A DNA stretch of 64,000 nucleotides from assembly GCF_002939785.1 (NCBI RefSeq), contig NZ_MDEC01000007.1, forward strand, positions 124,001 to 188,000, in the 5' to 3' direction. The number at the start of each line of letters is the position of its first letter. Positions within the stretch are counted from its first letter, which is position 1. This stretch comes from Xanthomonas codiaei. GTDB taxonomy: Bacteria; Pseudomonadota; Gammaproteobacteria; Xanthomonadales; Xanthomonadaceae. Below the pieces are notes generated by a model that saw only the letters and a program-made list of their open reading frames with translations, made no database searches and was not told the DNA's origin. The translations under genes were made by a program, and so were the position numbers. Below are positions 1 to 64,000 of this stretch, piece by piece.

Positions 1-45
1 CAACGTGACAAGCAACAGCCCCAGCGCTCTTGACATCCCCTTCAT
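1..45 (-). CDS. Start of an exported or membrane protein, cut by the window edge
   Basis: An ATG at 45 on the minus strand opens a frame that stays open to the window edge, 15 codons. The fragment begins Met-Lys-Gly-Met and then becomes hydrophobic with several Leu and Val, which resembles a signal peptide. It lies 50 bp downstream of the WYL regulator on the same strand and could be co-transcribed with it. Nothing else can be said about its function, and the reading frame could be accidental. Confidence 0.35.
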   Translation of the reverse strand, partial: MKGMSRALGLLLVTL

Positions 46-94
46 GCGGCGGAGTGTCCCAGCTTGCCCGGGGCTTGCCAAGAGGCCGCGCCAC

Positions 95-1060
95 TCAGGC
101 CGACGGCCGATCCAGTCGCGCCCGCAAGCTGTCCAGGGCCGCCAGCAGTGGCGTGCGCATCTCGGGCGGCTCGACCGCCTCGAAGGGAATCTCCAGCGTC
201 AGCAGGTTGGCCGCCAGCGTCGGCATGCTCGGGGCGCCCAGCCCAAGCCAGCAGTGCCCCGCCCCGTCGGCTTCCAGTGCACCCAGCCACGGCGGGATCT
301 GCGCGGCCAGCGTGTCCAGCGACCCGGGCAGGCGAACCCGTACCCGGCAGGGGAACGGCGCCTCGCCGATGGCCTTGCGCAGCAGCTGCAGTGGCGCGTC
401 CGGCAGCGCGCGCGTGGCGAACTGCGCCCCGGTCGGCAGGGCCTGATCGATGCGGTCCGCGCGCAGCGTCCGCCAGTCCTGGCGTTCGCAGTCCCAGGCC
501 AGTAGGTACCAGCGCCGCCCGTAGTTGACCAGCAGCGCCGGCTCCACGCAGCGGACGATGGCCTCGCCGCAGTGGCGCCGATAGTGCAGCCGCAGCGTGG
601 TGCGGTCGCGGCAGGCACCGGCCAGTTGCGCCAGCACCGCTGCGTCCACCAGGGTACCGGCCTCGGCCAGCGGCATGCTGGCCATGGCCGCGTGCGCGGC
701 ACTGGCCCGCTGGCCGCTGCGCCGCGGCAGCAGCGGGTCGAGCTTGGCCAGCACGCGGGTGGCGGCTGCGTCCATGCCACGGATGGCCGGGGCCGCCGCG
801 CGCAGGGCAATCGCCACGGTCAGCGCCTCTTCTTCATCGAACAGCAGCGGCAGGGCGGCCGCACCCTGCCCCAGCCGGTAGCCACCCCCGCTGCCCGGCG
901 CCGCATGCACCGGGTAGCCCAGTGCGCGCAGGCGATCGATGTCGCGGCGCAGGCTGCGCGGATGCACGCCCAGGCGCTCGGCCAGGGCAGCGCCCGGCCA
1001 GCTCCGCCCGCCTTGCAGCAGGGACAGCAGTTGCAACAGGCGGGCAGCGGTCGAGGCCAT
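95..1060 (-). CDS. YafY/WYL-family HTH transcriptional regulator
   Basis: This 321-residue protein is a DNA-binding regulator of the DeoR-like HTH plus WYL class. An N-terminal winged HTH (about residues 5-60) contains the run ALAERLGVHPRSLRRDIDRL. A C-terminal WYL ligand-sensing domain carries the signature RRWYLLAWD at about 182-190. I chose the ATG at 1060 because the helix-turn-helix begins right after it; an upstream in-frame extension lacks family features. The gene is divergent from a glutathione S-transferase 106 bp away, and a perfect inverted repeat lies between them just upstream of this start, so it probably autoregulates and controls the transferase. The ligand is unknown. Family assignment is secure; the target is inferred from position. 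Confidence 0.9.
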   Translation of the reverse strand: MASTAARLLQLLSLLQGGRSWPGAALAERLGVHPRSLRRDIDRLRALGYPVHAAPGSGGGYRLGQGAAALPLLFDEEEALTVAIALRAAAPAIRGMDAAATRVLAKLDPLLPRRSGQRASAAHAAMASMPLAEAGTLVDAAVLAQLAGACRDRTTLRLHYRRHCGEAIVRCVEPALLVNYGRRWYLLAWDCERQDWRTLRADRIDQALPTGAQFATRALPDAPLQLLRKAIGEAPFPCRVRVRLPGSLDTLAAQIPPWLGALEADGAGHCWLGLGAPSMPTLAANLLTLEIPFEAVEPPEMRTPLLAALDSLRARLDRPSA

Positions 1061-1072
1061 GACGAGACGGTA

Positions 1073-1095
1073 TTGCGGACAGAAACTGTCCGCAA
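1073..1095. promoter_or_regulatory. Perfect 10-3-10 inverted repeat, likely operator of the WYL regulator
   Basis: Arms TTGCGGACAG (1073-1082) and CTGTCCGCAA (1086-1095) are exact reverse complements around an AAA spacer. The site ends 12 bp before the regulator start codon and 71 bp before the transferase start, within the only promoter space available to both genes. Regulators of the YafY class usually bind short inverted repeats in divergent intergenic regions. The palindrome is seen directly; its role as an operator is inferred. Confidence 0.7.
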
Positions 1096-1166
1096 GCGCT
1101 CTGTAGCATCCTCCTATCAGCCACCACTGATCGACCACCCCAGACCCGCAGCCCAAGGAGATCGCA

Positions 1167-1811
1167 ATGTCGGACGACCGTCGTCACATCACCCTGTTCC
1201 ACAATCCCCGCTCACGTTCGCGCGGCGTGCTGGTGCTGCTGGAAGAACTGGGCGCCAGCTACAGCCTGCAGCGCATCGACCTGGAACAGGAGCAGCAGCG
1301 CACACCGGAGTTCCTGGCGATCAATCCGATGGGCAAGATCCCCACCATCGTCCATGGCAGCTGCGTGGTCACCGAGCAGGGAGCCATCTATCAGTACCTG
1401 GCCGAGCTGTATCCGGAAGCCGGCCTGTCGCCGGCGCCGGGCGATGCCGACCGCGGTGCGTACCTGCGCTGGCTGGCGTTCTACGGCTCGGCCTTCGAAC
1501 CGGCGATCATCGACCTTGCGCTCAAGCGCCAGGCGCCACCGCGCTCGCTCTCGCCCTATGCCGACGCCGACACCGTGCTGGCCGTGGTCCATACGCAGCT
1601 TGCGCAGGGCGACTACCTGCTGGGAGCACGCTGCAGTGCGGCCGACGTGCTCTGGGGCGGCGCCCTGGCCTGGATGACGGAATTCGGCCTGGTCGACCCG
1701 CCGGCGCCCACCCGCGCCTACATCGCCCGGATGGCCGCGCGCCCGGCGGTGGCGCGTGCCGAGGCGGTCGACGCCCCGGCCGGTGCGGACGCTGCCGGCA
1801 CAAGCGGGTAA
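1167..1811 (+). CDS. Glutathione S-transferase family protein
   Basis: A 214-residue cytosolic GST-fold protein. The N-terminal thioredoxin-like domain (about 1-80) has the beta-alpha-beta start [20 protein letters not shown], the cis-proline loop GKIPT around residue 59, and the glutathione-contacting TEQG turn at 69-72. An all-alpha C-terminal domain follows. A purine-rich AAGGAG stands about 8 nt before the ATG. Family members conjugate or reduce electrophilic substrates with glutathione; the substrate here cannot be told. The divergent WYL regulator and the palindrome between the genes suggest inducible expression, perhaps by a toxic electrophile. Confidence 0.9.
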
Positions 1812-1851
1812 ACTGCGCGGCTTCGTTCACCACCCGCCTGGAATAAGCGCC

Positions 1852-3306
1852 ATGCCCGGGACATCCGTTTCCGACCTGTCCACGGCCGCCGCCGTGGACA
1901 CGCCCGCCCTGCTGCCACTGCCGGTCGCCCGCCCGGCAGCGCCTGCCGTGGTGCGCGGCAAGCTGTACATCAAGACCCACGGTTGCCAGATGAACGAGTA
2001 CGACTCGGCCAAGATGGCCGACGTGCTCGCGGCCTCCGAGGGCCTGGAGCTGACCGACAATCCCGAAGACGCCGACGTGGTGCTGGTCAATACCTGCTCC
2101 ATCCGCGAAAAGGCGCAGGAGAAGGTGTTCAGCCAGCTGGGGCGCTGGAAGGCGCTGAAGGCCGGCGGCAAGCCGGTGATCATCGGCGTGGGGGGTTGCG
2201 TGGCCTCGCAGGAAGGCGAAGCGATCGTCAAGCGCGCGCCCTATGTGGACCTGGTGTTCGGCCCGCAGACCCTGCACCGGCTGCCCGAACTGATCCGCGC
2301 CCGGCGCGAATCGGGCAAGTCGCAGGTAGACATCAGCTTCCCGGAGATCGAGAAGTTCGACCGCCTGCCCGAGCCGCGTGCCGAAGGCCCGTCGGCGTTC
2401 GTGTCGATCATGGAAGGCTGCTCCAAGTACTGCTCGTTCTGCGTGGTGCCCTACACCCGTGGCGAAGAAGTCAGCCGCCCGTTCGAGGACGTACTGGTGG
2501 AAGTGGCGCAGCTCGCGGCGCAAGGCGTGCGCGAGATCAACCTGCTGGGCCAGAACGTCAATGCGTACCGCGGCGCGTACGGCGCCGATGCAGGCGAGGC
2601 GGTGCAGTACGCCGATCTGGGTCTGCTGATCCGCACCATCGCGCAGATCGAGGGCATCGGCCGCATCCGTTTCACCACCTCGCATCCGCTGGAATTTTCC
2701 GATTCGCTGGTGGACGCCTACCGCGACGTGCCGCAGCTGGCCAACTACCTGCACCTGCCGGTGCAGGCTGGCAGCGACCGCATCCTGTCGGCGATGAAGC
2801 GTGGCTACACCGCGCTGGAATTCAAGTCCAAGATCCGCAAGCTGCGTGCGGTGCGCCCGGATATCTCGATCAGTTCGGACTTCATCGTCGGCTTCCCCGG
2901 CGAGACCGAGGCCGACTTCGAAAAGACCATGAAGCTGATCGAGGACGTGGGCTTCGACCAGAGTTTTTCGTTCGTGTATTCGCGACGCCCCGGCACGCCG
3001 GCCTCGGACCTGCACGACGACACCCCGGAGGCGGTCAAGCAGGCGCGCCTGGCGCGCTTGCAGGCGCAGATCAATGCGCATGCGGCGAGCATTTCGCAAT
3101 CCATGGTCGGCAGCGTGCAGCGCGTGCTGGTGGAAGGCCCGTCGCGGCGCGATCCGAACGAGCTGACCGGCAAGAGCGAGAACATGCGGCCGGTGAACTT
3201 TCCCGGCAATGCCCGCCTGATCGGCCAGTTCGTCGATGTGCTGATCACCGAGGCGATGAGCAATTCGCTGCGCGGACGCATCCAGCTGGGCGATCACGCA
3301 AGCTGA
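1852..3306 (+). CDS. miaB: tRNA-2-methylthio-N6-dimethylallyladenosine synthase MiaB
   Basis: A 484-residue radical-SAM methylthiotransferase that adds a methylthio group to i6A37 of tRNAs reading codons that start with U. The N-terminal UPF0004 domain has the three cluster ligands Cys45 ([12 protein letters not shown]), Cys82 (NTCSIREKA) and Cys116 (GGCVAS). The radical-SAM motif CSKYCSFC supplies Cys190, Cys194 and Cys197. A TRAM-like RNA-binding segment closes the protein. The ATG at 1852 gives an N-terminal extension of about 36 residues before the conserved core, a little long for the family, so a start nearer the core is possible. It heads a plus-strand run with phoH and ybeY, a common arrangement in Proteobacteria, but a 667-bp gap with a repeat separates it from phoH. 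Confidence 0.97.
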
Positions 3307-3620
3307 TACGGCACTGACGGTATCGGGTCGATGTCGTAACGCGGCATCGGCTGCAGGCGGCATCGATCGCTTGCAGCGGATGGTCGCATGACGGCGGGCA
3401 TGCGCCTGCCTGCCCGGAACACACCGCCGATGTGATAGCAATGGCACACGCTTGCCACGCATCCGCTGGCTTGCGCTCGCGCCACTGCAAGTGCGTGGGC
3501 CGTTCCGCGCACGGCGCGTATGCATCGCTGCCGGGTCTTCCCCTGGTCCTGATGCGCCTTCAGGCGTTTGCAGCGGCGTCCTGCACGGCCGGCACGCGCC
3601 ACCGACGCCTGCAGCGATTT

Positions 3621-3848
3621 CGTACTGGTGAAAATTTCACCAGCAAACCGCCGCACCTTGTGACAGAAGGCGTGGCGGCACTTACCCACAGGCTTTGCCG
3701 GATTCGATCCACATCGGGTGTGGACAACCCGTTCCGTACTGGTGATTTTTTCGCCACCTCGCTGCGAAACCTTGCGCCAGTAAGGCTGGCAACTTCTATC
3801 CACAGGTTAGTGAGGCGTGACTCCACAGCAATTGTGGAAAACCCGGCC
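3621..3848. repeat. Diverged 114-bp direct duplication carrying TCCACA-N5-TGTGGA inverted repeats
   Basis: Two units, 3621-3734 and 3735-3848, align without gaps at about 73 of 114 positions by hand. Both open with CGTACTGGTGA. Both hold a CCTT...AAGG stem, a CCACAGG block (TTACCCACA at 3682-3690, CTATCCACA at 3796-3804) and, 87 bp into the unit, TCCACA-N5-TGTGGA (3708-3724 and 3822-3838), and both then continue AACCCG. The half-sites resemble DnaA boxes: TTTTCCACA on the minus strand at 3833-3841 fits the TTWTNCACA consensus, and TTGTCCACA at 3719-3727 is the form used in some high-GC bacteria. The duplication is seen directly; a DnaA or other binding role is inference. Confidence 0.75.
3625..3643. 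promoter_or_regulatory. 19-bp perfect palindrome in the first repeat unit
   Basis: CTGGTGAAAATTTCACCAG has exact 9-bp arms around a single A. The equivalent place in the second unit (3739 onward) keeps only the left arm, CTGGTGA, so the symmetry is specific to unit 1. It may be a protein-binding site or a hairpin; the function is unknown. Confidence 0.5.
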
Positions 3849-3973
3849 GCACGGCAGGACGGCTGCTTGCCGCCAGTGCACCACGCCGCCGGGTTGTTGG
3901 TGGGATCACATCCTGCGCGCTACCCTCGCCTGCCGCCCCTACCGACGCCGCACGCGCGCTGCCCGATCCGACC

Positions 3974-4960
3974 ATGAACGCACCCGCCTATCGCGATTTC
4001 ACCCTGCAACCCGAAGACACCGAGCGCCTGGCCAACCTGGCTGGCCCGTTCGACGCGCACCTGCGCCAGATCGAACTCAAGCTCGGCGTGGAGATCGCCA
4101 ACCGCGGCAACATCTTCCGCGTCACTGGCCCGGAGCCGGCGATCGCCGCCGCCCAGGAGTTGCTGACCGCGCTGTACGACGAGGCGGACTCGGTCACCTT
4201 CGACAACCACGCCATCCACCTGCGCTTGAACGATGCCAATGTCGAGCATGTGGTGGAGCGCGCGTACCAGCCGCAGGACGTGGCGATCAAGGTCAAGCGC
4301 GGCACCGTGCGTGGCCGCGGCGCCAACCAGGCCAAATACCTGCACGCGATCGCCACCCACGACATCAACTTCGGCATCGGCCCGGCCGGCACCGGCAAGA
4401 CCTTCCTGGCGGTGGCCAGCGCGGTGGAAGCGCTGAACGAATCGCGCGTGCAGCGCCTGATCCTGGTGCGCCCGGCCGTGGAAGCCGGCGAGAAGCTCGG
4501 CTTCCTGCCCGGCGACCTCAGCCAGAAGGTGGACCCCTACCTGCGCCCGCTCTACGACGCGCTGTACGAAATGCTGGGCGTGGAAAAGGTGGTCAAGCTG
4601 CTGGAGAAGAACGTCATCGAGATCGCGCCGCTGGCCTATATGCGCGGCCGCACGCTCAACGACGCCTACGTGATCCTGGACGAGGCGCAGAACACCACCA
4701 TCGAACAGATGAAGATGTTCCTGACCCGCCTGGGTTTCGGCTCCACCGCGGTGGTCACCGGCGACCTGACCCAGATCGACCTGCCCAAGCACGTCAAATC
4801 CGGCCTGCGCGATGCGATCGAAGTGCTGCGCGAGGTCGAAGGCGCCAGCTTCACCTTCTTCGAAGCGCACGACGTGGTGCGCCACCCGCTGGTGCAACGC
4901 ATCGTCACCGCCTATGAGAAGCGCGATCTGGCCGAAAAGCCTGCCGACCCTGCGGCGTGA
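3974..4960 (+). CDS. phoH: PhoH-like ATPase (YbeZ)
   Basis: A 328-residue cytosolic P-loop ATPase of the PhoH/YbeZ family, a partner of the YbeY endoribonuclease in rRNA and RNA quality control. An N-terminal region of about 110 residues resembles the KH-like RNA-binding part of YbeZ. Walker A GPAGTGKT lies at 136-143 and Walker B VILDEAQN places Asp236-Glu237 at the catalytic centre. GDLTQIDL, a helicase-like motif, follows. The length is normal for the family. ybeY lies 1.1 kb downstream on the same strand, separated by one exported-protein gene, which is an insertion relative to the usual adjacent ybeZ-ybeY pair. Confidence 0.95.
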   Translation: MNAPAYRDFTLQPEDTERLANLAGPFDAHLRQIELKLGVEIANRGNIFRVTGPEPAIAAAQELLTALYDEADSVTFDNHAIHLRLNDANVEHVVERAYQPQDVAIKVKRGTVRGRGANQAKYLHAIATHDINFGIGPAGTGKTFLAVASAVEALNESRVQRLILVRPAVEAGEKLGFLPGDLSQKVDPYLRPLYDALYEMLGVEKVVKLLEKNVIEIAPLAYMRGRTLNDAYVILDEAQNTTIEQMKMFLTRLGFGSTAVVTGDLTQIDLPKHVKSGLRDAIEVLREVEGASFTFFEAHDVVRHPLVQRIVTAYEKRDLAEKPADPAA

Positions 4961-5146
4961 TGCCGACTGGCGGGAGGTGACCGGGGATGCCTGGCGCGGC
5001 ACGCCTCGGTGCAATGCCGGGCAAGCCGGTCGCGCGCGGTCATCGCGCAGCCCTTCGCGCCGGCCGGCCTGCTGCGCTGGGCCAGACGCACAACCCGCAG
5101 CGCCAGGGCGCTACACTCGCAACCTCGTTCTGCACAGGAGGTGCTC

Positions 5147-6019
5147 ATGGCCGGTTGTCGCGCGTTGATCTTGGCCTGCATGCTGGGTGTTGCCCCGGTT
5201 GCGTTATCGGCCACGCCGGACGAAGCCGCGGCATCCTCGCGCGCTTACATCGAGACCAGTTACCTGGCCGCGCCGAGGAACGTTGGTCCATTTACGCTCG
5301 CCCGCAGCTCCTACAACCCGGCAGCCAAGGTCTCCGGGGCCGGATTCCATTACGCGATGGCTGGGCATCCGGAATTGAATATCGACGTGTTCGTTTATCC
5401 GGCCGGGCAACGCGCTCAAGCCGAGGCGATCGAACACGGCATGCTCGCCTTTCGCAAGGATCTCGACGCGGCGCGCACACAAGGCACCTATTCGCGGCTG
5501 GACGAGCTGGACCAGGGCAGGTTCGTATTGACCAGCGACGATGCTCCGAAAAACACTCCGGCCAATGCAGTGGATGCCAAGGTGATCGCGGCCGTTGCGG
5601 ACGCCGAACGCATCGTTGGGGAAAAGTTGCGGCTCAGCATGGACCTGTCCTCATCCGGCATGCCGCTGCTGTCCAACGGCTACCTGTTCTACAAGCAGCT
5701 GTACTACATCAAGGTGCGGGTATCGGCAGCGCAGCAAGCAATTGCGCAGACCACGTTCGACGCACTTGCCGACCAGGCTGCGCGCGCGCTCGCACCGGCC
5801 ATCCAGGTCAGCAATATTGGCGGGTGCGCGGACCTGACCGTCCATCTCGATACCAAGGCCACACCCGATCAAAGCGCCGTGGAGATGGCGCGCCAAATCA
5901 AGACGCATCTGGGCTTCAATTGCCACGGCTCGACCAAGCAGGCCGGCATCGAAGAACTGGTCAAGACAGCCGAGGTGATCGAAATCGCCTATGACCCCAG
6001 CGAGTGGAAGTCGCAGTGA
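5147..6019 (+). CDS. Predicted exported protein of unknown function
   Basis: A 290-residue protein with a clear signal peptide: MAGCR, then a hydrophobic stretch ending APVALSA near residue 22, so it is probably periplasmic. A good Shine-Dalgarno AGGAGGT sits just before the ATG at 5147. The mature part is a mixed alpha/beta soluble protein with no motif I recognise; it has a FVYPAGQRAQ region near the middle of the first half and cysteines at NIGGCAD and FNCHG that might form a disulfide. It is inserted between phoH and ybeY and its base composition looks slightly less GC-rich than its neighbours, so it may be a lineage-specific addition. The function cannot be assigned. Confidence 0.75.
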   Translation: MAGCRALILACMLGVAPVALSATPDEAAASSRAYIETSYLAAPRNVGPFTLARSSYNPAAKVSGAGFHYAMAGHPELNIDVFVYPAGQRAQAEAIEHGMLAFRKDLDAARTQGTYSRLDELDQGRFVLTSDDAPKNTPANAVDAKVIAAVADAERIVGEKLRLSMDLSSSGMPLLSNGYLFYKQLYYIKVRVSAAQQAIAQTTFDALADQAARALAPAIQVSNIGGCADLTVHLDTKATPDQSAVEMARQIKTHLGFNCHGSTKQAGIEELVKTAEVIEIAYDPSEWKSQ

Positions 6020-6073
6020 GGCAACACACGCGCGATACTGTGGCTCCTGTCTGAGCTCAATGCTGGTATCGCC

Positions 6074-6559
6074 ATGACCAAAGGTCCGGTCCGCCTCGAC
6101 GTCGCCGTCAGTTATGCGTTGCCACGCGCAGGCCTGCCGTCGGCGGTGAGTTTTCGCAAGTGGGTGGCTGCTGCCCTGAAGGGACGCATCCGCGAGGCCG
6201 ATCTGGCGGTGCGCGTGGTCGACGAGAAGGAAGGCCGCTCGCTCAACCACCACTACCGCGGCAAGGACTACGCCACCAATGTGCTGAGCTTCCCAGCCGA
6301 GCTGCCGGAGGGCCTGCCCAAGGGCATCAAGATGCCGCTGCTGGGCGACCTGGTGATCTGCGCGCCGGTGGTGGCGCGCGAGGCCGCAGAACAGGGCAAG
6401 TCGCTGGCCGCGCACTATGCGCACCTGACCGTGCACGGCACCCTGCATCTGCTGGGCTGGGACCACGAAGACGACAAGGAGGCCGATGCGATGGAGCAGC
6501 TGGAACGCGAGATCCTGGCCGACCTGGGCATCGAAGACCCCTACGCGGGGGAGCGCTGA
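6074..6559 (+). CDS. ybeY: Endoribonuclease / rRNA maturation factor YbeY
   Basis: A 161-residue zinc-dependent single-strand endoribonuclease involved in 16S rRNA 3-prime maturation and 70S ribosome quality control. The diagnostic H-x3-H-x5-H metal site is present: His121, His125 and His131 in [11 protein letters not shown]. The preceding [12 protein letters not shown] block is also typical. Length is normal. The stop codon overlaps the start of the next gene (TGATG), so the two are translationally coupled. It acts with PhoH/YbeZ encoded upstream. Confidence 0.97.
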
Positions 6560-7077
6560 TGCGCGCGCTGATCGCAATGAGCTGCCTGCTGCTGAGTCCG
6601 GCAGCGGCACTGGCGCAAGGCGCGCCGCTGCGGCCCGACCTGCCGGCGCTGATCGAATGCCGCCAGCGCATCGGCGACTTCAACGCATTGGCGCCGGTAC
6701 TGGCCGACCCGCTCAAGGCGGTGGCGCTGGGCTGGACACCGCTGGACCAGTCCAACCTGTTCATGACCGAATACACCCTCAACACGCCAATCAGCGTGTT
6801 CGGCCACAGCACCAACCACATCGCCTTTTCCGGCGCCAGCATCATGGCGATCCTGGACCTGCCCGATCCGCGCCCGCTGGCCAAGCAACTGGACCTGGAA
6901 CTGGGCGTGGATAACGCCGACAAGGTCATGTACGGCCGCGAGCTGGTCAGCGAAGACACCACCAACCCCAAGACCGGCGAGGCGATGATCGAATCGGTGG
7001 TGCTCAGCGTGACCAACGTCAAATCGCATCCCGGCAAGACCGTGGTGGGCTGCGGCTACAGCCTGGACCTGCCCTGA
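6559..7077 (+). CDS. Small exported protein coupled to ybeY
   Basis: A 172-residue protein whose ATG shares one base with the ybeY stop. [21 protein letters not shown] is a textbook signal peptide with likely cleavage after ALA at 19, so the mature protein should be periplasmic. The mature sequence has two conserved-looking cysteines (ECRQR near residue 33 and GCGYS near the C-terminus) that could form a disulfide. I do not recognise a named domain. Its coupling to ybeY and position before corC may reflect only operon membership. Confidence 0.8.
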   Translation: MRALIAMSCLLLSPAAALAQGAPLRPDLPALIECRQRIGDFNALAPVLADPLKAVALGWTPLDQSNLFMTEYTLNTPISVFGHSTNHIAFSGASIMAILDLPDPRPLAKQLDLELGVDNADKVMYGRELVSEDTTNPKTGEAMIESVVLSVTNVKSHPGKTVVGCGYSLDLP

Positions 7078-7170
7078 GGCCGGCGCCGGCACCGCATCCA
7101 CAGCGCGTTGCCGGCTTCCTGCTAGACTGCCGCCTCACGCCTGGTTTGCCGGGTGCCGTTCCCCGTCACG

Positions 7171-8049
7171 ATGTCCGAAGACGACAGTAGCTACAGCTCA
7201 GACCCCCCCGAAAAACGCCGCAGCTGGCTCGAACGCCTGAGCGCGGCCTTCTCCGGCGAACCCCACACCCGCGACGAACTGGTCGCCTTGCTGCGGACCG
7301 CCGAACAGGACGGTCTCATCGCCGCAGACACCTTGCGCATGATGGAAGGCGCGATCTCCGTCGCCGAGCTCACCGTGGGCGATGTGATGATTTCGCGCTC
7401 GCAGATGGTCTCGCTGCCGGTGGAAGCGCGCTTCATCGACTTGATGAAGCAGGTGGTCGAATCCGGCCATTCGCGCTTCCCGGTGCACGGCGAGAACAAG
7501 GACGAAGTGCTCGGCATCCTGCTGGCCAAGGACCTGTTGCGCGGCGTGGTCGCCGACAACGGGCCCGGCAACGTGCGCGAACTGCTGCGCCCGGCGGTGC
7601 TGATCCCCGAGTCCAAGAAGCTCAACGTGCTGCTCAAGGAATTCCGCCTGTCGCGCAACCACATGGCGATCGTGGTGGACGAATACGGCGGCGTGGCCGG
7701 CCTGGTCACCATCGAGGACGTGCTGGAGCAGATCGTCGGCGAAATCGACGACGAGCACGACGACGCCGAGGAAGAGAATTCGCTGATCGCCATCCAGGCC
7801 GATGGCCGCTACGTGGTCGATGCGCTGACGCCGATCGAGGACTTCAACGAGCGCTTCGGCGCCGAGTTCCCCGACGACGAGTACGACACCGTCGGTGGCC
7901 TGGTCACCGATGCGATCGGGCATCTGCCGGAAACCGGCGAAGAGCTGACATTGGGGCGCTTCGCGTTCCGCGTGGCCAAGGCCGACGCGCGGCGCGTGCA
8001 TGCGTTCCACGTCACCATCCTGCCGCCCGACCCGCAGGACGACGCTTGA
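7171..8049 (+). CDS. corC: CorC-type CBS-domain protein
   Basis: A 292-residue cytosolic protein of the HlyC/CorC family, associated with magnesium/cobalt efflux. It is the short form without a membrane DUF21 domain. A tandem CBS pair spans about 65-190 (GDVMISRSQMV, SRFPVHGENKDEVLGILLAKDLL, NHMAIVVDEYGGVAGLVTIEDVLEQIVGEI). The C-terminal CorC_HlyC domain covers about 205-285. An in-frame GTG at 7153 would add six residues; I prefer the ATG at 7171. corC after ybeY is the classical ybeZ-ybeY-ybeX order. corA lies two genes downstream, which strengthens the divalent-cation link. Confidence 0.93.
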   Translation: MSEDDSSYSSDPPEKRRSWLERLSAAFSGEPHTRDELVALLRTAEQDGLIAADTLRMMEGAISVAELTVGDVMISRSQMVSLPVEARFIDLMKQVVESGHSRFPVHGENKDEVLGILLAKDLLRGVVADNGPGNVRELLRPAVLIPESKKLNVLLKEFRLSRNHMAIVVDEYGGVAGLVTIEDVLEQIVGEIDDEHDDAEEENSLIAIQADGRYVVDALTPIEDFNERFGAEFPDDEYDTVGGLVTDAIGHLPETGEELTLGRFAFRVAKADARRVHAFHVTILPPDPQDDA

Positions 8050-9329
8050 ACCAGCCCGTCCGCAGTGCCTGCACGGCGCCGCAGCGCGCTGGCGCCCGGC
8101 GGTGGTTCGCCTGTTGGGCGCTGTTCGTATTGACGCTGCTGGCAGCGCCACTCGCGCTGGCCCAGGCTATCCAGGGCGACGCGAATCCGGGCTTCGCTCC
8201 GGCCGGCGCACCGGCACCGCGCGTCGGCGTGGTGACCATGCAGCCCGGCGAAGTGTTCTTCGAGCGCTTCGGGCATGACGCCATCGTGGTGGTCGATGCG
8301 CTCAGCGGGCAGGCCACCTCCTACAACTTCGGCTTCTTCGACCCGAGCGAGCCGGACTTCGTGCCGCGCTTCGCGCGTGGCGAGATGATGTATTACCTGG
8401 TGGCGCTGCCGCTGGAAGAAGACCTGTCGCAGTACCGCAATGTCGGCCGTGGCGTCAGCGTGCAGTGGCTGGATCTGCCACCCGAGCAGGCGCGCGCGCT
8501 TGCCGATGGGCTGGCAGTGCGCAGCCGGCCGGAAAACGCGCGCTATCACTACGATTATTTCGAAGCCAACTGCGCCACCATGGTGCGCGATGCGCTCGAT
8601 CGCGCCATGGGCGGCACGCTGAAATCGCAACTGGCCGGCCGCTCGCGCGGCAATACCTACCGCAGCGAAGCGGTGCGCCTGGCCTCCCCCGCCCCGTGGA
8701 TGTGGCTGGGCTTCGACCTGGGCCTGGGTCCATACGCCGACCGCCCGCTGTCGCGCTGGGAAGAAGCCTTCGTGCCGATGCGGCTGGCCGACAGCCTGAC
8801 CCAGGTGCACAACAGCGCCGGCCGGCCGTTGGTGCAATCCACCCAGGTGCTGCTGCCGCACCGCATCGCGCCCGAGCCTGCCGAACAGCAGCGGCATTGG
8901 TGGCCGTGGTTGCTGGCCGGCGTGCTGGTGGCCGCCGGCGTACTGGTGCTGCGTCGCCGGCAACGCCTGCTGGCCGGGCTGGCGCTGCCGTTCTGGCTGC
9001 TGTGCGCCATCGGCGGCGGCCTGCTGGTGTATTTATGGGGCTTCACCGCGCACCAATCGGCCTGGGCCAATCGCAATCTGCTGCTGGTCAATCCGCTGTG
9101 CGTATTGCTGTGGTTCGGTGGCATCCGGCTGCAGTTCGGCCATCAGCCGGGCCGCTGGTTCAACGTATTGTCCTGGCTGGTGGCAGCCGGGGCGCTGCTG
9201 GCACTGGTGATCCACTGGCTCTCGTTCCAGGCCCAGGACAACCTGCAATGGGTGATGCTGCTGTTGCCGATCCACGCCGCGCTCGCGATCGCCCTGCGGC
9301 CGCGCGACGCACTGCCCTCTCGACGCTGA
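8046..9329 (+). CDS. DUF4105 (Lnb-like N-terminal periplasmic domain) membrane protein
   Basis: A 427-residue protein. After a signal sequence or anchor (about 20-40, FVLTLLAAPLALAQA) comes a periplasmic DUF4105 domain, recognised by VTMQPGEVFFERFGHDAIVVVD, YNFGFFD and the YHYDYFEANCATMVRDALDRA block, with a His and Cys layout suggestive of an NlpC/P60-like fold. Five hydrophobic helices fill the last 140 residues. The start is a TTG overlapping the corC stop (TTGA), so it depends on corC translation; a later start cannot be excluded. It sits in the slot where many Proteobacteria carry lnt after corC, which hints at an envelope role, but no activity is established from sequence. Confidence 0.85.
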   Translation: MNQPVRSACTAPQRAGARRWFACWALFVLTLLAAPLALAQAIQGDANPGFAPAGAPAPRVGVVTMQPGEVFFERFGHDAIVVVDALSGQATSYNFGFFDPSEPDFVPRFARGEMMYYLVALPLEEDLSQYRNVGRGVSVQWLDLPPEQARALADGLAVRSRPENARYHYDYFEANCATMVRDALDRAMGGTLKSQLAGRSRGNTYRSEAVRLASPAPWMWLGFDLGLGPYADRPLSRWEEAFVPMRLADSLTQVHNSAGRPLVQSTQVLLPHRIAPEPAEQQRHWWPWLLAGVLVAAGVLVLRRRQRLLAGLALPFWLLCAIGGGLLVYLWGFTAHQSAWANRNLLLVNPLCVLLWFGGIRLQFGHQPGRWFNVLSWLVAAGALLALVIHWLSFQAQDNLQWVMLLLPIHAALAIALRPRDALPSRR

Positions 9330-9343
9330 CTGAAGATGCGCCC

Positions 9344-10345
9344 ATGACCACCCACGGCCGCCATCCAGACAATCCCTCCTGCGTCATCACCTGTGCCTAT
9401 TACGATGGCGACGGCAAACGCCACGACATCAGCCTGGAGCAGATCAGCGATGTGTTGCAGCTTCCCGACGGTTTCGTCTGGGTGGGGCTGTACGAACCGC
9501 AGGAATCGGTGCTGCACAAGCTGCGCGACGAGTTCGGCCTGCACGACCTGGCGATCGAAGACGCACTCAAGGCGCACCAGCGCCCCAAGGCCGAGAGTTA
9601 TGGCAACTCGCTGTTCGTGGTGGTCAATACCGCGCAGTTGGTCAACGAGCGTATCCGCTATGGCGAAACGCATGCGTTCCTGGGCCAGCGATTTTTGTTG
9701 ACCGTGCGCCACGGCGCCTCGCTGTCGTACGCGCCAGTGCGGCATCGGGTCGAACGCGAACCGGCCATGCTGCGCATGGGCGCCTCGTTCTGCCTGTATG
9801 GCGTGCTGGATTTCGTGGTCGACAACTACCTGCCGATCATGGACGAATTCCGCGACACGCTGGAGCGCCTGGAAAAGGACATCTTCGCCGACGACTACAA
9901 GCGCGAAACCGTGGTGCGCCTGTACGAGCTCAAGCGCGAACTCAACAAGATGCGGCTGGTGGTAGCGCCGTTGCAGGACGTGCTCTCGCATCTCAAGCGC
10001 AACCCCGGTTCGCTGATCCATGACGAAGTCGGCATCTACCTGCGTGACGTGCTCGATCATGCGGTGCGCATCAACGACGCCATCGACACCTTGCGCGAAA
10101 TGCTGGGCACCGCGCTCAGCGTCAACCTGTCGATGGTGACGATGGCACAGGGCGAGACGGTCAAGCGCCTGGGCGCCTGGGCCGCCCTGCTGGCCGCGCC
10201 CACCCTGATCACCAGCTGGTACGGCATGAACTTCACCCACATGCCCGAACTCGACAAGCCCTACGCCTACCCCCTGCTGGTCGGCGGCATCGTCGCCTCC
10301 TGCCTGGTGCTGTATCGCCTGTTCAAGCGGGCGCGGTGGCTTTGA
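9344..10345 (+). CDS. corA: Magnesium/cobalt transport protein CorA
   Basis: A 333-residue inner-membrane channel for Mg2+, Co2+ and Ni2+. A large cytosolic N-terminal domain is followed by two transmembrane helices near the C-terminus. The selectivity signature Gly294-Met295-Asn296 (YGMNF) lies at the end of the first helix, followed by the loop HMPELDKPYAYPL and the second helix. This is the normal length for CorA. The ATG at 9344 lies 15 bp after the previous stop. Together with corC it makes this a divalent-cation module. Downstream lies repeat-rich intergenic DNA. Confidence 0.96.
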   Translation: MTTHGRHPDNPSCVITCAYYDGDGKRHDISLEQISDVLQLPDGFVWVGLYEPQESVLHKLRDEFGLHDLAIEDALKAHQRPKAESYGNSLFVVVNTAQLVNERIRYGETHAFLGQRFLLTVRHGASLSYAPVRHRVEREPAMLRMGASFCLYGVLDFVVDNYLPIMDEFRDTLERLEKDIFADDYKRETVVRLYELKRELNKMRLVVAPLQDVLSHLKRNPGSLIHDEVGIYLRDVLDHAVRINDAIDTLREMLGTALSVNLSMVTMAQGETVKRLGAWAALLAAPTLITSWYGMNFTHMPELDKPYAYPLLVGGIVASCLVLYRLFKRARWL

Positions 10346-10559
10346 GGGCCGCGTAGCGGCTTGGGATTGGGGAGTCGGGATTGGGGATTCGCTAGAGCGG
10401 GTCTGCTGCTTGCTGATGCAGCGTGAGCGACGACAGAGTGCGCGGGTCGACCAAGCCTCATGTGCCACCTCATCCGCGCTTCGGGCACCTCTTCCCGGCG
10501 GGAGAAGGAAGCGCCCTGGCCTTTGCCAATCCCAAATCCCAAATCACCAATCCCTGCCC
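10346..10559. repeat. Intergenic repeats between convergent corA and the dehydrogenase gene
   Basis: Near the left end are short GGGATTGGGGA-like repeats (10360-10392) and near the right end their inverted counterparts, CCAATCCCAAATCCCAAAT (about 10527-10550), so the region is bounded by an imperfect inverted repeat. Between them at 10469-10509 is a copy of the dispersed CTCATCCG...GGGAGAAGG hairpin element also found at 23469, 24070 and in the array at 47710. No gene is visible. The hairpins may end transcription of both converging genes. Confidence 0.65.
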
Positions 10560-11924
10560 TCAAGCCACATAGACCGTCTTGATGTTCATGAACTCATGGA
10601 TACCGTGATCGGCCAGCTCGCGGCCGAAGCCCGAGCGCTTGATGCCACCGAACGGCAGGCGCACGTCGCTCTTGACCACCGAGTTGACGAAAGCCGCACC
10701 GCATTGCAGCTGCTGGGCGATGCGTTCGCCGCGCTTGGGGTCTGCCGTCCACACGCTGCCGCCCAGGCCGAAGCTGGTGTCGTTGGCCACACGCACGGCC
10801 TGCGCCTCGTCGGCGACGCGGATGATGGAGGCGACCGGCCCGAAGAATTCTTCGTGGTAGGCCGGCATGCCGGGCGCGACGCGGTCGAGGATGGTGGCCG
10901 GGTAGCCGGCGTAGGACCCGGCCACCGGTTCGCCGCCCAGCAGCACCTTGGCGCCCTTCTCCACGCTGGCCTGCACCTGCTTGTGCAATTCATCGCGCAG
11001 GTCGGCACGCGCCATCGGCGCCAGCGTGGTGCTTTCCTGCTGCGGATCGCCGAGCACGCGCCTGGACGCAGCGGCGACGAAGCGCTCGATGAACCGGTCG
11101 GCAACGGCATCCACCACGATGAAGCGCTTGGCCGCGATGCAGGTCTGCCCGCTGTTGTCGAAGCGCGACTGCACCGCCGATTCCACCGTGTGCTCCAGCT
11201 GCGCATCGTCCAGCACGATGAATGCATCGCTGCCACCCAGTTCCATCACGCACTTCTTCAGTTGGTCGCCGGCATTGGCCGCCAGCGAGCGGCCAGCGCG
11301 TTCGCTGCCGGTCAAGGTCACCGCGGCAATGCGATCGTCTCGCAACACGTCCGCTGCCTGGTCGTTGTCGATATGCAACACATCGAACACGCCAGGCGGA
11401 ATGCCGGCAGCGTCCAGCACCTGCTTCATGGCATCGGCGCAGCGCGGCACATTGCTGGCGTGCTTGAGCAGCGACACGTTGCCGGCCATCAGACCCGGGG
11501 CCAGGAACCGGAATGCCTGCCACAACGGAAAATTCCACGGCATCACCGCGAACACGCAGCCCAGCGGCTCGTAGCGCACGTAACTCGATTGCGCCTCGGT
11601 AGGGATTTGGCGCGGTGCCAGGTAATCGGCCGCGTGCTCGGCGTAGTACGCGCAGGCCTGCGCGCACTTGTCCACTTCGGCCAGGGCTTCGGCGCGCAGC
11701 TTGCCCATCTCCGCGGTCATGATGCGTTGCAGATCCTCGCGCCGACGGGTCAGCTCTTCGCCCACACGGCGCAGCAGCACGCCGCGCTCGGCTAGCGGCA
11801 AGGCCGCCCAGGCCGGAAACGCCTTGGCCGATGCGGCCAGGCGTGCTTCGATGCCGGCAGCGTCCAGGGTGTGCTGGGTGTGCTCGACCTGGCCAGTGGC
11901 CGGGTTGACGGTGTCGTAGGACAT
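10560..11924 (-). CDS. NAD(P)-dependent succinate-semialdehyde dehydrogenase family protein
   Basis: A 454-residue cytosolic aldehyde dehydrogenase. It has the NAD-binding loop VTLTGSERAGRSLAA, the general base Glu228 in MELGGSDAF, the catalytic Cys262 in NSGQTCIAAKRF, and the C-terminal LPFGGIKRSGFGRE block. Best family match is the short NAD-dependent SSADH (Sad/GabD type), which oxidises succinate semialdehyde to succinate. The ATG at 11924 matches the family N-terminus. It stands 366 bp downstream of potI on the same strand. It fits as the last step of the putrescine-to-GABA-to-succinate route encoded in this locus, and might also oxidise gamma-glutamyl-aminobutyraldehyde, for which no separate puuC is visible here. 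Confidence 0.92.
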   Translation of the reverse strand: MSYDTVNPATGQVEHTQHTLDAAGIEARLAASAKAFPAWAALPLAERGVLLRRVGEELTRRREDLQRIMTAEMGKLRAEALAEVDKCAQACAYYAEHAADYLAPRQIPTEAQSSYVRYEPLGCVFAVMPWNFPLWQAFRFLAPGLMAGNVSLLKHASNVPRCADAMKQVLDAAGIPPGVFDVLHIDNDQAADVLRDDRIAAVTLTGSERAGRSLAANAGDQLKKCVMELGGSDAFIVLDDAQLEHTVESAVQSRFDNSGQTCIAAKRFIVVDAVADRFIERFVAAASRRVLGDPQQESTTLAPMARADLRDELHKQVQASVEKGAKVLLGGEPVAGSYAGYPATILDRVAPGMPAYHEEFFGPVASIIRVADEAQAVRVANDTSFGLGGSVWTADPKRGERIAQQLQCGAAFVNSVVKSDVRLPFGGIKRSGFGRELADHGIHEFMNIKTVYVA

Positions 11925-12289
11925 GGCGATCTCCAGTAGCAAGGCCGCCATGCTAGTCGCCGGAAAGTTGTAGCCGCGTCACAACTGGCTGAAATCGGTG
12001 CAACGTTGTGTTTGCCGCTGCCGCGACGCAATGCCGCACCTCCATCGTGCCAAGCGGACCCCATGACCGCTGAAGAGCACTTGCAGGACAACGGGAGGGA
12101 AAGAGGCCTGCCCTCGACCATGCTTCAACCGCGCAGGATGCTCTAGCATCGCGCACTGGCAGCTCCACTGATGGAAGACCACGACAATGCGCCGGAATTC
12201 GATGGTTCTGGTTGTCCTTGGCACCAGCGCGTGTCTGCCTGGATGTGCCTTTGTTCGAGGCACCCCGCCGCATCAACGCGGATGCGCGC
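11925..12289. other. 365-bp intergenic region upstream of the dehydrogenase
   Basis: This should hold the dehydrogenase promoter on the minus strand. A weak inverted pair GTTGT...ACAAC lies at about 11967-11985. I see no convincing -10/-35 and no supported gene; a short plus-strand frame from 12187 with a lipoprotein-like start runs into potI antisense and is not accepted. Confidence 0.5.
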
Positions 12290-13138
12290 TCAGGCGGTCG
12301 CTTGCTGTGCCAGCTGCTGATCGCGCAGGCGACGTTTTTCGCTGCGCGACAGCAGCCACCAGCCGATCACCGCGGCGATCGAGACCGCCAGCACCATCAG
12401 GGTGGCCAGGGCGTTGATCTTCGGGCTGATGCCCAGCCGCACCGACGAGAACACCTTGATCGGCAGCGTGGTGGAACTGGGCCCGGCCAGGAAGCTGGCG
12501 ATCACCACATCGTCCAGCGACAGCGTGAATGCCAGCAGCCAGCCCGAGGCCAGGGCCGGGGCGATGATCGGCAAGGTGATCAGGAAGAACACCTTCAGTG
12601 GCGTGGCGCCCAGGTCCATCGCGGCCTCTTCCAGCGAGCGGTCCAGTTCCTGCAGGCGCGAGGAAATCACCACGGTGACGAACGAGACGGTGAAGGTGAC
12701 ATGCGCCACCCAGATCGCCACTGCGCCGCGTGGTGCGATGCCGAGCACGCCGCCCATCGAGACCAGCAGCAACAGGATCGACAGCCCGATGATGACTTCC
12801 GGCATCACCAGCGGCGCGGTGATCAGTGCGCCGAACACGGTCTTGCCCGGAAACCGGCGCATGCGCACCATCGCCATGGCCGCCATGGTGCCGAGCACGG
12901 TCGATGCGCAGGCGGTCCAGAACGCCACCTCCAGGCTGACCCAGGCCGCGTCCAGCAGTTGCCGGTCGCGCAGCAGCTCGCCATACCAGCGGGTGGAAAA
13001 GCCGCCCCACACCGTGGCCAGGCGCGAGGCGTTGAACGAATACACCATCAGCAACAGGATCGGCAGATACAAAAAAGCGAACCCCAGCGCCAGGATGCCG
13101 CCCCCCAGTACGCGGCCACCGCGCGAGGCGCGCATCAT
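12290..13138 (-). CDS. potI: Polyamine ABC transporter permease PotI
   Basis: A 282-residue inner-membrane permease with about six transmembrane helices, starting FLYLPILLLMVYSFN. The cytosolic EAA loop (EEAAMDLGATPLKVFFLITLPIIAP), which docks the ATPase, is near residues 180-205. The family imports putrescine or spermidine. Its ATG overlaps the potH stop by 4 bp (ATGA), showing translational coupling; a second ATG one codon on is equally possible. With potH, potG and the distant potF it forms one transporter, equivalent to SpuH of Pseudomonas. It is the last gene of the potGHI group. Confidence 0.95.
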   Translation of the reverse strand: MMRASRGGRVLGGGILALGFAFLYLPILLLMVYSFNASRLATVWGGFSTRWYGELLRDRQLLDAAWVSLEVAFWTACASTVLGTMAAMAMVRMRRFPGKTVFGALITAPLVMPEVIIGLSILLLLVSMGGVLGIAPRGAVAIWVAHVTFTVSFVTVVISSRLQELDRSLEEAAMDLGATPLKVFFLITLPIIAPALASGWLLAFTLSLDDVVIASFLAGPSSTTLPIKVFSSVRLGISPKINALATLMVLAVSIAAVIGWWLLSRSEKRRLRDQQLAQQATA

Positions 13139-14178
13139 GTCAGCCGCCCTTCCAGCTCGCGCTGCTGGTAACGGTGGAAGATCATGATCGGCACCAGCAG
13201 CACCAGCAACATGACCGTGGCCACCGCTGCAGCGACCGGCCAGTCGCGGTTGTTGAAGAATTCGCCCCACAACACGCGGCCGATCATCAAGGTATTCGGG
13301 CCGCCGAGCATTTCAGGAATGACGAACTCGCCCACCGCCGGAATCATCACCAGCATGCAGCCGGCCACGATGCCGTTGCGCGACAGCGGCAAGGTGATGC
13401 GCACAAACGCCTGCCACGGACGCGCGCCCAGGTCGTAGGCCGCTTCCAGCAGGCGCTGGTCGTGCTTGACCAGGTTGGCGTACAGCGGCAATAGCATGAA
13501 AGGCAGATAGCAATAGACGATGCCGATATAGGCGGCGATCGGCGTGTACAGCAACTGCAGCGGCTGCCGGATCACACCGATCGCCAGCAACGCCTGATTG
13601 AGCAGGCCATTGCCATCGAGGATGCCGATCCAGGCATAGACACGGATCAGGAACGAGGTCCACGACGGCAGCACCACCAGCATCATCGCCACGTTGCGCG
13701 TGGCCAGCGGCAGGCGCGCAATCACATACGCCATCGGGTAACCGATCAACAACGCCAGTGCGGTGGAAATCGCCGCGATCTTGATCGAGCTCAGGTACGC
13801 GGCCACGTACTGGCTGTCGCGCAGCAGCACCAGATAATTGCCCAGATGCAGCTTGACGCTCACCGCGCCATCGGCCGCATACGCGAACAGCGGCGTATAC
13901 GGCGGCATCGCGGTGGCGCGCTCGGCAAACGAGATCTTCAGCACGATCAAAAACGGGATCGCGAAGAACACCAGCAACCAGAGATACGGCGCGGCGATCA
14001 CGCCCCAGCGCGCACCCGGCACCCCACGGCGGAGAGTGGTTAGCAAAACGTCGCGAGCATTCGCCAGGGGGGTGCGGACGGCGCGGAGGAACCGCAGTGT
14101 ACGGGTGGTACATGAGGATTCCGAGCACCGGCTGCGCCCCCCTGGCGGCTGCGCAGTAGTTTTGCTGGCCGCTCTCAT
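13135..14178 (-). CDS. potH: Polyamine ABC transporter permease PotH
   Basis: A 347-residue permease. A long arginine-rich cytosolic N-terminus (about 60 residues) precedes the first helix (APYLWLLVFFAIPFLIVLKISF), which is longer than usual, so an internal start is possible. The EAA loop EAAYDLGARPWQAFVRITLPLSRNGI contacts the ATPase. The ATG at 14178 overlaps the potG stop by 4 bp, as potI does with potH, so potGHI are tightly coupled. It forms the heterodimeric channel with PotI and corresponds to SpuG. Confidence 0.94.
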   Translation of the reverse strand: MRAASKTTAQPPGGRSRCSESSCTTRTLRFLRAVRTPLANARDVLLTTLRRGVPGARWGVIAAPYLWLLVFFAIPFLIVLKISFAERATAMPPYTPLFAYAADGAVSVKLHLGNYLVLLRDSQYVAAYLSSIKIAAISTALALLIGYPMAYVIARLPLATRNVAMMLVVLPSWTSFLIRVYAWIGILDGNGLLNQALLAIGVIRQPLQLLYTPIAAYIGIVYCYLPFMLLPLYANLVKHDQRLLEAAYDLGARPWQAFVRITLPLSRNGIVAGCMLVMIPAVGEFVIPEMLGGPNTLMIGRVLWGEFFNNRDWPVAAAVATVMLLVLLVPIMIFHRYQQRELEGRLT

Positions 14179-15305
14179 GCGGTGAGCACCACGCCGTCGT
14201 CCTCGCCCCAGCCCACCCACACCGCATCGCCCCAGGTCAGCGCTTCGCTGGCCCAGCGTTGGCGATTGGCGAAATTGGCCATCAGCTTGACCCCGCTGGG
14301 CAGGCGCACGTGATAGACCGAATGGCTGCCGAAATAGGCGATATCTTCGATCACGCCCTGCGCCTTGTTGCAGGCCTGCACCGGCTCGTCCTTGCCGATG
14401 GCGAGCTTTTCCGGGCGCAGCGCAAACGCCACCGCCTGCCCTTCGAAGCCGGTGATGCCATGGCCGATACGGATCGGGGCGTCGAAGGCAGGCGTCTTCA
14501 AGGCGACGTAGTCCGGTTGATCCTCGGCAATGACCGCATCGACCAGATTCACCGAACCGATGAATTCAGCGGCGAAGCGATTGGCCGGTTGTTCGTAGAT
14601 TTCGTCCGGTGTGCCGACCTGCTGGATCCAGCCCTGGTCCATCAGCGCGATGCGCGTGGCCATGGTCATTGCCTCTTCCTGGTCATGGGTGACCATCACG
14701 CAGGTGACGCTGGAGGTCTCGATGATGTTGACCAGTTCCAGCTGCATCTGCGAACGCAGCTTCTTGTCCAGCGCGCCCATTGGCTCGTCCAGCAACAGCA
14801 GCTTGGGCCGCTTGGCCAGCGAGCGCGCCAGCGCCACCCGTTGCTGCTGGCCTCCGGACAACTGATGCGGCTTGCGCCGGGCCAGCGCGCCCAGCTGCAC
14901 CAGCTCCAGCATTTCGCCGACACGGGTGGTGACCGCCGCCTTCGACAGCCCTTCCTGCTTCAGTCCGAAGGCGATGTTCTGCTCCACGCTCATATGCGGA
15001 AACAGCGCATACGACTGGAACATCATGTTGATCGGGCGCTCGTACGGCGGCAGCGCGTCGATGGATTGACCATCGAGCGTGATGCGCCCATTGGTCGGCT
15101 GTTCGAAGCCGGCCAGGCAGCGCAGCAAGGTGGACTTGCCGCTGCCCGAGCCGCCCAGCAGCGCGAAGATCTCGCCCTTGCGGACCTGCAGGCTGACATC
15201 GTCGAGCGCAACGAAACCGTCGAACTCCTTGCGCACCGCGTCGATGGACAGATAACCGGCATCGGCGGGGCTGGAGGGTGGCGACATGGCCTCGGGCAGT
15301 GACAT
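14175..15305 (-). CDS. potG: Polyamine ABC transporter ATP-binding protein PotG
   Basis: A 376-residue ATPase energising polyamine import. Walker A GGSGSGKST lies at 51-59, the signature LSGGQQQR from 149, and Walker B LLLLDEPMGALD with Asp173-Glu174. A C-terminal TOBE-type regulatory domain follows from about 290. I use the ATG at 15305, just before the N-terminal domain; longer frames upstream are unsupported. It is the first gene of the potGHI group and therefore needs a promoter in the 571-bp gap upstream, since the neighbouring efflux operon separates it from potF. Confidence 0.96.
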   Translation of the reverse strand: MSLPEAMSPPSSPADAGYLSIDAVRKEFDGFVALDDVSLQVRKGEIFALLGGSGSGKSTLLRCLAGFEQPTNGRITLDGQSIDALPPYERPINMMFQSYALFPHMSVEQNIAFGLKQEGLSKAAVTTRVGEMLELVQLGALARRKPHQLSGGQQQRVALARSLAKRPKLLLLDEPMGALDKKLRSQMQLELVNIIETSSVTCVMVTHDQEEAMTMATRIALMDQGWIQQVGTPDEIYEQPANRFAAEFIGSVNLVDAVIAEDQPDYVALKTPAFDAPIRIGHGITGFEGQAVAFALRPEKLAIGKDEPVQACNKAQGVIEDIAYFGSHSVYHVRLPSGVKLMANFANRQRWASEALTWGDAVWVGWGEDDGVVLTA

Positions 15306-15876
15306 GGGTTCTCTCGATGGCGGCAGGCGCGGGCGCCATGCACGGAGTCTGCGCGCCATCATGACAAAAGCCGGATTCGCCTGCAGGCTACCCGGCCGAT
15401 CGCGGCGCAAGGCGACGCATCGCCCATCGCTGTCGACTGCCGGACGCATGAGGCACGCGCACGCGCCCGCGTGGCGCATGGCCTGCGCCTATACCGCAGC
15501 GGTATGGCGTAGCAGCGGACCTGGCTGCGACACTGTTCCGAAGACCCTCCACCACGCCGCCGACAGTCCCCGCAGGCGCGGCGACCAGGTCGGGCGCACC
15601 CACGCCGACTCACTGCGCCATGGCAGACATGCTCGCGAAATGCGAGGGACCGAAACGCGGCGACAACCATGCGGCCATCGCGGTGCGGGCAAGACGCGCA
15701 TGTCGCTTTCGCCGACCGCCTGCCACGCTCGCCGTTGCGCGACGTCGCGCGCCGGCGACGGCGTATAGCGCGACATCGCCGGTTCGCCCCCGCCGGCAGC
15801 GAACGCATCCACGACCTCCGCGGCAACCGCCTCGATACGGCCGGCATCCGCGCTCAACGAGCGGCAGCCGGATGCC
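15306..15876. other. 571-bp intergenic region between potG and the efflux operon
   Basis: No supported gene. It should contain the potG promoter and the end of the efflux transcript. The only clear structure is a 15-bp palindrome, ATACCGCAGCGGTAT (15491-15505), with 7-bp arms around one A. Open frames on both strands are rich in Arg and Ala, show no domain, and look like chance frames in GC-rich DNA. Confidence 0.5.
15491..15505. promoter_or_regulatory. 15-bp palindrome upstream of potG
   Basis: ATACCGC and GCGGTAT are exact reverse complements around a central A, about 186 bp upstream of the potG start. It could be a regulator site for potGHI or part of a hairpin. The palindrome is seen; the role is inferred. 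Confidence 0.35.
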
Positions 15877-17367
15877 TCAGCGCGTTTCCTTCGGCGCCTC
15901 GCTCCAGCCCAGCCCCAGGCTCTTCTGCAAGGCCACATAGTTCACCAGCAACTGCACCTGCGCCTGCGCGGCGGCGTCCTGCGCCGAGAGTTGCTGGCGC
16001 TGCACATCCAGCAGGTCGATCGAGGAGGTCGCGCCGGCATCGCGGCGTTGCTGCATCAGCCCGGCCGAGCGCGTGGCCGAGGCTTCGGCCTGGCGCGCGA
16101 CCACCAGTTGCTTGCGCGCCGAGCCGAAACGCGACAGCGCCGCATTGGCGTCCTGCAAGGCGCCCAGCACCGCCGCCTCGTAGGCCGCCTCGCGCCCGGC
16201 GTTGCCGGCGCGCGCCTGGTCGACCTGCGCGCGGGTCTTGCCGAAATCGAAGATCGACCAGCGCAGCATCGGCGCCGCCAGCACGGTGCGCGCATCGGAA
16301 TTGAAATCGCTGGGTGAGCCGGCCACCCAGCTCAGGCCGCCCAGCAGGGTCACCTGCGGGAAATAGCCATTCAAGGCCTCGCCGATCTGGGCGCTGGAGG
16401 CAGCCAGCTCGCGCTCGGCCTTGCGCACGTCCGGGCGACGGCGGATCAGCGCACCGGCATCGTCCACGCGCACCTGCGTCGGCAGCATCGGTAGCGGCTG
16501 GGGCGTGCTCAACTGGGCATCCAGCGCGCCGGGCTCGCGCCCGACCATCAGCGCCAGCTGGTCCTGCGCTTCCTGCGCCTGCATCTGCAATGGCAGGCGT
16601 TGCGCTTGCTGCTGCTGCACCTGGGTGGCGATCTGTTCGACCTGCAGGTCCGACGCGGCGCCCTGGCTCCGGCGTTGCTGTACCAGCTGCAGCGTTTGGC
16701 GGATCTTGTCCAGGTTGGCATCGGCGATCGCCAGCCGCGCCTGCAACCCACGGTAGTTGAGGTACACCTGCCCGACCTCGGCGGCCAGCTGCACCTGCGC
16801 ATCGGCCAGTTCGGCCTCGGAGGCCTGCGCCTGGGCCAGCGCGCCTTCGGCGGCGCGGCGGCGGCGGCCGAAGAAATCCAGCTCCCAGCTGGCGTCGAAG
16901 CCGGCGCTGTAGATCTCGGTCTTTTCCAGATCCAGCGCCTGGCTGCCTTGCGCGGGCGGCTGGCCCTGCTGGCCGTTCTGCTGGCCGCCCAGCGTGTCCA
17001 CGATGGACTGCGGCGGTTCGGCATACGCGTACACCGCGCTGGCGTTGAGCTTGGGCAGACGCTCGGCGCGGCGCTGGCGGGCCAGTGCGCGATTGGCCTG
17101 CAGGCGTGCCTGCGCGGCACGCAGATTGGGGCTGTCGGCCAGCGCCTGGGTCACCAGCTGGGTCAGGGTCGGGTCGTGCAGTTCTTCCCACCAGTGGTTC
17201 AACGGTGCAGCGGCCACCACTTCCGCGCCGCTGGCGCGATGCAGCGTCGGAGCCTGCATGGCCGCATCGGCCACCGGGGGGGCCTTGGTGTAATTGGGGC
17301 CGAGCATGCAGCCGCCGAGCACGACAGCACTCAACGCCGCGGCCAGCGGCAGGCGGAGCAGGCGCAT
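15877..17367 (-). CDS. Outer-membrane efflux factor, NodT family lipoprotein
   Basis: A 496-residue TolC-like outer-membrane channel of the NodT/OprM type. The signal peptide ends in the lipobox VLGGC with Cys20 as the lipidated residue. Two copies of the OEP alpha-hairpin repeat follow, seen in LRAAQARLQANRALARQRRAERLP and again in RRPDVRKAERELAASSAQIGEA near residue 300. The ATG at 17367 begins 4 bp after the transporter stop, so it is the third gene of an emrA-emrB-OMF operon and completes a tripartite pump spanning both membranes. The substrate is not evident. Confidence 0.94.
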   Translation of the reverse strand: MRLLRLPLAAALSAVVLGGCMLGPNYTKAPPVADAAMQAPTLHRASGAEVVAAAPLNHWWEELHDPTLTQLVTQALADSPNLRAAQARLQANRALARQRRAERLPKLNASAVYAYAEPPQSIVDTLGGQQNGQQGQPPAQGSQALDLEKTEIYSAGFDASWELDFFGRRRRAAEGALAQAQASEAELADAQVQLAAEVGQVYLNYRGLQARLAIADANLDKIRQTLQLVQQRRSQGAASDLQVEQIATQVQQQQAQRLPLQMQAQEAQDQLALMVGREPGALDAQLSTPQPLPMLPTQVRVDDAGALIRRRPDVRKAERELAASSAQIGEALNGYFPQVTLLGGLSWVAGSPSDFNSDARTVLAAPMLRWSIFDFGKTRAQVDQARAGNAGREAAYEAAVLGALQDANAALSRFGSARKQLVVARQAEASATRSAGLMQQRRDAGATSSIDLLDVQRQQLSAQDAAAQAQVQLLVNYVALQKSLGLGWSEAPKETR

Positions 17368-17371
17368 GGAA

Positions 17372-18958
17372 TCAATGCATCGCAAGGTGCGTCCCCTTGG
17401 GTAACGGCTTGAGCAAAAAGGCCAGCGGAATCGTGCACACCACGATCATGCCGAAGATCCAGAACAGGTCGCTGTAGGTCATCACCAGCGCCTGCTGTTG
17501 CACCACCCGCGCAAACTGCGCGATGGAACGAATCGCCGCCTCGCCCCCGGCGCTGCCCTGCATCTGCGCGCTCAGGCCGGCCAGCGCCTCCTGCGCGCGC
17601 GGGGCGTTGGCGGTGATCGAACTGCCGATGGTTTCGGTGTGGAAGGTCATGCGCCGCTCCTGGAAGGTGGAGATCAGCGCCAGGCCGACCGAACCGCCCA
17701 GGTTGCGGCCGGCATTGAACAGCCCCGAGGCATCGCCGGCCAGTTCCGGCGGCACCGAGGAAATGGCCGCCTGGTTAAGCGACATCATCGCCAGCGCCAG
17801 CCCACAGCCCTGCAGCAGCTGTCCTGCGACGAAATGCATGCCCACCGTGTCGGCGGTCAGTTCCAGATTGACGAAGCAGGCGGCAGCGAAGCACAGCAGG
17901 CCGGCGATCACCAGGATGCGCACGTCCACCACGTCCAGCAGCTTGGGCATCATCGGCATCAGCAACACGGTCGGCAGCCCGGACAGCAGCAATACGTAGC
18001 CGGCCTGCTCGGTGTTGTAGCCGGAGATCACCGCCAGGAACTGCGGGATCATGTACATCACGCCGAACAGGATCATGCCCACAGCCATGATCATGATGAA
18101 CACCGCACCGAAGCTGCGATGCAGCAGCAGCGACAGGTGGATGACCGGTGCGCGCTTGCGGAACTGGCCGACGATCAACGCAATGAAACCGCTCAAGGCG
18201 ATCAGGCTCAGCGTGTTGATCTCGCTGGATTCGAACCAGCGTTCGCGCTGGCCCTCCTCCAGCACCACGGTGAGCCCGCCCAGCCCGGCCGTGAGGCCGT
18301 AGATGCCCAGCCAGTCGGCATCGAGCAGACCGGCCCAGTTGCCCTTCTCGTGTTCCAGCCCCAGCAGCAGCAGCGCCACCAGGCCCGCGCAGATCGGCAC
18401 GTTGATGAAGAAGGCGTAGTGCCAGCTGACGTTCTCGGTCAGCCAGCCGCCCAGCAGCGGGCCGATCACCGGCCCCATGATCACGGTCATGCCGAACAGC
18501 GCGGTACCCATGGTCTGCTGGCTGGGCGGCAGCCGGGTGGCCACGATGGTCAGCGCGGTGGGAATCAGCGCGCCGCCGGCCAGGCCCTGCCCCACGCGGC
18601 CGATGATCATCATCGGCAACGAGGTCGACAGGCCGCACACCACCGAGAACGCGGTGAACATCACCGCGCAGATCAGCAGGAAGTTGCGCAGGCCCAGGGT
18701 GCGCACGAACCAGCCGGTCAACGGGATCATGATGATCTCGGCCACCAGGTAGGCGGTGGAGATCCAGGTGCCTTCGGTACCGCTGGCGCCCACCTCGCCC
18801 TGGATGGTGGGCAGGGCCGCATTGACGATGGAGATGTCCAGCGTGGCCATGAACGAGCCGATGGTACCGGCCAGCACCGCCAGCCACGCGCCGGGATCGG
18901 CCTTTTCGCGACCGACGCTGCCGCCGGCGCCCTGACCGGTGGCGGCCGCTGCGCTCAT
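17372..18958 (-). CDS. emrB: EmrB/QacA-type drug:H+ antiporter (DHA2 MFS)
   Basis: A 528-residue inner-membrane transporter with 14 predicted helices. The N-terminal half has the DHA2 signature around FMATLDISIVNAALPTIQ (helix 1) and motif C-like GPVIGPLLGGWLTENVSWHYAFFINVP in helix 5, typical of EmrB. The start overlaps the emrA stop by 4 bp. With EmrA and the outer-membrane factor it should extrude hydrophobic toxins or, given its unusual place inside a polyamine operon, possibly an amine; the latter is speculation. Confidence 0.94.
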   Translation of the reverse strand: MSAAAATGQGAGGSVGREKADPGAWLAVLAGTIGSFMATLDISIVNAALPTIQGEVGASGTEGTWISTAYLVAEIIMIPLTGWFVRTLGLRNFLLICAVMFTAFSVVCGLSTSLPMMIIGRVGQGLAGGALIPTALTIVATRLPPSQQTMGTALFGMTVIMGPVIGPLLGGWLTENVSWHYAFFINVPICAGLVALLLLGLEHEKGNWAGLLDADWLGIYGLTAGLGGLTVVLEEGQRERWFESSEINTLSLIALSGFIALIVGQFRKRAPVIHLSLLLHRSFGAVFIMIMAVGMILFGVMYMIPQFLAVISGYNTEQAGYVLLLSGLPTVLLMPMMPKLLDVVDVRILVIAGLLCFAAACFVNLELTADTVGMHFVAGQLLQGCGLALAMMSLNQAAISSVPPELAGDASGLFNAGRNLGGSVGLALISTFQERRMTFHTETIGSSITANAPRAQEALAGLSAQMQGSAGGEAAIRSIAQFARVVQQQALVMTYSDLFWIFGMIVVCTIPLAFLLKPLPKGTHLAMH

Positions 18959-20148
18959 CGCGCGCGCTCCTGCTCCTGCACGCGCTCGGATTCTGCTTCG
19001 GCACGCTGCTTGGCATCCTTGGCCGAGCGCGTGTCCACCGTCACTTCCACCGACATGCCCGGCACCAGCACCTTGCGCGCCTCGTCTCCGGCCAGCACGC
19101 GGATACGCACCGGCACCCGCTGCACCACCTTGGTGAAGTTGCCGGTGGCGTTTTCCGGCGGCAACAGCGCGAATTGCGAGCCGGTACCCGGCGACAGGCT
19201 TTCGACCTTGCCGTGCAGCTTCACGCCCGACAGCGCATCGACCTCGATCTCGGCGGGCTGGCCGGGACGCATCAGGCCGACCTGGGTTTCCTTGAAATTG
19301 GCGACCAAGTACAGCGACTCCTGCGGCACGATGGTCATGGTGCGAGTGCCGGCGGCCAGGAACTGACCTTCCTGCACGGTCTTGTCGCCGACCCGGCCGT
19401 GGATGCGGCTGGTCAGGCGGGTGTCTTCCACCGCCACGCGGGCCTGGTCGGCATCGGCGCTGGCCTGCTTCAGGCCGGCCTGGGCCTGTTCCAGCTGCGC
19501 GCGGCTGGCCTGGATCTGGCTCTGCGCCCCGCTGGCCTGCGCCTGTGCGGCCTCGTACTGGGCGCGGGCGCGGGCCAGTTCGTGCTGCAGGCTTTCCTGG
19601 TGCTCGTGGGTGTCGGCGCCGGAGGCCGCCAGGGGCGCGAAGCGCTTCACTTCGGCCTGGGCGAACCTGAGACTGGCCGCGGCCGAGGTCACCTGGGTCC
19701 GCGCCTGCACCAGCGCCGCTTCCTGGCCGGCGACATTGGCAGTGGCGGCCACGATGTCGGCCTGGCGTGCGGCAATGGCCGCCTCGGCCTGCTGCAGGGT
19801 GGCCTGGTAGGTGCGGTCATCGATCTGCAGCAGCGGCTGGCCGGCCTCCACGATCTGGTTGTCGCCCACCAGCACCTTGGTCACATAGCCGCTGACGCGC
19901 GGCGCCACCGCCACCGAGTCGGCCTGCAGGTAGGCGTTATTGGTGTCCTGCATGTAGCGGCCCTTGACAAGGTAATAGGCCAGCCAGACAACCAGCAGCA
20001 CCAGCACCAGCACGCCCACCAGGATCAGGGTCCATCTGACCTTGGGATTCTTCAGCGGCGACGGCTTTGGCGGCTGCTGGGCCTCAACGCCCTGGGCATC
20101 GGCGGACGAGTCGCGGCCATCATTGGACGGGTGGTCTTGGTTGCTCAA
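18955..20148 (-). CDS. emrA: EmrA-type membrane fusion protein (HlyD family)
   Basis: A 397-residue periplasmic adaptor. A Gln/Pro-rich cytosolic N-terminus of about 37 residues precedes one transmembrane helix (38-60, rich in Leu and Val). Then come a lipoyl half-motif (VAPRVSGYVTKVLVGDNQIVEAGQPLLQID), a long Ala/Gln-rich coiled coil (about 115-225) and the second lipoyl half with beta-barrel (DTRLTSRIHGRVGDKTV). I select the TTG at 20148 because AGGA lies 8 nt before it and the EmrA-like N-terminus begins there; an upstream ATG at 20190 is possible. First gene of the efflux operon. Confidence 0.92.
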   Translation of the reverse strand: MSNQDHPSNDGRDSSADAQGVEAQQPPKPSPLKNPKVRWTLILVGVLVLVLLVVWLAYYLVKGRYMQDTNNAYLQADSVAVAPRVSGYVTKVLVGDNQIVEAGQPLLQIDDRTYQATLQQAEAAIAARQADIVAATANVAGQEAALVQARTQVTSAAASLRFAQAEVKRFAPLAASGADTHEHQESLQHELARARAQYEAAQAQASGAQSQIQASRAQLEQAQAGLKQASADADQARVAVEDTRLTSRIHGRVGDKTVQEGQFLAAGTRTMTIVPQESLYLVANFKETQVGLMRPGQPAEIEVDALSGVKLHGKVESLSPGTGSQFALLPPENATGNFTKVVQRVPVRIRVLAGDEARKVLVPGMSVEVTVDTRSAKDAKQRAEAESERVQEQERAR

Positions 20149-20587
20149 AGGAAGCGTCCTGTGTGTCGTGGGCGAGGCGCGCCAGGGCATGCCGCAGCAG
20201 CGGCGCAAGCGAGCGCGGCGAAACCATACAATTATTTAAACCCGCCAGTACAGATAGTGTGACGAGCCTGGTCAGCCTGCGCTTGGCTTGTGCCGGCCAG
20301 TGCGCCTGATGGGTCGGTGGCGCGACGGGCGCCCGGCCCGCGACGACCGGACGCCGCAGTACCGACCGCATGCCCCTGCGACCAGGTTGGAAGTGTCAGC
20401 GACCAGGATGGGTTTTTTATTGGGATGCAACGGCCTGCACCGCGCCGGTGTCTGGCACATGGACCTTGGAGCGGCCGGCACCCCGTCGCGGGGGGGGCGC
20501 ATGGAGATGCACGACGCGCAGGAACCAGGGCGAAGCTTCCGGGCAACGACGTCGCCCACCCGGCCGCCGCACAGGCGGGCGGTGCAG
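20149..20587. other. 439-bp region between potF and emrA
   Basis: It includes the likely emrA promoter: an AT-rich patch at about 20226-20242 (ATTATTTAAA on the plus strand) stands out in very GC-rich DNA. No gene or regulator is visible, although emr operons usually have a MarR or TetR regulator beside them. A run of seven G at 20490-20496 and a T-rich stretch near 20411 are the only other oddities. Confidence 0.5.
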
Positions 20588-21703
20588 TCAGCGGCCGGTC
20601 TTGATCTCGGTCCACAACCGCGTGTACAGGCGGTCCACGTCCGGCGGATTGATCGCGTAGGTGAACATCTTGGCGGTCACCTCCGGCGGCGGATAGATGG
20701 TGGGATCGTTGCGGATCGTCGCATCCACCAACGGCGTGGCGGTACGCACCGGGTTGGCGTAGTGGATGAAGTTGGTATTGGCCGCGGCCACCTCGGGCTT
20801 CAACAGGTAGTTGATGAAGGCGTAGGCGTTGTCCGGATGCTTGGCGTCCTTGGGAATGGCCAGCATGTCGAACCATTGCGGCGCGCCTTCCTTCGGGATC
20901 GCGTAGGCCACCTTGACGGTGTTGCCGGCTTCCACCGCGCGATCGCGCGCCTGGATGATGTCGCCCGACCAGCCCACCGCCAGGCAGGTATTGCCGTTGG
21001 CCAGCGAGGTCACGTACTGGCTGGAGTGGAAATTCTGCACATACGGGCGAATGGCCTTGATCAGCGCGGCAGCCTTTTCGATCTCGGCCGGCACCGTGCT
21101 GTGCGGGTCCAGGCCCAGGTAATTGAGGGCGATCGGAATCATGTCCGAGGGCGTGTCCAGGATGGTCACGCCGCAGTCCTTGAGCCTGGACAGGTTGTCC
21201 GGCTTGAACACCAGATCCCAGCTGTTGGCCACCTCGGTGCTGCCGAAGATCGCCTTGAGCTTGTCGACGTTGTAGCCGATGCCGGTGGTGCCGATCATGT
21301 AGGGCACGCCATAGGCATTCCCCGGGTCCTGCGCAGCGATGCGGCGCATCACATCCGGGTCCAGATTGGCCAGGTTGGGGATCTTGCTCTTGTCCAGCGG
21401 CAGGAACACGCCGGCCTGGATCTGCCGGCCGAAGAAGTTGAGCGTGGGCACCACCACGTCGTAATCGCTGCCGCCGGCCAGCAACTTGGTTTCCACCATC
21501 TCGTCGCTGTCGAACACGTCGTAGGTGACCTTGATACCCGTGCTCTTTTCGAATGCCGGAATGGTGTCTTCGGCGATGTAGTCGGAATAGTTGTAGACGT
21601 TGAGCACCTTGGCCTGCGCGTCGGCTTTGCCCGGGGCGCCACCGCCGCCACAGCCGGACAACAGGGTGATGGACAGCGTCAATGCGAGCAGTCGCAGCGT
21701 CAT
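20588..21703 (-). CDS. potF: Polyamine-binding lipoprotein PotF/SpuD type
   Basis: A 371-residue periplasmic substrate-binding protein for putrescine or spermidine. The signal peptide ends with LLSGC, Cys18 being the predicted lipid-anchored residue. Family hallmarks are VLNVYNYSDYIAEDTIPAFEKSTGIKV split by its start, YDVVVPTLNFFGRQIQAG, VGWSGDIIQARDRA and NAYAFINYLLKPEVAA. It lies downstream of the aminotransferase on the same strand and corresponds to SpuD/SpuE of Pseudomonas. Its ABC partners potGHI lie 5.3 kb further on, beyond the emr efflux genes, so the transporter is encoded in two pieces. Confidence 0.95.
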   Translation of the reverse strand: MTLRLLALTLSITLLSGCGGGGAPGKADAQAKVLNVYNYSDYIAEDTIPAFEKSTGIKVTYDVFDSDEMVETKLLAGGSDYDVVVPTLNFFGRQIQAGVFLPLDKSKIPNLANLDPDVMRRIAAQDPGNAYGVPYMIGTTGIGYNVDKLKAIFGSTEVANSWDLVFKPDNLSRLKDCGVTILDTPSDMIPIALNYLGLDPHSTVPAEIEKAAALIKAIRPYVQNFHSSQYVTSLANGNTCLAVGWSGDIIQARDRAVEAGNTVKVAYAIPKEGAPQWFDMLAIPKDAKHPDNAYAFINYLLKPEVAAANTNFIHYANPVRTATPLVDATIRNDPTIYPPPEVTAKMFTYAINPPDVDRLYTRLWTEIKTGR

Positions 21704-21958
21704 GTGGATCTCCAGCGCGATGGGGGCGGCCCGGCGCGGGGCCGGTCTGGCGCCAGACTACCCAGCGTGCCCGGGTTTGCCCAGCGGGGGCCGGCCGGAA
21801 GGCGCGCTGGCCATGCGGCAGGCAACGGGAATCATGCGGGCCGCCCGCAGGCGCGTTAGCAGCGACCGATGCCGTGCTCCCGATCGGCAGGCCGGATGCT
21901 GCATTGCCTGGCAACGAGCCCAGGGTGCGCCTGCGCGCTGGCGATGCCCTGCTGTCGC

Positions 21959-23338
21959 TCACCTGCCCAGCGCGTGCGCGGTGTCGTCCAGCGCGCCCCA
22001 GGCCTTGTCAAACAGCTCGTCCACCTGTTCGCGGGTGATGATCAGCGGCGGCGACAGCAGCATGGCGTCGTAGGTGGCGCGCAGGATCAGCCCGCGTTGC
22101 AGCGCGAAGTCGCGGCAGAGCGCGCCGACCAGCCCGCGACTGGGAAAATACCTGCCGCGTTGGCGCCTGTCCGGCACCAGCTCCAGCGCGCCGACCAGCC
22201 CAGCGATGCGCGCCTCGCCCACCAATCGGTGCTCGCCCAGCTCGGCCCAGCGCTGCGCCAGATACGGCGCGATCTGCGTGCGTGCGGTGTCCACGATGCC
22301 CTCGTCCTGCAGCAGACGCAGATTCTCCAGCGCCACCGCCGCGCACACCGGATGCCCGGAATACGTGCCCCCATGCGCCAGCTCGCCGCCCTGCTGCTTG
22401 AGCACCCCGGCCACGCGGTCGTTGAAGATCGCCGCTGCCAGCGGGATATAGCCGGAGGTGATGCCCTTGGCCAGCGTCATCACATCCGGCTGAAACCCGA
22501 AATACTCGGCCCCGAACCACGGCCCGGTGCGCCCGAACCCGCAGATCACTTCGTCGGCCACCAGCAACACGTCGTAGTGCCGGCAGATGCGCGCGATCTC
22601 CGGCCAGTAGCTGCGCGGCGGGATATAGACACCGATCGCGCCCAGGATGGGCTCGCCGATGAAGGCCGCCACGTTTTCCGGCCCGAGTTCGAGAATCTTC
22701 GCTTCCAGCCGGCGTGCCGCCAGCAGGCCGTAGTCCTGCGGATCCAGGTCACCGCCATCGCCGAAGTGATACGGCGGTGCGATATGCGCGATGCCCGGGA
22801 TCGGCAAGCCCCCCTGCTTGTGCATGCCCTGCATCCCGCCCAGGCTGGCGCCAGCCATGGTGGTGCCGTGGTAGCCATCGTGGCGGCCGATGAAGACCTG
22901 TTTTTGCGGCAGCCCCTGCACCGCCCAGAAATGCCGCACCAGGCGCAGGATGGTGTCGTTGGCTTCGGACCCGGAGTTGGCGAAGAAGGCATGGTTCAGA
23001 TCGCCCGGCGTCAGCTCCGCCAGCTTGGCGGCAAGGCGGATGGTGGGCTCGGTGGTGCACTGGAAGAAGCTGTTGTAGTACGCCAGCTGCTCCATCTGCC
23101 GCGCCGCGGCCTGCGCCAGCTCGGTGCGCCCATAGCCTACGTTGACGCACCACAACCCGCCGAACGCATCCAGCAGCTTGTTGCCGTCGGCATCCCACAC
23201 GTAGACGCCTTCACCGCGCGTCAGGATGCGTGTACCTTTTTGCGCCAACACCGCGTTGTCGTTGAACGGATGCAGATGATGCGCCGCATCGAGCTGCTGC
23301 AGCGACCTGAGCACAGAAGAATCCACGACCTGCTCCAC
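21959..23338 (-). CDS. Putrescine/omega-amino acid aminotransferase, SpuC type
   Basis: A 459-residue class III PLP-dependent aminotransferase. The cofactor-binding segments are NSGSEANDTILRL, the aspartate in LLVADEVICGFGRTG and the Schiff-base lysine Lys291 in TLAKGITSGYIP. By context it is probably SpuC-like (putrescine:pyruvate) or a GABA aminotransferase, converting putrescine or GABA to the aldehyde. The start chosen is GTG at 23338. It precedes potF by 255 bp and is separated from the puuA gene by 800 bp of repeats. Substrate choice between putrescine and GABA cannot be settled by eye. Confidence 0.9.
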   Translation of the reverse strand: MEQVVDSSVLRSLQQLDAAHHLHPFNDNAVLAQKGTRILTRGEGVYVWDADGNKLLDAFGGLWCVNVGYGRTELAQAAARQMEQLAYYNSFFQCTTEPTIRLAAKLAELTPGDLNHAFFANSGSEANDTILRLVRHFWAVQGLPQKQVFIGRHDGYHGTTMAGASLGGMQGMHKQGGLPIPGIAHIAPPYHFGDGGDLDPQDYGLLAARRLEAKILELGPENVAAFIGEPILGAIGVYIPPRSYWPEIARICRHYDVLLVADEVICGFGRTGPWFGAEYFGFQPDVMTLAKGITSGYIPLAAAIFNDRVAGVLKQQGGELAHGGTYSGHPVCAAVALENLRLLQDEGIVDTARTQIAPYLAQRWAELGEHRLVGEARIAGLVGALELVPDRRQRGRYFPSRGLVGALCRDFALQRGLILRATYDAMLLSPPLIITREQVDELFDKAWGALDDTAHALGR

Positions 23339-23468
23339 GCGTGAGGAATCAAGAGCATACCCAGGCCCCGTTGCCGGACCGTGGACGGTGTTGCAGAGCG
23401 CTCCGCCAAGCCCGTGCGCGTCCGACAGACAGCTTGGCCGCGAGAACTTCCTCTGCCGCTAGCCTCGC

Positions 23469-23530
23469 CCTCATCCGCCCTTCGGGCATCTTCTCCCCAT
23501 AAAGGAGGACAATGTCCCAATGGGAGAAGG
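23469..23530. repeat. Dispersed CTCATCCG hairpin element, loop-expanded copy
   Basis: This carries CCTCATCCGCCCTTCGGGCA, then CTTCTCCC, then a loop, then GGGAGAAGG. Compared with the copy at 24070-24110 it is 21 bp longer, the additional bases (CATAAAGGAGGACAATGTCCC) lying in the loop between the CTTCTCCC and GGGAGAAG arms. The element family also occurs at 10469 and in the array at 47710. Confidence 0.7.
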
Positions 23531-23656
23531 AAACGTCTGGCAACGTAGGCGGCCTGCACATTTCGACCGCACTTTCGGCCTCCTGCCCAGCACCGCCTGG
23601 CCTGTGCATAGCGCCGCACCTCCGTGCGCTGCGCAAAACGGCGCTTGCCCCGCCCT

Positions 23657-23703
23657 GCTTTGCTTTGCTTTGCTTGCCTTTGCTTGCCTTTGCCTGGCTT
23701 TCG
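23657..23703. repeat. TTTGC-type simple sequence repeat
   Basis: Repeated CTTTG / CTTGCCTTTG words run for about 47 bp. It lies outside any gene, so length variation would be unlikely to switch a protein. Confidence 0.7.
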
Positions 23704-23730
23704 CTTTTCCGGGGCCCCATACCGCAGCGG

Positions 23731-23828
23731 CAAGGCCGGCAGATACAACCCGCAGGGCGGCGCGCATGGATGCGCGACGTTTTTGTAAGGGACATGAATG
23801 TCCCTTACAAAAATTTCTGCCGGCCTTG
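23731..23828. repeat. 98-bp nested inverted repeat
   Basis: Outer arms CAAGGCCGGCAGA (23731-23743) and TCTGCCGGCCTTG (23816-23828) are exact complements. Inside is a second perfect palindrome, TTTTTGTAAGGGACA (23780-23794) and TGTCCCTTACAAAAA (23799-23813), around a TGAA loop. The inner stem ends in A/T runs on both sides, so it could act as a bidirectional terminator; the outer arms suggest a mobile or structured unit. Confidence 0.8.
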
Positions 23829-23885
23829 CGCACCCGTAGCACCGCAGGCGCGTAGGGCGCGAGGACGGGGTGTGCTTTCTTTTTG

Positions 23886-23921
23886 GTTAATTTTTCTTTG
23901 CACAAGCAAAGAAAAAGTAAC
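23886..23921. repeat. AT-rich 16-bp-arm hairpin
   Basis: GTTAATTTTTCTTTGC (23886-23901) pairs with GCAAAGAAAAAGTAAC (23906-23921) at 15 of 16 positions around an ACAA loop. It is directly followed by CGCGCCC-AAA-GGGCGTG, a second small stem. The very low GC contrasts with the flanks. Similar sequences are frequent in Xanthomonas intergenic DNA as far as I recall. Confidence 0.75.
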
Positions 23922-24069
23922 TCGCGCCCAAAGGGCGTGAAAGCTCTGCGTTGGGTTCAACTATCCAGAACAATTCCAAAGAAACGTGAAAGCTCGGCTT
24001 TAAATTTGCCCCCAAGAAACGCGCAAGCACACAAGCCACGCCACGCTTCAACACCACCCGACACCGTAC

Positions 24070-24110
24070 CCTCATCCGCCCTTCGGGCACCTTCTCCCAA
24101 TGGGAGAAGG
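24070..24110. repeat. Dispersed CTCATCCG hairpin element
   Basis: A compact copy: CCTCATCCGCCCTTCGGGCA followed by CCTTCTCCC-AAT-GGGAGAAGG. It lies 27 bp after the puuA stop on the transcript side, where it could form a 3-prime stabilising or terminating hairpin. Confidence 0.7.
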
Positions 24111-24136
24111 GAAACGCCCGGTTTCGACCACGCCGC

Positions 24137-25522
24137 TCACACGTTCAACAACAGAAACTCCCGCTCCCACGAGCTGATCACCCGGAAAAACGTCTCATAT
24201 TCCTTCCGCTTCACCGAGATATAGGCCCGCACGAAGCGCGCGCCCAACATGTCCTGCAATGCCTCGCATCCCTCCAACCCATCCAGCGCCTCCCCCAACG
24301 AGCGCGGCAGGTCGTAGCCCTGCTCCTTGCCATTGCTGCTGACCGGCGCGGTTGGCTCGAGCTTTTCGCGGATACCCAATAACCCGCAGGCCAGGGTCGC
24401 CGCCATCGCCAGATACGGGTTGGCGTCGGAGCCGGCGAAGCGGCTCTCCACCCGCATGTTCTGCGGCGCATCGATCGGCACCCGCAGTCCGCAGGTACGG
24501 TTGTCGAAGCCCCACAGCACATTGCTCGGCGACACCTCGCCGAACATCAGCCGCCGGTACGAATTGACGTTGGGTGCCAGCAGCCCCATCGCCATCGGAA
24601 TATATTTCTGCAGCCCGCCCAGATAATGCGCGAAGGTGTCGCTGAAGCCGCCTTCGCGCTTGCCGCTGAACACGTTCTTGCCGGTGCCCGCGTGCAACAG
24701 GCTCTGGTGGATATGCATCGCGCTGCCCGGCTCGGTTTCCATTGGCTTTGCCAGGAAGGTCGCATACACGCCGTGGCGCAGCGCAGCCTCGCGCATGGTG
24801 CGCTTGAACAGGAACACCTGGTCGGCGCGCGACAAGGCATCGGCATGGGTGAAATTGACTTCCAGCTGCGCGGCGCCGGATTCGTGGATCAAGGTGTCCA
24901 CATCCAGTTCCATCGCATCGCAGTAGTCGTACATCAGGTCCAGGATCGGGTCGAACTCGTTGACCGCATCGATGGAATACGACTGCCGCGCGGTCTCCGG
25001 CCGGCCCGAGCGGCCGGCCGGCGGCAGCAGCGGGAAATCCGGGTCGGTGTTCTTCTGCACCAGGAAGAACTCCAGCTCCGGCGCCACCACCGGCTGCAGC
25101 TTGACCTGCGCATAGGCATCGAGCACGCGCCGCAACACATTGCGCGGCGCCAGCTCGTGCGGCTGGCCATCCTTGGTATAGCAATCGTGGATGACCTGCG
25201 CGGTGGGGTCGGCGGCCCACGGCACCATGCGCACGGTGGAGGCATCCGGGCGCAGGTGCATGTCCGAATCCGACGGCGAAGTCAGCGCGTAGTAGTCGTC
25301 GGGAAAGTCGCCGGTGACGGTGGTGGCGAAGATGCCTTCCGGCAACCGCGTGCCGTAGTCGTGGGAGAACTTGTCGGCCGGAATGATCTTGCCGCGCGCG
25401 TTGCCGGTAATGTCCGGCACCAGGCATTCCACCTCGGTGATGTTGCGGTCCTTGAGCCAGCGGCGCAAGGCGCTCTCCGGCTGCTTGGGCGTGGCGATGC
25501 GCGAACGTTGACGAAGCGACAT
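24137..25522 (-). CDS. puuA: Gamma-glutamylputrescine synthetase-like (glutamine synthetase family)
   Basis: A 461-residue glutamine synthetase fold enzyme. It has the N-terminal beta-grasp (VECLVPDITGNARGK), the metal-binding glutamates in APELEFFLV (Glu149, Glu151), the ATP/metal histidine segment GSAMHIHQSL and the FDNRTCGLRVP and GSDANPYLAMAA blocks. In the Puu pathway such enzymes ligate glutamate to putrescine using ATP. It equals SpuB in the Pseudomonas spu order. The puuD start lies 7 bp upstream of this gene's start region, so puuD-puuA form an operon. A paralogue is encoded divergently at 26431. Activity on other polyamines is possible. Confidence 0.9.
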   Translation of the reverse strand: MSLRQRSRIATPKQPESALRRWLKDRNITEVECLVPDITGNARGKIIPADKFSHDYGTRLPEGIFATTVTGDFPDDYYALTSPSDSDMHLRPDASTVRMVPWAADPTAQVIHDCYTKDGQPHELAPRNVLRRVLDAYAQVKLQPVVAPELEFFLVQKNTDPDFPLLPPAGRSGRPETARQSYSIDAVNEFDPILDLMYDYCDAMELDVDTLIHESGAAQLEVNFTHADALSRADQVFLFKRTMREAALRHGVYATFLAKPMETEPGSAMHIHQSLLHAGTGKNVFSGKREGGFSDTFAHYLGGLQKYIPMAMGLLAPNVNSYRRLMFGEVSPSNVLWGFDNRTCGLRVPIDAPQNMRVESRFAGSDANPYLAMAATLACGLLGIREKLEPTAPVSSNGKEQGYDLPRSLGEALDGLEGCEALQDMLGARFVRAYISVKRKEYETFFRVISSWEREFLLLNV

Positions 25523-25528
25523 ACAACC

Positions 25529-26284
25529 TCACTGGCCGCGCTGGGCGGCATGACGGCGACAGGCCTGGCCGAAGGCCTCGAAGATGGCACGGTAGAACGG
25601 TTGCTGTGTGACACGCCATTCCGGATGCCACTGCACAGCCAGCAGAAATCCGGGCCCCGCGCCGCGGAAGGCTTCGATCAGGCCATCGGGTGCGGTGGCT
25701 TCGACCAGCAACCCGTCGGCAAGCCGGGCGATGCCCTGCCCGTGCAGCGAATTGACCATCACCTCGCTGGCGCCGCTCATGCCGGCCAGCCAGCCGCCAG
25801 GCTGCAGCCGCACCGGATGGGCGGGGCCGTATTGCACTTCCAGCGCAGCGCTGCGGTCTTCGCGGTGATCGGCCAGGCCGGGCACGTCATGCACGCGCTG
25901 GTGCAGGCGCCCGCCCAGCGCCACATTCACCTCCTGCAGGCCGCGGCAGATCGCCAGCACCGGCAGGCCGCGCGCCAGCGCCTGCGGAATCATCCCCAGG
26001 CTGGTGGCATCGCGGGCCGCATCGTGCGGGTTTCCCTCCCAGCTGGATTCATCGCTGTAGTGATGCGGCTCGATATTGCTGACCGCTCCGGTGAGCAACA
26101 GGCCGTCCAGGCGCTCCAGCCACACCGCGGCATCAAGCGTGGGCTGCAGGCTGGGCAGCAACACCGGCATGGCCCCGGCCGCTTCCACCACCGCGCGCAC
26201 GTATTTTTCGCCGGCCGCCAGGAACGGATGCGGCCCCTGCGCGATGCGGTCGGTCGGCAGCCCGACCAGCGGTACGACAGCCAT
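25529..26284 (-). CDS. puuD: Gamma-glutamyl-GABA hydrolase (class I amidotransferase-like)
   Basis: A 251-residue peptidase C26-type hydrolase that releases GABA and glutamate from gamma-glutamyl-GABA. The nucleophile is Cys113 in AICRGLQE, with His220 and Glu222 (WHPEW) completing the triad. The oxyanion-type loop LLLTGAVSNIEPHHY is typical of PuuD/SpuA. It is the first gene of the minus-strand operon, followed 6 bp later by puuA. The 146-bp gap to the divergent puuA paralogue should hold both promoters. Confidence 0.94.
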   Translation of the reverse strand: MAVVPLVGLPTDRIAQGPHPFLAAGEKYVRAVVEAAGAMPVLLPSLQPTLDAAVWLERLDGLLLTGAVSNIEPHHYSDESSWEGNPHDAARDATSLGMIPQALARGLPVLAICRGLQEVNVALGGRLHQRVHDVPGLADHREDRSAALEVQYGPAHPVRLQPGGWLAGMSGASEVMVNSLHGQGIARLADGLLVEATAPDGLIEAFRGAGPGFLLAVQWHPEWRVTQQPFYRAIFEAFGQACRRHAAQRGQ

Positions 26285-26430
26285 GCAGACATCCCGATGC
26301 GGCGCGTTGAACGGCAGGTGCGTCCGAACTTACCGCGCTACCGCCGCCATTGCCACCGCGGCCGCGGCACGCGCCTGCGACGGCTCACGCGCGCTTTGCT
26401 AGGCTGGCGGCGACTTTGCAGGTGGTGCCC

Positions 26431-27810
26431 ATGGCTTCCGAGAACTCCGTCGCGTCCCTGCCCGCCGCCGACGCCACCACCCTGGCGCGCATTCCCGGCT
26501 GTGCCTCGGTGGACCTGCTGTTGCCCGATACCAACGGCGTGCTGCGCGGCAAGCGCATCACCGCCGACACCCTGGGCAAGGTGTACCGCGATGGCGTGTG
26601 CCTGCCGATGTCGCTGATCGCCACCGACATCACCGGCAACACCGTGGAAGAGACCGGGCTGGGCTATGCGATCGGCGATGCCGACCGCATCTGCCGGCCG
26701 ATCGCCGGGTCGCTGCGGCCAGTCCCCTGGGCGCCGCAACCCATGGCGCAGCTGTTGCTGGCGATGCACACCCCCGAGGGCGGCCTGTTCGAGGTGGCGC
26801 CGCGCGCGGTGCTGCAACGCGTGCTGGCGGGCTTTACGGCGCTTGGGCTGACCCCGGTGATTGCGGTGGAGCTGGAGTTCTACCTGTTCGATGCGGTGCC
26901 CGATGCGCAGGGCCGTCCGCAGACACCGCGCGACCCGGTCACCGGCGCGCGCAGCGACAGCACGCAGGTATATTCGCTGCAGGACCTGGACGAGCAGCGC
27001 GGCTTCACCGATGCGGTCACCGCCGCATGCCGCCAGCAAGGCATTCCCGCCGACACCGCCGTGGCCGAGTACGCGCCAGGCCAATTCGAGATCAACCTGC
27101 AGCATCGCGCCGATGCGCTGGCGGCCTGCGACGAGGCGATCCTGCTCAAGCGCACCATCAAGGCCATTGCGCAGCAGCAGGGCATGCTCGCCAGCTTCAT
27201 GGCCAAGCCCTTCCCCGAGCAGGCCGGCAGCGGCCTGCACCTGCATGTGAGCCTGCTGGATGGCGACGGGAACAATGTGCTGGCCGGCCGTGCCGACGCG
27301 CCGACCGACGCGCTGCGCCACGCCATTGCCGGGCTGCAGCGGCATGCCGACGCCTGCCTGCTGCTGTTCGCCCCGCATGCCAACAGCTACCGCCGCTTCG
27401 TCAGCAATGCGTTCGTGCCGCTGGATGCCAGCTGGGGCTTCAACAACCGCACCGTGGCGCTGCGCATCCCGCAGAGCGATGCGCGCAACACCCGCATCGA
27501 ACACCGCATCGCCGGCGCCGATGCCAACCCGTACCTGGTGGCCGCCGCGGTGCTGGCGGCCATGCTGGACGGCTTGCGACAGCCCGGCGAGCCCACTGCG
27601 CCGATCGTGGGCAATGCCTATGCGCAATCGGTGTTCCGCCCACGCACCTGGCAGGGCGCGGTGGATGCGTTCCTGGGCAGCGATTTCATCGACGCCCAGT
27701 TCGGCACGCAATTCCGGCAGGTGTTCGGCCAGCAGAAGCAGCGTGAGCTGTTCGACTACCAGGCGCTGGTGCCGGACCTGGATTACGCCCGGTACCTGCG
27801 CACCGTGTGA
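26431..27810 (+). CDS. puuA: Second gamma-glutamylputrescine synthetase-like protein
   Basis: A 459-residue glutamine synthetase family enzyme, paralogous to the one at 24137 but clearly diverged. It keeps the motifs VELEFYLF (metal ligands), GSGLHLHVSLLD, FNNRTVALRIP and GADANPYLVAAAVLA. I start at the ATG at 26431, preceded by a weak AGGTGG. Its stop overlaps the start of the FAD oxidase gene (TGATG), so synthetase and oxidase are coupled as expected for consecutive Puu steps. The two copies may prefer different amines (putrescine, spermidine, ethanolamine); this is inference. Confidence 0.88.
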   Translation: MASENSVASLPAADATTLARIPGCASVDLLLPDTNGVLRGKRITADTLGKVYRDGVCLPMSLIATDITGNTVEETGLGYAIGDADRICRPIAGSLRPVPWAPQPMAQLLLAMHTPEGGLFEVAPRAVLQRVLAGFTALGLTPVIAVELEFYLFDAVPDAQGRPQTPRDPVTGARSDSTQVYSLQDLDEQRGFTDAVTAACRQQGIPADTAVAEYAPGQFEINLQHRADALAACDEAILLKRTIKAIAQQQGMLASFMAKPFPEQAGSGLHLHVSLLDGDGNNVLAGRADAPTDALRHAIAGLQRHADACLLLFAPHANSYRRFVSNAFVPLDASWGFNNRTVALRIPQSDARNTRIEHRIAGADANPYLVAAAVLAAMLDGLRQPGEPTAPIVGNAYAQSVFRPRTWQGAVDAFLGSDFIDAQFGTQFRQVFGQQKQRELFDYQALVPDLDYARYLRTV

Positions 27811-29120
27811 TGGGCAGCCCGGCCGCAACCAGCAGCGAAACACCGGGCAGCGGCTATCCGGACAGCTGGTATGCGCGCAGCGCGCCGGCCCTGACCGCCC
27901 AGCCGCGCCTGCATGGCGCGCAGCAAGCCGATGTCTGCATCCTCGGCGCCGGCTATACCGGCCTGACCGCCGCGCTGGCGCTGGCCGAAGCCGGCTACCG
28001 GGTCGTCGTGCTGGAGGCCCGGCGCATCGGTTGGGGCGCATCCGGGCGCAATGGCGGCCAGGCCATCGTCGGCTACGGCTGCGAGCAGCACACGCTGGAA
28101 GCGCTGGTCGGCGATGCCGATGCGCGCCTGCTGTTCGACTTCTCGCGCGACGGCATGCAGTTGCTGCGCCAGCGCATCCAGCGCCACGCCATCACCTGCG
28201 ACTGGCGCGACGGGCATGCGCACGTGCCACTGAAGCCGCGCCAGGTACGCGCCCTGCGGCACGGCATCGTGCGCATGGCCGAGCGCTACGACTACCCGCT
28301 GGAGTGGTGGGACCGCGCCCGCACCCGCCAGGTGCTGGACAGCCCGCTGTACCTGGGCGCGATGTTCGATGCGGCCAGCGGCCACCTGCATCCGCTGGCC
28401 TACGCCTTCGGCCTGGCGCGCGCCGCGCTGGCGGCCGGGGTGCTGATCTTCGAGGACTCGGCGGTGATCCGGCAGGACGCTGGTGCACAGGTCACGATGC
28501 ACACCGCACAGGGCAGCGTCACCGCGGACTTCGGGGTGATTGCCGGCAACGCCTTGCTGCACGGCATCGCCCCGCAGATGGAGCAGCGCATCATGCCGGT
28601 GGGCACCTATGTCGGCGCGACGCCGCCGCTGGGCGCGGCGCGCGCGCGCGCACTGATCGGCAACGACATGGCGGTGGCCGATACCAACTGGGCGCTGGAC
28701 TATTACCGGCTCAGCGCCGATCACCGGCTGCTGTTCGGCGGGCGCGCCAGCTATTCGTCGCGCCCGCCGCCGGGCCTGCAGCGCCTGATGACCCGGCGCA
28801 TGCACAGCGTCTTCCCGCAGCTGCGCGACGTGCCGCTGGAGACCGTGTGGGGCGGCTATGTGGACATCACCCGCAACCGCGCCCCGCACTGGGGCCGGCT
28901 CGCGCCGAACCTGTATTTCGCACAAGGCTTCTCCGGCCACGGCGTGGCCGCCACCGGGCTGGCCGGCCAGGTCATCGCCGAGGCCATCACCGGCCAGAGC
29001 CGGCGCCTGGACGTGTTCGCCCGCATTCCGCACCGCCCGTTCCCGGGCGGACAGCGGCTACGCACCCCGCTGCTGGTGGCCGCCATGAGCTGGTACCGGC
29101 TGCGCGACGCGCTGTGGTGA
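27810..29120 (+). CDS. puuB: Gamma-glutamylputrescine oxidase-like FAD enzyme
   Basis: A 436-residue FAD-dependent amine oxidoreductase of the DAO family. The dinucleotide-binding motif GAGYTG lies at 46-51 within ADVCILGAGYTGLTAALALA, followed by the conserved GWGASGRNGGQ. The C-terminal FAD-contacting block reads FAQGFSGHGVAATGLAGQ. PuuB oxidises gamma-glutamylputrescine to the aldehyde with release of H2O2 and ammonia. The ATG at 27810 overlaps the preceding stop; a GTG one codon earlier is in frame. No aldehyde dehydrogenase (puuC) follows; the one at 10560 may serve. Confidence 0.93.
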   Translation: MGSPAATSSETPGSGYPDSWYARSAPALTAQPRLHGAQQADVCILGAGYTGLTAALALAEAGYRVVVLEARRIGWGASGRNGGQAIVGYGCEQHTLEALVGDADARLLFDFSRDGMQLLRQRIQRHAITCDWRDGHAHVPLKPRQVRALRHGIVRMAERYDYPLEWWDRARTRQVLDSPLYLGAMFDAASGHLHPLAYAFGLARAALAAGVLIFEDSAVIRQDAGAQVTMHTAQGSVTADFGVIAGNALLHGIAPQMEQRIMPVGTYVGATPPLGAARARALIGNDMAVADTNWALDYYRLSADHRLLFGGRASYSSRPPPGLQRLMTRRMHSVFPQLRDVPLETVWGGYVDITRNRAPHWGRLAPNLYFAQGFSGHGVAATGLAGQVIAEAITGQSRRLDVFARIPHRPFPGGQRLRTPLLVAAMSWYRLRDALW

Positions 29121-29220
29121 ACGCCGCCGCAGGCGCCGCGCGCAGGCTGCGACGAAGCGCTCAAGTTTTGGCGGGCAGAGCCGTTAGCTGATCTGACGGT
29201 TCGATCCACACGGCCAGCCG

Positions 29221-30519
29221 ATGTCTCCAGGTACCCTACATCGCAATAGTGAAAGTGCAGTTCTGCCGCAGCGCGTGTTGCTGGTGGAGAACTCGCGCAC
29301 GTTCACCAGCATGCTGCGCGAAGCCATCGAGCAGCGCGTGGAATTGCCGGTCACGGTCGTGTCGACCCTGGCCGAAGCGGCGCGCGTGCTCGACGAAGAG
29401 GACGGCTGGTTCCTGGTCCTGACCGGGCTGGTGCTGGTGGACGGCGATCGCGACAAGGTGGTGGAGTTCTTCCTGTCGCGCAACCTGCCCACCGTGGTGG
29501 TCAGCGGCGTGTACGACGAGGACCTGCGCCAGCGCGTGCTGCAGCAGCAGATCATCGACTACGTGCTCAAGAACGCACCGGGCAGCATCGAATACCTAGC
29601 CTGGCTGGTGCAGCGCCTGGAGCGCAACCGTCGCATCGGCGCACTGGTGGTGGACGACTCGCTGTCCGCCCGCACCTACGCAGCGGCGTTGTTGTCGATG
29701 TACGGCTACCGGGTGGTGCTGGCCGCCGACGGCGCCGCCGGCCTGGAAGCCATCGAGCGCGACCCCGGCATCCGCCTGACCATCGTCGACCAGGAAATGC
29801 CCGGCATGGAAGGAGTGGAATTCACCCGCCGGCTGCGTGCGATCCGCTCGCGCGACAAGGTCGCGGTGATCGGCATCTCCGGCAACAGCGATTCGTCGCT
29901 GATCCCGCGCTTTTTGAAGAACGGCGCCAACGACTTCCTGCGCAAGCCGTTCTCGCGCGAGGAATTCTTCTGCCGTGTCTCGCAGAACGTGGACCAGCTG
30001 GAATTGATCGGCACGCTGCAGGACCTGGCCACGCGCGACTTCCTCACTGGCCTGCCGAACCGGCGTTATTTCCTGGAACAGAGCCAGCGGGTGATCCCCA
30101 AGCTGCTGTCGCAGGAGCAGACGGTGACCGCGGCGATGCTGGACATCGACCACTTCAAGCACATCAACGACACCTGGGGCCACGAAGCCGGCGACCAGGC
30201 GCTGCGTGCGGTGGCCGCCTCGGTCTCCGGGCATGCGCGTCCGCAGGATCTGGTGGCACGCTTCGGCGGCGAGGAATTCTGCCTGCTGGTACCGGGGCTG
30301 GATGCGGCCAATGCCGCCAGCTATTTCGAAACGCTGCGCGAGCGCATCAGCGCGTTGCGCGTGCGTATCGGCGATGAAACCCTGAGCATGACCGTGAGCA
30401 TCGGCGTGTGCATCGCGACCGAAGGCGACCAGTCGCTGCATCACCTGTTGAACGAAGCCGACAAATATCTCTACCTGGCCAAGGCCGGCGGCCGCAATCA
30501 GGTACGCCTGGCGAGCTGA
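29221..30519 (+). CDS. REC-REC-GGDEF diguanylate cyclase
   Basis: A 432-residue response regulator that should make c-di-GMP. The first receiver domain (about 16-130) is degenerate: the usual phospho-Asp position reads Thr68-Gly69 in VLTGLVLVDG, although Lys117 is kept. The second receiver (about 138-255) is intact with Asp190 (VDQEMPG) and Lys242 (LRKPFS). The GGDEF domain (about 265-430) has the active loop Gly349-Gly350-Glu351-Glu352-Phe353 and a product-inhibition I-site RPQD at 340-343. PleD has the same layout but its active receiver comes first. No kinase gene is adjacent. The 3-prime end overlaps the converging transporter gene by 22 bp. Confidence 0.95.
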   Translation: MSPGTLHRNSESAVLPQRVLLVENSRTFTSMLREAIEQRVELPVTVVSTLAEAARVLDEEDGWFLVLTGLVLVDGDRDKVVEFFLSRNLPTVVVSGVYDEDLRQRVLQQQIIDYVLKNAPGSIEYLAWLVQRLERNRRIGALVVDDSLSARTYAAALLSMYGYRVVLAADGAAGLEAIERDPGIRLTIVDQEMPGMEGVEFTRRLRAIRSRDKVAVIGISGNSDSSLIPRFLKNGANDFLRKPFSREEFFCRVSQNVDQLELIGTLQDLATRDFLTGLPNRRYFLEQSQRVIPKLLSQEQTVTAAMLDIDHFKHINDTWGHEAGDQALRAVAASVSGHARPQDLVARFGGEEFCLLVPGLDAANAASYFETLRERISALRVRIGDETLSMTVSIGVCIATEGDQSLHHLLNEADKYLYLAKAGGRNQVRLAS

Positions 30520-31790
30520 TCTCTGCGCGCCATCATCAGGGCAATCAGACTCAGCACTGCGGCACCTCCGAGGTAATACCCCACCGCCTGCACCCCGTAG
30601 CGCGCTGCCAACTGGGTGGCGACATACGGCGCCGGCGCTGCGCCCAGGATACTGGCCAGGTTGAACGACAGGGATGCGCCGGTGTAGCGCACCTCGGTGG
30701 GATACAGCTGCGCCAGCAACGTCCCGCACGGCCCGTAGGTCAGGCCCATGAAGAAGAATCCCAGCGACAGGAAGGCCAGCACCTGCAGCGGATGATCGGC
30801 CTGGAAAAGCGGCGCGAACGCCAGCCCGAACGCGATGATGGCGATGCTGGCCAGCATCATCGCCAGCGGCGCGCCGTGGCGGTCGCCAAACCTGGCCGAG
30901 GGCGGAATGCCCAGCGCGAAGAACACGATGCCCGCCATCTGCAGCAGCAGGAACTGCTCCTTGTCGTAGCCCAGGGTCTTGGTGCCATAGCCCAGCGCAA
31001 ACACGGTCATCAGATAGAACAGCACGAAGGTGGCGAACGCACCCAGGGTGCCGACGATCAGTGCCGGCCAATGCTGCCAGACCACCGTGCCCAGCGGCAG
31101 GCGTACGCGCGTGTTGCGGTCCAGGGTCTTCTGGAAGTCCGGGGTCTCGGTGATGCTCAGGCGCACCCACAAGCCGGTGATCACCAGCAAGGCGCTGGCC
31201 AGGAACGGCACCCGCCAGCCCCATGCCATGAAATCCGCGTCGTCCAGCACCGCCCCCATGCCCAGGAAGGTGCCGGTGGACAGCAGGAAGCCCAACGGCG
31301 CGCCCAGCTGCGGAAACATGCCGTACCACACGCGCTTGCCGGGCGGTGCGTTCTCGGTGGCCAACAGCACCGCCCCGCCCCACTCACCGCCCAGGCCCAG
31401 GCCCTGGCCGAAGCGGCAGACCGCCAGCAGCGCCGGCGCCAGCACGCCGATCTGCGCATACCCGGGCAACAGGCCGATCGCCACCGTGGACAGGCCCATC
31501 GTCAGCAACGCCGCCACCAGCGTGGCCTTGCGGCCGATGCGGTCGCCGAAGTGGCCGAACACCGCCGAGCCCACCGGCCGCGCAACGAAGGCCACCGCAA
31601 AGGTCGCCAACGACTGCAGCATCGCCGCACTGCCGTCGTCGGCGGGGAAGAACAGCGTGGGAAACACCAGCACCGCCGCGGTGGCGTAGATATAGAAATC
31701 GAAGAATTCGATGGTGGTGCCGATCAGGCTGGCGAACAGCACACGCGCAGGCGAATTGGTCGGCGTGGCGAGCGGCGCGGCAGCGGTCAT
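30498..31790 (-). CDS. MHS-family MFS transporter (metabolite:H+ symporter)
   Basis: A 430-residue, 12-helix permease. The N-terminus TIEFFDFYIYATAAVLVFPTLFFP and the loop GHFGDRIGRKATL are hallmarks of the metabolite:H+ symporter group (related to ShiA, ProP, KgtP). Substrates in the group are carboxylates, sugar acids or betaines; none can be chosen here. It converges on the diguanylate cyclase gene and their coding ends overlap by 22 bp. Upstream is 740 bp of repeat-rich DNA. Confidence 0.93.
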   Translation of the reverse strand: MTAAAPLATPTNSPARVLFASLIGTTIEFFDFYIYATAAVLVFPTLFFPADDGSAAMLQSLATFAVAFVARPVGSAVFGHFGDRIGRKATLVAALLTMGLSTVAIGLLPGYAQIGVLAPALLAVCRFGQGLGLGGEWGGAVLLATENAPPGKRVWYGMFPQLGAPLGFLLSTGTFLGMGAVLDDADFMAWGWRVPFLASALLVITGLWVRLSITETPDFQKTLDRNTRVRLPLGTVVWQHWPALIVGTLGAFATFVLFYLMTVFALGYGTKTLGYDKEQFLLLQMAGIVFFALGIPPSARFGDRHGAPLAMMLASIAIIAFGLAFAPLFQADHPLQVLAFLSLGFFFMGLTYGPCGTLLAQLYPTEVRYTGASLSFNLASILGAAPAPYVATQLAARYGVQAVGYYLGGAAVLSLIALMMARRDQLARRT

Positions 31791-32127
31791 CGGTGGTAGG
31801 CATCCGGAAACGAGACGGCCGATTCTGGCAGATCACGGCCACGCTTTGCGCAGGCGCACCGGCTGGTGGAAAAGTTACAGGCGTGACCGACAGCAGTATG
31901 CGCCACGCCGTCCTCGCCCGCCCAAGGCGGCCGACGAGGTGTCGCCAGCCGTTCTTCAAGCGCAGCTGACAAAACGTCTGCGCGCCCGCCAGACGGGCGC
32001 GGTCGGTGCCTGGAATCGGCATGCACCACTCCGACACTCCGGTTCCGAGCGCGCCAACACCGTGCCTACCTGATGACCGCTCTCTACGTGTTGTTAGCCG
32101 CTTGAAAGTGCTGTCGTCTGCTGAAAG

Positions 32128-32230
32128 CCCTTGCCCGCTCAGCATCGCGGGACACGCCGCAAGTACGTTCTTGTTGGGTCTTACGCGGCATCCAGACCGC
32201 GTCAGGGCCCGCGGCGGTGAGCGGACAAGG
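32128..32230. repeat. ~103-bp palindromic element, copy A
   Basis: It starts CCCTTGCCCGCTC and ends GAGCGGACAAGG, forming a long imperfect inverted repeat with a smaller one inside (TTACGCGG / CCGCGT). Copy B at 60893-60994 is the same element with better-paired arms. Both copies are followed by ACCA..CA.GATGGTCGGT.CGCAGAGTT, so the shared segment extends about 30 bp beyond the palindrome. Confidence 0.75.
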
Positions 32231-32337
32231 ACCAGCCAAGATGGTCGGTACGCAGAGTTCTCGACAGAACAACCAACATCGGTCTGGTGCGCTGTCTCAG
32301 CTCTGCAATCAAGCCACCAGCAAACTCTCCGGCGCGG

Positions 32338-32431
32338 TGCCCTCGCCGCTTGCGGGACCGTTGGCGGCATGGATGCCGCCATCGAGCCCCCAGGGATGGG
32401 TTCACGGCGTGTCCCGCAAGCGGTGAGGGCA
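32338..32431. repeat. 94-bp palindromic element
   Basis: Outer arms of 21 bp (32338-32358 and 32411-32431) match at 20 of 21 positions: TGCCCTC.CCGCTTGCGGGAC against GTCCCGCAAGCGG.GAGGGCA. An inner perfect hairpin, GGCGGCA-TGGA-TGCCGCC, lies at 32363-32380. The right half resembles sequence at about 61050-61090, suggesting a dispersed family. Confidence 0.75.
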
Positions 32432-32534
32432 GCGCGCGCTCGATCGACGAAAGTTTTGGCTTGAGCTTCTAACCAAAGTTTCTGACTCAAGCGGAACACC
32501 AGCTAGAGTTTCAAAGAAACAGCGAAAAGATCGC

Positions 32535-32843
32535 TCAACCGCCCTGCGGCAGCTGCGCCGTTCCACGCTGCGCGTGTTCGACCAGGCCGGCGGACGTAAT
32601 CACCGCACATTGCCGTTCGCCACGCTCTTCTACGCGGACCCAGCCCGGGCCTGATGCACCGTCCAGGTTTGCCGTGCCCAGCCAGGCGAGCGTGCGCAGC
32701 AGCACGCTCATGCGCACGCCCAGCTGCTTGCACAGCTTCGACAGCGACACGCCCTCGGGCGCGTCGGCCAGGGCGTGCAACAGCTGTGTGGTGAGCTGCG
32801 GGTCAGCGGACAAGCACGGCCCCGATGTCGCGCGGCGCCGCAT
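32535..32843 (-). CDS. Small winged-helix protein downstream of the FdhF-like gene
   Basis: A protein of about 102 residues if the ATG at 32843 is used; a TTG at 32810, with GGGG about 7 nt upstream, would give 91 residues and only an 8-bp overlap with the preceding stop. The segment PEGVSLSKLCKQLGVRMSVLLRTLAWLG looks like a winged helix-turn-helix DNA-binding motif, and a short wing (WVRVEERGERQCAVIT) follows. Close coupling to the molybdoenzyme gene suggests a dedicated regulator or accessory factor. I do not recognise a named family. Confidence 0.7.
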   Translation of the reverse strand: MRRRATSGPCLSADPQLTTQLLHALADAPEGVSLSKLCKQLGVRMSVLLRTLAWLGTANLDGASGPGWVRVEERGERQCAVITSAGLVEHAQRGTAQLPQGG

Positions 32844-35151
32844 CGGCGGTTTCGGCGCGGTGCGGCAGCACGATCACCGGAATCGACTTGGAGGTCGGCG
32901 TGCGCGCTTCGTCGGCGAAGCTGGACAGCGGCACCAATGCATTGGTTTCCGGGTAGTACGCCGCCAGGCAACCGCGCGGAATGTTGTAGTCCACCAGCAG
33001 GAAGCGGCGCGCCTCGCGGCGCACGCCGTCCTCGCACAGGCTCTCCAGGTCCACCCAGTCGCCGGCCTTCATGTTCAGCGCCGCGATGTCGGCGCCGTTG
33101 ATGAACAACACGCGGCGCTCGCCGAACACGCCGCGGTAGCGATCGTCCAGGCCGTAGATGGTGGTGTTGTACTGGTCGTGCGAGCGCGTGGTGGCCAGCG
33201 TGAACACCATCTGATCGCCACGCGCACGCCGCGCGCGGTGGATCGGGTTGTCGGTGGGCACCGCGTGCGATTTGAACACCGCGCGTTGCTCGGGCGTGAC
33301 CCACTTGCGGTCGCGCGCGGTGTTGGACAGGCGGAATCCGCCCGGCGTGCGCACGCGCTGATTGAAGTCGGCAAAGTCCGGGAACACCTGCGCGATCAGG
33401 TCGCGGATGCGGTCGTAGTCGCCCACCAGCCAGCGCCAGCGGATCGCGCTGCGTGCGCCCAGGGTGGCTTCGGCCATGCGCGCAATGATCGCCGGTTCGG
33501 ACAGCAGGTCCGGCGAGGCCGGCGGATTGATGCCGGCCGACAGGTGCACCATGCTCATCGAATCTTCCACCGTCACGCCTTGCGAGCCGGCGTCCTGGAT
33601 ATCGATTTCGGTGCGACCCAGGCACGGCAGGATTAGCGCATCGCGCCCATGCACCAGGTGGCTGCGATTGAGCTTGGTGGTGACGTGGACGGTGAGTTCG
33701 CAATTGCGCAGCGCGCGGTGGGTGGCATCGGTATCGGGCGTGGCGGCAGCGAAATTGCCGCCCATTGCGAAGAACACCTTGGCGCGGCCATCCAGCATGG
33801 CCTCGATCGCACCGACGGTGTCGAAGCCGTCGGCACGCGGCGGCGCGAAACCGAATACCGACTGCAGCTTGTCCAGAAACGCGGCCGGCGGCTTTTCGTA
33901 GATCATCATCGTGCGGTCGCCCTGCACGTTGCTATGCCCGCGCACCGGGCACACGCCCGCGCCGGGACGGCCCAGGTGGCCGCGCAGCAACAGCAGGTTG
34001 GTGATCATGTGGATGGTGGCCACCGAATGCTTGTGCTGGGTGATGCCCATGCCCCAGCACGCAATGACCCGCTCGGCCTTGAGATAGATCTCGCCGGCCT
34101 TGCGCAGCGCCGCTTCGTCCAGGCCGGACTCTTCGACGATGGTGTCCCAGGACTCCGCCGCCACATCCGCAGCGAAGGCATCGAAATTGGCGGTGTGCTC
34201 GGCGATGAAATCCAGGTCCAGCAACCGCAGCGTGCCGTCGCGCTGCGCCTGCGCGTCGCGTTCGAGCACGTGCTTGATGATGCCCTTGATCGCGGCCAGG
34301 TCGCCGCCGATCTTGAGCTGGAAGTAATCCGAGGCGATGCGCGTGGAGCCGTTGTGCAACATCTCCAGCTTGTCCTGCGGGTCGGCGAACTTTTCCAGCC
34401 CGCGCTCGCGCAGCGGGTTGAACGCCGCGATCGCCGCCCCGCGCTTGGAGGCCTGGCGCAACTCGCCGAGCATGCGCGGGTGATTGGTGCCCGGGTTCTG
34501 GCCGAAGATGAAGATGGCATCGGCCAGTTCGAAATCGTGCAGCGACACCGTGCCCTTGCCCACCCCGATCTGCGAGCGCAGCGCGGTGCCGGAGGGCTCG
34601 TGGCACATATTGGAGCAGTCGGGAAAGTTGTTGGTGCCGAACTCGCGCACGAACAGCTGGTACAGGAATGCCGCTTCGTTGCTGGTGCGCCCGGAGGTGT
34701 AGAAGATCGCCTCGTCCGCGCTCGCCAGGCCGTTGAGGTGGCCGGCGATCTGCGCGAACGCCGCGTCCCAGCTCACCGGCACGTAGTGGTCGGTGGCCGC
34801 GTCGTAGCGCATCGGCTGGGTCAGGCGGCCCTGCGCTTCCAGCCAGTAGTCGCTGTACTGCGACAACAGGCTGACGCTGTGCGAGGCGAACAACTCGGCC
34901 CCGGCACGGCGCGCGGTGGATTCGGCCGCCACCGCCTTGGCACCGTTTTCGCAGAACTCGAAGGTGGAGGTGTGATCGCGGTCGGGCCAGGCGCAACCGG
35001 GGCAGTCGAAGCCGTCCGGCTGGTTGGCATGCAGCAGCGTCTTGGCGCCCTGCACCGCGATGTCCTGTTCCATCAGGTGCTTGGCCACCGAGCGCAATGC
35101 GCCCCAGCCGCCAGCGGGATTGTCGTACTGCTTGATGGTCTTCTTGCTCAT
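32803..35151 (-). CDS. FdhF/YdeP-family molybdopterin oxidoreductase
   Basis: A 782-residue molybdenum bis-MGD oxidoreductase related to formate dehydrogenase alpha and E. coli YdeP. The N-terminus has a Cys pair, Cys50 and Cys53 (FDCPGCAWPD), as in YdeP, rather than a full ferredoxin-like cysteine set. Typical blocks include IFYTSGRTSNEAAFLYQLF split by its motif, CSNMCHEPSG, FGQNPGTNHPRM and the C-terminal molydopterin-binding domain from about 640. The ATG at 35151 overlaps the fdhD stop by 4 bp. Formate or an acid-stress-related substrate is likely, but YdeP-type enzymes are poorly characterised. Confidence 0.9.
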   Translation of the reverse strand: MSKKTIKQYDNPAGGWGALRSVAKHLMEQDIAVQGAKTLLHANQPDGFDCPGCAWPDRDHTSTFEFCENGAKAVAAESTARRAGAELFASHSVSLLSQYSDYWLEAQGRLTQPMRYDAATDHYVPVSWDAAFAQIAGHLNGLASADEAIFYTSGRTSNEAAFLYQLFVREFGTNNFPDCSNMCHEPSGTALRSQIGVGKGTVSLHDFELADAIFIFGQNPGTNHPRMLGELRQASKRGAAIAAFNPLRERGLEKFADPQDKLEMLHNGSTRIASDYFQLKIGGDLAAIKGIIKHVLERDAQAQRDGTLRLLDLDFIAEHTANFDAFAADVAAESWDTIVEESGLDEAALRKAGEIYLKAERVIACWGMGITQHKHSVATIHMITNLLLLRGHLGRPGAGVCPVRGHSNVQGDRTMMIYEKPPAAFLDKLQSVFGFAPPRADGFDTVGAIEAMLDGRAKVFFAMGGNFAAATPDTDATHRALRNCELTVHVTTKLNRSHLVHGRDALILPCLGRTEIDIQDAGSQGVTVEDSMSMVHLSAGINPPASPDLLSEPAIIARMAEATLGARSAIRWRWLVGDYDRIRDLIAQVFPDFADFNQRVRTPGGFRLSNTARDRKWVTPEQRAVFKSHAVPTDNPIHRARRARGDQMVFTLATTRSHDQYNTTIYGLDDRYRGVFGERRVLFINGADIAALNMKAGDWVDLESLCEDGVRREARRFLLVDYNIPRGCLAAYYPETNALVPLSSFADEARTPTSKSIPVIVLPHRAETADAAPRDIGAVLVR

Positions 35152-35993
35152 GCGGGCTCTCCCACCGCAACGCCCAGGTTCAGGCGCTGCGGATGGCTGT
35201 AAACGACACAATCGTGATCGCGGGCAAACCCGATCAGGGTCAGTCCCGCACTGTCGGCCAGGCTGATCGCCAGCGCGGTGGGCGCGGAGATCGCTGCAAG
35301 CAGCGGAATCCGGGCCTGCGCGGCTTTCATGGCCATCTCAAAACTGGCGCGGCTGGTCACCACCGCAAACCCTTGCGATGCATCGATGCGCGCGTGCGCC
35401 AATGCACCGATCAACTTGTCCAGGGCGTTATGCCGGCCGACGTCTTCGCGCACCAGCTGCACCATGCCCTGCGCATCGGCCCACCCGGCCGCATGCACCG
35501 CGCCGGTCTGCGCGGCGATCGGCTGCTGCGCGTGCAGGCCGGCCAACGCGCGCGCCAATGCATCGGTCTCGATCCGCAGGTCCGAGTGCACGACCGGCGG
35601 CACACGCAGCACCGCCTCGATCGACTCGTTGCCGCACACCCCGCAACCGCTGCGCCCATCCAGGTTGCGCCGCCGCCGACCCAATGCGGCGGCACGCTCG
35701 GGCGGAATCTCCAGTTGCAGCGAGGCGCCTTCCAGGAAGGTCTCCACCGCCACCACCCGCAGGTCCTGCGGGTGGTCGACGATGCCCTCGCTCAGCGAGA
35801 ACCCCAGTGCGAAGTCTTCCAGGTCTTCCGGTGTGGCCATCATCACCGCGAACGGCACCTGGTTGTAGATCAGCGCGACCGGCATTTCGGCCGCCACCTG
35901 GTCCTGTACCGAGGCACCGCGCCCGCCACGATGGCGGAACACCGTGCGCACCACACTGCCGGGGCGCACCGAGCGGGAAGACGGAGTGGTCAT
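35148..35993 (-). CDS. fdhD: Formate dehydrogenase accessory sulfurtransferase FdhD
   Basis: A 281-residue protein that transfers sulfur from IscS to the molybdenum cofactor and so activates formate dehydrogenase. The catalytic Cys pair Cys117 and Cys120 lies in RSGCGVCGNES, and the REDVGRHNALDKLIG and SFEMAMKAAQARIP blocks are family signatures. It overlaps the FdhF-like gene by 4 bp (ATGA), which strongly indicates that it matures that enzyme. It follows the OFA transporter gene by 6 bp. Confidence 0.96.
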   Translation of the reverse strand: MTTPSSRSVRPGSVVRTVFRHRGGRGASVQDQVAAEMPVALIYNQVPFAVMMATPEDLEDFALGFSLSEGIVDHPQDLRVVAVETFLEGASLQLEIPPERAAALGRRRRNLDGRSGCGVCGNESIEAVLRVPPVVHSDLRIETDALARALAGLHAQQPIAAQTGAVHAAGWADAQGMVQLVREDVGRHNALDKLIGALAHARIDASQGFAVVTSRASFEMAMKAAQARIPLLAAISAPTALAISLADSAGLTLIGFARDHDCVVYSHPQRLNLGVAVGEPA

Positions 35994-35999
35994 CTCACC

Positions 36000-37679
36000 T
36001 CAATGGAACAGCACGAAGGCTTTCTGCAGCGTCACCCAGATGCCGAACAGCATCGGGATGCCCACCGCCAACCAGGCAAACGCCACCAGCGCGGGATTGC
36101 CGCCATGGCCGATGCGCGCCATCTGCTCCGGCGGCAGCACCGCGTGCCCGCTGCGGTCGACCTTTTCGTGCGCCAGCTGTTTTTCGCGCGCCAGTTCGTC
36201 GGGCGTCATGAAATGACGCGCGGCCACCGGGCGCACCAGCAGGTTGCAGATCAGGCCGAGCACGAGCATGCCGGCGAGGATGTACATGGTGGTGTTGTAG
36301 ACCTGTGACGGCGGGCTGCCGTGCGCCAGCTGGTACTCGCGCATGTAGCCCACCACCACCGGGCCGAGGATGCCGGCAGTGGCCCAGGCGGTCAGCAGGC
36401 GGCCGTGGATGGCGCCGACCATCTGGGTGCCGAACAGGTCGGCCAGATACGCCGGAATGGTGGCGAAACCGCCGCCGTACATCGACAGGATGATGCAGAA
36501 GATACCCACGAACAGCGCGATGCCGCCGATGCTGCCGGCCGACGGGGCCGCCGCATACAGGCAGATGCCGAGCAGGAAGAACACGGTGTAGGTGTTCTTG
36601 CGGCCGAGCTTGTCGGACATGCTGGCCCAGAAGAAGCGGCCGCCGATGTTGAACAGGCTGAGCAGGCCAGTGAACCCGGCCGCAATGGCGGCAATGCTGG
36701 CCAGCTGGGTCGGGTCCAGATTGGCGAAGCCCACATCCACCCCGATCAGCCGGCCGCCGAACACTTCCTGCAGCATCGGCGAGGACATGCCGATCACGCC
36801 GATGCCCGCCGACACGTTCAGGCACAGCACGCCCCACAGCAGCCAGAACTGCGGGATGCCCCAGACCTTCTTCACGTGCACATGGTTGGAGGTGATCATC
36901 GTGTTGGTGCTGGCCACCGGCGCGGTCCAGCCGGCCGGCGTCCAGCCACTCGGCGGCACGCGGTAGCCGAACGCGCCGGCCATCATGAACACGAAGTACA
37001 GCGCCGCCATGACCAGGAAGGTTTCCATCACGCCCACCGAGGTCGGCGTGGCGAAGTGGCGCATCAGCGCATCGGCCAGCGGGCTGCCGATCATCGCGCC
37101 GCCACCGAAGCCCATGATGGCCATGCCGGTCGCCATGCCGCGGCGGTCCGGGAACCATTTGATCAGGGTGGACACCGGCGAGATGTAACCCAGGCCCAGA
37201 CCGATACCGCCGATCACGCCCGAGCCCAGCCACAGCATCCAGATCTGATGGAAGTGGATACCGGCCGCCGAGATCACCAGGCCGCCGCACCAGCACAGCG
37301 CCGAGACCACGCCGGCCTTGCGCGGGCCGGCGCGTTCCAGCCAGCCGCCCCAGATCGCCGCCGAACAGCCCAGCAGCACGAAGAACAGCGTGTACATCCA
37401 CTGCAGTTCGCTGATCTTCCAGTCGCAGGTGGTGGCCACCATGCGCGCGAACAGGCCCATGTCGGCCGGGCAGGCAATCGACTCGGTGATGCCCAGCGCC
37501 TTGGACAACGGCAACCAGAACACGCTGAAGCCGTACGCCATGCCGATGCACAGGTGGATCGCCAGCGCTGCCGGCGGAACCAGCCAACGATTGAATCCCG
37601 GACGCGCAACGATGCGCTCCTTGGACAGCAGACCGGCGTCAGCGCCGCTGGCTGTCGCCACGGTGGACCCTTGCGTCAT
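36000..37679 (-). CDS. OFA-family MFS transporter (oxalate/formate antiporter type)
   Basis: A 559-residue major-facilitator permease with about 12 helices, long for the family because of a loop with VASTNTMITSNHVHVKKVWG in the middle and a C-terminal extension with an additional helix (FAWLAVGIPMLFGIWVTL). GLGLGYISPVSTLIKWFPDRRGMATG is a hallmark of oxalate/formate antiporters. I use the ATG at 37679 since GGGGA lies 7 nt before it; the one at 37685 is too close to that site. As first gene of the operon with fdhD and the formate-dehydrogenase-like gene it probably moves formate, oxalate or a related monocarboxylate. Confidence 0.92.
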   Translation of the reverse strand: MTQGSTVATASGADAGLLSKERIVARPGFNRWLVPPAALAIHLCIGMAYGFSVFWLPLSKALGITESIACPADMGLFARMVATTCDWKISELQWMYTLFFVLLGCSAAIWGGWLERAGPRKAGVVSALCWCGGLVISAAGIHFHQIWMLWLGSGVIGGIGLGLGYISPVSTLIKWFPDRRGMATGMAIMGFGGGAMIGSPLADALMRHFATPTSVGVMETFLVMAALYFVFMMAGAFGYRVPPSGWTPAGWTAPVASTNTMITSNHVHVKKVWGIPQFWLLWGVLCLNVSAGIGVIGMSSPMLQEVFGGRLIGVDVGFANLDPTQLASIAAIAAGFTGLLSLFNIGGRFFWASMSDKLGRKNTYTVFFLLGICLYAAAPSAGSIGGIALFVGIFCIILSMYGGGFATIPAYLADLFGTQMVGAIHGRLLTAWATAGILGPVVVGYMREYQLAHGSPPSQVYNTTMYILAGMLVLGLICNLLVRPVAARHFMTPDELAREKQLAHEKVDRSGHAVLPPEQMARIGHGGNPALVAFAWLAVGIPMLFGIWVTLQKAFVLFH

Positions 37680-38057
37680 TCCCATTTCCCCAAATAAAAG
37701 TGCGATGAACCGCGATGAATACGATTGACGGCTGCGATGGATTGGCGTGGTGCGATCAGGCCGGCGACAACAATCAGCCCCGACAGGCGCCGGTCTGGCG
37801 CATCATCGGCGATCCTGGCGCCATTGCAATGCTCCGCATCGCCTCGCAGCGTTCCATCGCGCCGTCCCGCCTGCCCCACACAGGCCTTCTCTGTCGTTAG
37901 CGGCCGGCCGTGCGACTAATTGACTAGTTCTTGCAGACTGGATCGTACGGTTGCCAGCGGTAGCCGTTGCGGTGCCGTGGGGGCTGGTGGTCCGCCGGAG
38001 CGACGGCCGTCGCGCCGGCTGCCGTAGAGTCGGGCCATCCCCGTCATGGAGCCTGCA
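37680..38057. other. 378-bp divergent promoter region
   Basis: It should hold promoters for the OFA-fdhD operon (minus) and the aminotransferase (plus). An AT-richer patch lies at 37906-37937. I see no palindrome strong enough to call an operator and no gene. GGAG at 38048-38051 is the ribosome-binding site that decides the aminotransferase start. Confidence 0.5.
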
Positions 38058-39410
38058 ATGCACGACCACCCCTCGCACCACACCGCCAATGCGTTGCAGG
38101 CGCCGGAGCAGCTGGACGCGTTCTGGATGCCGTTCACCGCCAACCGCCAGTTCAAGGCGCGCCCTCGCCTGCTGGCCTCGGCGCACGGCATGTATTACCG
38201 CGATGTGGACGGCCGCCAGATCCTGGACGGCACCGCCGGGCTGTGGTGCTGCAATGCCGGGCATGGCCGCGAGCGCATCGTGGCGGCGATCCGCGACCAG
38301 GCCGGCACGCTGGATTTCGCGCCCACCTTCCAGATGGGCTCACCGCTGCCGTTCGTACTGGCGCAGCGGCTGGCGGCGATCGCCCCGCCGGGGCTGGAGC
38401 ACGTGTTCTTCACCAACTCCGGGTCGGAGGCGGTGGATAGCGCGATGAAGATCGTGCTGGCCTATCACCGCCTGCGCGGCGAGGGCCAGCGCACCCGCTT
38501 CATCGGCCGCGAGAAGGCGTATCACGGGGTGGGCTTCGGCGGCATGTCGATCGGTGGGCTGCCCAACAACCGCAAGTGGTTCGGCCCGCTGCTGGCCGGC
38601 ACCGACCATCTGCGGCATACCCTGGACCTGCAGCGCAACGCCTATTCGCGCGGGCTGCCAGCGCATGGCGCGGAGCTGGCCGACGATCTGGAGCGGCTGA
38701 TCGCCCTGCACGATGCCTCCACCATCGCCGCGGTGTTCGTCGAGCCGGTGTCCGGCTCGGCCGGGGTGATCCTGCCGCCGGAAGGCTACCTGCAGCGGCT
38801 GCGCGACATCTGCGACCGCCACGGCATCGTGCTGGTGTTCGACGAGGTGATCACCGGCTTCGGCCGGGTCGGCGAGGCGTTTGCGGCGCAGCGCTTCGGC
38901 GTCACCCCGGACATCATCACCGCCGCCAAGGGGCTGACCAGCGGCACCGTGCCGATGGGCGCGGTGCTGGTGAACAGCGCCATCCACGATGCCTTCATGC
39001 ACGGGCCGGAGGCGGCGATCGAGCTGTTCCATGGCTACACCTACTCCGGCCACCCGCTGGCCTGCGCGGCGGCGCTGGCCACGCTGGACACCTATGCCGA
39101 AGAAGACCTGTTCCAGCGCGCGATCACGCTCGGCCCGCACTGGGAACAGGCGCTGCACGGCCTGCGCGGGCTGCCGCATGTGATCGACATCCGCAACATC
39201 GGCCTGATCGGTGCGATCGAGCTGGCGCCACGCGACGGCGCGCCGGGGGCGCGTGGCTATGCTGCGTTCGAGCGCTGCTTCCACGAAGGCGGCCTGCTGG
39301 TGCGGGTCACCGGCGATGTCATCGCACTGTCGCCGCCGCTGATCGTGACCGAGGAGCAGATCGGGCAGATGGTCCAGACCCTGGCCGGGATCCTGCGCAC
39401 GTTGGACTGA
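38058..39410 (+). CDS. Omega-amino acid:pyruvate aminotransferase (beta-alanine type)
   Basis: A 450-residue class III PLP aminotransferase. Family features are QLDAFWMPFTANRQFK, GTAGLWCCNAGHGR, NSGSEAVDSAMKIVLAYH, LVFDEVITGFGRVG and the cofactor lysine Lys291 in AAKGLTSGTVPMGAV. The AFWMPFTANRQFK start is typical of beta-alanine--pyruvate transaminase. The ATG at 38058 is chosen because GGAG stands 6 nt before it; the ATG at 38046 has no such site. It may consume beta-alanine made from spermine or uracil, which would tie it loosely to the polyamine locus. Confidence 0.92.
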   Translation: MHDHPSHHTANALQAPEQLDAFWMPFTANRQFKARPRLLASAHGMYYRDVDGRQILDGTAGLWCCNAGHGRERIVAAIRDQAGTLDFAPTFQMGSPLPFVLAQRLAAIAPPGLEHVFFTNSGSEAVDSAMKIVLAYHRLRGEGQRTRFIGREKAYHGVGFGGMSIGGLPNNRKWFGPLLAGTDHLRHTLDLQRNAYSRGLPAHGAELADDLERLIALHDASTIAAVFVEPVSGSAGVILPPEGYLQRLRDICDRHGIVLVFDEVITGFGRVGEAFAAQRFGVTPDIITAAKGLTSGTVPMGAVLVNSAIHDAFMHGPEAAIELFHGYTYSGHPLACAAALATLDTYAEEDLFQRAITLGPHWEQALHGLRGLPHVIDIRNIGLIGAIELAPRDGAPGARGYAAFERCFHEGGLLVRVTGDVIALSPPLIVTEEQIGQMVQTLAGILRTLD

Positions 39411-39663
39411 TGCAGGCCGGCCCGGTCGCGCAACGTGTATGCAAGCGCCGGTTGCAGTCCTGCGGTCACGCCCACCTGGCCGTGCGGTCGCCTGGTCCGA
39501 GTGGCCGCAGGCCTTGCCCGCAGGCCGTGCGCAGACCCTGGCCACGCGGTGGGCAGGCCACGCAGCGGGCGCCCGCGTGTCACGCACGCAGGCGCCGCGT
39601 CAAGCGCGCAAAGCCGGGACAGGCTCACTACAATGCCGGCCCCGTACCCCCTGCAGTTGCCGC

Positions 39664-40536
39664 ATGAACATCGTTGTCAAAGAAGAACTCAAGGCCTATA
39701 TCGACCCGCTGACGCCCGACGAGCACGAAGCGCTGGAGCGCAGCCTGCTGGCCGAGGGCTGCCGCGATGCGCTGGTGCTGTGGGGCGAGGTCCTCGTCGA
39801 CGGCCACAACCGCTACGGCATCTGCCAGAAGCACGGGCTGCCGTTCCAGACCGTGCAGAACCCGCGCTTTACCTCGATGCAGGACGTGCACCTGTGGATG
39901 ATCGAGCAGCACCTGGGCCGGCGCAGCGTTTCCGACTTCCAACGCGGGGTGCTGGCGTTACGCAAGCGCGAGATCCTGGCCGCACGCCAGCGCAGCCAGC
40001 GCGAGGCCGATGCCGCCGCCGAGGCGCCGGTGGTGGCCGACACGCACGCACAGACAGACGGTGACGACAGCGCAATGCGCGACAACCCCGCCGCCCAGGC
40101 GGCAGAGGACACCGACAGCCCACCGTGGGACGACACCTCCACTCCGGTCAGCCGCGCCGAGCTGGCGCGCGAGGCGCGGCTGAGCAGCAACCAGGTGGTG
40201 ATGATCGAGCGCATCCACAAACAGGCCGCGCCGGAAGTGGTGCAGGCGGTGAAGGCGGGCGAGATCTCGATCAGCGCCGCCGCTGCGGTGGCCACCTTGT
40301 CCGAAGACGAACAGCGTGCCGCCGCGCAGGCCGGCAAGGCCGAGCTCAAGCAGGCCGCCAAGCGCGTGCGCGATGCCAAGCGCAAGCCCAAGTCCGACGA
40401 GGCCGAAGTCGGCGAGGCCGAACGCCGCGACCTCAAGGCCCTGCAGCGCCGCGTCACCGAACTGGAGAACGAGAACGCCGCCCTGCAGTCCAAGGTGGCC
40501 GCACTGCAAGCGCAACTGGAGCGTCTGCGCGGCTGA
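39664..40536 (+). CDS. ParB-like N-terminal domain protein with coiled-coil tail
   Basis: A 290-residue protein. Residues 1-75 resemble a ParB/Srx fold: LTPDEHEALERSLLAEG followed by the signature VDGHNRYGICQKHG (46-58), like the DGHxR box of ParB proteins. The middle part is acidic and low-complexity (about 120-160). A helical segment PVSRAELAREARLSSNQVVMIERI follows, looking like an HTH, then a charged region and a leucine-zipper-like coiled coil to the end (ALQRRVTELENENAALQSKV). There is no ParA gene beside it, so it is not an ordinary partition cassette. DNA binding is likely by family; the role is unknown. Confidence 0.8.
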   Translation: MNIVVKEELKAYIDPLTPDEHEALERSLLAEGCRDALVLWGEVLVDGHNRYGICQKHGLPFQTVQNPRFTSMQDVHLWMIEQHLGRRSVSDFQRGVLALRKREILAARQRSQREADAAAEAPVVADTHAQTDGDDSAMRDNPAAQAAEDTDSPPWDDTSTPVSRAELAREARLSSNQVVMIERIHKQAAPEVVQAVKAGEISISAAAAVATLSEDEQRAAAQAGKAELKQAAKRVRDAKRKPKSDEAEVGEAERRDLKALQRRVTELENENAALQSKVAALQAQLERLRG

Positions 40537-40570
40537 GGTACACAGCCGCCAGCCGGCGATGACCGGGCAG

Positions 40571-41010
40571 GTGCGCGAACGAGCGAACGTCCGATCCAGC
40601 AAGCCCGCCTTACGTAGGAGCGCCCCAGGGCGCGATGTGGCCTTCCCGGCAAAGCCCTCGCGCCTGGGGGCGCTCCTACAGTGCGCGAACGAGCGAACGT
40701 CCTATCCAGCACGCCCGCCCTTCGTAGGAGCGCCCCAGGGCGCGATGTGGCCTTCCCGGTAAAGCCCTCGCGCCCGGGGGCGCTCCTACAGTGCGCGAAC
40801 GAGCGAACGTCCGATCCAGCACGCCCGCCTTTCGTAGGAGCGCCCCTGGGCGCGATGTGGCCTTCCCGGCAAAGCCCTCGCGCCCGGGGGCGCTCCTACA
40901 GTGCGCGAACGAGCGAACGTCCGATCCAGCACGCCCGCCTTTCGTAGGAGCGCCCCTGGGCGCGATGTGGCCTTCCCGGCAAAGCCCTCGCGCCCGGGGG
41001 CGCTCCTACG
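40571..41010. repeat. Tandem array of four 110-bp units, each containing a GTAG-type REP palindrome
   Basis: Units begin at 40571, 40681, 40791 and 40901 with GTGCGCGAACGAGCGAACG. Each has a 42-bp linker and then an inverted repeat from GTAGGAGCGCCC to GGGCGCTCCTAC. Units 3 and 4 are identical over 109 bp, while units 1 and 2 differ by a few bases, so the array grew recently. GTAG-starting REP pairs are known from Pseudomonas and Stenotrophomonas and are moved by RAYT transposases. All open frames across the array are by-products of the repeats. Confidence 0.9.
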
Positions 41011-41089
41011 TGGCAACCGAATCGCGCTACGGGGATGCACGGCGTCCAGCGTGACATGCCATCGGCACGCGACTGGGTACACTCGCGGG

Positions 41090-42394
41090 ATGGACCCAAG
41101 CGTTGGCACTTCCCGCCCCACCGATCCCCGCCGCGCCCAGTTGCAGCGCATGAAATTGCTGGCCGTGGCCTTGCTGCTGGCCATGTTCGCCGGCTTCGTG
41201 GTCAGCCACCTGATGGGCGAGCACGGCATCTGGGCCTGGGTGTCGGCGTTCTGCGAAGCGGCCACGGTCGGCGCACTGGCCGACTGGTTCGCGGTGGTGG
41301 CCCTGTTCCGCCATCCGATGGGCCTGCCGATCCCGCACACTGCCATCCTGCCGCGTGGCAAGGAGCGGCTGGCCGACGGGCTGGCGGTGTTCGTGCGCGA
41401 CCAGTTCCTGGCGCCGGATGCGTTGATGGACAAGCTGCGCGTGTTCGATCCGGCCAGCCGGCTCGGCGAATGGCTGGCCAAGCCCGAGCAGTCGCATATG
41501 CTGGCGCAGATGGCGCGCGGCTGGATGCTGCAGGCACTGGAGCTGCTGGACGAGGCCGCCGTGCGCCGCGCGATCCAGCGCTTCGTGGTGGACCGCCTGC
41601 GCAAGTGGAATGCGGCCGCCACCGTAGGCGATGTCATGGCGCTGCTCACCACCGACGGGCGTCACCAGAAACTGCTGGACGAAGTGCTGCTGCGGCTGGG
41701 CGAGTGGCTGGACCAGGAGCAGGTCAAGACCCGCGCCTCGGCGCTGATCGTGCGCTATGCACGGCGCGAATGGCCCAAGCTGGTCGGCACCGTGAACTGG
41801 GTCAAGCCGATCGAAGAAATCGGCGATTCGCTGGCCGACCGCATGGCGCGTGCGGGGATCGAAGAATTGCAGGACATCCTCACCACGCCCGAGCATCCAA
41901 TCAGGCGCGACTATGAAGACTGGTTGCAGGGCTACATCGCGCGGCTGCGCGATGAGCCGGAGATGGCCGAACGCGTGGAAGCGCTCAAGCAGCGCGTGAT
42001 CGACCATCCGGCATTGCAGGACTACGTGCAGGGCCTGTGGGGCGAGATCCGCACGGCATTGCGCAACGACCTGGCACGCGAAGACTCGTCGATGGCCGCG
42101 CACCTGGAGCGTTCCATGCAATCGCTCGGCCAGGCGCTGTCGCAGGATCCGTCGTTGCGCGAGGCACTCAACCAGCACATGCTGCAGGCCGCGGACAAAC
42201 TCACCACGCGCCTGCGTGCGTCGGTCACCGACCACATCGCTTCGACGATGAAAAGTTGGGACGAACGTCACCTCGTCGAACAATTGGAATTGGGTGTGGG
42301 ACGCGATCTGCAATACATTCGCTTCAACGGCACCCTGGTTGGCGGGCTGATCGGTCTTGCCCTTCACGCATTATCGATCTGGCTATCGTTCTGA
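41090..42394 (+). CDS. DUF445 membrane protein
   Basis: A 434-residue protein. An N-terminal helix (about 22-44, MKLLAVALLLAMFAGFVVSHLM) is followed by the conserved ISAFCEAA-like block AFCEAATVGALADWFAVVALFRHPMGLPIPHTAILP, diagnostic of DUF445. A long, highly charged helical region (about 90-400), probably coiled coil, and a C-terminal helix (about 410-432) make a hairpin-like membrane-anchored architecture. The ATG at 41090 starts 80 bp after the REP array. Function in the family is unknown. Confidence 0.9.
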   Translation: MDPSVGTSRPTDPRRAQLQRMKLLAVALLLAMFAGFVVSHLMGEHGIWAWVSAFCEAATVGALADWFAVVALFRHPMGLPIPHTAILPRGKERLADGLAVFVRDQFLAPDALMDKLRVFDPASRLGEWLAKPEQSHMLAQMARGWMLQALELLDEAAVRRAIQRFVVDRLRKWNAAATVGDVMALLTTDGRHQKLLDEVLLRLGEWLDQEQVKTRASALIVRYARREWPKLVGTVNWVKPIEEIGDSLADRMARAGIEELQDILTTPEHPIRRDYEDWLQGYIARLRDEPEMAERVEALKQRVIDHPALQDYVQGLWGEIRTALRNDLAREDSSMAAHLERSMQSLGQALSQDPSLREALNQHMLQAADKLTTRLRASVTDHIASTMKSWDERHLVEQLELGVGRDLQYIRFNGTLVGGLIGLALHALSIWLSF

Positions 42395-42552
42395 TGCACT
42401 GACACGAGGTCGCTCGCCCACCACCAATGCATGCAGGCAGTGGGGACATTGCACGCAGCCGGATGATCGTCAGGCGGTACCGCGCGGTCGACGTCGCTGT
42501 CGGCCAGGACACTGGGCACTGGGCACGCAACAGGCAAGGCGAAGGAACGAAC

Positions 42553-45500
42553 ATGCCGAACGGCCGTTGGAATCTGCGCAGGAAATACGGACGCCGTGCC
42601 TTCATCTGTGCAGTACTGATTCTTGCCGCCGGCCTGATTGCGGCCATCGTGTCCGGTGTGTGGTTGCAACGGCATAACGAACTGGAGCGCGACCAACGGT
42701 TTCAGTTTGTGGTGCGCACCCTGACGCGCAATATCAGCGAGCGCATGTATACCTTCGAGCACGGCCTGCGCGGCGCGCGCGGCGCGGTGATCGGCGCCGG
42801 CAGCGAGGTCATCAGTCGCGAACGGTTCACCTTGTACAGCCGCTCGCGGGATTATTCGCGCGAGTTTCCCGGTGTGCTGGGATACGGATACATCCATCGG
42901 GTTGCGCCCGCCGACGAGGCGCGATTCCTGGAAGCCGCACGTGCCGACGGCGCGCCGGACATCCATCGCCGTCCGTTGGCGCCGTGGGACGGCGAACGCT
43001 ACATCGTCCTGTATTTCGAACCGGAGTCGTCCGGCAACCGGCCCATCGGCCTGGACATCGCCTCCGAGCCGCGGCGGCGTGCGGCCGCCCTGCAGGCCGC
43101 GCGCGCCGGCGAACCGATCATGACCTCGCCGGTCTCGCTGTCGGGCTACCGCGTGCCCAGCGAAAGCGGCTTTCTGGTACTGCTGCCGGTGTATCGCGAA
43201 GGCATGCCGTTGCAGACCCCGCAACAGCGCATGGCGGCGACCAACGGCTGGGTGTATGCGCCCTTCAGCGTCGAGCAGATGGTCCGCAGCGCACTGGGCG
43301 AGCGCGACGACGTGGCGCTGGATCTGTCCGATCGCAACGAGCCCACCCATAACTTCTATCGCAGCGGCACGCCCGCCAGCGACAGTGCGCGGCGGCGGCC
43401 GGTCGTGCAGCTGCTGCCCATCTACGGTCGCACCTGGGTCATCACCGCCCATCCCACCGCCAGCTTCGTCGCCTCGCTCAACCAGACCTCGCCGTGGCTG
43501 GTCGGTGGCCTGGTGATGGCGACCTCGGTGCTGCTGGCTGCACTGCTGGGCCTGTACTTCAGCAACGGGCTGCGCCGCGAGGAAGTGCTGCGCAAGCAGA
43601 TGGAACTGGCCGCACTGGTCAGCCATTCCAGCGAAGCCATCGTTGCCGAGACGCCGGATGGCCGCATCACCCACTGGAACCCGGCCGCCGAAGCAATGTT
43701 CGGCTATGCCGCGGACGATGCGATCGGCCAGGACCTGAGCATGCTGCTGGCGCCGCAACCGTACACGATGCCGGACATCGACCAGCCCGACCAGCCGCAC
43801 CCGGTCAATGCGTCGGCGGCACTGAGCGTGCGCCACCGCGACGGGCATCAGGTGCATGTGCTAGCCAGCAAGGCACCGATCATCGAAGCGGACGAAACGC
43901 TCAGCGGCCACTCGCATTTCTTCCGCGACATCTCCGAGCGGGTACGCTCGCACCAGCGCATCATCGATCTGAACGCTTCGCTGGAACACCAGGTGGCCGA
44001 GCGCACCAGCGAACTGGTGAAGTTCTCGGTGCTGCAGCGCGCGATCCTGGCGCATGCCGGCTACGCCATCATCGCCACCGATTCCAGCGGGTTTGTCACC
44101 TTGTTCAATCCCGCCGCGGAGAAACTGCTGGGCTACGCCGCCGACGACGTGATCGGCCGGCGCAAGGCCAGCCAGTTCGTCGAGCTCGAAGAGCTGCAGG
44201 AGCGCGCGCACCGGCTGTCCGAACAGACCGGCACTCCGGTGGCGCCGACGCTGGAGGCGGTGGCCGCACTGACCAGCCTGGGCCGCAGCGATACCAGCGA
44301 ATGGACCTATGTCAGCCACGATGGTCGCCGCCTGCCGGTGCTGCTGACGCTGAGCACCCTGCGCGACGACAACGACCAGGTGATCGGCTATCTCGGCGTG
44401 GCGGTGGATCTCACCGAGCAGAAGCTGCACGAGAAGCAGCTGCGGCTGGCGATGGATGCGGCCAAGAGCGCCAACCAGTCCAAGTCCGATTTCCTGGCCA
44501 ACATGAGCCACGAAATCCGCACCCCGATGAATGCCATCCTCGGCATGCTGTATCTGCTCCAGCGCAGCGAACTTCCCGGTGCCGCCCAGGACATGGTCAC
44601 CAAGATCGACCGCTCGGCGCGCAGCCTACTGGAGATCATCAACGACATCCTGGACTTCTCCAAGATCGAGGCCGGGCGCATCGACCTGGAGCGTGCGCCG
44701 TTCGACCTCAACCAGCTGTTCGACAACATCGCCGACCTGATGCGCTCCTCGCTCAGCGCCAAGCCGGTGGAGATGATCGTCGAGCCCTTGCCGCGCGACA
44801 GCCGCTGGCTGCTGGGCGATGCGCTGCGCATCAACCAGGTGCTGGTCAACCTGGTGGGCAACGCGATCAAGTTCACCGAACAGGGCGAAGTGGTGCTCTC
44901 GGTGCGGCGCTTCCCCAGCGGCGACCCGAACAAGGTCAAGCTGCTGTTCTCGGTGCGCGATACCGGCATCGGCATTTCCAAGGAAAAGCAGAGCCTGATC
45001 TTCTCGCCGTTCCTGCAGGCCGATACCTCCACCAGCCGGCGCTACGGCGGTAGCGGCCTGGGCCTGACCATCAGCCGGCGGCTGATCGAGTTGATGGGCG
45101 GCGAGCTGGAAGTGGAGAGCGTGCCCGGCCGTGGCAGCGAGTTCTACTTCGTGGTGACGCTGGAAAAATCCGACCCGCCGGCCGCGCAGAGCGATGCGCC
45201 GCTGCCGCCGCCGGAGGCGATGCCGCGCGTGCTGATCGCCGACGACCACGATGCCGCACTCAACAACCTGGCGCGCATCGCCACCGAACTGGGCTGGCGC
45301 GTGGATGCGGTGGCCAGCGGCCAGGCCGCCCTGGCCGCGATCGAGCAGGCCACCGAACCCTACGACATCTTCCTGCTCGACTGGCGCATGCCCGACATCG
45401 ACGGCGTGGCCATCGCACGCCAGATCCGCGCGCGCGCCGCGCCCGGCCCGCACCCGGTGATCGTGATGGTCACCGCCTACGAACGCCGCCTGCTGGAGCA

Positions 45501-46647
45501 ACATCCCGAGCAGCAGGACCTGGATGCGGTGATGACCAAGCCGGTCACCAGCGTGGCGTTGCATCGCCTGGTGGAACAGCTGGCCGACGCGCGCCCCGGC
45601 GCACGTCCTGCCGCACCCACCTTCGTGTCGCGGCGGCTGGAAGGGGCCAACCTGCTGCTGGTGGACGACAGCGAAATCAATTGCGAGGTGGCGCAGCGCA
45701 TCCTCGAAGGCGAAGGCGCCATGGTCACCGTCGCCCACGATGGTGAGCAGGCGGTCAACGTGCTCAAGCGCGCGCCGGAGCTGTTCCAGCTGGTGCTGAT
45801 GGATGTGCAGATGCCGGTGGTGGACGGTTACGAGGCCACCCGCAGGCTGCGCCAGATCCCGGCCCTGGCCAGCCTGCCGGTGATCGCCCTCACCGCCGGC
45901 GCCTTCCGCCCGCAGCAGGAAAAGGCCCTGGAAGCGGGCATGAACGGTTTCATCGCCAAGCCGTTCAACGTGGAGGAACTGGTCACCGCGATCCGCCATT
46001 TCATGCACCCGGGCATGCGCCGCATCTCATCGCTGCCGCACGAGACCGACAGCAACGACGGTCCGGAATGGCAGCACAGCGACCCGGAGCTGCTGGACGC
46101 CGCGCGCGCGCGCAGCCTGTGGCGCGAACGCGAGCCGTACGCACGCTACCTGCGCAAGCTGCTGCGCGAAAACCCCGACCCGGCTGGCGTGGCAGCCGAG
46201 CATCTGCGCAACAACGCGTTGCCGGCGATCGGCGCCATGGCGCACAAGCTGCGTGGTGCGGCCGGGTCGCTGGCGCTGCCGGCCCTGGCTGGCGCGGCAG
46301 GCGATCTGGAGACCCGCATCGAGGATGGCCATGACATCACCGCCGCATTGAGCGCGCTGCAGGACATCATGCAGCGCACGGCCGATGCGATCCGCGCCTT
46401 CCTGCAACACGACACCGATGAGACCGGCAGCGATGGCGACGAGGCCGCGCTCGATGCCGACAGCGTGCAGATCCTGGAGGCGGCTTTCGCCAGCGACGAT
46501 GCCGACAAGATCGACCACGCCCTGTTGATTTGCGCACCGCGCCTGGCGCGTACGCTGCGGGAAGAACTGCAACGGTCGGTGGAGGATTTCGACTTCCGCC
46601 GCGCCGAAGCCACCCTGCGCGACTGGCAGGCCACCCACCCACGCTGA
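42553..46647 (+). CDS. CHASE-PAS-PAS hybrid sensor histidine kinase with two receivers and HPt
   Basis: A 1364-residue membrane sensor. Helices at about 16-38 and 314-338 enclose a periplasmic CHASE domain (ERMYTFEHGLRGARGAV, FPGVLGYGYIHRV). Two PAS domains follow (about 350-470 and 495-620), then HisKA with His653 (NMSHEIRTPMNAILGM), the ATPase domain (NLVGNAIKFTE, DTGIGIS, GGSGLGLTIS), receiver 1 with Asp943, receiver 2 with Asp1084 and a C-terminal HPt with His1231 (AHKLRGAAGS). All phosphorelay residues are intact. AAGGA about 6 nt before the ATG supports this start. The HD-GYP response regulator follows 33 bp later and is the likely final target. CHASE ligands in other organisms include cytokinins, but none is established here. 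Confidence 0.95.
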   Translation: MPNGRWNLRRKYGRRAFICAVLILAAGLIAAIVSGVWLQRHNELERDQRFQFVVRTLTRNISERMYTFEHGLRGARGAVIGAGSEVISRERFTLYSRSRDYSREFPGVLGYGYIHRVAPADEARFLEAARADGAPDIHRRPLAPWDGERYIVLYFEPESSGNRPIGLDIASEPRRRAAALQAARAGEPIMTSPVSLSGYRVPSESGFLVLLPVYREGMPLQTPQQRMAATNGWVYAPFSVEQMVRSALGERDDVALDLSDRNEPTHNFYRSGTPASDSARRRPVVQLLPIYGRTWVITAHPTASFVASLNQTSPWLVGGLVMATSVLLAALLGLYFSNGLRREEVLRKQMELAALVSHSSEAIVAETPDGRITHWNPAAEAMFGYAADDAIGQDLSMLLAPQPYTMPDIDQPDQPHPVNASAALSVRHRDGHQVHVLASKAPIIEADETLSGHSHFFRDISERVRSHQRIIDLNASLEHQVAERTSELVKFSVLQRAILAHAGYAIIATDSSGFVTLFNPAAEKLLGYAADDVIGRRKASQFVELEELQERAHRLSEQTGTPVAPTLEAVAALTSLGRSDTSEWTYVSHDGRRLPVLLTLSTLRDDNDQVIGYLGVAVDLTEQKLHEKQLRLAMDAAKSANQSKSDFLANMSHEIRTPMNAILGMLYLLQRSELPGAAQDMVTKIDRSARSLLEIINDILDFSKIEAGRIDLERAPFDLNQLFDNIADLMRSSLSAKPVEMIVEPLPRDSRWLLGDALRINQVLVNLVGNAIKFTEQGEVVLSVRRFPSGDPNKVKLLFSVRDTGIGISKEKQSLIFSPFLQADTSTSRRYGGSGLGLTISRRLIELMGGELEVESVPGRGSEFYFVVTLEKSDPPAAQSDAPLPPPEAMPRVLIADDHDAALNNLARIATELGWRVDAVASGQAALAAIEQATEPYDIFLLDWRMPDIDGVAIARQIRARAAPGPHPVIVMVTAYERRLLEQHPEQQDLDAVMTKPVTSVALHRLVEQLADARPGARPAAPTFVSRRLEGANLLLVDDSEINCEVAQRILEGEGAMVTVAHDGEQAVNVLKRAPELFQLVLMDVQMPVVDGYEATRRLRQIPALASLPVIALTAGAFRPQQEKALEAGMNGFIAKPFNVEELVTAIRHFMHPGMRRISSLPHETDSNDGPEWQHSDPELLDAARARSLWREREPYARYLRKLLRENPDPAGVAAEHLRNNALPAIGAMAHKLRGAAGSLALPALAGAAGDLETRIEDGHDITAALSALQDIMQRTADAIRAFLQHDTDETGSDGDEAALDADSVQILEAAFASDDADKIDHALLICAPRLARTLREELQRSVEDFDFRRAEATLRDWQATHPR

Positions 46648-46680
46648 GGGCGATCTCCCGTACCGCTGCAAGGACCTCCC

Positions 46681-47673
46681 ATGCCGTCCCGTCCCCTGCT
46701 CTGTGTCGACGACGAGTCCAGCAACCTGGCGACGCTGCGCCAGTTGTTGCGCGAGGACTTTCCGCTGGTGTTCGCCAAGTCCGGTGGCGAAGCGCTGGAA
46801 GCGGTGAGCCGGCATTGCCCGGCGTTGATCCTGCTGGACGTGGAATTGCCGGACATGGACGGCTACGCGGTGGCACGTACGCTCAAGCAACAGCCGTCCA
46901 GCAGTGCCATCCCGATCCTGTTCGTCACCTCGCGCAACAGCGCGCACGACGAACGCGCCGGGCTGGAGGCGGGCGCGGCCGATTACGTCAGCAAGCCCTA
47001 TTCCCCGGCCCTGCTCAAGGTTCGCATCGGTACGCAGCTCAAGTTGGCCGAGAGCGCGCGCCTGGCGCAGCAGTACCGCGATGCGATCCACCTGTTGGGC
47101 ACGGCCGGCCAGGGCCAGGACGTGGACACCGGCGCGCATATCTGGCGCATGGCCGCCTATGCCCGCGTGCTGGCCGAAGCGGCCGGCTGGTCGCCGCAGC
47201 AGGCACAGCTGCTGCAGGACGCCGCACCCTTGCACGATGCCGGCAAGATCGCGGTACCCGGCAGCATCCTGCACAAGCCCGATGCGCTGGACGAGCACGA
47301 ACGCTCGGTGGTGCGGCAACACCCGCAGGCCGGCCACGACCTGCTGCGCCACGGGCGCGGACCGGTGTTCCAGCTGGCCGCCGACATCGCGCTGCACCAC
47401 CACGAATGCTGGGATGGCAGCGGCTACCCGCACGGCCTGGCCGGCGAGGCCATTCCCGAAGCCGCGCGCCTGGTGGCGGTGGCGGACGTATTCGACGCGC
47501 TGTGCGGACGGCGCGCCTACAAGGCCCCATGGACGGTGGAAGACGCCATGCGCAAGCTGGAAAGCATGTCCGGCAAGCAACTGGAACCGCGCCTGGTGCA
47601 GCACTTCCGCCAGGCGCTGCCGCAGATCCTGCAGATCAAGGACGCCTGGGACAGCCCGACGCCGCAGCGCTGA
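46681..47673 (+). CDS. Response regulator with HD-GYP c-di-GMP phosphodiesterase domain
   Basis: A 330-residue two-domain protein. The receiver (about 4-122) has Asp10-Asp11, phospho-acceptor Asp53 (LLDVELPD) and Lys105 (VSKPYS). The HD-GYP domain (about 140-325) has His185-Asp186 in PLHDAGKIAVPGSIL, the HHHECWDGSGYP motif (239-250) and VADVFDALCGRRAYK, all expected for an active bimetal phosphodiesterase hydrolysing c-di-GMP. It resembles RpfG in architecture. The gene follows the hybrid kinase on the same strand at short distance, so the pair probably forms one phosphorelay lowering c-di-GMP. It opposes the diguanylate cyclase at 29221 in chemistry. Confidence 0.95.
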   Translation: MPSRPLLCVDDESSNLATLRQLLREDFPLVFAKSGGEALEAVSRHCPALILLDVELPDMDGYAVARTLKQQPSSSAIPILFVTSRNSAHDERAGLEAGAADYVSKPYSPALLKVRIGTQLKLAESARLAQQYRDAIHLLGTAGQGQDVDTGAHIWRMAAYARVLAEAAGWSPQQAQLLQDAAPLHDAGKIAVPGSILHKPDALDEHERSVVRQHPQAGHDLLRHGRGPVFQLAADIALHHHECWDGSGYPHGLAGEAIPEAARLVAVADVFDALCGRRAYKAPWTVEDAMRKLESMSGKQLEPRLVQHFRQALPQILQIKDAWDSPTPQR

Positions 47674-48648
47674 TTCGGGGAGCTGAGACAACTGCCCATT
47701 CGCGATCTCAGGTTGGCTGTCTTCCGCCGCATCCTCACCCCAACTCCTCTCCCGCAGGGAGAGGGACTTTCCCCAGCGCGATCCCTGTCCGCGTGCTGCA
47801 TCTTGATCCTTCTCCCTTCGGGAGAAGGTGGCGCGTAGCGCCGGATGAGGGGTGCGGGCAGCCCGGGGATGACCAGTCAGGTTGGCTGTCTTCCGCCGCA
47901 CCCTCACCCAACTCTTCTCCCGCAGGGAGAGGGGCTTTCCCCAGCGGCGATCCCTGTCCGCGTGCTGCATCTTTGATCCTTCTCCCTTCGGGAGAAGGTG
48001 GCGCGTAGCGCCGGATGAGGGTGCGGACAGCTCGGGGACGACCAGTCAGGTTGGTTGTCTTCCGCCGTACCCTCACCCCTCTCCCGCAGGGAGAGGGGCT
48101 TTCCCGAGGCGCGATCCCTGTCCGCGTGCTGCATCTTGATCCTTCTCCCATCGGTAGAAGGTGGCGCGTAGCACCGGATGAGGGTGCGGGCAGCTCGGGG
48201 ACGACCAGTCAGGTTGGTTATCTTCCGCCGCACCCTCACCCCAACCCCTCTCCCGCAGGGAGAGGGGTTTTCCCCGGGCGCGATCCCTATCCGCGTGGTG
48301 CGTCTTCACCCTTCTCCCTGCGAGAGAAGGTGGCAGGTAGCGCCGGATGAGGGTGCGGGCAGCTCGGGGAGGACCAGCCGAAGATGCATCCCTTAGCGTG
48401 CCTATATCGTCATTGCGCGCGATCACGTCACACCAGCCGCCTTCGCCGCCCACCTTCGCATCACGCCGACACCCGCCACCAAACCACCGCCTCTGCATCG
48501 CCAAGCACGCACTGTTACCCACGTGCGCTTGAACCCCGCCCCACACCAGCGGACAATACAGATGTTGCGCCGCACAACACCGTGCGACGCGGGCCGATCC
48601 GGCTGCCCCTCGCGGCGCCGTCGATACGGCCCGGCAACCGAGAGTCCG
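47674..48648. other. 975-bp intergenic region dominated by a tandem array
   Basis: The four-unit array fills 47710-48378. The remaining 270 bp before the MFS gene should contain its promoter; I found no clear -10/-35. No gene is supported; frames on either strand follow the repeat period. Confidence 0.7.
47710..48378. repeat. Tandem array of four ~167-bp units with two hairpins each
   Basis: Units start with AGGTTGG at 47710, 47879, 48048 and 48211 (169, 169, 163 and 168 bp). Each contains CTCTCCCGCAGGGAGAGG and CCTTCTCCCTTCGGGAGAAGG (the latter altered in units 3 and 4), then GCGCGTAGCGCCGGATGAGG, and ends with GACCAGTC (GACCAGC in the last). The second hairpin and GGATGAGG tail relate it to the single elements at 10469, 23469 and 24070 in inverse orientation. 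Confidence 0.9.
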
Positions 48649-50076
48649 ATGTCCTCCAGCGTGTCCGAGGCCGGCGCCGCGCCGCCGTCCTATCCCGATT
48701 ACCGCATCATTTCGCTGATCCTGGCCTGCGCCATCTTCATGGAGCAGATGGACGCCACCGTGCTGGCGACCGCGCTGCCGACCCTGGCGCGCGACTTCGG
48801 CGTCGCCGCGCCGGCGATGAGCATCGCCATGACCAGCTACCTGCTGGCCCTGGCGGTGCTGATCCCGGCCAGCGGCGCGATCGCCGACCGCTTCGGCCTG
48901 CGCCGTGTGTTCGGCGCCTCGATCTGGGTGTTCGTGGGCGGCTCGATCCTGTGTTCGCTGGCCGACAGCCTGCCCACCATGGTGGCCGCCCGCGTGCTGC
49001 AAGGCGCCGGCGGGGCGATGATGGCGCCGCTGGGCCGGCTGATCCTGCTGCGCACGGTGGAGCGCCGCCACCTGGTGTCGGCGATGGCCTGGACCCTGGT
49101 GCCGGCCTTCATCGGCCCGATGCTGGGCCCGCCGCTGGGCGGGTTTTTCGTCTCGTATCTGGATTGGCGCTGGATCTTCTACATCAACGTGCCGATCGGC
49201 ATCGCCGGTTTCCTGTTGATGCGTCGCTTCATCCCGGAGATTCCCAACGAATCGGTGCCGGCACGGTTCGACCTGCGCGGCTTCGTGCTGTGCGGCACCG
49301 CGCTGGGCTGCCTGCTGTTCGGCCTGGAGATGGTCAGCCAGCACGACGGTCTTGGCGTGGCCAGCTGGCTGCTGGCGATCGGCGCCAGCGCGGCCATCGG
49401 CTATCTGTGGCATGCGCGCCGCCACCCCGCTCCGCTGCTGGACCTGACCCTGCTGCGCATCGACTCGTTCCGGCTGTCGGTGATCGGCGGCGCGTTGATG
49501 CGCATCACCCAGGGCGCGCACCCGTTCCTGCTGCCGCTGCTGTTCCAGATCGGCTTCGGCTTCAGCGCCGCGCACAGCGGCCGGCTGATCCTGGCAACCG
49601 CACTGGGCGCACTGCTGATGCGCAGCATCACTCCGCAGCTGCTGCGCCGCTTCGGCTACCGCAACAGCCTGATCGGCAACGGCGTGCTGGCCAGCCTGGG
49701 CTATATGGTGTGCGCGCTGTTCCGCCCCGACTGGCCGCCGGCGCTGATGTTCGCCCTGCTGCTGTGCTGCGGCGCGTTCATGTCGTTCCAGTTCGCCGCC
49801 TACAACACTATTGCCTACGAAAGCGTGCCCACCGCGCGCATGAGCCGCGCCAGCAGCCTGTACACCACGCTGCAGCAATTGATGCTCTCGGTCGGCGTCT
49901 GCGCCGGCGCGATGATCCTCAACCTGGCGATGCTGGCCGGCGGTCACGCCCAGCCCCGGCAGGGAGACTTTTCGCTGGCCTTCTGCGTGGTCAGCCTGAT
50001 CTCGCTCAGCGCCACCTGGTGGCATCTGCGCTTCGACAAGCATGCCGGGCAGGAAATGAGCGGGCATCGGGCGTAG
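48649..50076 (+). CDS. DHA2-type multidrug MFS transporter
   Basis: A 475-residue permease with about 13-14 helices. MEQMDATVLATALPTLARDFGV in helix 1 and SYLLALAVLIPASGAIADRFGLRRVF are typical of the EmrB/QacA group. No membrane fusion protein lies beside it, so it probably works alone as a proton-driven exporter. The ATG at 48649 is the first start that leaves the N-terminus short before helix 1; longer upstream frames look spurious. It converges on the glutamate dehydrogenase gene, with a bidirectional terminator between. Confidence 0.9.
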   Translation: MSSSVSEAGAAPPSYPDYRIISLILACAIFMEQMDATVLATALPTLARDFGVAAPAMSIAMTSYLLALAVLIPASGAIADRFGLRRVFGASIWVFVGGSILCSLADSLPTMVAARVLQGAGGAMMAPLGRLILLRTVERRHLVSAMAWTLVPAFIGPMLGPPLGGFFVSYLDWRWIFYINVPIGIAGFLLMRRFIPEIPNESVPARFDLRGFVLCGTALGCLLFGLEMVSQHDGLGVASWLLAIGASAAIGYLWHARRHPAPLLDLTLLRIDSFRLSVIGGALMRITQGAHPFLLPLLFQIGFGFSAAHSGRLILATALGALLMRSITPQLLRRFGYRNSLIGNGVLASLGYMVCALFRPDWPPALMFALLLCCGAFMSFQFAAYNTIAYESVPTARMSRASSLYTTLQQLMLSVGVCAGAMILNLAMLAGGHAQPRQGDFSLAFCVVSLISLSATWWHLRFDKHAGQEMSGHRA

Positions 50077-50170
50077 GCGGGCATCGCAACGATGCCGCGG
50101 GAAGTCGGCGCATTTTTGCCGCTGACCGGGGATGACGCGATCGACACCGTGGTCTCGCGGTGTGCCCGAC

Positions 50171-50203
50171 ACGAAACGGCCGCCAGGACGGCGGCCGTTT
50201 CGT
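50171..50203. terminator. Bidirectional terminator-like hairpin
   Basis: ACGAAACGGCCGCC (50171-50184) pairs perfectly with GGCGGCCGTTTCGT (50190-50203) around AGGAC. It lies between the converging MFS gene (ends 50076) and the glutamate dehydrogenase gene (ends 50269). The T-run is short (GTTTCGTT), so termination may be partly structural. Confidence 0.8.
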
Positions 50204-50268
50204 TGCATCCTTCGATGATCTGAAGCGATGACGACGAAGCCTGCGCTCCGTCGCCACCTGGCGCACGC

Positions 50269-53200
50269 CTACACCCCGTGCGCCGCCAGCTGCCCCAAGC
50301 GCTGCACCGCCACCGACACGGTGGGGTAGTCCAGGGTCTTCTGCTCGGCCACGTCGGCGAGCATGGCCAGGGTGAAGCGCAGGCTGGAATCGTCGCGCGC
50401 CATCCAGTTGGCCACCTTGTCCTCGGCACTGCCGCCCGGCATGGTCAGCACCTGGCCCACCAGCGCACGCTGATGGGCGGCCAGTTCGTCGCGCAGCACG
50501 CCACGTGCCACCGCATGCCAGCGGCCGTTGACCTCCAGAGCGTCGATCTGCTCGAACAACCACGGCAGGCGCAGCGCATCGCCGAGGCGGAAATGCACCT
50601 TGGACACTTCCACCGGCTTGAGCTTGCGGGTGCGTGCGGTTTCGATGATGTCGAAGGCCGGTTCCAGATAGCGCAACTCGGACAGCTGCTGTGCCAGTGC
50701 CGGCGGCAGGCCCTTGTCCTGCCATTCCTGCACGCTGGCTTCGTACAGCGGCCGCTGGGTGTCGGCCAGCACGCCCGATGCCACCCGGATATCGTTGAAC
50801 GGGCCGTGGTAACGCTCCACCGCCGCGGTGATGCCCGGCATCTGGCCAGGACGCAGCAACAGCCAGCGCACGAACGAGCGTTGCAGGCGCCAGATCACTT
50901 CCAACGCATCGATCTGCACCGACTCGGGCACCTTGCCGTCCAGCGCATCGATCTGCGTCCACAGCGCGCGTGCATCCAGCGTTTCGCGGCTGATGGTGTA
51001 GGCCTTGGCCACCTCGCCGATGCTGCGGCCGGTGTCTTCCTGCATGCGCATCAGGAAGGTGGCACCCATGCGGTTGATGGTGGTGTTGGTCACCGCGGTG
51101 GCGATGATCTCGCGCTTGAGGCGATGACGCTCCATCGCATCGGCGTACTTCTTCTGCAGCGGCTGCGGGAAGTAACGCTGCAATTCCTTGGACAGGTACG
51201 GGTCTTCGGGAATATCCGATTCCAGCAGCTGCTGGAACGCCACCAGCTTGGAATACGACAACAGTACCGACAGTTCCGGCCGGGTCAGGCCCTGCCCGCG
51301 CGCCTTGCGTGCGGAGAGCTCGGCATCGGACGGCAGGAACTCGATCTGCCGGTCCAGCAGACCCTGCAGTTCCAGCGTGCGGATGAAGTGCTGCTTGGAG
51401 CCCAGGCGCTTGACGCTCATGCGCTCCATCAGGCTGATGGCCTGGTTCTGGCGGTAGTTGTCCCACAGCACCAGCTCGGCCACTTCGTCGGTCATCGACG
51501 CCAGCAGCTTGTTGCGTGCGTCATAGGTGAGCTTCTTGGCCTGCACCATGTCGTTGAGCAGGATCTTGATGTTCACCTCGTGGTCGGAGGTGTCCACGCC
51601 GGCCGAGTTGTCGATGAAGTCGGAGTTGAGCAGCACGCCGGCCTGCGCGGCCTCGATGCGGCCCAGCTGGGTCAGGCCCAGGTTGCCGCCCTCGCCCACC
51701 ACCTTGCAACGCAGCTCGCCGCCGTTGACGCGCAGGCCGTTGTTGGCACGGTCGCCCACATCGGCATGCGATTCGCTGGCCGCCTTGACGTAGGTGCCGA
51801 TGCCGCCGTTCCAGAACAGGTCCACCGGCGCCTTGAGGATGGCGTTCATCAGCTCGTTGGGCGAGAGCTGCTTGACGTTGGCATCCAGGCCCAGCGCTTC
51901 GCGTACCGGCGCGCTGATGTCGATGGATTTGAGCGTGCGCGGATAGATGCCGCCACCGGCGCTGATCAGCTTGGCGTCGTAGTCGGCCCAGCTGGAGCGC
52001 GGCAGCTTGAACAGGCGATCTCTCTCAGCGAACGACACCGCCGCATCCGGATTCGGGTCCAGGAAGATATGGCGGTGGTCGAACGCGGCCAGCAACCGGA
52101 TATGCCTTGAGAGCAGCATGCCGTTGCCGAACACGTCGCCGGACATGTCGCCGATGCCGACCACGCTGAAATCCTGGCTCTGGCAATCGCGATCCATCGC
52201 GCGGAAGTGGCGCTTGACCGATTCCCACGCGCCGCGCGCGGTGATGCCCATGCCCTTGTGGTCGTAGCCCACCGAGCCGCCGGAGGCGAACGCATCGCCC
52301 AGCCAGAAGCCGTGGTCCAGCGCCAGGCCATTGGCGATGTCGGAGAAGGTGGCCGTGCCCTTGTCGGCTGCAACGACCAGATACGGGTCGTCCTGGTCGT
52401 GGCGCACCACCTGCGGCGGCGGCACGATCTTGCCACCGACGATGTTGTCGGTGATGTCGAGCAGGCCCTGGATGAACAGCTTGTAGCAGGCGATGCCTTC
52501 GGCCTGGATCGCATCACGGTCGCCGCCGACCGGCGAACGCTTGACGTAGAAACCGCCCTTGGCGCCGACCGGCACGATGACGGTGTTCTTGACCATCTGC
52601 GCCTTGACCAGCCCCAGCACCTCGGTGCGGAAGTCCTCGCGGCGGTCCGACCAGCGCAGGCCGCCGCGCGCCACCGCGCCAAAGCGCAGGTGCACGCCTT
52701 CCACGCGCGGGCCGTACACGAAGATCTCGCGATACGGGCGCGGCTTGGGCAGGTCGGGCACCAGCGCCGAATCCAGCTTGAAGCTGATGCAGTGGCCATG
52801 CTTGCCCTGTTTATCGGCCTGGTAGTAGTTGGTGCGCAAGGTCGCATCGATCACGTCGATGAAGCTGCGCAGGATGCGGTCTTCGTCCAGGCTGGAGACG
52901 CGGTCCATCAGTTTGAGCAAGGTGGCGCGAGTGGCTTCCTGCTGCGCATCGCGGTCGCTGCCGCGTGCCTCCAGTACCGGCTCCAGTGCTTTCAGCGTGG
53001 CCTCGTCGCCGCCTGCCAGCGCGGACAGTTCTTCGCGCAGGCGCTCCTGGCCGGCGAAGATCTGCGCCTTGGTTTCCGAGCCGGTGGACGGGTCGAAGCG
53101 CGCTTCGAACAGTTCCACCAACAGGCGCGCCAGCAACGGATAGCGGGTGAAAGTGGCCTCGACATAGGCCTGCGAGAACGGCACTGCGGTCTGCAGCAGG

Positions 53201-55278
53201 TACTTGCAGTAACCGCGCAGCAGCGCGACCTGGCGCCAGTGCAGGCCGGCGGCCAGGATCAGGCGGTTGAAGCCGTCGTTTTCGGCATCGCCGTTCCAGA
53301 TGCGCTCGAAAGCTTCGCCGAAACTGGCATCGGCGCTGGCCGCATTGATCTTGCCGGCGGTGGATTCGACCTCGAAATCCTGGATATAGACCGGCGTGTC
53401 GCCTACCTGCAGCCGGTACGGCCGCTCGGAGATCACGCGCAGGCCCATGTTCTCCATCATCGGCATCGCATCGGACAACGGAATGTCGTCGAGCTGGCGA
53501 TACAGCTTCAGGCGCAGGCCTTCGCCGGCATCCAGGCGCATGCCATCGTCGCGACGGATTTCCTGCAGGCTCAGATGCAGGTCGTCCGGGCCATCCAGCG
53601 TGGCCAGGTGTTCGACGTCGGACACCGCCGATTCGATCGACGAATCCTCGATATAGCCGGCCGGCAGCGCGCGGCCGAAGTTGGCCGCCATGCGCAGGCC
53701 GTTGGCTTCGCCGTGCCGGGCCACCAGCGCCTCGCGCAGCGCGTCGCGCCAGTTGCGCAACAGGTGCGCCAGCCGCGATTCGAGCTCGGTGGTATCGAAT
53801 TCCAGCGCCTCGCCGCTCTTGGGCCGCACGATTAGGTGCAGCTGCGCCAGCGGCGATTCGCCCAGCACCACCGACGAGTCGATGTATTCGCCGTGCAGTG
53901 CGTCCTTCAACAAGGCTTCGATGCGCAGGCGCACATCGGTGTTGAAGCGCTCGCGCGGGATGTACACCAGCGCCGAGATGAAACGGCTGTACTTGTCGCG
54001 GCGCAGGAACATGCGGCTGCGCACGCGCTCCTGCAGGCCCAGGATGCCGATCGCGGTGCGATACAGCTCTTCCTCGTTGGACTGGAACAGCTCTTCGCGC
54101 GGCAGCGTTTCCAAGATGTGGCGCAAGGCCTTGCCGCTATGGCTGCTCGGGGTCAGCCCCGACTTGCTCATCACGTACTCGTGGCGCTGGCGCACCAGCG
54201 GAATTTCCCACGGACGGCGGTTGTAGGCGCTGGAGGTGAACAGGCCCAGGAAGCGCTGCTCGCCGACGATGCGGCCCTTGGCATCGAATTCCAGGATGCC
54301 GATGTAATCCATGTAACCGACCCGGTGCACGCGCGAGCGCGCATTAGTCTTGGTCAGTATCAAGGCATCCTTGAGCTTGGACGAGGCATTCAAGCCGTGC
54401 GCCGCCAGCGTGGTCACCGGGCGCGCCGGCGAGGTGTCGCGGCCGCGCATCAGGCCCAGCCCGGATTCTTCCACCGGTGCCAGCACGTCCTGGCCGCCCT
54501 GCTTCTCCACCCGGTACTCGCGGTAGCCGAAGAAGGTGAAATGGTCGGCGGCGGCCCAGCGCAGGAATTCCTGCGCTTCGTGGCGGCTAATGTCGTCGAT
54601 CGGCAGGCGGCGGGTGGCCAGGTCGTCGGCCAGCATCACCATCTTCTCGCGCATCGCGGCCCAGTCGTGCACGATGGCGCGCACTTCGGCCAGCACCTTG
54701 CGGATGGCCGCTTCCACCTTGGGCATCTCGTCGGCGGGCTGGCGGTCGATCTCCAGCACCATCAGCGATTCGCTCTTGCCCTCGCCCACCGCGGTCAGCT
54801 TGCCGGACTTGTCGCGCGCGATGCGCAGTACCGGGTGGCCGAGCACATGTACGCCGATCCCCAGGTCCGACAGGGTCATGCTGACCGAATCCACCAGGAA
54901 CGGCATGTCGTCGTTGACGATCTGCAGCAGGGTATGCGGCGACTCGTAGCCGTGGCTCTTCAAGGTGGGGTTGAACACCCGCACGTTGACCGTGCCGGCC
55001 TTGCGGGTGCGCGCGAATTCCAGCATGTCCGACGCCAGCGCCGCCCACTGTTCGGGCGGATGATTGGGGAACTCGTCTTCTTCCATGCGCCGGTAGAAGT
55101 CGGCGGCGAACGCCTGGACTTCCGCCTGGCGGGCGGCCGGGTAGCGCTTGCGCAACGCGGCAAACACCGGCTCCAGGGTCACGGCCTGGGGTTCGGAGGC
55201 CAGCACGGGGACGGCACCTTCGGCGACCGGTTTGACCGACGTCGTGGACGATTTCGAAGCGGCTTTCTTGGCTGTCAT
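50269..55278 (-). CDS. Large NAD-specific glutamate dehydrogenase
   Basis: A 1669-residue enzyme of the giant NAD-GDH class (about 180 kDa subunits), which deaminates glutamate to 2-oxoglutarate and ammonia. Long N-terminal ACT-like regulatory segments ([29 protein letters not shown]) come first. The catalytic part includes [21 protein letters not shown], the substrate lysine region [13 protein letters not shown] and the NAD-domain segments [17 protein letters not shown]-like ([19 protein letters not shown]) and [10 protein letters not shown]. Length is normal. The ATG at 55278 fits the family N-terminus though no Shine-Dalgarno is evident. Glutamate released by the polyamine route would be its substrate. 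Confidence 0.95.
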   Translation of the reverse strand: [1669 protein letters not shown]

Positions 55279-55520
55279 GAGTAGAGCTGGAATGCTCGGT
55301 GGAAAACCTGAATTGTACCGATGCCCCGTGATAACGCCTTGCTGCATAGCGCAAACGCACGCCGCCCAGCAGACGCGGCAATGGCGCAAAACCGTATCGC
55401 TCTGTAGTTTCGCCAGGCAGCGCCAGCCCGCCGGGCGGTGGATCGCCAGATCCGGCAAAGTCCGGCGCAAGGCTTGGCACACAAGGCGTTGTGCAGAGCC
55501 AGAGGCGCTCGTCAAGGCTG

Positions 55521-55555
55521 TTTAAAAACTAAACTGGACGGTATAGTCTACCGCC
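55521..55555 (+). promoter_or_regulatory. Candidate promoter/operator before the tetR-acrAB operon
   Basis: This AT-rich patch contains TATAGT (55542-55547) as a possible -10 and TTTAAA (55521-55526) as a poor -35 at 15 bp. ACTAAACTGGACGGTATAGT spans an imperfect symmetry that could be the TetR-family operator. A promoter here would leave a leader of only a few bases before the ATG at 55556. Confidence 0.4.
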
Positions 55556-56215
55556 ATGACCCCTCGCCCACCCCGTGCTGCCCGGCGTTCGGATTGCGAT
55601 CGCCGCATCCATGCTGCCGTGCATACCTTGCTTGCCGAGCGCGGCATGCGGCTGAGCATGGATGCGGTGGCCGAGCGCGCCGGATGTTCCAAGCAGACGC
55701 TCTACAGCTATTACGGTTGTAAAGAAAACCTGCTGCGCGACGTGCTGCAGGACCACGTGCACCTGGCCACGGTGCCGCTTGGCACCGCCTCGGGCGACCT
55801 GCGCGAGGATCTGCTGGCGTTTGCGCTGGCGCATCTTGACCGTCTCAACCGCCCGGATGTGTTACAGACCTGCCGATTGGTGGAAGCCGAGTCGCACCGG
55901 TTCCCCGATCAATCCCAGCAGATCTTCCACGAGGGCGTGGTCGGCATGCAGCAGCGCCTGGCGCATCGCTTCGAGCAGGCGATCGACGCCGGGCAGTTGC
56001 GCCATGACGATCCGCACTTCATGGCCGAGCTGTTGCTGAGCATGATCGTCGGGCTGGATTTCGATCGCCAACGCTTCCAGGTCCCCCACCGCGCCGGCCT
56101 GGCCGCCAGGCAGCAGTGGGCGCAGTTCGCCGTCGACACCTTTTTGCGGGCGTTTGCCGCGGCCACCGCCGCGCCCGCGCTGGCCCCGCTCGCCTTTCTC
56201 TCTTCAAGACCCTAA
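55556..56215 (+). CDS. TetR/AcrR-family repressor
   Basis: A 219-residue regulator. The N-terminal HTH (about 14-62) reads MDAVAERAGCSKQTLYSYYGCKENLL, the classic TetR recognition region. The C-terminal ligand-binding domain includes LLSMIVGLDFDR, resembling the TetR_C_7/AcrR-like C-terminal domain. It is 14 bp upstream of the adaptor gene on the same strand, so it is the first gene of its own operon and probably represses it in the absence of a toxic ligand. Confidence 0.92.
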   Translation: MTPRPPRAARRSDCDRRIHAAVHTLLAERGMRLSMDAVAERAGCSKQTLYSYYGCKENLLRDVLQDHVHLATVPLGTASGDLREDLLAFALAHLDRLNRPDVLQTCRLVEAESHRFPDQSQQIFHEGVVGMQQRLAHRFEQAIDAGQLRHDDPHFMAELLLSMIVGLDFDRQRFQVPHRAGLAARQQWAQFAVDTFLRAFAAATAAPALAPLAFLSSRP

Positions 56216-56229
56216 CGGAGTTCCTCCTG

Positions 56230-57540
56230 ATGATTGCCCCGCTCCGCACCTTCGGCCTGGCCCTGGCCATCACCGTGGCGCTCGCTGCCTGCAGCAAGCC
56301 CGAACAACAGCAGGCGCCGCCGCCGCCGGAGGTGTCGGTGCTGGAAATGAAACCGCAGACGCTGCCGCTGGAGCGCGACCTGGTGGGCCGCCTGTCGGCG
56401 TTCCGCTCGGCCGACGTGCGCGCCCGTGTGGACGGCGTGGTGCTCAAGCGCCTGTACACCGAAGGCACCGACGTCAAGGAAGGCCAGCCGCTGTTCCAGA
56501 TCGACCCGGAACCGCTGAAGGCCACGCTGCTGCAGGCCCAGGGCCAGCTGGCGGCCGCTGAGGCCACCTACGCCAACGCGCAGATCGCGGCCAAGCGCGC
56601 GCGCAGCCTGGCGCCACAGCAATACGTGTCGCGCGCCGACATCGACAACGCCGAAGCCACCGAGCGGTCTTCCGGCGCCAGCGTGCAGCAGGCGCGCGGT
56701 GCGGTCCAGGCCGCCAGGATCCAGCTCAGCTTCGCCAGCGTCACCTCGCCGATCACCGGCCGCGCGGGCATCCAGCGGGTCACCGAAGGCGCCCTGGTCG
56801 GTGCCGGTGAGGCCACCCTGCTGACCACCGTCGACCAGATCGACCCGCTGTACGTGAACTTCGCGATGAGCAGCGAGGAACTGGCCGCGTTGCGTCAGGC
56901 GCAGAGCAGCGGCAACGTGCAGCTCAGCGGCGACGGCAAGTCCACCATCAATGTGGAACTGGGCAACGGCACGCAGTATCCGCACCCCGGCACCCTGGAC
57001 GTGTCGGCGGTGACCGTGGACCCGGCCACCGGCGCGGTGTCCTTGCGCGCCACCCTGCCCAACCCCGAGCTGGCGTTGCTGCCGGGTGCGTTCGTGACCT
57101 TCAAGGCCAGCCTGGGCCAGCGCAACAATGCCTATCTGGTGCCGCAGCAGGCGCTGCAGCGCGATGCGATGGGCGCCTATGCGCTGGTGCTGGGCAAGGA
57201 CGGCAAGGTGGTGCGCAAGAACCTCACCGTGGACGGCCAGCAGAAGGGCCAGTGGATCGTGACCGGCGGGATGGCGCCGGGCGACCAGGTCATCGTCGAC
57301 GGCGTGCAGAAGGCCAAGGAAGGTCAGCCGGCCAAGGGTGTGCCGTGGGATCCGAACAAGCCGGCCGCTGGCGCGCAGCCAGGTGCACCGGGCGCCGCCC
57401 CGGGTGCGGCACCGGCCGCAGGCCAGGCCGGCAAGGCGCAGGACGCACCCGCAGCCGATGCCGCCGCTCCGGCCGCGCAGAACCAGCCCAAGCAGGACGC
57501 GGCCGCACAGCCGTCCGATTCCCAGTCCAAACAGCAGTGA
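56230..57540 (+). CDS. RND efflux periplasmic adaptor (AcrA/MexA type)
   Basis: A 436-residue membrane fusion lipoprotein. The signal peptide ends ALAAC with Cys21 as lipid anchor. The lipoyl halves ([29 protein letters not shown] and [18 protein letters not shown]) flank an alpha-hairpin of about 60 residues. The beta-barrel and membrane-proximal domains follow. The last 65 residues are a Pro/Ala/Gln-rich tail (about 370-436), unusual for AcrA and probably disordered. GGAG about 10 nt upstream supports the ATG at 56230. It works with the RND pump encoded 12 bp downstream. Confidence 0.95.
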
Positions 57541-57552
57541 CGGAACCCCGCC

Positions 57553-60500
57553 ATGCCTAAGTTTTTTATCGAACACCCGGTCTTTGCCTGGGTGGTGGCG
57601 ATCCTGATCTCGCTCGCGGGCGTGATCTCGATCCTGAATCTGGGTATCGAGTCGTACCCGACGATCGCCCCGCCGCAGGTCACCGTCACCGCCAATTTCC
57701 CCGGCGCCAGCGCCGATACCGCCGAGAAAGCGGTGACCCAGGTCATCGAGCAGCAGCTCACCGGTATCGACGGCCTGCTGTACTTCAATTCCTCCTCGGC
57801 CTCCAACGGCCGCGTCACCATCACCTTGACCTTCGAGACCGGCACCGACGCGGATATCGCGCAGGTGCAGGTGCAGAACAAGGTGTCGCTGGCCACCCCG
57901 CGTCTGCCCTCGGAAGTGACCCAGCAGGGTGTGGTGGTGGCCAAGGCCAACGCCGGCTTCCTGATGGTGGCGGCCTTGCGCTCGGAGAACCCGTCGATCG
58001 ACCGCGATGCGCTCAACGACATCGTCGGTTCGCGCGTGCTCGAGCAGATCTCGCGCGTTCCCGGCGTCGGCAGCACCAACCAGTTCGGCGCCGAGTACGC
58101 GATGAACATCTGGTTGAACCCGGAGAAGCTGCAGGGCTACAACCTGTCGGCCACCCAGGTGCTGACCGCGGTACGCAACCAGAACGTGCAGTTCGCGGCC
58201 GGTTCGGTCGGCGCCGACCCCACGCCCGACGGCATCAGCTTCACCGCCACCGTCTCGGCCGAAGGCCGTTTCAGCTCGCCGCAGGAATTTGAAGACATCA
58301 TCCTGCGCACCGACAACAACGGCGCCACGGTGCGCCTGAAGGACGTGGCGCGCGTCACCGTGGGTCCGAGCAACTACGGCTTCGACACCCAGTACAACGG
58401 CAAGCCCACCGGTGCCTTCGGCATCCAGCTGCTGCCGGGTGCCAACGCATTGAACGTGTCCGAAGCGGTGGGCGCCAAGCTCGACGAACTGCAGGCCACC
58501 TTCCCACAGGGCGTGACCTGGTTTGCGCCATACGAATCGACCACCTTCGTGCGCATTTCCATCGAGGAAGTGATCCACACGCTGGTGGAAGCCATCGTGC
58601 TGGTGTTCCTGGTGATGTTGCTGTTCCTGCAGAACTTCCGCGCCACGGTGATCCCGACCCTGGTGATTCCGGTGGCGCTGCTGGGCACGTTCTTCGGCAT
58701 GTACGCCATCGGCTTCACCATCAACCAGCTGACGCTGTTTGCGATGGTGCTGGCGATCGGCATCGTGGTGGACGACGCGATCGTGGTGATCGAGAACGTC
58801 GAACGCATCATGAGCGAAGAACACCTGGAGCCGAAGGCGGCCACCCAGAAGGCGATGACCCAGATCACCGGCGCGGTGGTGGCCATCACCGTGGTGCTGG
58901 CGGCGGTGTTCATCCCCTCCTCGCTGCAGCCCGGCGCCTCCGGTGCGATCTACAAGCAGTTCGCGCTGACCATCGCCATGTCGATGGGCTTCTCCGCGTT
59001 CCTGGCGCTGACCTTTACTCCGGCGCTGTGCGCCAGCTTCCTCAAGGCCACCCATTCGGACAAGAAGAACTGGGTCTACCGCACCTTCGACAAGTACTAC
59101 GACAAGCTGGCGCATCGCTATGTCGGCGTGGTGGGTCATACGCTGAAGCGTTCGCCACCGTGGATGATCGTGTTCGTGGTGCTGGTGGTGCTGTGCGGCT
59201 TCCTGTTCACCCGCATGCCGGGCAGCTTCCTGCCCGAAGAAGATCAGGGCTTTGCGCTGGCGATCGTGCAGCTGCCGCCGGGCGCGACCAAGATCCGCAC
59301 CAATGAGACGTTCACGCAGATGCGCGCGGTGCTGGACAAGCAGCCGGCCGTGGAAGGCATGCTGCAGATCGCCGGCTTCAGCTTCCTGGGCTCGGGCGAG
59401 AACGTCGGCATGGGCTTCATCCGGCTCAAGCCATGGGACGAGCGCGACGTCACCGCCGAGGAATTGATCGAGCAGCTCAACGGCGCCTTCTATGGCATCA
59501 AGGGCGCGCAGATCTTCGTGGTCAACCTGCCTACGGTGCAGGGCCTGGGTCAGTTCGGCGGTTTCGACATGTGGCTGCAGGACCGCTCCGGCGCAGGCCA
59601 GGAGGCACTGACCCAGGCACGCAACATCGTGCTGGGCAAGGCTGCGCAGAAGGCCGACACCCTGGTGGGCGTGCGCCCGAACGGCCTGGAGAACTCGCCG
59701 CAGCTGCAGCTGCATGTGGACCGCGTGCAGGCGCAGTCGATGGGCCTGGAAGTCAGCGACATCTACAGTTCCATCCAGCTGATGCTGGCGCCGGTGTATG
59801 TCAACGACTACTTCGCCGAAGGCCGCATCAAGCGCGTCAACATGCGGGCCGACGACCAGTTCCGCACCGGGCCGGAATCGCTGCGCAACTTCTTCACCCC
59901 CAGCAGCACCGCCACCGGCGCCGATGGCCAGCCCGGCATGATTCCGCTGAGCAATGTGGTCAGGGCCGAGTGGACCTACGCCTCGCCGGCGCTGAACCGC
60001 TACAACGGCTATTCGGCGGTGAACATCGTCGGTAATCCGGCGCCCGGCGGCAGCTCCGGCCAGGCGATGAACGCGATGGAAGAGATCGTCAACAACGATC
60101 TGCCACCGGGCTTCGGTTTCGACTGGAGCGGCATGTCCTACCAGGAAATCATCGCCGGCAACGCGGCCACGCTGCTGCTTGCACTGTCGGTGGTGGTGGT
60201 GTTCCTGTGCCTGGCCGCACTCTACGAGAGCTGGTCGATTCCGGTGGCGGTGCTGATGGTGGTGCCGATCGGCGTACTGGGCGCGATCAGCTTCTCGATG
60301 CTGCGCGGTCTGCCAAACGATCTGTACTTCAAGATCGGCATGATCACGGTCATCGGTCTTGCGGCCAAGAACGCGATCCTGATCGTGGAATTCGCGGTAG
60401 AGCAGCGTGCGGCCGGCAAGACGCTGCGCGAAGCGACGCTGGAAGCGGCACACCTGCGCTTCCGCCCGATCCTGATGACCTCGTTCGCATTCATCCTGGG

Positions 60501-60723
60501 TGTGTTGCCGCTAGCGATCTCCACCGGTGCCGGTGCCAACTCGCGTCACTCCATCGGTACCGGCGTGATCGGCGGCATGGTGTTCGCCACCGTGCTCGGC
60601 GTGATCTTCATCCCGCTGTTCTTCGTGGTGGTGCGCCGCATGCTGGGCGACAAGCTGGACGAGCAATCCAAGGAATATCTGGTCGCACAGAACGACTCGG
60701 GCACGCACCGCCCGGATCGCTAA
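57553..60723 (+). CDS. RND multidrug efflux pump (AcrB/MexB type, HAE1)
   Basis: A 1056-residue inner-membrane proton antiporter, normal for HAE1 pumps. The N-terminus FFIEHPVFAWVVAILISLAG is typical. Proton-relay residues Asp407 and Asp408 (GIVVDDAIVVIENVERI) sit at the same numbers as in E. coli AcrB. FAMVLAIG and the second-half counterpart GLAAKNAILIVEFA are present. No outer-membrane factor gene follows, so it must use a channel encoded elsewhere, possibly the one at 15877. The operon ends at a clear terminator. Confidence 0.97.
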   Translation: MPKFFIEHPVFAWVVAILISLAGVISILNLGIESYPTIAPPQVTVTANFPGASADTAEKAVTQVIEQQLTGIDGLLYFNSSSASNGRVTITLTFETGTDADIAQVQVQNKVSLATPRLPSEVTQQGVVVAKANAGFLMVAALRSENPSIDRDALNDIVGSRVLEQISRVPGVGSTNQFGAEYAMNIWLNPEKLQGYNLSATQVLTAVRNQNVQFAAGSVGADPTPDGISFTATVSAEGRFSSPQEFEDIILRTDNNGATVRLKDVARVTVGPSNYGFDTQYNGKPTGAFGIQLLPGANALNVSEAVGAKLDELQATFPQGVTWFAPYESTTFVRISIEEVIHTLVEAIVLVFLVMLLFLQNFRATVIPTLVIPVALLGTFFGMYAIGFTINQLTLFAMVLAIGIVVDDAIVVIENVERIMSEEHLEPKAATQKAMTQITGAVVAITVVLAAVFIPSSLQPGASGAIYKQFALTIAMSMGFSAFLALTFTPALCASFLKATHSDKKNWVYRTFDKYYDKLAHRYVGVVGHTLKRSPPWMIVFVVLVVLCGFLFTRMPGSFLPEEDQGFALAIVQLPPGATKIRTNETFTQMRAVLDKQPAVEGMLQIAGFSFLGSGENVGMGFIRLKPWDERDVTAEELIEQLNGAFYGIKGAQIFVVNLPTVQGLGQFGGFDMWLQDRSGAGQEALTQARNIVLGKAAQKADTLVGVRPNGLENSPQLQLHVDRVQAQSMGLEVSDIYSSIQLMLAPVYVNDYFAEGRIKRVNMRADDQFRTGPESLRNFFTPSSTATGADGQPGMIPLSNVVRAEWTYASPALNRYNGYSAVNIVGNPAPGGSSGQAMNAMEEIVNNDLPPGFGFDWSGMSYQEIIAGNAATLLLALSVVVVFLCLAALYESWSIPVAVLMVVPIGVLGAISFSMLRGLPNDLYFKIGMITVIGLAAKNAILIVEFAVEQRAAGKTLREATLEAAHLRFRPILMTSFAFILGVLPLAISTGAGANSRHSIGTGVIGGMVFATVLGVIFIPLFFVVVRRMLGDKLDEQSKEYLVAQNDSGTHRPDR

Positions 60724-60744
60724 GCCAGGCGTTCGTTGCAAACC

Positions 60745-60773
60745 AAAAGCCCCGGCAGTGCCGGGGCTTTTTT
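60745..60773 (+). terminator. Rho-independent terminator of the acrAB operon
   Basis: AAAAGCCCCGG (60745-60755) pairs with CCGGGGCTTTT (60761-60771) around CAGTG and is followed by further T residues. It lies 22 bp after the pump stop codon. Confidence 0.93.
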
Positions 60774-61247
60774 GTGCGTTGACCTGGAGGGTTTGACTGC
60801 ATTTGAACCAAGCAGCGACTCGAAGCGGTTTCTCGAATAGCGCGCGGATGGACCAGTTGGAGAGCCTCCAAACGGCGACTTCGTTGCAGGGCCCTTGCCC
60901 GCCTACCATCGCGGGACATGCTGCAAGTACGTCCTTGTAAGCTCTTACGCGGCATCCATGCCGCGTAAGGTCCCGCGACGGTAGACGGGCAAGGACCAAT
61001 CACGATGGTCGGTGCGCAGAGTTTCCAACAACGCAGCCGCAGGGATCGGTTTACGGCGTGTCCCGCACACAGTGAGGGCACCGCGCGCTCGACGCATCGG
61101 GCCAAGTGAGCGATGACCAGTCACGATGGCCGGCGTGGTGAGGGCGCCGCGCTCTCGACTGGCCAGACGCCTCACTTCCAGAGGTAAGAGCACGCAGCTC
61201 GCGCGACAAGCCCGGCTCTTGTGCCGACGCTGAGCGCCCCGGCGAAT
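60774..61247. other. 474-bp intergenic region with palindromic repeat
   Basis: No supported gene. The palindromic element at 60893-60994 dominates. Further short fragments recur inside it: CACGATGG.CGG.G at about 61002 and 61125, and GTGAGGGC.CCGCGCTC at about 61070 and 61137, pointing to decayed extra copies of the same family. Confidence 0.65.
60893..60994. repeat. 102-bp palindromic element, copy B
   Basis: Arms of 25 bp at 60893-60917 and 60970-60994 (CCTTGCCCG...CGCGGGAC against GTCCCGCG...CGGGCAAGG) match at all but two positions. A perfect inner hairpin, TTACGCGGCA-TCCA-TGCCGCGTAA, occupies 60945-60968. It is the better-preserved relative of copy A at 32128-32230. Confidence 0.85.
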
Positions 61248-62243
61248 TCAGGCCCCCGGTGTACGTATCCCAGTGGACCCACGCACCACGCAACGCCCGG
61301 TCATGACCATGCGGCGGATCGGCAGCTGCGGGTTGCCCAGGCGTTCGAGCAGCAGCGACATCGCCGCGCGGCCCATGTCTTCGACCGGTTGTTCGACCAC
61401 GGTGATGCCGGGTTCGACCAAGTCGGTCCAGCGCTCGTTGTCGAAGCCGGCCAGCGCCAGGTCCTGCGGCAGGCGCAGGCCGGCGGTCCGTGCAGCCTTC
61501 AGCGCGCCCATCAGCAGCAGGCTGTTACTGGTGACGATGGCTTCCGGGCGGTCGTCGCTGGCCAGCCACCGGCCCAGCTCGGCGATCGCTGCTTCGGCAG
61601 TCGGCGCCACTTCGCGGTAATCCGGAGACAGGCCCTGCGCACGCATCGCCGCCAGGTAGCCATCGCGGCGTTCGGCCGCGGTGGTGCTGGTGCTGCCGAA
61701 CAGCCCGCCGATGCGACGGTAGCCCTGCGCTTGCAGATGCGCCACCAGCTCGGCCATCGCCGCGGCGTTGTCGAGCACCACGCTGTCGTAGCGGCTGCCG
61801 GGGCCGGCGCGGTCCACCAGCACGGTCGGGTAATCCAGCGACAGCTCGTGCATGCGCCCAACGGTCACGCGGGTCGGCGCAAAGATCAATCCGGTGATGC
61901 GTTCTTCCTGCATCAGTTGCAGGTACAGCGCCTCGCGCTCGGGATCTTCATCGGTATTGCACAGGGTCACGCGCATACCGGCCTTGTAGGCGACCTCTTC
62001 CACGGCCCGGATCAGCGCAGTGAAGTACGGGTTGCGGATGTCGGCCACGATTACCCCGAGAATGCCGGACTGCTGCGAGCGCAGCCGCCGCGCCATCAGG
62101 TTGGGCCGGTAGCCGGTCTGGCGCACCGCCGCTTCCACCTTGGCGCGCACCTCCTCGCTCACCGGGCCGCTACCCAGGGCCCGCGACACCGTGGACTTGG
62201 ACACCCCGGCCACCCGGGCCACGTCATTGATGCTGATATTCAC
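61248..62243 (-). CDS. fruR: LacI-family regulator, FruR-type
   Basis: A 331-residue repressor. Starting at the GTG at 62243 it opens with the standard LacI HTH (INDVARVAGVSKSTVSRALG), while a longer frame would add nine residues without family support. The periplasmic-binding-like effector domain follows from about 60 (LGVIVADIRNPYFTALIRAVEEVAY). It is divergent from fruB, so it most likely controls the fructose PTS operon in response to a fructose phosphate. A GGGACCGTTCCC operator-like site overlaps its own ribosome-binding region, suggesting autorepression. Confidence 0.92.
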   Translation of the reverse strand: MNISINDVARVAGVSKSTVSRALGSGPVSEEVRAKVEAAVRQTGYRPNLMARRLRSQQSGILGVIVADIRNPYFTALIRAVEEVAYKAGMRVTLCNTDEDPEREALYLQLMQEERITGLIFAPTRVTVGRMHELSLDYPTVLVDRAGPGSRYDSVVLDNAAAMAELVAHLQAQGYRRIGGLFGSTSTTAAERRDGYLAAMRAQGLSPDYREVAPTAEAAIAELGRWLASDDRPEAIVTSNSLLLMGALKAARTAGLRLPQDLALAGFDNERWTDLVEPGITVVEQPVEDMGRAAMSLLLERLGNPQLPIRRMVMTGRCVVRGSTGIRTPGA

Positions 62244-62244
62244 T

Positions 62245-62256
62245 GGGACCGTTCCC
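62245..62256. promoter_or_regulatory. Operator-like site at the fruR start
   Basis: GGGACCGTTCCC differs at one base from a perfect palindrome and from the core of the fruB operator (GGGAACGTTCCC). It lies 2-13 bp upstream of the GTG start of fruR. Confidence 0.6.
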
Positions 62257-62353
62257 GCTCCATATGGCACACCTGAACCCAGGCGCCTCGCGACCTCGAT
62301 CCTAACCTGAAAGCCTTACTTGGTTTTTGTGCACCGCACATTGACCTGGATCA

Positions 62354-62367
62354 TGGGAACGTTCCCA
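62354..62367. promoter_or_regulatory. FruR operator upstream of fruB
   Basis: TGGGAACGTTCCCA is a perfect 14-bp palindrome of LacI type with a central CG. It stands immediately before TATACT (62369-62374), a good -10, with TTGACC at 62341-62346 as a -35 at a rather wide 22 bp. Binding there would block fruB transcription. The palindrome is seen; the protein match is inferred from adjacency of fruR. Confidence 0.75.
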
Positions 62368-62403
62368 CTATACTTCCCAGCCCGACCTCATCCGGAGCCC
62401 GCC

Positions 62404-64000
62404 TTGTCCTCTCCGCCGCTTGCCCCCGTGACTCCCGAGCTCGTCCGCCTGCGGGCGCATGCCCGCGACAAGGACGACGCCATCGCCCAGGCCGCGCAGT
62501 TGCTGGTCGCCGCTGGCTGCGTGGCACCCGGCTATGAGGCCAGCATGCGGCGCCGCGAAGGCCTGGCGAACACCTTCCTGGGCCACGGCCTGGCGATCCC
62601 GCATGGGGTGGGCGAAGACCGCCACCTGGTGCGTCGCGACGGCATCGCGGTGCTGCAGCTACCCGAAGGCGTGGAATGGAATCCGGGCCAGACCACCCGG
62701 CTGGTGGTGGGCATCGCCGCACAATCAGACACCCACATCACCCTGCTGCGGCGGCTGACCCGCCTGATCCAAGACCCGGCGCAGCTGGAGGCGCTGTTCA
62801 GCACCGACGACGCCGGCGTGATCGTGGCCGCCCTCACCGGCGACCGCGCCCCCGATACCAGTGCTGCGCCGGCCACCGACCTGGCCGAACGCTTCGAGTG
62901 GACCATCGCCTACCCCAGCGGCCTGCACGCGCGCCCGGCCACCCGCTGGGCCGAAACTGCGCGTGGCTTCAGCGCCCGCGCCCAGGTCCGCGCCGGCGAG
63001 CAGGCCGCCGATGCCAAGAGCCTGGTCGGCCTGCTGCAGCTGGGCCTGCGTGCCGGCGACAGCATCACCGTCTCGGCCGAGGGCAGCGATGCCGCCGCCC
63101 TGCTCAAGCGCCTGCGCGCGGTGATGGACAGCCTCACCGCGCAGGAGAAGGCCGATGCCGAGCGCGCCGCACAACGCCGCGCCGCGCCGGTGGTCGGCTG
63201 GACACCGCCGCAGGCGCAGCCGGCCATCGTCGGCATCGGCGCCAGCCCGGGCGTGGCGATCGGCATCGTGCACCGCCTGCGCGCGGCGCAGACCGAGGTG
63301 GCCGATCAACCGGTGGGCCTGGGCGATGGCGGCGCGCTGCTGCACGACGCGCTGACCCGCACCCGCCAGCAACTGGCAGCGATCCAGGACGACACCCAGC
63401 GCCGGCTCGGCGCTTCGGACGCGGCCATCTTCAAGGCCCAGGCCGAGCTGCTCAACGACACCGACCTGATCACCCGCACCTGTCAGCTGATGGTCGAAGG
63501 CCATGGCGTGGCATGGTCGTGGCACCAGGCGGTGGAACAGATCGCCTCCGGCCTGGCGGCGCTGGGCAACCCGGTGCTGGCTGGCCGCGCCGCCGACCTG
63601 CGCGATGTCGGCCGCCGCGTGCTGGCCCAGCTGGACCCGGCTGCGGCTGGCACCGGCCTGGCCGACCTGCCCGAGCAACCCTGCATCCTGCTGGCCGGCG
63701 ACCTGTCGCCGTCGGATACCGCCAACCTGGACACCGCCCGCGTGGTCGGCCTGGCCACCGCGCAAGGCGGCCCGACCTCGCACACCGCGATCCTGTCGCG
63801 CACCCTGGGCCTGCCGGCGCTGGTCGCAGCCGGGGGCCAGTTGCTGGACATCGACGATGGCCTCACCGCCATCATCGATGGCAGCAGCGGGCGGCTGTAT
63901 CTCAACCCGTCCGAGCAGGACCTGGACGCGGCACGCACCCACATCGCCGAGCAGCAGGCCATCCGCGAGCGCGAAGCCGCCCAGCGCGCCCTGCCCGCCG
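62404..64000 (+). CDS. fruB: Fructose PTS multiphosphoryl transfer protein (EIIA-HPr-EI), 3-prime truncated by window
   Basis: The first 532 codons of a fused phosphotransferase. The order is EIIA-Fru with His67 (GLAIPHGVG), HPr with His175 (YPSGLHARPATRW) and the start of enzyme I with His460 (GGPTSHTAILSRTLGLPALVA). It moves phosphate from phosphoenolpyruvate to the fructose permease. The TTG at 62404 is chosen because GGAGC lies 7 nt before it; a GTG at 62428 is the alternative. The frame is open at the window end. The EIIA-HPr-EI fusion is characteristic of Xanthomonas. Confidence 0.95.
   Translation, partial: MSSPPLAPVTPELVRLRAHARDKDDAIAQAAQLLVAAGCVAPGYEASMRRREGLANTFLGHGLAIPHGVGEDRHLVRRDGIAVLQLPEGVEWNPGQTTRLVVGIAAQSDTHITLLRRLTRLIQDPAQLEALFSTDDAGVIVAALTGDRAPDTSAAPATDLAERFEWTIAYPSGLHARPATRWAETARGFSARAQVRAGEQAADAKSLVGLLQLGLRAGDSITVSAEGSDAAALLKRLRAVMDSLTAQEKADAERAAQRRAAPVVGWTPPQAQPAIVGIGASPGVAIGIVHRLRAAQTEVADQPVGLGDGGALLHDALTRTRQQLAAIQDDTQRRLGASDAAIFKAQAELLNDTDLITRTCQLMVEGHGVAWSWHQAVEQIASGLAALGNPVLAGRAADLRDVGRRVLAQLDPAAAGTGLADLPEQPCILLAGDLSPSDTANLDTARVVGLATAQGGPTSHTAILSRTLGLPALVAAGGQLLDIDDGLTAIIDGSSGRLYLNPSEQDLDAARTHIAEQQAIREREAAQRALPA

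Follow-up and report, generated by a model that had tools for sequence, protein, structure and literature searches.

The EmrAB-TolC system of Escherichia coli is built from an adaptor and a DHA2 permease, both of which have counterparts at the locus described here. The EmrCAB type pumps of Stenotrophomonas and Chromobacterium are three-gene MFS tripartite systems with their own outer-membrane factor, as is the pump described here. In Pseudomonas aeruginosa, the spuABCDEFGH cluster arranges its catabolic and ABC transport genes as this locus does, with a divergent glutamylpolyamine synthetase gene. AmvA of Acinetobacter baumannii is, like the present pump, an MFS pump of the DHA2 type, but it is not known to be tripartite. 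AmvA is linked to polyamines and is reported to export spermidine and spermine (PMC8458285). Among the literature matches listed, which come mainly from outside subscription journals, no paper describing a pump inside this polyamine cluster was recognised.

In the window (the whole 64,000-nucleotide stretch of Xanthomonas codiaei DNA that was analysed), the minus-strand gene order between 12290 and 26284 is puuD, puuA, aminotransferase, potF, emrA, emrB, outer-membrane factor (OMF), potG, potH and potI. An earlier note on this DNA had read the locus in this way, as a polyamine operon bracketing a pump, and the order is borne out by identities assigned with Pfam and NCBIfam profile models and their curated cut-offs. 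The polyamine genes begin with a puuD-like gamma-glutamyl-GABA hydrolase of the C26 amidase type (25529..26284; PF07722; NF008471, 194 bits, cut-off 266). The following glutamine-synthetase family enzyme (24137..25522) exceeds the cut-off of PF00120. Its best NCBIfam model is TIGR00653 (type I GlnA; 270.5 bits), and it scores 221 bits against NF045547 (gamma-glutamylputrescine synthetase), both below cut-off; its role and the name puuA are taken from context, as the Puu names generally are in part. The class III, spuC-like aminotransferase (21959..23338) scores 741 bits against NF005682 (cut-off 510). PotF, PotG, PotH and PotI are the best models for the pot genes, each under its equivalog cut-off: the binding protein gene potF (20588..21703; NF007962, 474 bits, cut-off 636), the ATPase gene potG (14175..15479, with a likely ATG start at 15305 from the start alignment), the permease gene potH (13135..14220, with homology from near 14013; NF007963, 425.8 bits, cut-off 489) and the permease gene potI (12290..13270; NF007889, 371 bits, cut-off 476). 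The polyamine ATPase model TIGR01187 is exceeded by potG (409 bits, cut-off 355.6). An sX9 element lies on the minus strand at the potG/potH junction (14038..14113; RF02228, 87.5 bits). The next cluster gene after potI is a minus-strand, succinate-semialdehyde-dehydrogenase-like aldehyde dehydrogenase (aldh; 10560..11951; PF00171; NF006915, 520 bits, cut-off 730). On the plus strand, a divergent puuA paralogue and an FAD oxidoreductase that is PuuB-like by context (27807..29120; PF01266, 214 bits) complete the cluster. The locus thus holds PotF, PotG, PotH and PotI together with Puu enzymes, as a Pot/Spu uptake and catabolism cluster does. It differs from spuABCDEFGH in having one binding-protein gene and a pump between that gene and the ATPase gene.

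The three pump genes are also on the minus strand. The emrA-like periplasmic adaptor of the EmrA/HlyD type (18955..20208) has a likely TTG start at 20148, and this start and the AGGA preceding it are kept in a 24-row alignment. Its best model is TIGR00998 (about 249.4 bits, under the curated cut-off of 390.8), and it passes the general HlyD models PF16576 and PF13437. The permease (17372..18958) belongs to the DHA2/EmrB subfamily of MFS proteins (TIGR00711, 384.7 bits, cut-off 230.2). It aligns with E. coli EmrB chain 8zal_J over residues 28-518 (255 bits, E 1.3e-74), and stays below the cut-offs of the E. coli EmrB model NF000391 (294.2 bits, cut-off 925) and of the SmvA-family model (69 bits, cut-off 701). 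The third gene (15877..17385) encodes an outer-membrane factor of the NodT type (TIGR01845, 278.9 bits, cut-off 210.05; PF02321). The emrA and emrB ORFs overlap by 4 bases and the OMF ORF abuts or overlaps emrB, while gaps of 382 and 400 bases (ORF/homology bounds) flank the pump. This tight packing between wide gaps makes the pump look like a self-contained unit. Eight ORFs lie in or across the gaps and none has a Pfam match; the scan covered ORFs of at least about 100 aa in both gaps. Within that range, neither a transposase gene nor a regulator gene turned up next to the pump, in agreement with the earlier note. Where EmrAB relies on TolC, this pump has its own NodT-type outer-membrane gene within the unit and, again unlike EmrAB-TolC, no EmrR-like gene among the flanking-gap ORFs of at least about 100 aa. 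Compared with the EmrCAB type, the genes here run in the order A, B, outer-membrane factor, inside a polyamine cluster and with no adjacent regulator found among the ORFs scanned.

A comparison of the locus across relatives, as the earlier note had proposed, shows that the arrangement is widespread. The genes potF and emrB are 1.4-1.8 kb apart in 33 of the 35 Xanthomonas genomes, and the order potF, pump, potG is seen at 36 of the 43 Lysobacteraceae-type pump loci. Its recurrence across the genus shows that the arrangement is not due to chance. In all 42 Lysobacteraceae-type loci for which both flanks are in view, the pump is at the same place as here, so that the alternative envisaged in the earlier note, a pump elsewhere in close relatives that keep an intact potFGHI here, was not encountered as worded. 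In Pseudoxanthomonas potFGHI is unbroken and the pump comes after potI, in the potI/aldh slot of the same cluster. A possible exception to the placement is L138, a short MAG contig filed as Enterobacterales whose EmrB nests among the Lysobacteraceae-type pumps; the roughly 2 kb upstream of its emrA match none of the 13 query proteins used. The remaining 37 loci of the scan have no puu/pot cluster within the flanks covered. Across the class, EmrB relatives at E 1e-90 were found in one of 274 genomes, namely the source genome itself.

The pump and the pot genes also occur apart. Xanthomonas cucurbitae has no puu/pot gene at the locus, yet retains the pump and the block upstream of emrA described below; its one long match to window positions 12000-27800 spans 15874-20286, the others being short repeats. 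A search of its draft genome found no PotF. The pump ORFs of X. cucurbitae are open, and their pairwise dN/dS values against the window, which do not isolate the time since pot loss, are 0.065 (emrB), 0.099 (OMF) and 0.163 (emrA). In three relatives with pot genes the corresponding values are 0.043-0.073, 0.061-0.104 and 0.118-0.133, the X. cucurbitae emrA value being the highest of its set. Stenotrophomonas sp. MMGLT7 lacks puu/pot genes at the locus and has the pump, with another potFGHI elsewhere in its genome. X. massiliensis has the pump without the aminotransferase and pot genes. Pumpless relatives have an empty site, potF followed by potG, and all 20 pumpless loci sampled with potF and potG retain the pot genes. 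Two of these 20 carry another gene in the slot, a Pyr_redox_3 oxidoreductase (L079) and a DJ-1/PfpI protein (L095), and a third has a wide gap without a clear gene (L080). At L145, potF and emrA are separated by a LysR gene. The empty sites, together with disagreement between the pump and pot gene trees, support the suggestion in the earlier note that the pump moved in secondarily. The conflicting trees and the second slot in Pseudoxanthomonas further indicate that the pump probably entered this cluster more than once.

Upstream of emrA, a block of about 45 bp on the minus strand (20221..20265; core CTGTAC-N6-GTNCAAAT) is conserved in the 24-row alignment, although most of the surrounding gap does not align. 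We infer that this block acts as a promoter/operator. Allowing one mismatch at most, 30 of the 43 Lysobacteraceae-type loci carry the 20-bp core. These include 27 of 27 Xanthomonas loci of "group 2" (a label of this analysis), several of which were already in the alignment from which the core was derived. It is missing upstream of emrA in the other 13 (Stenotrophomonas, Pseudoxanthomonas and others). A regulon sharing the block was considered and rejected: the 20-bp form at up to 2 mismatches has 16 and 15 matches on the two strands, the same as the control (16 and 15) and as expected by chance, and the source genome holds a single match to the 30-bp form when up to 3 mismatches are allowed. 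For potG, a second conserved promoter was likewise rejected: the 'TTTTGCCATCAT' likeness is weak and is present in many, though not all, of the 17 rows aligned. Over 11900-29300, consensus scans gave no sigma-70-type promoter, against 1.8 in shuffles, and 10 terminator-like sites, against 8.4 in shuffles. As a default, control in a common operon is weakened by the block and by X. cucurbitae. The earlier note had proposed, as its second alternative, an exporter of polyamines or their toxic conjugates that is controlled together with import. The pump's own conserved block and its presence where potF and neighbouring genes are absent argue against obligatory common control of pump and pot genes.

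The most probable reading, held with some confidence, is a horizontally acquired, self-contained EmrA-EmrB-OMF exporter cassette with its own control, which separates potF from potG in the xanthomonad spu/pot cluster. It is favoured by the conserved block in an otherwise non-aligning gap, by the three genomes that keep the pump without pot genes at the locus, by the empty site in pumpless relatives and by the 37 other loci without a puu/pot cluster in view. In such a cassette, a presumably proton-driven DHA2 permease would be coupled through the HlyD-type adaptor to its own outer-membrane channel, and would push compounds, perhaps amphiphilic toxic ones or metabolites, out of the cell in a single step. 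Transcription of the pump would start mainly at a promoter of its own within the 439-bp gap that follows potF, and a regulator encoded elsewhere, for which the TetR type is a guess, would act at a TGTAC-N6-GTACA-like site. Against a separate cassette stand the second slot and conflicting history in Pseudoxanthomonas, which chance landing explains poorly, and the uniform position in the 42 loci with both flanks in view. The second potFGHI of MMGLT7, the 13 loci without the core and the empty sigma-70 scan also weigh against it, as do dN/dS values not limited to the time after loss and the high emrA value of X. cucurbitae.

The position of the pump is not obviously random, and its occurrence in two slots of the same cluster in different genera would be compatible with a functional link to polyamines. 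The pump may be an overflow valve for spermidine, putrescine or the acetyl- or gamma-glutamyl conjugates made by neighbouring enzymes, its placement having been selected; this is possible, if unlikely. The two slots with conflicting trees and the persistence of potF and pump together in most Xanthomonas genomes fit such a valve, and by analogy E. coli delta-emrB and Acinetobacter AmvA offer precedents. The delta-emrB mutant accumulates 'N8-spermidine' 3.3- and 4.0-fold, a rise that its authors call unclear, naming stress or acetylated spermidine as a substrate as possible causes (PMC11971657). However, all 20 pumpless potF and potG loci keep their pot genes, the pump has its own promoter-like block, and X. 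cucurbitae maintains an open, constrained-looking pump without potF or puu/pot genes here, although a polyamine producer might still need export. In E. coli, polyamines increase the level of EmrR, which represses emrAB (PMC4405209); by analogy, this gives no hint that polyamines would induce the pump. It is doubtful, and quite improbable, that the potF/potG slot simply tolerates insertions and that the pump is a passenger in a meaningless neighbourhood, with repeats arising by recombination through shared flanks. The foreign genes at L079 and L095, the wide gap at L080 and the LysR gene at L145 would fit a permissive slot, but Pseudoxanthomonas uses a different one, and its aldh and potI show no sign of having travelled with the pump: windowed identities give no mosaic signal for aldh-anchored recombination, although the references, being about equally distant in aldh, discriminate poorly there. 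A further reading, for which we hold out only a tentative case, is that the pump was drawn at least twice into the two slots of this cluster because it exports polyamines or their conjugates, which would bring import, breakdown and whole-envelope export into one locus while the pump keeps its own switch.

Should the repeated placement be functional, it would offer a way, through genomes, to the natural substrate of an EmrAB-type pump in a group of plant-associated bacteria. Otherwise, the locus clearly exemplifies how an efflux cassette, apparently with its own switch, can split a transport operon and outlast it.

The gene calls confirm the earlier note's placement of the pump genes between potF and potG in a minus-strand polyamine cluster. 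This cluster (12290-26284, -) contains puuD, puuA, a class III aminotransferase gene, potF, emrA, emrB, the outer-membrane factor (OMF) gene, potG, potH and potI. A divergent puuA paralogue and an FAD oxidoreductase gene, PuuB-like by context, are on the plus strand, and an aldehyde dehydrogenase gene (aldh) lies downstream of the run. The arrangement recurs in relatives, where the same note had proposed comparing it. Among 35 genomes of the genus, emrB is present in 34 (E 1e-100), potF in 33 (E 1e-80) and potG in 31 (E 1e-150). In all 33 potF-bearing genomes (33 of 35), potF and emrB are on one contig 1.4-1.8 kb apart, the room of emrA (coordinates compared by hand). X. cucurbitae (G108) contains the pump and lacks potF. 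One genome (G124) lacks both, and only puuA, puuD and the puuA paralogue fall within its long DNA matches to the window, among the matches listed. In the family sample (99 genomes), emrB is present in 11 genomes (E 1e-100) and potF in 48 (E 1e-80). The pump adjoins potF in nine of these 11; the exceptions are G053, without potF at E 1e-80, and G001, whose PotF is on a different contig inside a second pot cluster. PotF is not found at E 0.001 in the draft genomes G108, G053 and G124. Among 274 genomes of the class, EmrB is found at E 1e-90 only in the window's own genome.

The flanks of the pump were compared in the best 80 of 158 loci from a scan of genome contigs that detects close relatives only. 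Forty-three are from Lysobacteraceae, including [Pseudomonas] boreopolis and one Lysobacterales MAG. The pump lies between potF and potG in 36 of the 43 and between potF and a contig end in one. It lies between potI and aldh in three, all Pseudoxanthomonas, between puuA and aldh in X. massiliensis, and between cbrR and aldh in X. cucurbitae and Stenotrophomonas sp. MMGLT7. In X. maliensis (L128, L089), identity to the window is 86% for potF and 69% for potG versus 92% for emrB; compared with the pump, the pot genes there have evolved faster or along a different path. The aminotransferase and puuD genes are not found at the X. maliensis locus. In a single X. phaseoli record (L090, L150), the aminotransferase, emrA, emrB and potG are each broken into two frames, which may be sequencing error.

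The other 37 loci comprise 34 that are more distant, two from Comamonadaceae, and L138, which is a short MAG contig filed under Enterobacterales. No puu/pot cluster is found within the flanking sequence examined. Isolated matches to cluster proteins occur in 11, the best, to PotG (47-49%), lying at the margin of two Novosphingobium loci. Neighbours were called by a crude ORF rule in eight of the 37, and the five scanned were hand-chosen and do not give a rate: the three picked for a regulator look are two TetR and one MarR, and those of the Comamonadaceae pumps are a 2OG-Fe dioxygenase and an amidohydrolase, neither a regulator. The L138 EmrB nests among the Lysobacteraceae pumps in the EmrB tree, and none of 13 query proteins, those of polyamine genes included, has a match in the 2 kb that precede its emrA. 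This pump is perhaps a copy outside the polyamine cluster, or the contig may be mis-filed.

Twenty pumpless loci contain both potF and potG, after exclusion of paralogous pot clusters that fall below 58% in PotG; the gap between these genes is shorter than 300 bases in 17. An oxidoreductase gene occupies it in L079 (8552-9979) and a DJ-1/PfpI gene in L095 (10509-11213); the 492-base gap of L080 contains no clear gene. In a pump-bearing locus, L145, a LysR regulator gene separates potF from emrA (7613-8638). The unrelated genes in L079, L095 and L145 show that this slot tolerates insertions.

The pump and pot phylogenies are not congruent. In the pot and puuA tree (39 rows), the pump-bearing Pseudoxanthomonas group with pumpless family members (support 84, unstarred), and a branch of 99 splits the Pseudoxanthomonas-containing group from Xanthomonas and Stenotrophomonas. 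In the pump tree (35 rows; L138, L155, L163, L177 and L187 omitted), the Pseudoxanthomonas pump is beside most Xanthomonas with support of 99. L138 was excluded from all later pump trees. In the EmrB-only tree, Pseudoxanthomonas falls in a 25-row clade (99/97) with L138 and Xanthomonas of both groups, whose internal order is not resolved. The aldh tree does not resolve the placement of the Pseudoxanthomonas aldh. A constraint that places Pseudoxanthomonas outside the remaining Lysobacteraceae pumps is rejected (p-AU 0.0043), as is one that joins Pseudoxanthomonas with Xanthomonas for the pot genes (6.6e-8), and Xanthomonas sp. AmX2 and group 1 give a further conflict (6.0e-8); these p-values are optimistic, the groups having been picked after the trees were viewed and the trees being of a quick type. 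Together with the different slot, the tree conflict is most simply explained if the Pseudoxanthomonas cluster received the pump by transfer. The earlier note offered secondary entry or polyamine export; the conflicting trees favour the former, and the pump appears to have entered the polyamine cluster secondarily.

Copies of the sX9 element are in the potG-potH junction (14038-14113, -) and at 32021-32099 (+). The window's own genome contains at least 112 matches, 79 above the gathering score (150 of 3664 first candidates scored), and none of 14 control genomes contains any. Several of the matches overlap in pairs on opposite strands, their starts being offset by about 57 bases. The family, named as an "sRNA", is a dispersed element of high copy number. 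In X. campestris, sX9 genes and a target that the paper labels "EmrB_12", a name not equated here with the window's emrB, respond to copper (PMC10924375). In the puuA-aminotransferase gap (23338-24137, about 800 bp), the motif GCCCGAAGGGCGGATGAGGG occurs twice, and X. cucurbitae carries matches to parts of the gap at many sites.

The pump genes of the window are closely packed: emrA shares 4 bases with emrB, which the OMF reading frame abuts or overlaps. By homology bounds, the potF-emrA gap is 382 bases and the OMF-potG gap 400. Across loci with both neighbours, these gaps range from 74 to 2157 and from 19 to 634, the small OMF-potG values being due in part to potG reading frames that stay open ahead of the start. 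In a 24-row alignment of the potF-emrA gap, one block is kept (20221-20265, -; roughly TCAC.CAATCTGTACYGGGCGGTTCAAATAATTGTATGGTT) and most surrounding sequence is unalignable. Its 20-bp core, an imperfect palindrome (TGTAC-N6-GTACA), precedes emrA, with no more than one mismatch, in 30 of the 43 Lysobacteraceae loci and is missing in 13, the core having been derived from an alignment that included some of the loci counted. Carriers are all 27 loci of Xanthomonas group 2, two loci of group 1 and [Pseudomonas] boreopolis; the group labels are our own. Within 12000-27800, X. cucurbitae (L154) has a single long DNA match, 15874-20286, comprising the pump and the block; its other matches are short. 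Its dN/dS values against the window (emrB 0.065, OMF 0.099, emrA 0.163), and those of three other relatives (0.043-0.073, 0.061-0.104 and 0.118-0.133), are simple pairwise counts in which the period since loss is not isolated.

Because the pump is repeatedly placed in the polyamine cluster, polyamine export by it is a reasonable minority reading that experiments could test. A spermidine derivative builds up 3.3- and 4.0-fold in an E. coli delta-emrB strain, the cause left open by the authors (PMC11971657). In E. coli, polyamines also increase production of the emrAB repressor EmrR (PMC4405209), and spermidine and spermine are export substrates of AmvA (PMC8458285). The pump itself is conserved and appears to be a self-contained exporter, with export predicted from its genes.
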